In this document: positions 1-35,643 of the stretch, piece after piece
How positions within the stretch are numbered: the stretch's first letter is position 1
Layout: the number at the start of each line of letters is the position of its first letter
Source of the DNA: an uncultured Clostridia bacterium
Lineage (GTDB): Bacteria; Bacillota; Clostridia; Christensenellales; UBA1242
Direction: 5' to 3'
Assembly (NCBI GenBank): GCA_949949035.1
Contig: CATLHJ010000010.1
Span: forward strand, 1-35,643
Length of the DNA stretch: 35,643 nucleotides
Position numbers and translations under genes: made by a program
The notes under the pieces: model-generated
Told to the model about the DNA's origin: nothing
The model's database searches: none
What the model saw: only the letters and a program-made list of their open reading frames with translations

Positions 1-99
1 TTCGTTCGTTCGTTCGTTCGTTCGTTCGTTCGTTCGTTCGTTCGTTCGTTCGTTCGTTCGTTCGTTCGTTCGTTCGTTCGTTCGTTCGTTCGTTCGTTC
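1..99. repeat. (TTCG)n tetranucleotide tract, 24 perfect units
   Basis: Bases 1-96 are 24 perfect TTCG units followed by a partial unit. The tract begins at the window edge, so its true length is unknown. Read on the minus strand it is (CGAA)n, which has no stop codon in any frame and encodes repeating Arg-Thr-Asn-Glu. A tract this long and pure is prone to slippage in copy number. It may also mark an assembly break. Confidence 0.97.
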
Positions 100-102
100 C
101 AT
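1..102 (-). CDS. Start of a possible repeat-initiated, phase-variable gene (partial)
   Basis: An ATG at 102-100 is followed by one GAA codon and then directly by the (CGAA)n tract, giving Met-Glu-(Arg-Thr-Asn-Glu)n. The frame is open to the window edge, as are all frames in such a tract. A strong extended -10 box lies 7 nt before the ATG with no Shine-Dalgarno, the same arrangement as rplS and efp here. This is the geometry of a contingency gene in which gain or loss of a 4-bp unit switches the frame of the downstream protein. Nothing beyond the repeat is visible, so product and function are unknown. Confidence 0.35.
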   Translation of the reverse strand, partial: MERTNERTNERTNERTNERTNERTNERTNERTNE

Positions 103-109
103 ACGTTAA

Positions 110-138
110 ATTATAGCACAAAGACCACAAAAATACAA
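110..138 (-). promoter_or_regulatory. Extended -10 promoter reading into the (CGAA)n tract
   Basis: On the minus strand TTGTAT (138-133) is followed by a 17-nt spacer and TGC-TATAAT (-10 at 115-110). The -10 ends 7 nt before the ATG at 102, so the transcript would begin at or next to that ATG. The box is a perfect match; the -35 is weak. Confidence 0.55.
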
Positions 139-171
139 GTAGTTATTCGCAAATTTTCGCCGTTCGCGGAC

Positions 172-702
172 TCAATTTTTCCGCAACGGGTTAAGCAAAT
201 CGGCAATTTTGCGACGCAATTCGTCAATATTGCAACTGTCAACGTATTGGTAGTCCAGAACCGGAATACCGCTGTTGCGCAAAATTTGTTTGGACGCGTT
301 TTTAATTTTATTGACACGATCCAAATTGATAATTGACATATCAAACAAGTCCACCACCAGCACGGGCATTAACGCGGGCGTAAAAACCACGAAGTCGGCA
401 TACTGCCCTTTCATTTGCAAAGCGTTACGTTTGCTGGCGTCAAATAATTTTTCGATTGGCACGTTAACACAAATCAAATACTTTTCGGGTAACGCTTGCT
501 TTAACGCCTGATAAAAGTTGATTGAAATCGGTTCCAGAAACGGTACCACAGGAGCGCTTTTCGGTAAAGCCAAAGCGGCCGCTTTTGACTCGGCTTGATT
601 TTGCTCTGTACGTCGACGCCGATAAACCCAAAACCAAATGTAAAGGCCAGTTAAAACCGCAATAATCAGAACGGGTAAAAGTAGGTTAAGAATTAGCTCC
701 AT
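172..702 (-). CDS. Membrane-anchored DUF2726 family protein
   Basis: A 176-residue protein. Residues about 5-28 form one hydrophobic membrane segment, followed by a basic stretch (RRRR) and a soluble domain. From residue 50 it fits the DUF2726 pattern: a [10 protein letters not shown] helix, a strand region, [16 protein letters not shown], then a conserved helix and GIPVLDY. DUF2726 belongs to the restriction-endonuclease-like fold group, but its role is not established. The start overlaps the end of rplS by 17 bases, so the two genes are probably co-transcribed and translationally coupled. It ends with TGA. The domain call rests on pattern recognition only. Confidence 0.75.
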
Positions 703-1243
703 CGGCTTTCGTGGTTACCTTCGTAGCAGTTGCCGTTTTGGTGGCTGCCGGTTTAGCAGCGGTTTTAGTGGTGGTAGTTTTCGCCGTTGCGGTTTTGGTC
801 GTGGTGGCCTTTTTCTTGGTGGTGGCTTTGGCTTTGTTCGCCGCCAACAGCGCAATCTTTTCGTCTTCGGTCAAAACTTGTTTTTTCTTATCGCTAACCT
901 TAACTTTCTCTTTAACCTTAACGCCGGCTTTACCGCTTAAATCTCGAATGTAGTACAATTTTGCGCGACGCACTTTGCCTTCACGCACTACCTCGATTTT
1001 ATCAATGCGGGGCGAATAAACGGGGAAAGTACGTTCAACACCAACCCCGAAACTGATTTTACGTACAGTAAAGGTTTCGTGAATACCACTGTTCTTGCGG
1101 GCAATAACCAGACCTTCAAAGACCTGAATACGTTCTTTGTTACCTTCAACAATTTTGAAATACACTTTAACCGTATCCCCAACGCGGAACGGCGTGATTT
1201 CCTTGGTTTGATTTTCCTTATCAATAAGTTCTACTAAATTCAT
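686..1243 (-). CDS. rplS: 50S ribosomal protein L19 with Lys/Thr/Ala-rich tail
   Basis: Residues 1 to about 115 are a normal L19: [52 protein letters not shown] and [10 protein letters not shown]19 is a large-subunit protein at the 30S-50S interface. The usual length is about 115 residues; this one has 185, with a tail of roughly 70 residues made of Lys, Thr and Ala in short periodic blocks ([11 protein letters not shown]-like), low in complexity and strongly basic. The start ATG lies 7 nt after a TGT-TATAAT box, with no Shine-Dalgarno, which suggests a leaderless transcript. The downstream DUF2726 gene overlaps its end. Confidence 0.97.
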
Positions 1244-1250
1244 AATCTAC

Positions 1251-1259
1251 ATTATAACA
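1251..1259 (-). promoter_or_regulatory. Extended -10 box of rplS, leaderless spacing
   Basis: The minus strand reads TG-T-TATAAT (-10 at 1256-1251), then 7 nt, then the rplS ATG at 1243. No Shine-Dalgarno fits in between. A -35 is not convincing, which is consistent with an extended -10 promoter. Confidence 0.6.
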
Positions 1260-1358
1260 CATAAACTTTTTTTAGCAAGGGTTTTATTCAAATCGCTATC
1301 ACCCACCAAATAGTGGATGCGAAGGCGGCAGAGCCAGCGACACGAGATTAAATTTGCT

Positions 1359-1434
1359 TGGTGACCCATGATGGGCTCGAACCATCGACACAGAGATTAA
1401 GAGTCTCTTGCTCTGCCAACTGAGCTAATGGGCC
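1359..1434 (-). tRNA. tRNA-Lys(CTT)
   Basis: The cloverleaf closes well: acceptor GGCCCAT with ATGGGTC (one G-U pair), D arm GCTC/GAGC, anticodon stem AGAGA/TCTCT with loop CTCTTAA giving anticodon CTT, T arm GATGG/CCATC around TTCGAGC, discriminator A and an encoded CCA. The CCA is followed by AGCAAAT, similar to the trailers of the other two tRNAs here. Confidence 0.96.
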
Positions 1435-1600
1435 AAGGCTGTTTTAAGCATACCTTATTTACGCAGTAGTGTCAATAATTTGTCCGGCATAATGGTACGT
1501 TTTTCCCGTACATCGTCATTTGGCAAATTTCGACAAATTTCGCTTGACGTTAAGGCGCAAGTATTAAATACTATCAGTATTTTTATAAAGGGGGACCGTT

Positions 1601-2275
1601 GTGGGGGCGACGCATAAACAAAAGCAAATTTTCGGTTGGTTAATGACCGCCGTCGCGTGTTTAACGCTCTTGGTGATACTGTTCGTTGTCTTACCCTTGT
1701 TGCCCGCCGAGGCCAGCACTGATTCCGAGTACGGAAAAACCATTGAACATGACCGCGGACAAATTAACGAGAACCTTGGCATTGGTGACGAAATAGACCA
1801 CGAAAACGACCACAGCACCGATAATACCCAAGGCCAACCGAAACCTGACCACGGGGATACTACTCCAACGGACCCGCCGCCACCCGAACCAATAGAATCC
1901 ACCCCAACCAATCCCGATCAACCCGAAACGCCAACGGAATTACCAACTTTCATGTTGACGCAAGCAACTTTGCCCAATACGGTTTGGGATTACGACACAC
2001 GCCAATGGCAGTTGAAATTCTATAACAAAACCTACAAACTTTTTGACCGCTCAACAGCCAACGCAGGAAGCGACGGGGTAATAATTGAAAGTGGCAAGTG
2101 GGAAATCACCGGCAACACGCTGGCTTTGACGCCCAAAACCCAAAGTAATGGTTGGCTTTACGAATACAGCAATCATACTTTAACCGAACGCGATTACGGT
2201 TACCGTTTCACCCTTACCACGCGTATGGTGGCAACGGCCGCAACGATTGCGGAAACCGGCGAGCAAAATTTTTAA
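1601..2275 (+). CDS. Small membrane-anchored or secreted protein with Pro-rich linker
   Basis: The GTG start follows an AAAGGGGGA Shine-Dalgarno. The 224-residue product has an N-terminal hydrophobic segment (residues about 13-36, signal anchor or signal peptide), an acidic Asp/Asn/His/Pro/Thr-rich linker to about residue 115, and a C-terminal globular domain of about 95 residues with strand-like repeats (KFYNKTYKLF, SGKWEITGNTLALTP). I do not recognise the C-terminal domain; it is reminiscent of small lipocalin-like extracellular domains, which is only a guess. Its last 62 bases overlap, tail to tail, the end of the leftmost radical SAM gene. Confidence 0.75.
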   Translation: MGATHKQKQIFGWLMTAVACLTLLVILFVVLPLLPAEASTDSEYGKTIEHDRGQINENLGIGDEIDHENDHSTDNTQGQPKPDHGDTTPTDPPPPEPIESTPTNPDQPETPTELPTFMLTQATLPNTVWDYDTRQWQLKFYNKTYKLFDRSTANAGSDGVIIESGKWEITGNTLALTPKTQSNGWLYEYSNHTLTERDYGYRFTLTTRMVATAATIAETGEQNF

Positions 2276-3686
2276 GGTAAGGCGCATAACACCGCAAATC
2301 AACGATGGGGTCTTGCAAGATAGGGTCACGCAAAACTCGTCGCAAAGCACGATGCAATTTTTTATGACGAGTAATCAGACATTTTTGGCGGTATTCGCGG
2401 TAGGTAAAAGTACCCCAGTTGTTCAAGTGCGTAAAATGCACTCGGTCAACGAACAATTTTTTTGCCAATCGTACAAAGTCCGCCATTTCGCGATAATTAT
2501 CTTTTTGCACCACGAAGTTCAATTCAAAATAACGTATTTCGCCTTGCTGGCGTAACTTCCCCAACATTTCTAGATTTTGCATTACTTGCTTGAAATCACC
2601 ACCCCGTATTTTTTGATAAGTTACTGCGGTCGCAGCATCCACCGAAATTTCGACATCAATTTGTTGGTACTTGTTTTTCAATAATTCCCAATTCTTTCGA
2701 TTAAATAACGTACCATTAGATAAAATATGAATCTGTTTACGCTCTATGTCTTTAGCCATTATTGGCAATAGCGTTGGACTGTAAAATATTTCACCAACAC
2801 CAGACATAATCAACTGTGGGACACTTTCCAACCATTCTGATGACTTAACTCTTGCCATAATTTGCTTAATTTGTTGGTTACCATTATCGTTCATCGTGCA
2901 ATAATCAAGGCGGCAACTGGGACACCGTAAATTACAACTTTCATCAACAGCAATTTCTAACTGCTCGGGCAAATTATTAGATTGATATATTGTGGATATA
3001 CTATTTTTACAACCAACGTCGTTATTTACAAATTCGCATTTTTTCAAATCGCAAAGACAAAACGATTTATTTAACGCTGATAGCTTAATTATTCGAGCCC
3101 GTCGGCTGTTATAAATAGTCGCCAAAGAAGCCGATTGAACATTGCCCATTGGTGGCGTCCATGGCGGACAGCAACCATAAAGATTTCCGTCCTTAAATAA
3201 CGTACTATAACTCCACATACGTGTACAATTAATTGCGGTTGGCTTACTGTACAATACCTTAAGGAACAATTCCGATAAAGTCAGTTCCTGTGCCGGCATC
3301 AGTTTTAACCAAAATCTACTACGTAAAGTCCCATAACGGCGACGATGACGACGTAAAAAAGCAATCAGCACTTCCCCAGTTTTTAAGCGATCAATGATCC
3401 GTCGCCATAACGGAACATCAACTTTTTTGGATTCATGATGATGACTAGTATCATTTTTATCTAACTCGCAGCAAATAGCATCAAGGTAGGTTATATCACG
3501 CGTCTTATCTTTTATTTTAACCAATCGTTTACTTTTTCGCTTAAAGGCGCAAACCACAATTTTATAATCGCGGTATGGTTTAACGTCAATTAGTTTTTCT
3601 ATCGTCATATAATTTTGCCAGTCCATCACGTACGCCACCTGCCGACAAATCCGTGAGTCACCGACTAGCAAAATCTTTTGTGCCAT
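2214..3686 (-). CDS. Radical SAM protein, array copy 1 (leftmost)
   Basis: A 490-residue member of the six-gene family. Residues about 3-75 form a Rossmann-like N-terminal domain (ILLVGDSRICRQVAYVMDW, KIVVCAFKRKSK). A basic linker of about 70 residues follows. Then comes a SPASM-like cluster (Cys, then DGNLYGCC, MGN, AtIYNSRRARIIKLS, FCLCDLKKC), then the radical SAM motif CNLRCPSC, SGVGEIFYS and ILSNGTLFN. The chemistry should be SAM cleavage at a 4Fe-4S cluster; the substrate is unknown. A TATTAT box lies 7 nt before the ATG with no Shine-Dalgarno. The last residues (PLPPYAW) diverge from the KRYDK tail of the other copies. A 45-bp stretch is identical to copy 2. Confidence 0.9.
   Translation of the reverse strand: MAQKILLVGDSRICRQVAYVMDWQNYMTIEKLIDVKPYRDYKIVVCAFKRKSKRLVKIKDKTRDITYLDAICCELDKNDTSHHHESKKVDVPLWRRIIDRLKTGEVLIAFLRRHRRRYGTLRSRFWLKLMPAQELTLSELFLKVLYSKPTAINCTRMWSYSTLFKDGNLYGCCPPWTPPMGNVQSASLATIYNSRRARIIKLSALNKSFCLCDLKKCEFVNNDVGCKNSISTIYQSNNLPEQLEIAVDESCNLRCPSCRLDYCTMNDNGNQQIKQIMARVKSSEWLESVPQLIMSGVGEIFYSPTLLPIMAKDIERKQIHILSNGTLFNRKNWELLKNKYQQIDVEISVDAATAVTYQKIRGGDFKQVMQNLEMLGKLRQQGEIRYFELNFVVQKDNYREMADFVRLAKKLFVDRVHFTHLNNWGTFTYREYRQKCLITRHKKLHRALRRVLRDPILQDPIVDLRCYAPYLKNFARRFPQSLRPLPPYAW
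2605..2649. repeat. 45-bp segment identical to 4120-4164
   Basis: This stretch in copy 1 (encoding part of SVDAATAVTYQKIRGGD) is base-for-base identical to 4120-4164 in copy 2, although flanking regions differ at many positions. It points to recent duplication or gene conversion. Confidence 0.9.
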
Positions 3687-3693
3687 CCAAGTA

Positions 3694-3699
3694 ATAATA
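3694..3699 (-). promoter_or_regulatory. -10 box of radical SAM copy 1
   Basis: TATTAT on the minus strand, 7 nt before the ATG at 3686. It sits in the 60-nt gap after copy 2, the longest spacer in the array. Confidence 0.45.
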
Positions 3700-3746
3700 C
3701 CTTATTTTGGTACAGTTGTCTAAAATTTTTACCACTGCAAGCGGTG

Positions 3747-5191
3747 TTATGGATTGTAGTTTTGCGGAAATTTTTGGGTGAAATTTTTAATATACCGTGA
3801 AAACGCCCACAGGTCCACAATCGGTTCTTGAAATATTGGGTCTTGCAGTACTTGAAGTAAATTTTGGTGCAAACGACGATGACGTACTATCAGACACTTA
3901 TCTTTATATTCACGGTTTGTGAAAGTACCCCAGTTGTTCAGATGCGAGAAGTGAACACGGTCAACGTGCAACCTTTTCGCCAAACGCACAAAATCTGCCA
4001 TTTCTCGATAATTATCTTTTTGCACCACAAAGTTCAATTCAAAGTGCCTAATCTCGCCTTTTGCACGCAAATCGGCTAACATTGCCAGATTTTGTCTTAA
4101 CTGCTTAAAATCGCCACCACGTATTTTTTGATAAGTTACTGCGGTCGCAGCATCCACCGAAATTGATACATCAATTTGATCATATTTGTTTTTAATTATT
4201 TCCCAATTAGCGCGATTAAACAAAGTGCCATTAGAAAGAATGCTAATCTGTTTTCTCTGTAAATCACTAGTCAATAAATTACGATAATCTTTACTGTAAA
4301 AAACCTCCCCAGATGCCGCTACCATCAAATTTTCGACTTTGGTTAACCAACCAGCATTAAACAGTGCTTGGTCAATTTTTTTAGTATTACTGTTTGCGTC
4401 ATCGCCTGCCACTAGGTAATTTCGCCGGCAACTTGAACATCTTAAATTACAAGTTTTATCCGTCATTAAAGTTAATGTCGCAGGATAATCATGGCCTTGC
4501 AGTGGTTTCAAACTATCATCAATTTTATCTTGAAAACGGGCAAATTGACATTTACGGGGATTGCATAAACAATAGGATCGATTTAACGAAGAAAGCCTAA
4601 CCACCCTAGCTTGTAAATTATTATACACTTTCAGCCCTTCAACACGATTAACTACGGCCAAGGGGACGTTTGCATCACAGCACCCCCACATAATTCCTGC
4701 TTCGTTGATTTCACAATTTGTTTCTAAACGATTACAGATGATATTTGTCGGTTTACTATATAGAACTTTAATGAACAGTTCCGAAAGTTTTAAGGTCGCT
4801 ACGGGTAAACGATTGATAATTTTGTAATTTTGTAAAACAAAGGGATGCTTCAATTTTCGCAGTATTGCTAAACCAAATTCTTTATTTTTAATTCTTTCTT
4901 GCAAACGTCGCCAAAGTGGTATATTAATTAAATTAGCATTATCAGCCTGCTCACAACGATTGATTTCCCGTAGAACATTATCAAGGTAGGTATACCCCCC
5001 CCCCCCCCCCCTACGGGAATGTAACGCTTGCGTTTTCGCTTGAAATCACAAATTACAATTTTGTGGTCACTATACTTAATTACATCCTCCGCGCTTAAGC
5101 GTTCCACCATCGCACAATTTTGCCAGTCCATCACGTAGGCCACTTGCGGACAAATGCGTTTATCGCCGACCAACAAAATTCTTTCGTTCAT
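3747..5191 (-). CDS. Radical SAM protein, array copy 2, out of frame at a G17 tract
   Basis: Same family and domain order as its neighbours: N-terminal domain (ILLVGDKRICPQVAYVMDW, KIVICDFKRK), SPASM-like cluster (MWGCC, YCLCNPRKC), radical SAM motif CNLRCSSC, AASGEVFYS and ILSNGTLFN. About codon 60 the coding strand has 17 G; translation then leaves frame and stops about 20 codons after the tract, near 4928. With 15 or 18 G the reading continues as TYLDNVLREIN, matching YLD-V/L in every other copy, so the rest of the gene is intact. At this run length in this assembly it is OFF. A shorter protein from the in-frame TTG at 4904 is possible but would lack the N-terminal domain. The second of two ATGs (5191) fits the 6-nt -10 spacing. 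Confidence 0.85.
4995..5011. repeat. Mononucleotide tract, C17 (G17 on the coding strand)
   Basis: Seventeen C in a row inside radical SAM copy 2, encoding a Gly run where the other copies have a variable charged loop. Frame is kept only when the length is a multiple of three. The exact length in an assembly is unreliable for a run this long. Confidence 0.97.
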
Positions 5192-5197
5192 CATGGT

Positions 5198-5203
5198 AGT
5201 ATA
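5198..5203 (-). promoter_or_regulatory. -10 box of radical SAM copy 2
   Basis: TATACT on the minus strand, 6 nt before the ATG at 5191 and 3 nt after the stop codon of copy 3. No Shine-Dalgarno is present. Confidence 0.45.
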
Positions 5204-5206
5204 ACT

Positions 5207-6679
5207 TTACTTACGCTTTTTGTCATAACGTTTTGCCGAATTCACTAGATAAAGTTGGAAGGCGGTTAAATCCACAATGGGGTCACGCAAAATTGGATCT
5301 TGCAAAACTTCATACAATTCACGCGTCAAGTATTTATGTTTAATCAGTAACGATTTTTCGCGGTATTCTTTAGTCGTAAAAGAGCGCCAATTATTAAGTC
5401 GAGAATACAATAAAACGTCAGCATGAAAACGTTTGCCAAATTCAACAAAAACAGGGATTTCGCGGTAATTGTCTTTTTGCACAACGAAACGAAATTCCAA
5501 GAAAGCAATCGATTCCATTTGCCGTAAATTACTTAACATTTCTAGATTCTTCAATAACTGCCGATAATCACCACCGCGTAATTTGCGGAACGTCGCTTCG
5601 GTCGCTGAGTCCAAAGATACCGACACGCCAATACGTTCGTACTTGCCCTTTAATAATTGCCAGTTCTGTTCGTTGAACAAGGTACCATTGGTCAAAATGT
5701 GAATTTGTTTACGCTTAACATTACTGGTCAAAATACGGCGATAGATTGGACTGTGGAACACTTCCCCGTCTCCCGCCAGATTGAGCAATTCACTTTTTTC
5801 CAACCAGCCTGACCGTTCTAACTCATTTACCGCTCGTTCCGTAATTTCTTGTTCTCGTGCATTAGGTTTAGTATAGTAATCTTTACGGCAACTGGGACAC
5901 TTTAAGTTGCAGGTACGGTCAATTGCCACCACCAATTCTTGCGGGTAATCAGTAGTACTATAACACTCCGGCACATCACGTGTTATGTCGGCGTATTTAG
6001 CAAATTCGCAAGTTTGTAAATTGCATAAACAATAGGAACGATTTAAGGATGATAATTTGATAATGCGGGCCAAAACGCTATTATAGATACTGTCTAGGTC
6101 ACTCACTTTAAGGTTACCAAAAGCGGGGACCCAACCGCAACAACCGAAAACATTGCCATCATAATTAAGGTACGCAATTCTTTCCAAACGCTCACAAACC
6201 ACTTTAGTTGGCGGACTGTAAAGTACCTTGACAAATAATTCGGACGCCCGCAAAGACCCCACTGGCAAACAATTAATTAGAGCATAACTATGCAACTTAA
6301 ATGGACGCTTGATAAAACGTACCAGCCCTCGAATGCCGGCCGCCATCAGGTCATGATTTTGGATATGGCAACCAATCCGTTCAGCAAGTGTTGGGGGCTT
6401 TGATTGGTGAAGTAACCATAGCCGTTTTTCTTGTGCGTACTGTTGGTCAATCTGTTGACAAACTTCATTTAAGTAACTCATCCTTGGTATTTCATCTTTA
6501 ATTAGCACCAAGTTTTTACTCTTACGCTTAAAAGCACAAATTACAATTTTGTAGTCACTATACTTAATTACATCCTCCGCGGTTAAGCGTTCCACCATCG
6601 CGTAATTTTGCCAGTCCATCACGTACGCCACTTGCGGACAGATGCGTGCATCACCGACTAACAAAACCTTGTCGTTCAT
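5207..6679 (-). CDS. Radical SAM protein, array copy 3
   Basis: 490 residues. Rossmann-like domain about 3-75 (VLLVGDARICPQVAYVMDW). SPASM-like cluster: Cys162, Cys180-Cys181 in GNVFGCC, GNL, IYNSVLARIIKLS, then Cys217-x-Cys219-x4-Cys224. Radical SAM motif Cys257-x3-Cys261-x2-Cys264, AGDGEVFHS, ILTNGTLFN, then the barrel to about 440 and a basic KRYDKKRK tail. Standard SPASM domains sit C-terminal to the radical SAM core; here the Cys cluster precedes it, which I infer to be a permuted arrangement. The ATG lies 6 nt after TATACT with no Shine-Dalgarno; 15 nt separate it from copy 4. Confidence 0.92.
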   Translation of the reverse strand: MNDKVLLVGDARICPQVAYVMDWQNYAMVERLTAEDVIKYSDYKIVICAFKRKSKNLVLIKDEIPRMSYLNEVCQQIDQQYAQEKRLWLLHQSKPPTLAERIGCHIQNHDLMAAGIRGLVRFIKRPFKLHSYALINCLPVGSLRASELFVKVLYSPPTKVVCERLERIAYLNYDGNVFGCCGWVPAFGNLKVSDLDSIYNSVLARIIKLSSLNRSYCLCNLQTCEFAKYADITRDVPECYSTTDYPQELVVAIDRTCNLKCPSCRKDYYTKPNAREQEITERAVNELERSGWLEKSELLNLAGDGEVFHSPIYRRILTSNVKRKQIHILTNGTLFNEQNWQLLKGKYERIGVSVSLDSATEATFRKLRGGDYRQLLKNLEMLSNLRQMESIAFLEFRFVVQKDNYREIPVFVEFGKRFHADVLLYSRLNNWRSFTTKEYREKSLLIKHKYLTRELYEVLQDPILRDPIVDLTAFQLYLVNSAKRYDKKRK

Positions 6680-6685
6680 TACAGC

Positions 6686-6691
6686 AGTATA
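6686..6691 (-). promoter_or_regulatory. -10 box of radical SAM copy 3
   Basis: TATACT on the minus strand, 6 nt before the ATG at 6679 and 3 nt after the stop of copy 4. Confidence 0.45.
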
Positions 6692-6694
6692 ACT

Positions 6695-8146
6695 TTACTT
6701 GTGCCTTTTGTCATAGCGTTTTGCCGAGTTGGTAAGATATGGGGCAAAGGCAGTCAAATCGACAATGGGATCATTAAAAATTGGGTCTTGCAATACAGTG
6801 TACAACTCACGCGTCAGATACTTATTTTTAAGTAGTAAAGATTTTTGCCGATACTCGCGGCGGGTAAAAGCCCCCCAATTATTCAACCGTAAAAATTGTA
6901 CCCGATCCACCTTAAAGCGTTTGCTTAGACGCACAAAGTCCGCCAGCTCACGGTAATTATCTTTTTGCACCACGAAGATAAATTGCAAATACTTAATTTT
7001 ACCCGTTGCCTTTAATTCACTGATGAACGTTAAATTTTTTAACAACTGATTGAAATCCCACCCCCGTAATTTCTGGTAAGTTGCCGGTGTTGCTGCGTCA
7101 ACGGAAATCTCCACATTGATTTCGTCGAACTTATTTTTAACTAAATTCCAATTGGCTTGGTTAAACAAGGTACCGTTAGACAGCAAATAAACGGTTTTAG
7201 TTTTGCAATCCGTGGCCAATAAGTCACGATAATTACGACTGTAAAAAACCTCACCCATCCCCGCCAAAGTAACCGATTCGGCTTGGTCTAACCAACCCTG
7301 CTGTTGCAAATACGCGGTAATCGCACCCAATTTGTTTTGTTCAGTTTCATTAACCGTATGAAATTTACGCCGACAACTGGGACATTTTAAGTTACAAGAC
7401 GGGTCCATCGCGACTTCCAACGCCAACGGACTACGGTTAGACGGCCATGGCTTTAACTCTTGGTTAACTTGGTCAGTGTATTGTGCATAAAAACAACGCC
7501 GCATGTCGCATAGACAATAAGAACGATTAAGCGATGACAATTTAACGATTCGGGCTTGACGGCTATTGTAAAGATCTTCTCCGCCATTACCGATACGGCC
7601 AAAAGGCAAGCGCACCATATTGGTACAACACCCCCACAGATTTCCCGCTTCGTCCACCAGACAATTACGCTCCAAGCGGTCACACGCGATATTAGTCGGT
7701 GCAGCGTAAAGTACGCGCAATAACAATTCCGATGGTTTCATAAACTTGGGGGGTAATTTTTTCAACCAAAATTGACGACGAAAGGTTAAATGTTGACGCA
7801 CTCCATTGACCAGCCAAATTATGCCCCGCGACAGGATTACCCGCTGCGCCAATTTTTTCCACGGCACTTTGGGCTCAATCGCCGCGGCTTGCGCCTTAAA
7901 TGAATAGTCTTTATCTAATTCGCAACAAAGGTCATCAAGGGAAATGATGTTTAGTGTTTTATCTTTTATACTCGCCAATTTTTTGCTTTTACGTTTGAAA
8001 GCACAAATTACAATTTTGTGGTCAGCGTATTTACTTACATCGTCGGCACTTAAGCGTTCCACCATCGCATAATTTTGCCAGTCCATCACGTACGCCACCT
8101 GCGGACAGATGCGTGCATCACCGACCAACAAAATCTTTTCGTTCAT
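6695..8146 (-). CDS. Radical SAM protein, array copy 4
   Basis: 483 residues from the second of two consecutive ATGs, chosen because it keeps the 6-nt distance to TATACT seen for copy 3, which has only one ATG. Domains run as in the other copies: ILLVGDARICPQVAYVMDW, basic linker, NLWGCC with a GRIG/YNSRQARIVKLS segment, YCLCDMRRC, then CNLKCPSC, AGMGEVFYS, LLSNGTLFN, FVVQKDNYRE and the KRYDKRHK tail. It has GW where most copies have RGGD (LRGWDFNQ). Substrate unknown; no peptide precursor or transporter gene is evident nearby. Confidence 0.92.
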   Translation of the reverse strand: MNEKILLVGDARICPQVAYVMDWQNYAMVERLSADDVSKYADHKIVICAFKRKSKKLASIKDKTLNIISLDDLCCELDKDYSFKAQAAAIEPKVPWKKLAQRVILSRGIIWLVNGVRQHLTFRRQFWLKKLPPKFMKPSELLLRVLYAAPTNIACDRLERNCLVDEAGNLWGCCTNMVRLPFGRIGNGGEDLYNSRQARIVKLSSLNRSYCLCDMRRCFYAQYTDQVNQELKPWPSNRSPLALEVAMDPSCNLKCPSCRRKFHTVNETEQNKLGAITAYLQQQGWLDQAESVTLAGMGEVFYSRNYRDLLATDCKTKTVYLLSNGTLFNQANWNLVKNKFDEINVEISVDAATPATYQKLRGWDFNQLLKNLTFISELKATGKIKYLQFIFVVQKDNYRELADFVRLSKRFKVDRVQFLRLNNWGAFTRREYRQKSLLLKNKYLTRELYTVLQDPIFNDPIVDLTAFAPYLTNSAKRYDKRHK

Positions 8147-8152
8147 CATGCA

Positions 8153-8158
8153 AGTATA
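8153..8158 (-). promoter_or_regulatory. -10 box of radical SAM copy 4
   Basis: TATACT on the minus strand, 6 nt before the ATG at 8146 and 3 nt after the stop of copy 5. Confidence 0.45.
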
Positions 8159-8161
8159 ACC

Positions 8162-9583
8162 TTACCTGCGTTTTTTGTCATAGCGTTTTGCCGAATTGGC
8201 GAGATATGGGGCAAAGGCTTTCAAATCCACCATAGGGTCATGGAAAATTGGCTTTTGTAAATATTCATAAAAATCACGATCCAAGTATTTATGATCAATG
8301 ATCAGGCACTGCCGTGCGTAGGTCGCGGCATCAAAAGTATCCCAGTTGTTTAAGTGCAAGAAATAAATACCATCAGCATGAAACTGCTTGCCCAATTCAA
8401 TAAATTCGGCCATTTCCCGATAATTAGTGCGTTGTACTACAAAATTTAATTGCAACTGATTTATTTTCCCCGCTTGCCGTAAGTCGGAAATAAATTGTAA
8501 ATTTTGTAACACTTTTGCGAAATCTCCCCCACGCAACTTTTGATAAGTAGTTGACGTAGCCGCGTCTAAGGAAATTTCCGCGTGTACCGTCTTGAACCGA
8601 TCGGCCAATAATGCCCAATTATCGCGGTTAAACAAAATACCATTAGATAAGATATGAATTTCATTAGTCTGGATTTGCGGCAAAAGGTCACGATAGTTTT
8701 TGCTAAAAAAAACTTCCCCCTGTCCCGCCACAGTAACCGAACGTGGTTTTTTCAACCAACCGTCAGCAATTAATTTTTGCGACATTTCGGCAATTACGTT
8801 TTGTTCATAAACGTCAGCCTGGTAGTAATGTTTACGACAACTGGGACACCGTAAATTGCAGGAACGATCCGTAGCAATGATTACTTCCGTAGGATATTCC
8901 GGCGTCAGCATGTTTTTCAAAGTTGAGTCAACCTGTGGCACATATTTTGCGTTCAAGCATAATTGCCGATTACACAAACAAAATGAACGATTTAACGACG
9001 ACAATTTAACAATTCTTGCCCGCGGACTGTGTAAAATTTTTTGCGGGTTATCCTGTTTTAAGTTACCGAACGGTTCCACCCAGCCCGAAGCACAACCGCA
9101 GACATCACCATTATAAAAGATGTGGCAGACATTTTCTATCTTGTTACATTCAATATTAAGGGGTGGACTATACAAAACTTTCAAAAAAAGTTCCGACAAA
9201 CGTAAATCCTTTGATGGTATATGGTTTATCAGCCATTGGTTGCGCAAAACATGCTTTTGCCGCCAGTAATTGAGTAATTTTACTGCCAGTCGTTTCAACA
9301 AGCGTCGCGGCCGTTGAGAAATAATAACCTTTCGTCCCGCATTAGGACGGTCGAGCAAACGGCAAACATCGTCCAAATAGATTACTTTTAACGTTTTAGT
9401 TTTTATTTTTACCAAGTTTTTACTTTTACGTTTGAACGTACAGACCACGATTTTATAATCACGATATTGGGCAACATTTGTTGAAGTTAATTGTTCCACC
9501 ATCGCGTAATTTTGCCAGTCCATCACGTACGCCACCTGCGGGCAAATACGTTTATCGCCGACCAGCAAAATTTTTTCGTTCAT
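8162..9583 (-). CDS. Radical SAM protein, array copy 5
   Basis: 473 residues from the second of two ATGs. The N-terminal domain (ILLVGDKRICPQVAYVMDW) is nearly identical to that of copies 2-4, while the middle is more diverged: CNKIENVC, GDVCGCASGW, FGNL, FCLCNRQLC. The radical SAM motif is CNLRCPSC, followed by AGQGEVFFS and ILSNGILFN (Ile where others have Thr). The tail is KRYDKKRR. The conserved N-terminus with variable middle parts suggests a shared partner or cofactor site and differing substrates; this is inference. Confidence 0.92.
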   Translation of the reverse strand: MNEKILLVGDKRICPQVAYVMDWQNYAMVEQLTSTNVAQYRDYKIVVCTFKRKSKNLVKIKTKTLKVIYLDDVCRLLDRPNAGRKVIISQRPRRLLKRLAVKLLNYWRQKHVLRNQWLINHIPSKDLRLSELFLKVLYSPPLNIECNKIENVCHIFYNGDVCGCASGWVEPFGNLKQDNPQKILHSPRARIVKLSSLNRSFCLCNRQLCLNAKYVPQVDSTLKNMLTPEYPTEVIIATDRSCNLRCPSCRKHYYQADVYEQNVIAEMSQKLIADGWLKKPRSVTVAGQGEVFFSKNYRDLLPQIQTNEIHILSNGILFNRDNWALLADRFKTVHAEISLDAATSTTYQKLRGGDFAKVLQNLQFISDLRQAGKINQLQLNFVVQRTNYREMAEFIELGKQFHADGIYFLHLNNWDTFDAATYARQCLIIDHKYLDRDFYEYLQKPIFHDPMVDLKAFAPYLANSAKRYDKKRR

Positions 9584-9589
9584 CATGGT

Positions 9590-9595
9590 AGTATA
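9590..9595 (-). promoter_or_regulatory. -10 box of radical SAM copy 5
   Basis: TATACT on the minus strand, 6 nt before the ATG at 9583 and 3 nt after the stop of copy 6. The spacer is identical to that before copy 2. Confidence 0.45.
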
Positions 9596-9598
9596 ACT

Positions 9599-11005
9599 TT
9601 ACTTGTGCCTTTTGTCATAGCGTTTTGCCGAGTTGGTAAGATATGATTGAAACGACGTTAGGTCGACAATGGGGTCATTAAAAAGCGGGTCTTTTAATAC
9701 TGCGTACAATTCCGGTGCCAAATATTTATTTTTTACGACCATGCGGTTGCGAACATAATCCTTTCGCTTAAACGTGCCCCAGTTTTCTAACTGCTTAAAC
9801 CACACGTGATCAACATGCAAATCTTTACCCCACTGGACAAAAGCGGGCATGTCGCGATAATTAGCACGTTGCACCACAAAGTTAATTTCCAAGAAGTTAA
9901 TTTTCCCGGCTTGCCGTAATTCACTTAACATTGCCAAATTCTGTTGTAACTGCTTAAAGTCACCACCACGCACCCGCCGGTAAGTTTCTGGAGTCGCAGC
10001 ATCTACCGAAATAGAAACGTCAATCTGTTCGTATTGGTCTTTAATTAAATCCCAATTCGCTTGGTTAAACAAGGTGCCATTGGACAAAATAAAAATCTGT
10101 TTACGTTTGAAAGCGGTCGTGATTAGACGGCGGTAGTTCGGACTGTAAAATACTTCCCCCATACTGGCCAAAGTAATTGAACCCGCTTTATCCAACCAGC
10201 CGGCGTCCAATAATTGCGTCACCATGTGTTCAATATCGCTACGAGCATCGGGATTACCGGTGTTTAAGGTGCGCCGGCAACTGGGACAATGTAAATTGCA
10301 GGTTTCATCTAACGCCAATTCGATGACTACGGGATGGTCTTGGGGGGGCAAGTCTTTGAAGCGCGGTGCGATGTTGCGGTTGGCAAATTCACACTTATGC
10401 ACATTACACAGACAATAAGAGCGGTTAAGTGACGACAACTTGATAATGCGCGCACGTGCGTCATTGTAAACCACGTCGGGCTTTTGAATTTTAATATTAC
10501 CGAACGGCAGCAGCAATCCGGTAATGCACCCTGTCATGGAGCCATCGGGGTTGACCCGACACACCCGCCCCACGCGGTCACAGACAATGTCGGTAGGCGG
10601 GCTGAACAACACCCGCAATAGCAATTCTGACGGACGCAAATAACGCGCCGGTACTTTGTGCAACCAAAATTGACGACGAATCATACCGTGATACCACCAG
10701 CGTAAAGTTTTTAATAATACTTTTTTGGGGAGCACTTTAACGGGGTCAGTTGCGTAATTATTCCTCGCATAGGTTGCATCTAATTCTCGACCGAGATCAT
10801 CTAGGTATTTAAGGTTAAGCCCCTTGGTGGCTACCTTAACCAAGGTTTTACTTTTACGTTTAAGCGCACAGACCACAATTTGACAATCTTGATACTTGGC
10901 GACTTCGGCTAGACACTTCGCTGTGGCGTAATCTGGCCAATCCATCACGTACGCCACCTGCGAACAGATGTGCGACTCACCGACCAACAAAATCTTTTGC
11001 TTCAT
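9599..11005 (-). CDS. Radical SAM protein, array copy 6 (first in the array)
   Basis: 468 residues from the ATG at 11005; a GTG one codon upstream is less likely given the 6-nt distance to TATAAT. It has the same architecture: ILLVGESHICSQVAYVMDW, basic linker, SPASM-like cluster (Cys-x17-Cys in GSMTGC, FGN, YCLCNVHKC), CNLHCPSC, ASMGEVFYS, ILSNGTLFN, KRYDKRHK. It shows one Cys where most other copies have CC after the Gly. It is the promoter-proximal copy and has the best -10 box. The 28-nt gap to the coiled-coil gene upstream allows co-transcription. Confidence 0.92.
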   Translation of the reverse strand: MKQKILLVGESHICSQVAYVMDWPDYATAKCLAEVAKYQDCQIVVCALKRKSKTLVKVATKGLNLKYLDDLGRELDATYARNNYATDPVKVLPKKVLLKTLRWWYHGMIRRQFWLHKVPARYLRPSELLLRVLFSPPTDIVCDRVGRVCRVNPDGSMTGCITGLLLPFGNIKIQKPDVVYNDARARIIKLSSLNRSYCLCNVHKCEFANRNIAPRFKDLPPQDHPVVIELALDETCNLHCPSCRRTLNTGNPDARSDIEHMVTQLLDAGWLDKAGSITLASMGEVFYSPNYRRLITTAFKRKQIFILSNGTLFNQANWDLIKDQYEQIDVSISVDAATPETYRRVRGGDFKQLQQNLAMLSELRQAGKINFLEINFVVQRANYRDMPAFVQWGKDLHVDHVWFKQLENWGTFKRKDYVRNRMVVKNKYLAPELYAVLKDPLFNDPIVDLTSFQSYLTNSAKRYDKRHK

Positions 11006-11011
11006 CACTTG

Positions 11012-11017
11012 ATTATA
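11012..11017 (-). promoter_or_regulatory. -10 box of radical SAM copy 6
   Basis: A perfect TATAAT on the minus strand, 6 nt before the ATG at 11005, with no Shine-Dalgarno. It is the strongest promoter candidate of the array. Confidence 0.5.
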
Positions 11018-11036
11018 AGGTGCTTTGTTGGTTTTG

Positions 11037-11702
11037 TCATTTGGTTAATTCGGACGGTACCGTTATCGCTACTGCTTGTTGCAAAACAACGCTTTGCAAT
11101 TTCTTGTTTTTGACCGGTTGCTTCGCCGCTTTTAATTGGGCCAATTCTTTTTGTAAAGCGGTAATTTTGGCTTGAACTTCCTTTTGGTGTTGTTCATTCA
11201 AAGCGATGTGTTCGGCCGTTCGCTTAATGCGGTTACTATAAAAAGTACGTTTTTTTATAAAATTTTGGTGGGCGTAAACTTTTAACCCGTTTTTGGTTAC
11301 AATGTGGCGATGGCTTTTTCCGTTAGGGATAGCGTCCGCATAAGCACGGGTCGTAACGATGTTCCATTCGTGGAGTTTTTGCCTTTGTTGCATTTCGGTT
11401 AACACATCTTGATAGTAATCAAGACACAACTGAACGAATTCGTCTTCGGCGTCAAGGGCTTGAAAATCAGCACGAAATTCTTCCATATCTTCGTCATTGC
11501 CACAGCCCGACGGCTCTCCATCAGCGAACTCGGTTAAACAATCATAATCGTCGTCGTCGCCCTTAAAATCACTGTCGGTATCGTTTATTGCTTCCGCCAT
11601 ACCCATATTGGTACGGAAAGATAAACGAAATAAGCCTTTCAAATATTGCAAGCGTTCCTCGCGTTCCTCGTTAGTTAGCTTTGACTTTGGTGTTGCGTCC
11701 AT
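11037..11702 (-). CDS. Hypothetical protein with acidic centre and C-terminal coiled coil
   Basis: 221 residues, not recognised. The N-terminal third is charged and helical (EEREERLQYLKGLFRL), the centre has an Asp-rich stretch (GDDDDYD) and a short Gly/Asn/Asp loop, and residues about 165-200 form a Lys/Glu/Gln coiled coil (HQKEVQAKITALQKELAQLKAAK). There is no signal peptide or membrane segment, so it is probably cytoplasmic. It lies 28-31 nt upstream of copy 6 on the same strand and may be co-transcribed, but nothing in its sequence ties it to radical SAM chemistry. A TATGCT 5 nt before the ATG is a weak leaderless-type -10. It ends with TGA. Confidence 0.7.
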   Translation of the reverse strand: MDATPKSKLTNEEREERLQYLKGLFRLSFRTNMGMAEAINDTDSDFKGDDDDYDCLTEFADGEPSGCGNDEDMEEFRADFQALDAEDEFVQLCLDYYQDVLTEMQQRQKLHEWNIVTTRAYADAIPNGKSHRHIVTKNGLKVYAHQNFIKKRTFYSNRIKRTAEHIALNEQHQKEVQAKITALQKELAQLKAAKQPVKNKKLQSVVLQQAVAITVPSELTK

Positions 11703-11758
11703 AGTTCAGCATACAACAAACGCTACACAAAGACAATACCCTACGACCAAATAATTAC

Positions 11759-11920
11759 TTAATTTTTACCGGTTAAAGGGTATTGAAAATAAACGACTCC
11801 GGCGTTGGGGAAATGCACCTTTTCCAAATCGGCACTGGCGGGCATACCGTTAAAATAAATGTGGGTGGCTTTGCCAATGCCACCGTGAGCAACCACCAAG
11901 CACCACTTGTACGATAACTC
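11759..11920 (-). pseudogene. C-terminal remnant of a histidine phosphatase family protein
   Basis: On the minus strand a frame closed upstream by TAA (11923-11921) reads LVVAHGGIGKATHIYFNG, then MPASADLEKVHFPNAGVV and a stop. This is the typical C-terminal third of the phosphoglycerate mutase-like histidine phosphatase family, with the second catalytic His in VAHGG. The N-terminal part, including the RHG motif, is missing. The other frame across this stretch belongs to the neighbouring remnant and breaks here, so two unrelated gene fragments are joined at about 11,900. Confidence 0.6.
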
Positions 11921-12183
11921 TTAGCCATTTGTTCCCAATATTCTGCAGGTTTAGATAACTTCAATTTTTCTAAATCATTTAATTCCCTTTCTTTTTGATT
12001 TTTATAAGTTGAGAAGCTATTTTTTTGCTCTTTTAATTCATCTTCGGTTTTAGTTTTAATATCTAAAATTTCTTTTTCTTGACTTCTGAATAAGTCATTT
12101 GCATGAACGAGTAAATTATTTAATTATTCTTCTGTTCTTTTAAACGCCTCTTGATATGAAAGACCGTATTGCAATACTAAACC
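11916..12183 (-). pseudogene. Coiled-coil gene remnant, possibly DUF6161-like
   Basis: The minus strand encodes a Lys/Glu-rich coiled coil (QEKEILDIKTKTEDELKEQK...) ending in LSKPAEYWEQMAKSY, which resembles the segment before the membrane part of DUF6161-like proteins. An in-frame TAA interrupts the upstream part (KRTEE then stop), there is no start, and the 3' end runs into the phosphatase remnant. It begins directly after the stop codon of the BspA-like gene. It is a decayed fragment; the family call is tentative. Confidence 0.45.
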
Positions 12184-13557
12184 TTACTCTTTCCACCAAT
12201 CATGCCCCACATGGTAGCTAATTAAGTATTCTGCGTTTTTAGCTGTATCAGTCGTATCAATTAGGTTAGGGGTATAAGATACTGACACATGCCAACCAGT
12301 AGGATCAGCAAACGTTACATTAGTCAAGCGACTACAACCAGCGAACGCACCCGTACCAATGCTGGTCACACTTCGGGGAATCGTAACCTTCGTCAAACGA
12401 CTGCAATTAGCAAACGCATACTCGCCGATACTGGTAACGCCGTTACCAAGCGTAATGCTGGTCAAGCTACTGCAATCATAAAACGAACGTTCACCAATAC
12501 TTGTCACGCTGTCGGGTATCTCTATACTTGTCAGACTACTGCGACCAAAAAACGCCGCTCGTTCTATTGCGGTAGTTTTATAATCTAGTGTTATTGCTGT
12601 TGATGAACCTACATACCTTACAGCAAGATAATCATTTGCGTTAACGTAATAGACTACACCATTATTTGCTGTCACCAGGTTACTGGCTTCACTAAGTGAG
12701 GTATGAATTACTTTAGCATAGTAACCGACGCGACCATTATCAGTTGAGCCAACAGCAATTGATAAATTAGATAAATCATAAACTTCAATTAAATAATTAC
12801 ACCCAGTGAATGCCTCATCGGCAATGCTGGTCACACTATCAGGAATCGTAATACTTGTTAAACTACTGCAATTGCGAAATGCATAGGCGCCAATACTGGT
12901 CACACTATCGGGGATCGTAATACTCGTTAAGCTACTGCAATCAGAAAATGCATAGACACCAATACTAGTCACACTATCGGGCATTTTAATGCTTGTTAAG
13001 CCAGTGCACCCAGAAAACACAGACCTACCGATACTAGTAACAGTATCGGGGAGCGTTATACTCGTCAAGCCGCTACAATCCAAGAACGCAAGGTCGGCTA
13101 TATAACTTACCACGTCAGGGATAATAATTTCGGTAATGGTGCTATCTTTAAGCCCCGTAACAGTTATCTTGCCATCAGTATCGGTGGTGAAGTTGAACGG
13201 CGATAAGGTCGTCAGTATCCACTTCGCGTATAAAGTAATATTTCCCGTACGGTTAATGTCCAATTCAGCAATTGGGTCGCCAGTATAATTAGCGTTGGTG
13301 TACCAACCAGCAAAGGTGTACCCATCGCGAGTTGGGGCACTTAAAGTGATTGTTGTCGCCGATTGCGTATAAGCTGTCGGGTTACTAGACGAGTTTGTAC
13401 CGCCACCTAATTCATAGTTAATTATGTAGGTCTCGACAACCGGCTGGTTAACGTGGTCAAAACTGCAAGCCGTCAAGCAACACCCCGAGCAGGCAACAAC
13501 TACTGCTAAAGCCGAAGTTTTTAACCAATTACCTTTATGCTTGGATGATTTTTTCAT
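12184..13557 (-). CDS. BspA-like leucine-rich-repeat lipoprotein with InlB-type repeat
   Basis: 457 residues from an ATG preceded by AAAGGAGT. The N-terminus is a lipoprotein signal peptide with lipobox LTAC (residues about 24-28), so it should be anchored on the outer face of the membrane. Next comes one Listeria-Bacteroides (InlB B) repeat (INYELGGG to GYTFAGWYTN and LYAKW), then about ten BspA-type leucine-rich repeats of about 23 residues with the pattern ITIPDSVTSIG-AF-CSSLTS, interrupted once by a non-repeat insert (about 245-300). Such proteins serve adhesion or glycan/protein binding in gut and oral bacteria. There is no sortase motif. It is downstream of IMPase on the same strand but has its own leader. 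Confidence 0.9.
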   Translation of the reverse strand: MKKSSKHKGNWLKTSALAVVVACSGCCLTACSFDHVNQPVVETYIINYELGGGTNSSSNPTAYTQSATTITLSAPTRDGYTFAGWYTNANYTGDPIAELDINRTGNITLYAKWILTTLSPFNFTTDTDGKITVTGLKDSTITEIIIPDVVSYIADLAFLDCSGLTSITLPDTVTSIGRSVFSGCTGLTSIKMPDSVTSIGVYAFSDCSSLTSITIPDSVTSIGAYAFRNCSSLTSITIPDSVTSIADEAFTGCNYLIEVYDLSNLSIAVGSTDNGRVGYYAKVIHTSLSEASNLVTANNGVVYYVNANDYLAVRYVGSSTAITLDYKTTAIERAAFFGRSSLTSIEIPDSVTSIGERSFYDCSSLTSITLGNGVTSIGEYAFANCSRLTKVTIPRSVTSIGTGAFAGCSRLTNVTFADPTGWHVSVSYTPNLIDTTDTAKNAEYLISYHVGHDWWKE

Positions 13558-13576
13558 ACTCAAGAGACTCCTTTTA

Positions 13577-13606
13577 GATAAACAATCCGCAAAAAATTTG
13601 TTTATC
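13577..13606. repeat. 9-bp perfect inverted repeat in the BspA-like leader
   Basis: GATAAACAA (13577-13585) and TTGTTTATC (13598-13606) are separated by 12 bases. They lie about 5 nt upstream of the Shine-Dalgarno of the gene starting at 13557, so this could be an operator or an mRNA hairpin. There is no T run, so it is not a terminator. Confidence 0.6.
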
Positions 13607-13703
13607 GTATACAATTTAGTATAAGCTAAATACACCAAATTAAGCAAACATTATTCGTGGCGCGACTTTAATTTTTGCAACTCAATCATTCAATCATTTG
13701 AAA

Positions 13704-14477
13704 TCAAAGAATTGCTTTCAAGATCTCATCATGAATTTTGCCATTACTGATTAGCATGGTGTCTTTTTCCGTTTGGGGGTTACCTTGTAAATTGGTAATT
13801 TTACCACCTGCTTCTGCGACGATTAATTTACCAGCACAAGAACTTAAGCCAATACTAGGTTTGACATTAAGCATGGCGTCAGTTTTACCACTGGCAAGCC
13901 AAGCCAATTCTGTCGTCGAACAAACAATCAATCTCAGTCCTCTAACCTTCGCAGCAAGTTTCTTAACAACAGCCAGAACATCATCAATATGTTTTTGTTC
14001 ATAATGAGAAGTTAAGCAATACGAAACTATACATTCATTAAAGTTTTGACGCGAAGATACTTGTAATTTTTCTTGATTTTTGAAAGCACACTGTCCCTTG
14101 ATGGCATGATAAATATCACGGTTTTCCCAATCAAAGATTACACCTAATATAGTTTCTTTGTTTTTTCTCAATGCAATACTCGTTCCATACAAAGGAATAC
14201 CGGCGGCAAAATTAATTGTTCCGTCAATAGGATCAATCAACCAATCATACTCACTAACATTATTACTTTGTCCGTACTCTTCTCCATAAAAAGAATGCGT
14301 TGGAAAAAGTTTGGCAAGATTATCAACGATTTCACGTTCCATCGCCTTGTCAACCGAAGTAACAATATCGTTTAGTTCCTTGTTTTCAATCAAATTTTGT
14401 TTAATTTTACGTGCATTTTTGTAAGCCTTTTTAGCAATCTTAACAACAAACTTGTAAACAGAGTTCAAATTAATCAT
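13704..14477 (-). CDS. Inositol-monophosphatase family protein, one metal ligand replaced
   Basis: 257 residues. Family motifs are clear: GEEYG (metal-binding Glu), WLIDPIDGTINF (metal-binding Asp residues), then TELAWLASGKTDAML and AGKLIVAEAGGKITNLQG. This family hydrolyses small phosphate monoesters with Mg2+. In the last motif the usual W-D-x-A-A-G reads GLSSCAG, so the conserved Asp is replaced by Ser, which suggests altered or lost activity. The start ATG overlaps the TGA of the upstream serine recombinase (ATGA, 4 bases), so translation is coupled to it, an unusual partnership. It may be cargo captured behind the recombinase. The substrate cannot be predicted. Confidence 0.88.
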   Translation of the reverse strand: MINLNSVYKFVVKIAKKAYKNARKIKQNLIENKELNDIVTSVDKAMEREIVDNLAKLFPTHSFYGEEYGQSNNVSEYDWLIDPIDGTINFAAGIPLYGTSIALRKNKETILGVIFDWENRDIYHAIKGQCAFKNQEKLQVSSRQNFNECIVSYCLTSHYEQKHIDDVLAVVKKLAAKVRGLRLIVCSTTELAWLASGKTDAMLNVKPSIGLSSCAGKLIVAEAGGKITNLQGNPQTEKDTMLISNGKIHDEILKAIL

Positions 14478-16198
14478 TTTATGCTTACCCCATTAATAAA
14501 TTTTGGGACGCTAACCCCCTTCTCCTGTGCCAACAATGTATTATCATTTTCGCCACAGAGCAACCGATTATTTTTTACTACCAAATCGTCCGTTATTTCT
14601 AAATTAAAGTTTCTACTATATTCGTTAGGAAGCGCATTAATATAAATTTCGATATGATTTTGATAAACAACTACTTTATTTAAGAAAGATTGCAGAATTA
14701 TTTTTCGAGCACTAAATTCCGCAGTATTGTCTAACAACATCGCACTAACCTGATTTATTTGTTGTTGTAATTTATTTTTATCGACCTGTAGGCTACCCAA
14801 TTTTTTTTGTTCGTTTTGTAACTTAAGTGTTAGGTCGTTCTTTTCATTTTCTAAAATCTGCAAACGGTCACTTAGAGCATCGCTATAATGTCCTGCCGCG
14901 ATGACGCCAACAATGTTTTGGATTTGAGTATTAGTTGACTCAATTCTGGCTTCTAAATGGTCCATATGTTGTTGGTCTTTATGTTCACGAAGAAATTGGT
15001 TATACTCATCAAAAATTTTATCAACGAGATGTGGATCAGATAATAATTCGACCACTTTATCCACCACAATTTTTTCTATCTTATCACGGCGGATTGAAGT
15101 ATTATGGCAGTAATCGTTTTTTAGTTCCCCGCGAATATACTTCCCATTGTTGGTACATTTATAATAAATGTAGTCAACACCACCCTTGGTTTTCTTCCAA
15201 CCATGATATGGTTTGCCACATTCCCCACAAATAATTTTGCCACTAAGTAAATATTCTTCGGTTACATTACTGGGGCTACGGTGAACCCGTTGTTGTAAAA
15301 TACATTGCACCTTGTCAAAGGTTTCCCTACTGACAATTTGTGGTAGTCCTCCATCGATACGTATAACATCTCGTTTATCGTTTTCCACCCAGACATATTT
15401 ACCAGAACGGCTCAATGTTTTTTTCTTTTGGTTAAAGATATATGTTCCCGTATATCTTTCATTGCGTAAAATGTAGTCAATCAAAGTTCCCCTTTTGAAT
15501 GGTCGTCCTTTAGCATCAGTGTATCCTAATTCGTTCAAATGATGCATTATTTCAAAACGGGTCTTCCCTTGTAAAGTTAAATTGAACATTAGTTGGACTG
15601 CTTCCGCCTGAGTGGGCTCAATCACCGTATTATGTAACACTGTACCTTTTTTACTATATACTGGCACACCATTTTCCATACGCGGAACGCGTTGATAGCC
15701 ATAAGGTGGCGTACTCCCATTACACCAACATTTATAAGCATTTTCTTTCAAACCTTTCATCGTTTCCCGAGCAAGATTTGACGAAAAATATTCTGCCATA
15801 CTTTCTAATACCGAAACCATAATCTTGCTTTCAACCGAATCATCAATATGCTCTAAAACAGAGATTAGTTTGGCACCATTTTTTAATAACTCATATCGGG
15901 AACTGATACTGACTTGCGTATTGCGTGCGAAACGATCAAGCTTATGAACGATCACTTTATTAAAAAGTCCCTGACGGCTATCATTTATCATTTGCTGAAA
16001 ACTAGGACGATTGTCGGTTGTCCCCGAAATGCCTTCATCAACATACCAATGATTGATGGTCCAACCTTTACTATCGGCATATTCTTGTATTGCCCGCTTT
16101 TGGGCGTCAATACTCTCTTCACGCTGATTACTGCTACTAAAACGACAATAACCTACGGCGTAATCCTTGTTAATTATTTTTGTTCCCATATTCTGCAT
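14474..16198 (-). CDS. Large serine recombinase 1
   Basis: 574 residues. Resolvase domain about 12-155 with the catalytic serine region GYCRFSSSNQREES (Ser21 by family position) and KLDRFARN; recombinase domain about 180-300; zinc-ribbon CGECGKPYHG with later Cys (YKC, DYC); then a coiled coil about 415-480. This is the integrase type of Clostridia mobile elements, catalysing cut-and-paste between attP and attB. Its Shine-Dalgarno AAGGAG is only 3 nt from the ATG at 16198, so the ATG at 16189 (MGTKII) may be the used start. It overlaps a 44-codon gene upstream and the IMPase downstream. Confidence 0.93.
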   Translation of the reverse strand: MQNMGTKIINKDYAVGYCRFSSSNQREESIDAQKRAIQEYADSKGWTINHWYVDEGISGTTDNRPSFQQMINDSRQGLFNKVIVHKLDRFARNTQVSISSRYELLKNGAKLISVLEHIDDSVESKIMVSVLESMAEYFSSNLARETMKGLKENAYKCWCNGSTPPYGYQRVPRMENGVPVYSKKGTVLHNTVIEPTQAEAVQLMFNLTLQGKTRFEIMHHLNELGYTDAKGRPFKRGTLIDYILRNERYTGTYIFNQKKKTLSRSGKYVWVENDKRDVIRIDGGLPQIVSRETFDKVQCILQQRVHRSPSNVTEEYLLSGKIICGECGKPYHGWKKTKGGVDYIYYKCTNNGKYIRGELKNDYCHNTSIRRDKIEKIVVDKVVELLSDPHLVDKIFDEYNQFLREHKDQQHMDHLEARIESTNTQIQNIVGVIAAGHYSDALSDRLQILENEKNDLTLKLQNEQKKLGSLQVDKNKLQQQINQVSAMLLDNTAEFSARKIILQSFLNKVVVYQNHIEIYINALPNEYSRNFNLEITDDLVVKNNRLLCGENDNTLLAQEKGVSVPKFINGVSIK

Positions 16199-16304
16199 TT
16201 GCTCCTTTATCTTGATTTAAGTTAAACAATAATTCGTAGAATGGATATAAATTCGGCGGTTCGGGACTGTCAATCCATACTTGTTCATCGATGTCCTGTG
16301 TCAT
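16170..16304 (-). CDS. Small protein overlapping the start of recombinase 1
   Basis: A 44-residue frame starting MTQDIDEQVWIDSP and ending AEYGNKNN. It overlaps the first 29 bases of the recombinase gene in another frame. The sequence is acidic and Pro/Asn rich with one hydrophobic helix (YPFYELLFNLN). The second recombinase in this window is also preceded by a small gene (46 codons), though the two are not obviously similar. There is no strong Shine-Dalgarno before the ATG. It may be a translational coupling frame or an accessory protein. Confidence 0.4.
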   Translation of the reverse strand: MTQDIDEQVWIDSPEPPNLYPFYELLFNLNQDKGANAEYGNKNN

Positions 16305-16363
16305 CTTTTTGTTAACGATAATTTTAATTTGCTGTCACATTATTTTCCCCTTTTACTTTCAGA

Positions 16364-16388
16364 TTTTATAATTATTAAAATTAATTAT
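16364..16388. repeat. AT-rich repeat R1
   Basis: A 25-bp sequence shared with 21343-21367 (R3), containing the core ATTATTAAAATTAATT (16371-16386). The inverted core occurs at 16487-16502 and 22478-22493. Confidence 0.75.
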
Positions 16389-16485
16389 CCACCCCGCAAA
16401 GTTTAAAATATTACCCTTGCAGATGTTTTATATTACAGTCGAATTAAGCAAAGGCAACCCCGTTTAACCACACGCCATTTGACTA

Positions 16486-16502
16486 GAATTAATTTTAATA
16501 AT
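16486..16502. repeat. AT-rich repeat R2, inverted copy of the core
   Basis: GAATTAATTTTAATAAT, identical over 17 bp to R4 (22477-22493) and the reverse complement of the R1/R3 core over 16 bp. R1 and R2 enclose about 100 bp without any gene. Confidence 0.65.
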
Positions 16503-16532
16503 GTTAAAATCTGCAAGTCCTTTTTAAGCAAC

Positions 16533-16567
16533 AAAAAAAGACACCTACCTTTTACCGTAGTTGTCTT
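16533..16567 (-). terminator. Rho-independent terminator
   Basis: On the minus strand AAGACAACTAC pairs with GTAGGTGTCTT (one mismatch) around an 8-nt loop, followed by a run of seven T. It lies downstream of the 16748-21048 gene cluster and would end that transcript. Confidence 0.75.
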
Positions 16568-16747
16568 ACCTTACTTATAAACCGCGCATAATCCTTGCAA
16601 AATCGCGCTATATTAAACGAAATGCCCATCTGTTGATAAATCTATTGCCTAAGCGGATTTGCGGTTATATTTACACCGCCTTGATTACATTGCCAGTCTT
16701 TTAATTTTCTTTATATTTCTATGCCACATCAGCAGAAGAATAAATAA

Positions 16748-16984
16748 TCAACGGGCATCATTCATAATTTTGTTTACAATTTCTTCGATAGATTCTTCAT
16801 CATTGTCAGGTAGTTTTTTAATAACTAGTGCAACAATTTCTTCTCTTTCATATTTATAGGTATCATGCCTTATAGTGATAAACTTATCACCATCTTCTTC
16901 TGGCTTATCTTGGATGGCACCAATATCGTATAAGATTTTTGTTATTTCTTCTTGTAAAGCGAAATAGTCTTTTGCGTAACTCAT
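16748..16984 (-). CDS. Small acidic hypothetical protein
   Basis: 78 residues, starting MSYAKDYFALQEEITKIL after a good Shine-Dalgarno (AAAGGAG). It is mostly helical, rich in Glu/Asp/Lys, with no membrane segment or Cys. Not recognised. It is the last gene before the terminator at 16533-16567 and lies 67 nt after the stop of the BspA-like protein on the same strand, so the three genes 16748-21048 are likely one operon. It ends with TGA. Confidence 0.7.
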   Translation of the reverse strand: MSYAKDYFALQEEITKILYDIGAIQDKPEEDGDKFITIRHDTYKYEREEIVALVIKKLPDNDEESIEEIVNKIMNDAR

Positions 16985-17051
16985 TTTTAATTTTTCTCCT
17001 TTTTTTGTTTTTAATTTTTATATGTTTATTTTTAATTTACATTATGTTATG

Positions 17052-19526
17052 TCATCCCTTATACCCCCATATTACCGTGGCGGAACAACCAAAACTCCAC
17101 TCTAAATCCCACCCACTTGGCTGCGAACTTGCCTCACAATAAATTGTGGTCAATCCCGTACATCCATAGAATGCAGCAAATCTAATGCTGGTAACACTGT
17201 CGGGAATAACAACGCTGGTCAATCCTATGCAATTACTGAATGCCTGCACTCCAATGCTGGTAACACTATCGGAGATGACAATGCTGGTCAATCCCGTGTA
17301 GGCGAATGCATAATTCCCAATGCTGATAACGCTGTCGGGGATAACAATGCTGGTCAATCCCATACATCCATGGAATGCCTGCTCTCCAATGCTGGTAACA
17401 CTGTCGGGGATGATAATGCTGGTCAATCCCGTGCAATAGCCAAATGCCCACTCTCCAATGCTGGTAACACCATCAGGAATTATGGTATTGTTACAACCTG
17501 AAATTAATTCCATACTGGCAATTTCAATAATTCCATTTATTTCATTACCAGATTCATCGCGGCTGGTATATACTGGGTTGCTTAGGTCAACTTTAATTGA
17601 AGTCAATCCCGTGCAGCCCGAGAATGCATAATTTCCAATACTGGTAACACTATCGGGGATGACAACGCTGGTCAATCTTGTACAATCACTGAATGCAGAA
17701 TCTCCAATGCTGGTAACACTATCAGGGATGACAATGCTGGTAAATCCTGTGCAGCCAAAGAATACACAATCTCCAATACTGGTAACACTGTCGGAGATGA
17801 CAATACTGGTCAATCCCGTACATCTATAGAATGCCCACTCTCTAATGCTGGTAACGCTGTCGGGGATGACAATGCTGGTCAATCCCGTACATTCATAGAA
17901 TGCAGCATGTCCAATGCTGGTAACACTGTCAGGGATGACAACGCTGGTTAATCCCGTGTAATCGGCGAATGCATACTTCCCAATGCTGGTAACACCGTTG
18001 GAGATTATCGCGTTAGTTACTTCTTCGCTATTTATAATCAATTTGTTGGTATGGCAAATTGGATTTGAAGTACTATCACCAAATGATATTTGTACCCATT
18101 CATCTAAAGTGCCTAAGTAATTCATTGAAGATAATCCCGTGCAGCCAGCGAATGCCCATTCTTCAATGCTGATAATGCTGTCGGGGATGACAATGCTGGT
18201 CAATCCCGTACATTCATAGAATGCAGCATGTCCAATGCTGGTAACACTGTCAGGGATGACAATGTTGATCAATCCCGTGCAATGGGCGAATGCCCACTCT
18301 CTAATACTGGTAACACTGTCGGGGATGACAACGCTGGTCAATCCTGAGCAGCGAGAGAATGCATAATTTCCAATGCTAGTAACACCGTCAGGAATGATAA
18401 TGCTGGTCAATCCCGTGCAGCCAGAGAATGCAGAATTTCCAATACTGGTAACACTGTTAGGGATGGTTATTTCCGTTAATCCTGTACAGTTACAAAATGC
18501 ACCATCACCAACAGCATTCACACTACTTGGAATAATTATTTCCGTTAATCCTGTACAACGATCAAATGCACCATTACCAATACTGGTTACACTGTCAGGG
18601 ATAGTAATTGAAGTTAAACTACTACGGTTCTCAAATGCATCATCGCCAATAGCAGTTACATTAAAACCATCAATTTGATTTGGAATGATGATTTCTGTGT
18701 AGTTCTGTTTTCCGTAATCAGTTAGTCCAGTGATTGCACATGTACTTCCACTATTTTGCACCTTAAAGATTGCATTCCACCGTGCAGTAAGGTTAATACT
18801 TGATGTAAAATTATATGTTCCGCTTTCAATCCTATCACTGTTATAATACCAACCAGCAAAGTCATATCCGTCACGAACCGGCGTTGGCAAGACAAATTCA
18901 CAATTATAAACAACTGATAAATTATCAATTAAATTACCACCAGCACTGTCAAAAGTAATTATATGAGAACTTTCACCTGGAGTATTAGCCCCATCACCAG
19001 GTAAATTGCCTGATGAACTTGACTTAGGCGACTTGATTAAAACATCTTGGTTGTCATACCGCTTAAAACCACCTTGATTAAAATCAATTTCCGTAATTCG
19101 AAAATAGATATTCATAAAATCATACTCGGTATCCCATAGTGACAAATTTTCGGAACGCTCTACTTGCACATTCCAAGTTGAACTATCACCAGATTTCAAA
19201 AACCCAGTAAGTTCAACATTGCCCGTAAATAATTGTCCATTGTCAGCATCTTTTACCGTCATCACACCATAAAGCGCAACGATATCTTGGGTACTATGAT
19301 TAGTTATCTTAAATGTAAAATTGCTAACATTATAACCAAGTTGATTAGTAATGTTAGATTTATCGGTTACTTCAACGTCAAATAGTTTTGAATCATAAAT
19401 AGCGTCTTCTTTGGCTTGTTCTCTAGCATCTAACATGGGTTGAATAACATTGATATAAAGTGTAATCGGAGTAACAATCGTAAACAAAATCGTAATTATC
19501 ATTAAAATTTTACAAAATTTTCTCAT
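17052..19526 (-). CDS. Large BspA-like leucine-rich-repeat surface protein
   Basis: 824 residues. The ATG at 19526 follows TAGGAGG by 7 nt, and that Shine-Dalgarno overlaps the TAG stop of the upstream gene. Order of parts: signal-anchor helix (about 5-26); an extracellular beta domain (about 45-165) resembling FxLYD-type domains (NFTFKITNHSTQDIVALYGV); a linker; one Listeria-Bacteroides repeat (ITFDSAGG to GYDFAGWYYN, LTARW); then about 20 BspA repeats of 23 residues (SIVIPDSVTSIG-AF-CTGLT) with two short inserts. The repeats are nearly identical at DNA level. It is likely displayed at the cell surface for adhesion or binding. It ends with TGA and has no sorting signal. Confidence 0.9.
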   Translation of the reverse strand: MRKFCKILMIITILFTIVTPITLYINVIQPMLDAREQAKEDAIYDSKLFDVEVTDKSNITNQLGYNVSNFTFKITNHSTQDIVALYGVMTVKDADNGQLFTGNVELTGFLKSGDSSTWNVQVERSENLSLWDTEYDFMNIYFRITEIDFNQGGFKRYDNQDVLIKSPKSSSSGNLPGDGANTPGESSHIITFDSAGGNLIDNLSVVYNCEFVLPTPVRDGYDFAGWYYNSDRIESGTYNFTSSINLTARWNAIFKVQNSGSTCAITGLTDYGKQNYTEIIIPNQIDGFNVTAIGDDAFENRSSLTSITIPDSVTSIGNGAFDRCTGLTEIIIPSSVNAVGDGAFCNCTGLTEITIPNSVTSIGNSAFSGCTGLTSIIIPDGVTSIGNYAFSRCSGLTSVVIPDSVTSIREWAFAHCTGLINIVIPDSVTSIGHAAFYECTGLTSIVIPDSIISIEEWAFAGCTGLSSMNYLGTLDEWVQISFGDSTSNPICHTNKLIINSEEVTNAIISNGVTSIGKYAFADYTGLTSVVIPDSVTSIGHAAFYECTGLTSIVIPDSVTSIREWAFYRCTGLTSIVISDSVTSIGDCVFFGCTGFTSIVIPDSVTSIGDSAFSDCTRLTSVVIPDSVTSIGNYAFSGCTGLTSIKVDLSNPVYTSRDESGNEINGIIEIASMELISGCNNTIIPDGVTSIGEWAFGYCTGLTSIIIPDSVTSIGEQAFHGCMGLTSIVIPDSVISIGNYAFAYTGLTSIVISDSVTSIGVQAFSNCIGLTSVVIPDSVTSIRFAAFYGCTGLTTIYCEASSQPSGWDLEWSFGCSATVIWGYKG
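17150..18640. repeat. 69-bp tandem repeats encoding leucine-rich repeats
   Basis: About twenty units of about 69 bp repeat around the block GCTGGTAACACTGTC and the block AATGCTGGTCAATCCCGT, with few differences between adjacent units. Two inserts near 17,480-17,600 and 18,000-18,130 interrupt the array. Repeat number is likely to vary by recombination, and assembly collapse is possible. Confidence 0.85.
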
Positions 19527-19536
19527 TATTAGCCTC

Positions 19537-21048
19537 CTACTTAACCTCAAACAGAGCCCTTTCTTCTGCGGTTAAAGGCGCCATGCCATTATCGGTAAGG
19601 TAATTTTCCAGATTCGATAATTTCGTACCTAATAACATTTGATAAATAGATTTTTCTTTTTTCGCACGTAATTTCTTATAAAGGATATAACCAATAATCG
19701 ATGGGATCATGGAAAGTATACCTAAAACTATTCCAAAAACATTCATTACAATAAATGGAAAAGCGACTGCTAAACCCATTGAAAACAAAGACAATAAAAT
19801 TGACATTAACCCATATTTTCTTGATTGCTTATCGGCATTTTTAGTAACTCTTTTTTCAATTGAAGGGAAACTACCCATTGGCTCAAACCGTGTTGTAAAA
19901 GAGCGTGCTTCAAAGTTCTCGTTTCCAATTTTATAAGGCATTACATATTCAGGGGCAATGCAAAATTTTGTATCTAAAATTTGATGCGAAAAATTAGACC
20001 TAACTTCTTTAACATGGTCACCAGGAAAACGAACCTGCCCCATTGCTTTGCTTTTTGCTTTATTTATGACCGCTTCACTTGCCGAAGCTGACGGCGAAGC
20101 AAACTCCATTGCTAGACCACTTTCTGTAAACTCTGTAGCATCAACTTCTAAATTACACGAAGCAACTAAATCATCAAAGTATTCATCTGCTCCATGAGCA
20201 AAGGGACCCTTAATTCCTACACTAACTGTTTCATTAGTAGAAACAGTTCCGCTATAAGGTCGCCAATCGGTAACTGTTCGCTCTTTAATTACTCTTTGTC
20301 TAATGTTCTTTTTAAGGTCAGGGTCCCACTTATTTTCGTAAGCTTCGTATTGTTCTTTACGGTCATACCCGATTGATGCCGAATAAGAACCGTCAACATG
20401 AATTGTACAAAACATAAATTGCGGATAGTTAATGTAGACTTCTTCAAACTCACTATCAAGAATATTGGATGGTGTATCTTTAATAGACGCAAGGTGAATT
20501 AAAGATTTTCGCTTAAATTCAGCTTCATCGTAATAAGTCTTCATGACATAGTAAGGCGAATCAATTTCTGCTTTATTATTAACTATATTGATTTTAACTG
20601 GCGGTGTATTCACAGGCTTTTTAATAATAACTTTTGCCCCACAATGCTTACACATACCGAATGTATCGTTTAATATTTGGATTGCGGTTGACCCACAACT
20701 CTCACATGCGATATTGGATTTTGTTTGAGGTGCAACATTTTGCGAAAGATTTACCACAACATTGGGCGTAGTCGGTTCGGATTTTGATCTTGGATTTGGC
20801 GTTTCATTATTCTGGGAAATTAGCATTAACAATTTTTTAAGTTTATCTTCTAATACTTGCGTTGTATTATTTGGTGCGGTTGCATCTGGCATCACCGCTT
20901 CTTTTTCCTTAGCAATCACATCTAACAACGCTTTAATTTTATCTTCGATATTTTTTTTATCGTTCGAGTCACTACTTGACGATACCATATGGTTAGGTTT
21001 CAGCCCTAACGCTCGGTCAAGCATATCATCAAGGTTATCGTTCGCCAT
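19537..21048 (-). CDS. Zinc-ribbon protein with two C-terminal membrane segments
   Basis: 503 residues from the ATG at 21048, which follows GGGAGG by 7 nt. The N-terminal 110 residues are charged and low-complexity; residues about 123-145 form a zinc ribbon (CESCGS, CKHCGA); then a large soluble domain of unknown type (about 160-400); then two adjacent membrane helices (about 415-465, LMSILLSLFSMG and VFGIVLGILSMIP); and a short cytoplasmic tail. I do not recognise the central domain. The gene is first in an operon with the BspA-like protein (10 nt gap) and lies immediately behind a structured RNA leader whose 3' hairpin contains its Shine-Dalgarno sequence. Confidence 0.8.
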   Translation of the reverse strand: MANDNLDDMLDRALGLKPNHMVSSSSDSNDKKNIEDKIKALLDVIAKEKEAVMPDATAPNNTTQVLEDKLKKLLMLISQNNETPNPRSKSEPTTPNVVVNLSQNVAPQTKSNIACESCGSTAIQILNDTFGMCKHCGAKVIIKKPVNTPPVKINIVNNKAEIDSPYYVMKTYYDEAEFKRKSLIHLASIKDTPSNILDSEFEEVYINYPQFMFCTIHVDGSYSASIGYDRKEQYEAYENKWDPDLKKNIRQRVIKERTVTDWRPYSGTVSTNETVSVGIKGPFAHGADEYFDDLVASCNLEVDATEFTESGLAMEFASPSASASEAVINKAKSKAMGQVRFPGDHVKEVRSNFSHQILDTKFCIAPEYVMPYKIGNENFEARSFTTRFEPMGSFPSIEKRVTKNADKQSRKYGLMSILLSLFSMGLAVAFPFIVMNVFGIVLGILSMIPSIIGYILYKKLRAKKEKSIYQMLLGTKLSNLENYLTDNGMAPLTAEERALFEVK

Positions 21049-21200
21049 AAAAATGCCTCCCATAACGAGAGGCATAGTCCAAAACTACGAACTCCCGTTG
21101 CGGTCAGGCAATTTATCCCATAAGAACAGGGTGGTCGTTCGTTGTTTGGCGAAACAAAAAACCGTCCTTATGGTTAATATTAAATTGCCTGACCTACGAT
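21049..21200 (-). ncRNA. Structured cis-regulatory RNA, copy B (undescribed class)
   Basis: On the minus strand a 14-bp perfect closing helix (GGTCAGGCAATTTA, arms 21194-21181 and 21115-21102) encloses a second helix (CCATAAG/CTTATGG) and an inner TTGTTT/AAACAA stem with the motif TTTCGCC-AAA-CAACGAAC (21154-21137). After GCAAC comes GGACTATGCCTC..., a hairpin ATGCCTC/GAGGCAT (21075-21069 with 21059-21053) followed by T's and the ATG at 21048. The 3' arm carries the Shine-Dalgarno GGGAGG, so the hairpin can act as terminator or ribosome-site lock. Copy A (27211-27357) shares this layout and its key motifs. Confidence 0.75.
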
Positions 21201-21295
21201 AGATTACCGACATTTTCATTTTTCGTCAATAGCAAATTAATCGAATAAAGCATACTCCACCCCATGCCAATAAATTTAGCACACTTATTAAAAAA

Positions 21296-21325
21296 TAAAA
21301 AAGGCTGTCCGTTCGGAACAGCCCT
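21296..21325 (-). terminator. Rho-independent terminator of the rep-like transcript
   Basis: GGCTGTCC (21303-21310) pairs with GGAACAGCC (21315-21323) with one bulge and a GTTC loop. On the minus strand the stem is followed by TTTTTTATTTTTT; on the plus strand only CCCTTTTC follows. It mainly terminates minus-strand transcription from the rep region. Confidence 0.85.
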
Positions 21326-21342
21326 TTTCAAAAACTTTCATT

Positions 21343-21367
21343 TTTTATAATTATTAAAATTAATTAT
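21343..21367. repeat. AT-rich repeat R3
   Basis: A 25-bp direct copy of R1 (16364-16388), with ACTTTCA shared just upstream as well. It lies immediately after the stop of the rep-like gene. Confidence 0.75.
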
Positions 21368-21381
21368 AACATTAATTCATT

Positions 21382-22218
21382 TTAGACACGCTTGATGTCT
21401 TCAAAAAGTATATCACCTTGATTTATAATCTCGTCAACCCTGTCCATATCAATATTTTCAACAAACATATCATCAATTAATTGACCTTCGCCATAATGAT
21501 GCTTATTGGTATTAACTCTTGCCTTATTAGCAAAAGCATCATCTCGCAATTGTTTTACTTCATTAAGGCTTAAATTTTTACATATTTCTTTGCGTGTATA
21601 CCTTGGTAAATCGCGACTGGCATTAATAAACTTTGCGCCAACTGGAAATTTGGTATATTTCTTGGCATCTTCCTCAAGTTCTGGGAAAACTTTCACATTA
21701 TGCTCTTCGTATGTCGTTATATAATATAAACAACCTTTCGCACCTTTATGCCATAATGGTTGCATATCGATATGTCCATGTATTCAGTTCTTTTTTAGCC
21801 ACGCACGTTCAAAATGCGGTGTTGTTTCGGGGAAAAACAAAATCAAATGACAATGATAAAGGTTGTCACTGTTTTCACTACACTCTATTGCCGAAATGTA
21901 TTTTACACCAGGGTGATGATACCGCAATAATGAAATAAAATTTTTGACTTCTTTTTTAAAGTCATTAAACGACATTTCATCGTGATTGGTAAGTGTCCAA
22001 AAAGCACACTTATCGCGTTCTAAATTAACATTAGCGAAATTTTCGCGATATCTCTTCAATGTCTTAATGTAATTTTTAGTCAATAAATATGGGTAGTCTT
22101 GATTTACTTTTTTACGATCCCATGTTGTATGACATTTTCTATTAGCAAACGGGTTAAAGCCATTACGTTTAACCATATATGAACTTTCGCCCGTCTGCAA
22201 TAACTTATATGTTATCAT
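21382..22218 (-). pseudogene. HUH-type replication initiator (Rep), interrupted by one in-frame TGA
   Basis: One continuous frame of 278 sense codons broken once by TGA at 21786-21784. The first part (144 residues) has KCAFWTLTNH and the metal-binding HUH motif HCHLILFF, typical of rolling-circle Rep and relaxase-like proteins that nick DNA and hold it through a Tyr. After the TGA the frame goes on as IHGHIDMQPLWHKGAKGCLYYITTYEEHN, where Tyr residues of YYITTY are candidate nicking residues. The TGA falls where Trp is common in this family (W-x-x-G-x-v/i). All other Trp codons are TGG, so a TGG-to-TGA mutation is the simplest reading. A Shine-Dalgarno-like AAAAGGAT precedes the ATG. Confidence 0.75.
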
Positions 22219-22346
22219 CTTAACTTATCCTTTTAAAAAATTTACATAAAAAGTTGTATCCGCCACCGTTTGCTGGTGGGATATTGGTAACTGTATTTAA
22301 TTGCCAAAGTTCACTTCCACACAGGGAAAAATAGACATGCATTAAG

Positions 22347-22369
22347 ATGTGTCGAAAAAATTGACACAT
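22347..22369. repeat. 7-bp inverted repeat upstream of rep
   Basis: ATGTGTC (22347-22353) and GACACAT (22363-22369) around a 9-nt spacer, about 130 nt upstream of the rep start. Possible Rep or repressor site, or a small hairpin. Confidence 0.5.
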
Positions 22370-22476
22370 TGGGTATAAAATAAAAAAAGTTTAGAATTGT
22401 GGTTGATGTATATAAATACAGTAACTTTTTGGAAAAACGCGTGGTAATTATAAAAAAGTATAACTTCTATGCCAAA

Positions 22477-22493
22477 GAATTAATTTTAATAAT
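22477..22493. repeat. AT-rich repeat R4, inverted copy of the core
   Basis: Identical over 17 bp to R2 and inverted relative to R3. R3 and R4 flank the rep-like gene as a 16-bp inverted pair about 1.1 kb apart. Confidence 0.6.
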
Positions 22494-22786
22494 AATATAA
22501 AATAAATAAAAATTATTTTAATAAATAATAACTAAAAGAGAGTAATAATATAAACTATTACATCAAGTTTGGATATAATTTAATAATTCACATGGGTATA
22601 ATATCTTGCTACACCTTTTACACAATCCGTACGTAAGACTTCTTTTTTATCAATCACGACAACCGCAACTAGGAATTGCAACAACTGCTCTTTTAAGGAT
22701 AAAAATTCATTAAAATTAGTACTTTTTGTAGGGATAAAAGCACCATTTTCGATTTTTCCACACAGGGTTGCCAGGGAGATTTGTTT

Positions 22787-22862
22787 TGGGACGGGAGATG
22801 GGAATCGAACCCACGCATAACGGAGCCACAATCCGTTGCCTTACCACTTGGCTACACCCGTC
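22787..22862 (-). tRNA. tRNA-His(GTG)
   Basis: Acceptor GACGGGTG pairs with CTCCCGTC, including the extra G-1:C73 pair typical of tRNA-His and one T-T mismatch. The anticodon stem CGGAT/CTCCG region carries GTG, the T arm is GTGGG/CCCAT around TTCGATT, and CCA is encoded. Accessory region I begins on its 3' side. Confidence 0.95.
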
Positions 22863-22911
22863 ATAAACGACATTACAGGTTACCGCAATGCCGTGAAATT
22901 GGCAAGATCCT

Positions 22912-23475
22912 TTACGCGCGGTCGACGTACGCTCCCGTACGCGTATCGACCCGGATCTTGTCGCCGTTGTTAACAAACATCGGAACCTTGGTTTCAATGC
23001 CACTGCTTAACTTGGCACTCTTTAAGGCGTTACGCGCGGTATCACCCGCGACACTGGGTTCGGTTTCGGCCACCGTTAACACCACGAAGGTCGGCGGAAC
23101 AATACTGGCAATTTTACCATCGATATAGTTAAAGGTGCAAACGATCGGTTCGGCGTTCTCGTCGTTGTACTTTAACGCTGTTGCGCACAAATCGTGATTA
23201 ACCGGCACGTCTTCAAATGTTTCCATATCCATAAAATGGACGATTTCACCGTCGGCGTACGAAAATTGCAGTTCTTTCTTTTCGACTTCGACTTCTTCCA
23301 ATACCGGATTACCCTTAAAGTTTTCCACACTGATTGCCCCAGTTTTAATGTTCCTAATTTTGGCACTGATGGCGGCAGCCAAACGGGGTTGTTGACGGAA
23401 TTCGTAGTCAATGACTTCGTAAACGATACCGTTCATTTTGAACAACTTACCCGGTCTTAAACTTTTTGCTTCCAT
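22912..23475 (-). CDS. efp: Elongation factor P with an unusual tip loop
   Basis: 187 residues over the full three-domain length, with the C-terminal OB-fold signature (SSGIETKVPMFVNNGDKIRVDTRTG). EF-P binds between P and E sites and rescues ribosomes stalled at polyproline. The tip loop, usually P-G-K-G with a modified Lys (32 in Bacillus, 34 in E. coli), reads QQPRLAA, so by alignment to the KIRN strand Arg31 replaces the Lys and the Gly residues are gone. Arg at this site is known from EarP-type, rhamnosylated EF-P, but no earP is visible here. TATAAT lies 7 nt before the ATG with no Shine-Dalgarno, so the mRNA is probably leaderless. Confidence 0.96.
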   Translation of the reverse strand: MEAKSLRPGKLFKMNGIVYEVIDYEFRQQPRLAAAISAKIRNIKTGAISVENFKGNPVLEEVEVEKKELQFSYADGEIVHFMDMETFEDVPVNHDLCATALKYNDENAEPIVCTFNYIDGKIASIVPPTFVVLTVAETEPSVAGDTARNALKSAKLSSGIETKVPMFVNNGDKIRVDTRTGAYVDRA

Positions 23476-23482
23476 AACGTTA

Positions 23483-23511
23483 ATTATAGCACAGCTTACG
23501 GCCTTTGTCGA
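23483..23511 (-). promoter_or_regulatory. efp promoter, leaderless spacing
   Basis: On the minus strand TCGACA (23511-23506), a 17-nt spacer, TGC-TATAAT (-10 at 23488-23483), then 7 nt to the ATG at 23475. The TGTGC-TATAAT block is also present before the repeat-initiated gene at 102. Confidence 0.65.
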
Positions 23512-23516
23512 CAGGT

Positions 23517-24476
23517 TTATTTACCTTTGCTCTGTTTTTTCGCCGTACCATTGATGATGGGTACGGCTACCGTAAATAATGCTTGCAAAGCGGCTTGCAC
23601 CGGTGCCGCAGCAATCAAGCCTTCCAAAGTTTTAGGCAAAGTTGCCAGTAACAACACCTGCATCCATTGTTGGTCAAAAATGGATTCAACGATTGCTCCC
23701 GTAGTCACGGCTAAGCGTTTACCGTCACTTTGTGCAAGTTTCAACAGACTACCCAATAAATCGTTATCCTGTTCTTGCACAGATTGAATATATTTGTTCA
23801 ATTTAATCATGAGATTCGGCCCCGAAGCAATTAACGCCGCTTCTAACGACCGATTAACTGCTTCCGTCAAAGGACGCACTTGGTTAATTTTACGACATTG
23901 ACCCCAAACGCTACCTAATACTTTGATATCGATGGGGTCGCCTTTCTTCCATTTAACTTTCAAATTTTGGTATTCCGCTTGTTGAGTGGCTTTGGCTTCC
24001 TTGGCTTCGCGTTTAGCGCGTTGTTTTGGTGTTTCATTGGCGTACTGGTCTTCGTCGGTGTCGGCAGTTTCTCCATCCGTCTTTTCCCCTTTCGCTTCAC
24101 GACCTACTTCACCATCTTCGCCATCTGTTTCTGCTTCGTCCCCGTCCCAGTCTTCTATAAATTCACCACTATCTGCTTGGCGACGGCGTTTAGTTTCTTC
24201 ATCGGCGTCATCTTCGTTTTCACCTTCGTCGTCGTTTTGACCAAATTGATTAGCATACGGATCAGCACCACCATAATTAGTAAAATCGTCACTGAAACTG
24301 TTGTTCGGCTGGTAATCAGCGTCGGTTAATTCTGGTGACGCGTCGTAATCATAATCGTAGTTTAAATCAATGTCCGGATCAACACCCGTTCCGTGCGGAT
24401 TTAATTCAAAAGCACGGTCTTCCGCCGCTTGGCGCTCTCGCTCCGCAAAATCCCGATCGTCCGTTTCCCCAACCAT
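23517..24476 (-). CDS. Acidic hypothetical protein with C-terminal helical domain
   Basis: 319 residues. The first 170 are highly acidic and low-complexity (repeats of Asp-Tyr, Glu-Asp and Gly-Glu) and probably disordered. Then comes a basic turn (KQRAKREAKEAK), followed by a helical domain of about 150 residues (LTEAVNRSLEAALIAS, KLAQSDGKRLAVTTGAIVES, VQAALQALFTVAVPIING) ending in a basic tail. The last 60 residues are hydrophobic but show no clear membrane helix. Not recognised. It follows the HAD phosphatase by 4 nt with no Shine-Dalgarno, so the two are probably one operon. Confidence 0.75.
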   Translation of the reverse strand: MVGETDDRDFAERERQAAEDRAFELNPHGTGVDPDIDLNYDYDYDASPELTDADYQPNNSFSDDFTNYGGADPYANQFGQNDDEGENEDDADEETKRRRQADSGEFIEDWDGDEAETDGEDGEVGREAKGEKTDGETADTDEDQYANETPKQRAKREAKEAKATQQAEYQNLKVKWKKGDPIDIKVLGSVWGQCRKINQVRPLTEAVNRSLEAALIASGPNLMIKLNKYIQSVQEQDNDLLGSLLKLAQSDGKRLAVTTGAIVESIFDQQWMQVLLLATLPKTLEGLIAAAPVQAALQALFTVAVPIINGTAKKQSKGK

Positions 24477-24480
24477 TACT

Positions 24481-25140
24481 TTATAATAATTCTTTTACCC
24501 TTTTTAAGCAATTCATTTCGTAAACGTAATCGGCTTTCTCCAATACGGTCGGTGATAAGACCGAAATGTCTTTAACTACCACTGTGGTCGCCCCCGCATT
24601 GATGGCCGCCAACGCCCCCACGTTAGAATCCTCTACAATCAGAGTCTGTTCGGGAGTTACGCCTAACGCGTGCATCGCCGCCAAGTACACTCCCGGATCA
24701 GGTTTCGCCGCACAACCTGCGCCACCACAATAGCAATCAAAGACACTGAAATCTACCCCCGTTTGGGCACAAACCGTTTGCACTTTGTCGTAAGTGGACA
24801 TGGTGACCAACGCTAATTTATAACCACAATCGCGCAAATAATGCAATATCTCGTTTGCCGCGGGTTTGGCTTTGATCGGGTATTCAGTACGCCATTCGTC
24901 ACAAAAACGTTGGTACAGCGCATCGTAAGCCGCGTAATCTAAGCGCGGAAAACGTTGATTGAACAACGCTTTTTTCAAGTCGGTACGCACCCCCGAAATA
25001 CATTCTTGATAAAATTTGGTGGCTGCGGCCTTGCTAATTCCCAAATGGGTCATCGCTGCCACACCACAGCGCATGTCGTACACTTCGGAATCCACCAAAG
25101 TTCCGTCAAAATCAAATAAAACGGCCAATATTTTTTCCAT
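24481..25140 (-). CDS. HAD-family phosphatase, beta-phosphoglucomutase-like
   Basis: 219 residues with all HAD motifs: nucleophile DFDGTLVDSE (Asp11, Asp13), motif II Thr/Ser in VTMSTYD, Lys in KPDPGVYLAA, and acidic motif IVEDSNVGALAA. An alpha-helical cap follows motif I. This subfamily (phosphoglycolate phosphatase / beta-phosphoglucomutase / 2-deoxyglucose-6-phosphatase) acts on small phosphorylated metabolites, and the exact substrate cannot be read from sequence. TATTAT lies 7 nt before the ATG with no Shine-Dalgarno. It is divergent from the deacetylase with only 19 bases between the two start codons. Confidence 0.9.
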   Translation of the reverse strand: MEKILAVLFDFDGTLVDSEVYDMRCGVAAMTHLGISKAAATKFYQECISGVRTDLKKALFNQRFPRLDYAAYDALYQRFCDEWRTEYPIKAKPAANEILHYLRDCGYKLALVTMSTYDKVQTVCAQTGVDFSVFDCYCGGAGCAAKPDPGVYLAAMHALGVTPEQTLIVEDSNVGALAAINAGATTVVVKDISVLSPTVLEKADYVYEMNCLKRVKELL

Positions 25141-25146
25141 CTAGCA

Positions 25147-25153
25147 CATAATA
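25147..25153. promoter_or_regulatory. Overlapping divergent -10 boxes of the HAD and deacetylase genes
   Basis: Bases 25148-25153 read TATTAT on the minus strand, 7 nt before the HAD ATG. Bases 25147-25152 read CATAAT on the plus strand, 7 nt before the deacetylase ATG. The two boxes share five bases, so the promoters should exclude each other. Confidence 0.5.
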
Positions 25154-25159
25154 AAACTA

Positions 25160-26005
25160 ATGCAAAAATTTACCAAGAGTTTTTTCTGCGTTACCTTGTC
25201 GGCTTTGGTCGTTTGGTGTTGCTCGGCGTTCGTACCCATCTCCGCGCCTACGGTTGCCCAGAGCGTGGAATTACCAATTTTAATGTACCACAAGATTGCG
25301 ACCCGCAAACCAGGCAAATACGTGGTGACCACCCAACAATTAGCCGACGATTGGGCAGCCTTAAAAGATGCCGGTTACACCCCCGTTTTCATGCACGAAA
25401 TCATTGACTGGGTTAACGGTCAAGGCGAATTACCCGCCAAACCGATCGTCATCACCTTTGACGATGGCCAATATAACAACCTTTATTACGGCTTGCCATT
25501 AGCACAAAAATACGGAATTAAATTTTTAATTAACCCCGTCACCGCGTACAGCGAAAAAAGCATCGCCGACCACGACACTCACAACCCGCATTATAGTAAT
25601 TTAGATTGGGCAGCAATCAAACAAGGCTACGACAGCGGACTAGTCGAATATGGCAACCACAGCCACAATCTGCACCGCACGGGCAACCCTTTTGGCGTTG
25701 CCCCTAAACGCGGGGAAGATTCAACCGCCTACGCGACGCGTTTGCGTACCGACATTAGTCACGCCCAAGACCTATTAACCGCGTGTGGTATACCGACCCC
25801 AACTACGTTTGCTTACCCGTTTGGGAAATACACCACCACCACCCGTGACTTACTGCTAAACATGGGCTTCAAAGCCCTGTTAACCTGTAACGAACACACC
25901 AACACCATTACGCGTGGCGACCCCAGTTGCCTGTACGCCCTTGGTCGTTTCAACCGCAGCGGGAATCTCACAACCGCACAAATGCTAAAAAAGATAGGCG
26001 GGTAA
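25160..26005 (+). CDS. Secreted polysaccharide deacetylase (NodB domain)
   Basis: 281 residues. An N-terminal signal peptide or anchor (about 5-30) is followed by LPILMYHKI, then the NodB domain: TFDDGQ (catalytic base and metal Asp, about 100-104), the His motif GNHSHNLH, and TFAYPFGKY near the end. Such enzymes remove acetyl groups from N-acetylglucosamine in peptidoglycan, chitin-like or exopolysaccharide chains outside the cell. The YHKI start plus FMHEIIDW segment resembles the PgaB/IcaB-like or sporulation PdaB-type subgroups; I cannot choose between them. It appears leaderless (CATAAT 7 nt before the ATG). Confidence 0.92.
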   Translation: MQKFTKSFFCVTLSALVVWCCSAFVPISAPTVAQSVELPILMYHKIATRKPGKYVVTTQQLADDWAALKDAGYTPVFMHEIIDWVNGQGELPAKPIVITFDDGQYNNLYYGLPLAQKYGIKFLINPVTAYSEKSIADHDTHNPHYSNLDWAAIKQGYDSGLVEYGNHSHNLHRTGNPFGVAPKRGEDSTAYATRLRTDISHAQDLLTACGIPTPTTFAYPFGKYTTTTRDLLLNMGFKALLTCNEHTNTITRGDPSCLYALGRFNRSGNLTTAQMLKKIGG

Positions 26006-26023
26006 ACAGCCGCGAAAGAATAC

Positions 26024-26052
26024 TTGACCACCACCCACACTTGTGCTAAAAT
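26024..26052 (+). promoter_or_regulatory. Promoter of tRNA-Ile
   Basis: TTGACC (26024-26029), a 17-nt spacer ending in TTGTGC, and TAAAAT (26047-26052), 10 nt before the mature tRNA 5' end. Near-consensus on both boxes. Confidence 0.7.
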
Positions 26053-26062
26053 AAAGTATTAT

Positions 26063-26139
26063 TGGATTGTAGCTCAGTTGGTTAGAGCACCGCTCTGATA
26101 AGGCGGGGGTCAGTGGTTCAAGTCCACTCAGTCCAACCA
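26063..26139 (+). tRNA. tRNA-Ile(GAT)
   Basis: Acceptor TGGATTG pairs with CAGTCCA (one T-G). D arm GCTC/GAGC, anticodon stem CCGCT/GGCGG with loop CTGATAA giving GAT, T arm GTGGT/ACTC region around TTCAAGT, discriminator A, CCA encoded. Accessory region II begins on its 3' side. Confidence 0.96.
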
Positions 26140-26347
26140 AGACAAATATCCCCCATAACATATAAACAACCTTGTTTTGCTAGATTGTTAAAGGGAGAAT
26201 ATAAACCAAATACGCCGAAGTTCCAAGTTGCCTTAACAAGACAACAAAAACTTTGGAGTATTTTTACCTTATTATTTGAAATTGATAAAAACGAACTGTG
26301 TAATTTGAAGTTTGTTAAACACTGCTCACTTGGAAAGGCGGTACAAA

Positions 26348-26800
26348 ATGGATAAAAATCATGAAAACGAAAAACTTGCACACGAACAAGCAAGGGAAAT
26401 GTTATTGGCTATACAAGGACAAAGTGGTGCCGCAATCAAACCATTTGGCGTATTTCAATTTTTTTATGATTTCTTGAAAGCAAAATCAAAAAGTAAAATG
26501 AACCGAGTTAAGGCAAGGAATATCGCCGAAGTTTATTGTGCACTGCATAATGAATTTTTTATTACCAATGGTTGCCGAAACCCACACGAATGGTTTTACT
26601 TAACCCAGTCTCGTTGGCAAAAATACGGGCTTGGCAGAAAAGCAATTTATAACAGCATAAAATTTCTAAGTGAAAACATGTTTATTGAGACAACTTTACG
26701 CACACACCCATACAAGCCACAAAATAAGATTAGATATTACAAGATAGATTTACAGAACTTACTAGCAATTGTGCAATACGCTAAAAATAAAGACCACTAA
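26348..26800 (+). CDS. Winged-helix-like DNA-binding protein, plasmid/phage type
   Basis: 150 residues from the ATG at 26348, preceded by GGAAAGGCGG. The N-terminus is charged; the centre (NRVKARNIAEVYCALHNEFF) and the segment WFYLTQSRWQKYGLGRKAIYNSIKFLSENMFIETT have the helix-turn-helix and wing pattern of phage and plasmid replication or regulatory proteins, where a sensing helix is followed by a branch that ends with 'if not, no effect' type residues (here NKIRYYKI). It is the first gene after tRNA-Ile, in the position of a replication or excision gene of an integrated element. The exact family is not recognised. Confidence 0.65.
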   Translation: MDKNHENEKLAHEQAREMLLAIQGQSGAAIKPFGVFQFFYDFLKAKSKSKMNRVKARNIAEVYCALHNEFFITNGCRNPHEWFYLTQSRWQKYGLGRKAIYNSIKFLSENMFIETTLRTHPYKPQNKIRYYKIDLQNLLAIVQYAKNKDH

Positions 26801-26837
26801 AATTTGGCAGCAGCCACAAGGTGCACGCAACAATTTA

Positions 26838-26951
26838 ATGGTTAGGTTATTATTTACGCGTTACAAGGGGACACCAGAAAAGACATTACTTAAAGTTTAT
26901 ATTATGAGCGAAGCGAAAAAGAAAATTGAGTCACAACCATTTTTCAACTAG
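26838..26951 (+). CDS. Possible 37-residue protein
   Basis: Reads MVRLLFTRYKGTPEKTLLKV and on to KKKIESQPFFN. It has balanced charge and no signal. No Shine-Dalgarno is seen, but the composition looks protein-like and it follows the winged-helix gene by 37 nt. It may be a remnant or a spurious frame. Confidence 0.25.
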   Translation: MVRLLFTRYKGTPEKTLLKVYIMSEAKKKIESQPFFN

Positions 26952-26976
26952 GAACATTCAGTTTATTTATGATTTA

Positions 26977-26998
26977 ACTACCCTTTGACTACCGTTTG
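26977..26998. repeat. Two tandem 11-bp units, iteron-like
   Basis: ACTACCCTTTG followed directly by ACTACCGTTTG (one mismatch), then a looser GCTACCTTGTT about 30 nt on. They lie behind the winged-helix gene, where plasmid origins often carry iterons. Two units are thin evidence. Confidence 0.35.
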
Positions 26999-27210
26999 TC
27001 TATAGCTTGATAACTATAGTTTTTACCCGTTGCTACCTTGTTGCCATAACAAAAACCATTGATTTAATATCTCGCTACACCAGTCCATGCAACTACAGCC
27101 AAACACTAGAATGGCAAAAGTTTCGAGAATTTTATAGTTATATGGCACAATGATTTAACAGTATCTTACTAATCACTTGTGTTTTTTATTGGAAGATGTT
27201 AGGCTAACAA

Positions 27211-27357
27211 TGCGACACAATTCAATACTTTTAATCAACGGGAAACATTTTTCGCCTTTCAACGAACTTTCCGCCCGCTGGTTAAAAGTGGATTGTGTCG
27301 CAACAATGGAAGGTTTGTTCGATAAGGACTGTGCCTTCCACTGGGGAGGCACTTTTA
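27211..27357 (+). ncRNA. Structured cis-regulatory RNA, copy A (undescribed class)
   Basis: Closing helix TGCGACACAAT (27211-27221) with ATTGTGTCGCA (27292-27302), second helix CTTTTAA/TTAAAAG (27228-27234, 27282-27288), and an inner motif TTTCGCC-TTT-CAACGAAC (27250-27267) followed by TTTCCGCCC. After CGCAAC comes GGACTGTGCCTT..., a 9-bp hairpin GTGCCTTCC/GGGAGGCAC (27331-27339 with 27344-27352), TTTT, and the TTG start at 27358. The Shine-Dalgarno GGGAGG is inside the 3' arm. Layout and motifs match copy B on the other strand at 21049-21200, while helix sequences differ but keep pairing. Confidence 0.75.
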
Positions 27358-28599
27358 TTGAATAAAGACACAAAAGAATGTTTAATCAATTTACTTTTGG
27401 ATTTAGAAAGTAAAGAATACCAAAACATTGAACGAGAAGCCAATGCCGTCAATATATTTAATGTCTTAAAATTAACCCGTGCCGAAATCAGGCACAGCAA
27501 CTTTTTAGCCTGGTTATTAGACCCTAGCGAAAATCACGGGCTTGGGACAACATTTAGCAAGTATTTTTTTTATGAAATTTTTAATAATCTTAAAGATTTA
27601 GATGATTGTCGTTTCGACTTTGGAAAACTATTTCTAGAAAGCATTGATAAGTTTATTATTTACCGCGAAAGGTTTAACATTGATATTTTAATGGTCGCGG
27701 CAAACCAACTGGTTTGCATTGAAAATAAAATTGATACTTTTACTCACGACCAACAGTTAACACACTACCGCGAAAAGTTAAACCGACAATATCCTGCCCA
27801 TGAAAAATTATTCTTGTATTTAACACCAAATTGCGAAGACATTTCCGATTATCCCGATTGGCAAAAAATATCTTACCAGGCGGTCAGTACTACCATACAA
27901 AAAGTTTTAGAAACCAGCCCACTTAACCAAGAAACAGAAATCTTACTAAAAAATTACCAAAAAATTATTAAAGGAGAAATTATGAACGAAGATACCGAAA
28001 TTGAAAAATTATGTTTGGAAATTTATCGTAAGCACAAAACAGCCTTCGACTTAATTGATAAATACCGTCCTAACAATGATTTGAAAATCAGTGATGAAAT
28101 TAACGAGTTTTTACAATCGCGTCAAGACATCATTTACGAAAATGGTAATTTTAATGCTGGTAAAAATTGCCTAAAATTTACTACTAATACGATGTTAAAT
28201 TTTTTGCCACAATCGCCTACCATGCAAGAGAAACTATGGACCAAGGGTTGTTACTTTCTCTACGAAATCCACTTAAAGAGTAAAGAAATTAAGGCTGTTT
28301 TATTCCATTGTATTGACAGTGATAGTACTAAACAAAAGCTTGCCGAACATAAAATAAATCAAATCTTTGCATTATCACAAACCAACTATCGAGAATTTAA
28401 TATTAAAAAACAAGGTAATTTAAGTAAGAACTGGCAGTATTATACTGTTTATGCAAAGTCCCTACTACTAGACGAAAAGGCAGATGATAATGTGGAATCA
28501 ATAATCAGTAAATTAAAAAGTAAGTTAACAACTTTTATCGATAAAGAATTACCAGAATTTGAAAACAAAATAAAAACTACGCTAGGCCCTATTGCTTAA
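27358..28599 (+). CDS. PD-(D/E)XK nuclease family protein (PDDEXK_4-like)
   Basis: 413 residues from a TTG 8 nt after the Shine-Dalgarno GGGAGG; a start further upstream would lie inside the structured leader. Early motifs ARE-fit the family: RAEIRHSNFLAWLLDP and GLG. The nuclease core follows: Asp in FNIDILMV, then VCIENKID (E-x-K) and the downstream helix HDQQLTHYREKL. This matches stand-alone PDDEXK_4 (PF14281-type) proteins, often found in defence or mobile regions, with restriction-like DNA cleavage assumed but not proven. The C-terminal half (about 230-413) is a separate domain I do not recognise. It is the only gene behind RNA copy A. Confidence 0.85.
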   Translation: MNKDTKECLINLLLDLESKEYQNIEREANAVNIFNVLKLTRAEIRHSNFLAWLLDPSENHGLGTTFSKYFFYEIFNNLKDLDDCRFDFGKLFLESIDKFIIYRERFNIDILMVAANQLVCIENKIDTFTHDQQLTHYREKLNRQYPAHEKLFLYLTPNCEDISDYPDWQKISYQAVSTTIQKVLETSPLNQETEILLKNYQKIIKGEIMNEDTEIEKLCLEIYRKHKTAFDLIDKYRPNNDLKISDEINEFLQSRQDIIYENGNFNAGKNCLKFTTNTMLNFLPQSPTMQEKLWTKGCYFLYEIHLKSKEIKAVLFHCIDSDSTKQKLAEHKINQIFALSQTNYREFNIKKQGNLSKNWQYYTVYAKSLLLDEKADDNVESIISKLKSKLTTFIDKELPEFENKIKTTLGPIA

Positions 28600-28746
28600 C
28601 GCTGCTTAAAAATTTATTAAACTTTTAACCAAATACTCAAAACACCGGAAAATAACGCCATACAAAAGAAATACTATCCCGGCTAAGATGGGCTTTACAG
28701 CACCAAGAAACACTATTATTATCAAAACGAAAGGAGTACCGCACTA

Positions 28747-29343
28747 ATGAGAAATCTAACCCCAACGCAAATCGACATTTACAAAAATGATAGTAATAAA
28801 GTTTTGTTAATCTTGACGGGACTTGGCGGGACGACCACCGGTTATCATGACAAGTATATTACGATTGCCAAACAAGCCACGAAAAAGGGTTGGTCGGTGA
28901 TCGTTGCCGCTACCCCTAATGGTGCTTCTCTTGCCGAGAACGAACCCGAATATTTTAACGCTCTTTTGGACCAAGTCTACCAAGTTATGGAGAGCAAGGA
29001 CTTAACGATTTACGCCATGGGGCATTCACAAGGCGCCAACATTTTGCTATGGTGTGCTTATCTACATCCGCAAATTAAGCGTGTATTATCTATTAACCCC
29101 GTTTTAGATTGGAATACACATTTATTGCTTGACGGCATTAAAAATTTTGCTGGCGAAAAAATTGACATCATTATTGGCGAAAAAGACCCGTCTTATCCGT
29201 GGGTTGAAACATTACCGAAGAACAATATTTTAACAACAACAATCTTACCCAATATTAATCATGTGTTCAGCGGTAATTTACCGACTTTTATTGATTTACC
29301 AAAACGATTTTTATTTAATGATAAGGGGGGGGCAAATGGATAA
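28747..29343 (+). CDS. Alpha/beta hydrolase
   Basis: 198 residues with a strong Shine-Dalgarno (AAAGGAG). Core motifs: an oxyanion loop LTGLGGTTTGYHD, nucleophile elbow GHSQGA (Ser about 95), Asp in IIIGEKDPSY and His in NINHVF near the end, a complete catalytic triad in a compact fold without a lid. It lacks a signal peptide. It overlaps the ADP-ribosylglycohydrolase gene by 8 bases, so the pair is translated together. Substrate unknown; an ester or thioester of small molecules is the family default. A run of 8 G near its end also serves the next gene. Confidence 0.85.
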   Translation: MRNLTPTQIDIYKNDSNKVLLILTGLGGTTTGYHDKYITIAKQATKKGWSVIVAATPNGASLAENEPEYFNALLDQVYQVMESKDLTIYAMGHSQGANILLWCAYLHPQIKRVLSINPVLDWNTHLLLDGIKNFAGEKIDIIIGEKDPSYPWVETLPKNNILTTTILPNINHVFSGNLPTFIDLPKRFLFNDKGGANG

Positions 29344-30316
29344 GTTTGTCGAAATAGCCAAAGCCGTGATGATTGGTCACGCTATCGGAGACGCACTGGG
29401 TGTACCCGTCGAATTTTGCGAACGGGCTGATTTGGTCAAGAATCCTATTACTGACATGCAAGGTTATGGTTCTTTCAAAGTTCCCAAAGGCACATGGTCC
29501 GACGATACCAGTATGGCACTTTGTGCTTTGCAGAGTTTTACCAACGGTATGGTTGATTTTAACGCTATTATGAATAATTTTTGCAGGTGGTGCTATAACC
29601 AAGAATTTACCGCAACTGGTGTAACTTTTGATGTTGGTATTACCACTAATGAAGCAATCTACCGTTATTATCAACAAGGCATATCGTATGACCAATGTGG
29701 GCTTACCGACAGAAACAATAATGGCAATGGCTCACTGATGCGTATTCACCCATTTGTTTTGTATTTTCTTTATCAAAAGTATAATAACGAACATCTAGCA
29801 TATATAGATTTTATTGGGCAAGCCTCGGCGTTAACTCACGCTCATCCGCGTTCGCGTTTGGCTTGTGTAATATTTGCTTATATTTTAGCCGCTTTGATTG
29901 AAAAACCAAACAAAACATCGGTGTTGGAAAGTTTATGCGTTCTCGAAGAAGTTTACCATCATTGTTATGATTTAGGATTACATACTGACGAATATAATGA
30001 ATTACCGCATTTTCAAAGATTATTTGATGGTATTGAAAAACTAAATCGCGATGAAATAAAAAGTGATAGTTATGTGGTGCATACTTTGGAAGCGGCGGTT
30101 TGGTGTTTATTAACAACCAATAGTTATGAGGATTGTGTTTTAACAGCCGTTAATCTTGGTAGTGACACTGATACGACCGCCGCGGTTGCCGGTGCCTTAG
30201 CAGGAGCATTATATAGTTATGGTGCTATTCCAAAACAATGGCGTGATACTCTACTCAAAAGGGATGCGATTGAATCATTATGTGAAAAAGTATTTGTATA
30301 TAACAATTTGGGTTAA
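29336..30316 (+). CDS. ADP-ribosylglycohydrolase family protein (DraG/ARH type)
   Basis: 326 residues from the ATG inside the last codons of the hydrolase gene; the G8 run 3 nt upstream supplies the ribosome site. Signatures: GHAIGDALGVPVEF, GTWSDDTSMAL (metal-binding Thr/Asp), GNGSLMRIHP, HAHPRSRLAC, and LGSDTDTTAAVAGALAGALY (second metal-binding Asp cluster). Family members remove ADP-ribose from Arg, Ser, or other targets, or act on related N-glycosides. Both metal sites are complete, so activity is likely. Pairing with an alpha/beta hydrolase suggests a two-step salvage or detoxification module. Confidence 0.92.
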   Translation: MDKFVEIAKAVMIGHAIGDALGVPVEFCERADLVKNPITDMQGYGSFKVPKGTWSDDTSMALCALQSFTNGMVDFNAIMNNFCRWCYNQEFTATGVTFDVGITTNEAIYRYYQQGISYDQCGLTDRNNNGNGSLMRIHPFVLYFLYQKYNNEHLAYIDFIGQASALTHAHPRSRLACVIFAYILAALIEKPNKTSVLESLCVLEEVYHHCYDLGLHTDEYNELPHFQRLFDGIEKLNRDEIKSDSYVVHTLEAAVWCLLTTNSYEDCVLTAVNLGSDTDTTAAVAGALAGALYSYGAIPKQWRDTLLKRDAIESLCEKVFVYNNLG

Positions 30317-30384
30317 AACTCTTTACATTGCTATTGCTTACTTTATATTTTAATGTGAGTAGCAAAAGAAATAATAAAAAAGTA

Positions 30385-30413
30385 TTGACAAGTAGTAATC
30401 AAAAAGTTATTAC
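30385..30413 (+). promoter_or_regulatory. Promoter of the recombinase 2 leader
   Basis: A perfect TTGACA (30385-30390), a 17-nt spacer and TATTAC (30408-30413). Transcription would start near 30,420 and produce a leader of about 170 nt before the 46-codon gene. Confidence 0.7.
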
Positions 30414-30427
30414 ACTGTTACACGCTT

Positions 30428-30550
30428 GTGGAAAAATAATTTCCACTTGTGGAGCAAATCTTGTTTACAAGAATTTGTGTCCGCCTTATAACACCGTTTA
30501 TTATAAGGGCATCGTCAAACTGGAAAAATCAGTTTCTCGGTGTCTTTTTT
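30428..30550 (+). promoter_or_regulatory. Hairpin-rich leader ending in a terminator-like structure
   Basis: Consecutive inverted repeats: GTGGAAA/TTTCCAC (30428-30446), CAAAT-CTTGT/ACAAG-ATTTG (30455-30477), CTTATAA/TTATAAG (30485-30507), AAACTG/CAGTTT (30517-30535), and an outer pair ACACCG (30491-30496) with CGGTGT (30538-30543) followed by CTTTTTT. The outer pair excludes the CTTATAA hairpin, so alternative folds are possible. This looks like an attenuator controlling the small gene and the recombinase, or a recombination or transfer site. Confidence 0.5.
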
Positions 30551-30591
30551 ATTTGGACAAAGTACTGAGAACCTTAAAAGGAGGTTATCAA

Positions 30592-30732
30592 ATGTCTAAG
30601 CCAAAACGACCAGTACAATCCGTACTGATTGAGAGCCATCATGCGAACACTGAAGTTAATCGAATGTTTTTAACATACATTCATGAAGAAATCAAAAAAT
30701 TATCTCAACAAAAAAATAAAAAGGAGCAATAA
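30592..30732 (+). CDS. 46-residue basic protein ahead of recombinase 2
   Basis: Starts MSKPKRPVQSVLIESHHANT after the excellent Shine-Dalgarno AAAGGAGG, and ends in a Lys/Gln-rich helix (EEIKKLSQQKNKKEQ). It lies 2 nt before the recombinase ATG, so translation is coupled. Not recognised. Its position suggests an accessory factor or a translational activator of the recombinase gene. Confidence 0.65.
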   Translation: MSKPKRPVQSVLIESHHANTEVNRMFLTYIHEEIKKLSQQKNKKEQ

Positions 30733-30734
30733 GA

Positions 30735-32594
30735 ATGAAAATGAATAATTCGAAACGCAATCATAATTACGCAGTAGCCTACTGCCGTTTCAGTAGCGAT
30801 AAACAAAGAGATGAAAGTATTGAAGCACAAAAACGAGCAATCAATCTCTATGCCGAACAAAATAATTTAACCGTGCTAGAGTACTACGAAGACAAAGCTC
30901 AAAGTGCTAAAGACGATAAACGCACCAATTTTCAACGAATGGTACGCGAAATGCCAAACAATAACATTGGTACCATTCTAGTTCACAAAATGGATAGATT
31001 TTCGCGTAACATCATGCAATTTTTGGAATACGAAAAGAAGTTCACCGAAATGGGAGTTGAAATTGTTTATGTTGCCCAACCCGAAATGAACAACAAGTTT
31101 GTAAAAATGATGTACGCAACCATGGCTGAACAATTTCTTGATAACCTATCCAGCGAAGTTACCAAGGGCATGATTATCAACGCTGAACACGGCAAACGCA
31201 ATGGCAGTGTTGTACCTTATGGTTATAAAACCGAATCTTTATGCGATGCGGATGGTAATTTACTGCTCAATAAAAATGGTGGTGAACTTCATAAAGTAGT
31301 AATTGACCCTGAACGAGCAGAAGCCGTAAAACTTATTTTTCAAATGACAATCGACGGACATACACGCGCTAAAATCATTGAGACACTGACCCAAAAAGGT
31401 TATCGCAAAACCAGTAAAAAGAACTTTGGTAAAGAGTTTACGGGAACTTGCCTTGATAAAATCTTACGCAACGAACGCTATACTGGTGAATATGATTTTC
31501 ACTACAATAAAGGAACTCGTGACAAACCAATCCCCGCCACGATTAGAGTTACTCAAGAATTTCCAGCGATTATTTCCAAGGAAACATTTGCCACTGCGCA
31601 GAAAATACTCCAAGCCCGTAAACATCGTGCACCCGTTAATGCAGCGGAAGAATATTTGTTGACCGGTAAAATCTTTTGTGGAGAATGTAAAAAGCCATAC
31701 AATGGCATGCGCTGTAAAAGGCACGGCAAAATGTATGTTTATTACAAATGCGACAATCAAAGCAGTTATAAAAACGGACGCTATCAAAAAAACTATTGCC
31801 ATAATAACTCCATTCAAAAAAGTATGATTGAACAATATGTAATTGACGAATTAAAGCAAATTGTTTTTAATGACGCTTATATTGACCAAGTTTACGCCGA
31901 ATACGATAAATATGTAAAAGCCCAGGCAATTAACACATCAATGGTAGAAACATTAAAACATAAACTACATAGTATCGAAAGTAGCATTGCCAATATTCTT
32001 GACACGATTAGCCGTGGATATACTTCGCCGTCTATCATGGAACGGTTAACTCAACTAGAAAACGGAAAAAACCATACGCTTACCAGTATCCAGCAAGAAG
32101 AAAATACAACCGCTTACATATCTGCATCCAAAGATGATGTCCGTCGTGTTTATCGCCAAACTCGCGCCATTTTAGATGGTAACGACTTTACGGCGAAAAA
32201 ACGCATTGTCACGAACTTTGTTAACAAAATCATTGTTTATCAAGATAAGGTTGAAGTCTACATCAATCTTATTCCCACTATTTGCTGTGCAACACTTAAC
32301 CTTGATATTCTCAAAACCCATTTATGTAGTGGTGAATTACTTTATGGTGATTGGGACTTGGACAGCACCCATTCGGCAACTAATTTAGCGGAATACCATA
32401 AACTTTGCTCCCAGCCTAATGCGAAATTTACACCTGTTTTACCTCAAAACGCGAATGCTGATTGTGTTTTTACTACCGATAATCATATAGGGCAACCAAT
32501 AAGGAACTATACGAACCCAAAACAACACTCGGCGATAAAACTGTTCTTTATTGACGCTCATTTTGGCATAGTTGCCGATTTTTACCGCAGTTAG
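30735..32594 (+). CDS. Large serine recombinase 2
   Basis: 619 residues. Resolvase domain about 12-150 (AYCRFSSDKQRDES with catalytic Ser20 by family position, KMDRFSRN), recombinase domain about 170-290, zinc ribbon CGECKKPYNG with YKC and YC, and a coiled coil about 395-460. It resembles recombinase 1 throughout but is clearly a separate lineage. Its last about 70 residues (after LCSGELLYGDWD) have no counterpart in recombinase 1 and are rich in Asn/His/Thr; this tail may be a read-through fusion to foreign sequence. Probable integrase of accessory region II. It ends with TAG. Confidence 0.92.
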   Translation: MKMNNSKRNHNYAVAYCRFSSDKQRDESIEAQKRAINLYAEQNNLTVLEYYEDKAQSAKDDKRTNFQRMVREMPNNNIGTILVHKMDRFSRNIMQFLEYEKKFTEMGVEIVYVAQPEMNNKFVKMMYATMAEQFLDNLSSEVTKGMIINAEHGKRNGSVVPYGYKTESLCDADGNLLLNKNGGELHKVVIDPERAEAVKLIFQMTIDGHTRAKIIETLTQKGYRKTSKKNFGKEFTGTCLDKILRNERYTGEYDFHYNKGTRDKPIPATIRVTQEFPAIISKETFATAQKILQARKHRAPVNAAEEYLLTGKIFCGECKKPYNGMRCKRHGKMYVYYKCDNQSSYKNGRYQKNYCHNNSIQKSMIEQYVIDELKQIVFNDAYIDQVYAEYDKYVKAQAINTSMVETLKHKLHSIESSIANILDTISRGYTSPSIMERLTQLENGKNHTLTSIQQEENTTAYISASKDDVRRVYRQTRAILDGNDFTAKKRIVTNFVNKIIVYQDKVEVYINLIPTICCATLNLDILKTHLCSGELLYGDWDLDSTHSATNLAEYHKLCSQPNAKFTPVLPQNANADCVFTTDNHIGQPIRNYTNPKQHSAIKLFFIDAHFGIVADFYRS

Positions 32595-32790
32595 ATTTGG
32601 GAAACAAAATTAACAAATTTTTGTCTATGCCCCTGCTGGTCGTCTTAATAGAATGTTTCTTATAGCAATTATAATCTATTAAAGACTGCTGAATATGTGA
32701 CACATTCTCCGTACTCCTTTTTGTTCCCTGCCTTTTAGCAGTGGATTTGGCGTGGTTACTCGGTTAATTCAATATTTAGAACTTTTCTAA

Positions 32791-33564
32791 TTAACTATAT
32801 GGCTTAAGCAAAAATTTTTTAGAAATATATTCCCCACTATTTCCAATTAATTTGAATGAAACGCAGGATTGTGGTAAATGCTTAACACTGAACGAACTAA
32901 CGAATTTTTTAGTAAATCCAAATTCATTAACACGCAACTCATCGTCAACGAACCATTGTATTTTATTTGTACGTGTGCATTTAACTTTGATTATTCCGAC
33001 ATAATTATCAATTTGTAAATCAATTAAACTAGGTGCTTGACCAGTATAACCACATAAAGTTTGTATTTCATCATCGCTATAAGGATTTACAATAAAAGGA
33101 TAATAAACATTTTTCAATTCAATATTGCTGCCACCAAAACTCGCTAAATCCGCTATTATTCGCCAATGGAAAACTGTATTTCGTTTTTCATATAAAGCCA
33201 ATGCTTTTGTAAGATGCTCATTAAACACATTTTCCGTGACATTATTTACTTGCAAAAAGTGGCGTTTCGCACTTTCAGCATAACCCAACCTTTGTGAATT
33301 ATGATAATGTATTACCCCATGACATTTATTACAAATCGCTATAATGTTATCAAGCGTTTGTGTCCGTTTATTGATATTGAATTTCCAAACTTCATGTGCT
33401 TGTAAATGATTAGTCTCATATCCACAAATTTGGCACTTTCCATTTGCCTGTTGGTAACAATAATTTCTTAAGGTATCCCAATCTTTCTTCGGCAACGTGA
33501 CACTTAAATCATTACCTCATGCGCCTTTAGGCAAGAGGTCAATTTCTAGTTTTAAATTATTCAT
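32791..33564 (-). pseudogene. HNH endonuclease-like gene with in-frame TGA at codon 16
   Basis: The gene starts at an ATG (33564) after GAGGT and reads MNNLKLEIDLLPKGA, then TGA (33519-33517), then GNDLSVTLPKKDWDTLRNYCY in the same frame. The rest is a complete HNH domain: CQICG, HEVW, LDNIIAICNKCHGVIH, followed by a C-terminal domain of about 130 residues. In this family the segment after LVPK normally has Trp where the TGA lies, so it is a Trp codon turned into a stop. A shorter product from the TTG at 33495 would keep the HNH domain. It follows the DUF4417 remnant by 3 nt. Confidence 0.75.
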
Positions 33565-33567
33565 AAA

Positions 33568-34085
33568 TTACCTCGTAGGATACAACTCTTCGGCTGCCTT
33601 ACGTTGTAAATACTCTTCTTCCCCTAATTTAGCAATTAACTCTTCTTCATCAAACGGCTGAATGACTTTAATATTACCCTTCATCTCAGGAAATGGCTCA
33701 CCGTAACAAATAACCGCACTCGGATTAATTACTGATAGCATTTTATTATAGCTTTCTAAAATTTCAGTTTTATATTTTTCACGACGATACGTTGAAATCG
33801 CCACCACACTTCCTTTCTCAATCCCGGCAAAGCAAAAATTATAACTATTTTCACCAGCACAACAAACTGTTGGAATTACCAACTTACCCATACTTTGCCA
33901 ATACGCACCGCACTAACGATTTTTAAAAGTATTGTATATTTGCAATGCTTTTGGCATACACAATAAAGACTAAATTCAGGCGTTAGTAACGCATAATATT
34001 GATCCAACTTTTCCATTGTTTGTTCCGGTTTTTCGTAAACGGCATCAAATAGCCAATCGTAAGTAAAGAAATGAATAGTTTTATG
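33568..34085 (-). pseudogene. DUF4417 gene, broken by a frameshift and a TAG
   Basis: Homology runs through two frames. Upstream: IHFFTYDWLFDAVYEKPEQT... to LLTPEFSLYC; after a frameshift at about 33,960 it continues MPKALQIYNTFKNR, then TAG (33915-33913), then CGAYWQSMGKLVIPTV, YNFCFAGIEKGSVVAIST and ICYGEPFPEMKGNI. These are the successive conserved blocks of DUF4417, a family common in Clostridia mobile elements with unknown function. The TAG sits where the family usually has Trp (NRW-GAYWQ). The intact part after 33891 could give a 107-residue fragment. The upstream part overlaps the 3' end of the CPCC gene in another frame. Confidence 0.7.
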
Positions 34086-34357
34086 TTAATTCTTGTATCA
34101 GCCAAATCCACAGCAGTTTTCAAACAATCATCCGCTGATAGAATTTCTTTTTTGTTTTCTTCCCAAAATTGTTTGTACTGGTTTAAGCTCATTTTATTTG
34201 CACCACCCATTAAATCAGGTTGCTTAACTTGCAAATTGTCTGCTTCCCACCCACAATACTCACAAATGTCGTATTCGTTTTCAATGTTTTCCAACCCACA
34301 AACTTGGCATTTATGCGCGTTGAGTTTCTCAAAATTGTTATTTATAGTTTTATCCAT
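33983..34357 (-). CDS. Cysteine-rich CPCC-type protein with abnormal 3' end
   Basis: 124 residues after a good Shine-Dalgarno (AAAGGAG). Residues 14-65 match the CPCC family (PF14206-like): CQVCG, YDICEYCGWEAD, QPDLMGGANKMSLNQYK. It is probably a small zinc-binding protein. From about residue 90 the frame runs through DNA that encodes DUF4417 in another frame (IKLFISLLTIGYLM...), so the natural C-terminus has been lost and the tail is accidental. These proteins often occur with toxin-immunity or mobile gene neighbours; the role here is unknown. Confidence 0.65.
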   Translation of the reverse strand: MDKTINNNFEKLNAHKCQVCGLENIENEYDICEYCGWEADNLQVKQPDLMGGANKMSLNQYKQFWEENKKEILSADDCLKTAVDLADTRINIKLFISLLTIGYLMPFTKNRNKQWKSWINIMRY

Positions 34358-34566
34358 TTTTTGCTCCTTTAATTTTACAAATATTCTATGTATTAGTCAA
34401 ATTGGTCATAAAAATAATCAATTCCCCGATCCGGCCCAAAATATGTAATAGTTTTACCGCTATCATTAATTATTACTATTTCAAAATGCAAAAGAAAAAG
34501 CCTAACCACATTAGAGATCAAAGCCGAGAGATAACTGGCTAAAAATTATTTAATAAAGGAGAAAAT

Positions 34567-34799
34567 ATGGAATATCAAAAATATTACTTAAAAGAATCGA
34601 TGGTTTTGTCAAAGACAATAATGTTTGTTATTACGCAAACTTTGCCGGCTTCTGGGCTTGGCAAGACAAAGAACTCATAGACAAAATACAAGAAGTTGAA
34701 ACGCGACATAACTGCACTGTCTACGCTGTAACGCACGTGTTTACTTGCTTTGGCGAATGTTATGATTTCTTGATTGTTACTCACTACCCAACCATATAA
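34567..34799 (+). pseudogene. Small hypothetical gene with a one-base frameshift
   Basis: Good Shine-Dalgarno (AAAGGAG) and ATG, then MEYQKYYLK; the protein-like frame continues one base off as RIDGFVKDNNVCYYANFAGF, then WAWQDKELIDKIQEVETRHN and ends at TAA 34799 with LIVTHYPTI. The shift lies in TTAAAAGA, where one lost A restores the frame if added back. The unshifted frame ends after 36 codons. TTAAAAG is not a canonical slippery heptamer, so loss of a base is more likely than programmed shifting. The protein family is not recognised. Confidence 0.55.
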
Positions 34800-34850
34800 C
34801 TTTATTAAACAGTTAGTTTTGTTGAGCGCCCCGTTTAACTGTTACCTGTT

Positions 34851-35432
34851 TTACCAGTTATATTCCTTCCCGAAAACACAATCTGGCTCGTGGTCGTCAA
34901 TAACACCGACGGCCTGTAAGTAAGAATAAATAATTGTCGAACCGACAAAACGCATGCCCCGCTTTTGCAGATCGCTTGACACGGCGTCCGACAATGGCGA
35001 AGTCGACCGTACCACACCGTCACGATTAACCACTGCCTTACCACCCGCGAAACCCCACAGGTACGCGTCAAAACTGCCAAATTCTTTTTGGATAGTCATA
35101 AAAATTTGCGCGTTGTTAATAGTGGCACTGATTTTACGGCGGTTACGCACGATGCCCGTATCGCTCATCAATTCGGCAATTTTGGCGTCGTCATAATGAG
35201 CAATCTTAACGTAATCAAAGTCGTCAAACGCCACGCGAAAATGATCGCGCTTGTTCAAAATGCATTCCCATGACAGTCCCGCCTGAAAACTTTCCAGCAC
35301 CAGCATGGCGAACAAATGGCGGTCGTCATGACTGGGTTTACCCCACTCTTGGTCGTGATACGCCACGTACCGCGGATTATCCAAATTGACCCAACGGCAG
35401 CGTTTAACGGCTTCTGGTACCTGATTATCCAT
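34851..35432 (-). CDS. tag: DNA-3-methyladenine glycosylase I
   Basis: 193 residues, the full Tag length. Signatures: RCRWVNLDNPRYVAYHDQEWG, LFAMLVLESFQAGLSWECIL, GIVRNRRKI, FVGSTIIYSYLQAVGVIDDHEPDC. The Cys near the N-terminus and the His and Cys at the C-terminus (HEPDC) fit the zinc snap of the family. It removes 3-methyladenine from DNA in base excision repair. TAAACT lies 7 nt before the ATG and there is no Shine-Dalgarno, consistent with the leaderless pattern of core genes here. It marks the return to core chromosome after accessory region II. Confidence 0.95.
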   Translation of the reverse strand: MDNQVPEAVKRCRWVNLDNPRYVAYHDQEWGKPSHDDRHLFAMLVLESFQAGLSWECILNKRDHFRVAFDDFDYVKIAHYDDAKIAELMSDTGIVRNRRKISATINNAQIFMTIQKEFGSFDAYLWGFAGGKAVVNRDGVVRSTSPLSDAVSSDLQKRGMRFVGSTIIYSYLQAVGVIDDHEPDCVFGKEYNW

Positions 35433-35473
35433 TCAATCCAGTTTACTATTAGTCAGTGGTGATGACAAATTTT

Positions 35474-35643
35474 TTATACCGCCGTAGCGGTTTTCTTTTT
35501 GCGTTGGATACCGGCAATGAACAGCCAACTAACCGCGCCACCGCCCAGTACCAATACCCCACCGGCAATAATGCCAAAGATTAACCACACCGTACCGTTA
35601 TTGTTGCCACCGCCGTCAGTAGTACCCGTAACGGGCGACAACG
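35474..35643 (-). CDS. C-terminal membrane anchor of a surface protein (partial)
   Basis: The window ends inside this gene. The visible 56 codons read a Gly/Asn linker (TTDGGGNNNG), a 25-residue hydrophobic helix (VWLIFGIIAGGVLVLGGGAV and on), a basic stop-transfer IQRKKK and a short tail ending in TAA. It is the typical C-terminus of an extracellular protein held by one membrane helix. No LPxTG is visible in this part. Function depends on the missing N-terminal domains. Confidence 0.7.
   Translation of the reverse strand, partial: LSPVTGTTDGGGNNNGTVWLIFGIIAGGVLVLGGGAVSWLFIAGIQRKKKTATAV

Follow-up and report, generated by a model that had tools for sequence, protein, structure and literature searches.

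The c-di-GMP riboswitches (GEMM) constitute multi-copy leaders controlling surface proteins in Clostridia, and linkage to one metabolic pathway is not obligatory for signalling riboswitches. The leader RNA described here resembles GEMM in preceding surface-protein genes in multiple copies, and differs from it in matching no Rfam family and in occurring in carriers without GGDEF. With riboswitches bearing intrinsic-terminator platforms in general, it shares its location in the 5' leader, a structured domain, mutually exclusive antiterminator and terminator, a candidate pseudoknot and versions that hide the ribosome site; it departs from them again by the lack of an Rfam match, and its targets are surface and defence-like genes rather than the genes of one pathway. 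The RNA targets of ANTAR and BglG/LicT (CAT-RBD) proteins likewise have a conserved antiterminator hairpin that shares sequence with the terminator 5' arm, and the present RNA has a large extra sensor domain upstream, and the cognate protein families are missing from many or all of its carriers. For the SLH motif, a riboswitch candidate, 80 examples are reported from Synergistaceae, Clostridia and Negativicutes, about 60% of them preceding S-layer-homology genes (PMC6429828). Both it and the present RNA are Clostridia leaders before surface-protein genes, which makes it a functional cousin as regards targets; judged by the published description, the present RNA differs in having BspA-LRR and lipoprotein targets and in its range, our phylum-wide draw having matched only the window's own genome.

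Two copies of this RNA, A and B, were found in the window, i.e. the whole stretch of 35,643 nucleotides analysed here (contig CATLHJ010000010.1 of assembly GCA_949949035.1, from an uncultured Clostridia bacterium). Both are leader RNAs of about 147 nt, running from a sigma-A-type promoter to an intrinsic terminator with a common order of parts. In the family to which they belong, a conserved structured sensor domain in the 5' leader (domain 1) comprises, from 5' to 3', the helix P1, of 9-14 bp, a short joining segment in which an A is conserved, the helix P2 and the apical hairpin P3, directly after which stand unpaired pyrimidine-rich bases. Domain 1 is followed by a conserved RCAA linker, a switching strand (S) and the terminator. 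S is complementary to two mutually exclusive partners, the terminator 5' arm (T5) and a segment M consisting of the P3 3' strand and the unpaired bases behind it, and these pairings covary; the expression platform thus has mutually exclusive states, S with M or with T5 and terminator versus antiterminator. The parts of copy A and its gene are the following.

27177 to 27205, forward strand: promoter, position-matched to the family promoter profile
27177 to 27182, forward strand: -35 element TTGTGT, read from the sequence
27197 to 27198, forward strand: TG, read from the sequence
27200 to 27205, forward strand: -10 element TAGGCT, weak or degraded (TATACT in the ortholog L026)
27211 to 27357, forward strand: whole leader RNA from +1 to the T-run, the best match in the genome to covariance model R2 (86 bits)
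27211 to 27224, forward strand: P1 5' strand, partner 27289-27302 (alignment, family covariation)
27228 to 27236, forward strand: P2 5' strand, partner 27280-27288 (fold)
27255 to 27272, forward strand: segment M, made up of the P3 3' strand and the CTTTCC behind it, which pairs with S (S:M duplex -16.7 kcal/mol, family covariation)
27289 to 27302, forward strand: P1 3' strand (alignment)
27303 to 27306, forward strand: conserved linker ACAA, RCAA in the family (family alignment)
27307 to 27321, forward strand: switching strand S, TGGAAGGTTTGTTCG (alignment, nascent folding, duplex energies)
27331 to 27356, forward strand: terminator including TTTT, with its 5' arm at 27331-27339 and its 3' arm at 27344-27352
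27343 to 27349, forward strand: Shine-Dalgarno GGGGAGG, in the terminator 3' arm
27358 to 28599, forward strand: PDDEXK_4 nuclease of the PADLOC candidate defence family PDC-S26, likely start TTG 27358

Judging from its -10 element and that of its ortholog, copy A may be weakly transcribed. The region that it heads (27358-32594) contains, in this order, the PDC-S26 candidate nuclease, an alpha/beta hydrolase and an ADP-ribosylglycohydrolase, and a large serine recombinase, and looks like a mobile island. The corresponding features of copy B and its operon are as follows.

21201 to 21229, reverse strand: promoter, with TTGACG at 21229-21224, a 17-nt spacer and TAATCT at 21206-21201, judged against the family profile
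21049 to 21194, reverse strand: leader RNA (R2, 74 bits)
21194 to 21181 with 21115 to 21102, reverse strand: P1 (alignment)
21088 to 21097, reverse strand: switching strand S, CGGGAGTTCG (nascent folding, duplex energies)
21075 to 21067 and 21061 to 21053, reverse strand: terminator arms (alignment)
19537 to 21048, reverse strand: first gene, about 503 aa, likely ATG 21048, zinc-ribbon-like by eye and without a Pfam match
17052 to 19550, reverse strand: second gene, encoding a BspA-type LRR_5 protein; no other gene class is as common in the family

Because the second gene of the copy-B operon encodes an LRR_5 protein, both copies in the window fit the family. The gene for a rolling-circle replication protein (REP_ORF2-G2P) lies directly upstream of copy B (21382-22218) and seems to be broken into two frames. 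Positions 2214-11008 of the window encode about six paralogous proteins in tandem, with a radical-SAM cysteine motif resembling CNLRCPSCR.

A previous reading of this DNA, made from sequence only, had proposed twin structured leaders at 27211-27357 on the forward strand and 21049-21200 on the reverse strand. Both are present, copy B being placed here at 21049-21194. The folds of A and B reach z = -7.7 and z = -6.8, respectively, with none of 200 shuffles as good. The closing helix, previously given as 11 bp, is a P1 of 14 bp in both copies once they are aligned, and the idea that the helices differ in sequence and still pair was borne out, with eight of the 14 P1 pairs changed between A and B and pairing kept; the terminator hairpin has 9 bp in either copy. 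The 3' hairpin had been held able to act as a terminator and as a lock on the ribosome site, which agrees with the Shine-Dalgarno found inside the terminator 3' arm of A and B. As had been stated, the loop motif TTTCGCC-NNN-CAACGAAC is identical in both copies, with two exact matches in the window (27250-27267, forward; 21137-21154, reverse), and the whole-genome count of this exact 15-base motif is also two. Its conservation is nevertheless restricted to the A/B lineage, the equivalent of the TTTCGCC/CAACGAAC loop in the wider family reading approximately GGTAAAA..GCATGCTCT, and the motif is one partner of a switching strand instead of a family-wide ligand pocket. In the A/B lineage it is segment M, with GTTCG as its partner in S. 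The earlier description lacked a third helix (the segment after P1 with the terminator 5' arm), a fourth pairing (the same segment with the CAACGAAC...CC part) and a promoter placing +1 on the first base of P1; the CAACGAAC motif had appeared conserved because CAACGAAC...CC pairs with the segment after P1.

The sequence-only reading called for further homologues with compensatory changes, and these were found. A third copy (L026) precedes the ortholog of the copy-A nuclease gene in another genome of the genus. A covariance model built from these three copies (R1: A, B and L026) matched 37 of 396 genomes of the order, and a second one (R2), built from a 33-sequence alignment, matched 91 of 391 genomes of the class, distributed over 54 genera. 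Ten genomes inspected more closely contained between 2 and 22 copies each. Of 398 genomes drawn from across the phylum, the window's own was the sole match, which bounds both the false-positive rate and the range of the family. In the 33-sequence alignment, double (compensatory) changes were observed in 19 of the 22 predicted pairs of P1 and the terminator. Over the RNA in the window and in 20 homologous loci, no Rfam 15 family, T-box, GEMM, SAM and 6S included, was matched at the gathering score, in line with the earlier suspicion that the RNA belongs to no named class; permissive Rfam scans of copy A and eight loci yielded chance-level matches only.

A structural-pattern search of public genomes recovered more than 120 contigs, nearly all from Clostridia in gut samples, with one named strain among the carriers, Cuneatibacter caecimuris DSM 29486. 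The pattern was also matched in 26 viral contigs, 25 of them convincingly; the remaining match (L205) was rejected as spurious, having neither promoter nor terminator. Two of the viral contigs examined carry genes for phage replication and for a large RNA polymerase of phage type. Seven viral contigs (L206, L209, L210, L212, L213, L218 and L227) carry a near-identical promoter and RNA; in L209, which has a YonO-like phage RNA polymerase gene, the RNA precedes a lipoprotein-like gene. Other searches were less productive: exact-motif matching at the family level found a single ortholog, since the motif is specific to the A/B lineage, the 19 exact-motif matches in viral contigs were discarded as chance-like, their flanks being without match, and blastn against annotated phages and plasmids found no match because the RNA is too diverged.

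Multiple copies with a patchy distribution, also in phages and before unrelated genes, might be expected of a mobile or repeat element (MITE-like) with RNA structure as a by-product. We regard this explanation as very improbable: structure rather than sequence is common to the copies, inspection of the locus listings revealed no common flanks or target-site pattern, helices are kept by compensatory change and the position relative to genes is fixed.

The promoter of the family, derived from 67 non-redundant loci, consists of TTGAAA at -34 and TGnTATAAT at -14 to -6, so that +1 is likely to be the first base of P1. Promoter and terminator both agree with the predicted strand, opposite-strand transcription having been named earlier as an objection. 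Taking these parts together with the sensor domain, we consider it probable that the RNA attenuates transcription in cis, as an orphan riboswitch-like leader in which promoter, sensor domain, expression platform and ribosome site form a cassette. A unit that is complete, having a strong promoter and a terminator of its own, and that occurs in many copies per genome, with separate promoter-like sites in some tandem copies (L040, L053), could alternatively be an independently transcribed small RNA gene acting in trans, to which the downstream gene is incidental. The arrangement of the loci argues against it and leaves it improbable, as 114 of 126 loci have a co-oriented gene next to the RNA, 92 of these 114 genes begin 15-60 nt past the terminator, one target class is strongly enriched, the ribosome site of the start codon lies within the terminator in A, B and relatives, and the conserved antiterminator serves read-through.

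The earlier view of a portable module before unrelated genes holds insofar as the genes vary, but their choice is non-random and rich in secreted and BspA-LRR proteins. One crude test, applied alike to both sets, gave a signal-peptide-like start in 69% of downstream proteins versus 20% of 610 neighbouring ORFs, and a lipobox in 33% versus 3%. BspA-type LRR_5 domains, which occur in putative host-contact proteins, were detected in 27 of 109 downstream proteins and in two of 100 control ORFs. A minority of downstream genes are defence candidates (PDC-S29, PDC-S30 and PDC-S57, besides PDC-S26 under copy A). The targets, i.e. secreted, LRR, lipoprotein, zinc-ribbon and defence-like genes, do not belong to one metabolic pathway; they suggest that the RNA controls the surface and secreted proteome plus some defence genes.

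The switching strand was assessed by energies of isolated strands, by alignment columns and by folding of nascent transcripts. Across the 67 non-redundant loci, the S:M duplex of isolated strands has -15.4 kcal/mol, and exchanging the partner for that of another locus gives -10.3 +/- 0.33; S:T5 has -12.8 kcal/mol versus -9.1 +/- 0.25 with foreign partners, while S with the 5' half of domain 1, the control, gave no signal (-8.2 versus -8.4). These values were reproduced on 31 loci from a separate search (S:M, -14.8 versus -9.3 +/- 0.5; S:T5, -15.0 versus -9.7 +/- 0.6; control without signal). In a 69-sequence alignment, double changes affect 16 of the 17 S:M pairs, and the covariation score of the S:M columns (0.348) exceeds all shuffles (0.249 +/- 0.011) and all slides (at most 0.16). 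The S:T5 columns score clearly above slides but only modestly above shuffles (0.254 versus 0.240), this part of the alignment having many gaps. For 64 of 66 loci, the S:T5 antiterminator is predicted to dominate as long as the nascent transcript lacks the terminator 3' arm. Folding of A and B shows it by 131 nt, and the terminator does not win until the RNA is complete, its lead then being 1.7 and 3.1 kcal/mol, respectively; such a fine balance is typical of attenuators.

We infer the order of events, the sign of control and which state is ligand-bound, as follows. By default, P3 would keep M occupied, and S would capture T5 once T5 is made, giving an antiterminator through which RNA polymerase reads, with the gene on. 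A trigger would make S pair with M, in a pseudoknot that opens P3 with the unpaired bases as a foothold, and this pairing would free T5, allowing the terminator to form and turning the gene off; in A and B, the terminator hairpin would hide the ribosome-binding site as well. With P1 and P2 intact, S:M would be a pseudoknot needing a bend at the P1/P2 joint, or else P2 would have to open. Since equilibrium folding of A and B favours the terminator, the default could be off instead of on.

The main rival to a metabolite riboswitch is a protein outside the known families as the input, i.e. a cis-acting attenuator operated by an RNA-binding protein acting as antiterminator or anti-antiterminator. 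P1 sequence is kept beyond pairing needs (most P1 pairs are the same in about 90% of the 33 sequences), such proteins classically act where antiterminator and terminator overlap, and unpaired conservation across the family is slight, comprising the RCAA linker and one A between P1 and P2. The known families fit poorly with this: among 20 element-rich genomes, CAT_RBD occurs in none and ANTAR is missing from 13, by which BglG/LicT-type and ANTAR proteins were rejected as obligatory inputs. The covarying three-partner switching strand, moreover, needs no protein, and we judge protein operation to be rather unlikely. Cyclic di-GMP was also rejected as an obligatory input, GGDEF being absent from seven of the 20 carriers, among them a 99% complete genome with 11 copies of the RNA. 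As for the trigger itself, a small molecule or ion is quite possible, if short of probable; a protein outside the known antiterminator families is appreciably less likely, and something else, such as a trans RNA or temperature, slightly less likely again. The riboswitch reading can be stated in full only tentatively: the surface proteome of gut Clostridia, together with some of their defence genes, would be governed by a new class responding to a ligand or a physiological signal; their phages would have borrowed this class, which would work by strand exchange in which S mimics the P3 5' arm and the terminator 5' arm mimics the P3 3' arm.

No description of the leader RNA was found in the open full-text literature. 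A term search of the main texts of candidate RNA surveys of human microbiomes and of 26 or 50 bacterial genomes gave no match (PMC8040213, PMC8632094, PMC11109978); the large candidate lists of these surveys might nevertheless include the present RNA without a name. Being absent from Rfam and reaching 22 copies in a single genome of gut Clostridia, it would rank among the larger remaining orphan leader families, and one signal would link phage genes and candidate phage-defence genes with the genes for secreted lipoproteins and BspA-type LRR proteins. Identifying that signal would reveal what mostly uncultured gut Clostridia monitor when altering their surface, and the three-partner switching strand offers clear testable predictions.

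Some loci depart from the common arrangement. Tandem pairs of the RNA, about 200-320 nt apart, occur in L040 (1209-1641) and L053 (1278-1642), where they precede a SLOG-like protein recognised by eye, and also in G805, G908, G294, G577, G757 and G809. Two copies (L112 and L169) have an intact domain 1 and no recognisable terminator, and are probably decayed or equipped with different expression platforms. In L033, a SAM-I riboswitch (1252-1338, reverse strand) lies divergently about 160 nt from a copy of the leader RNA.
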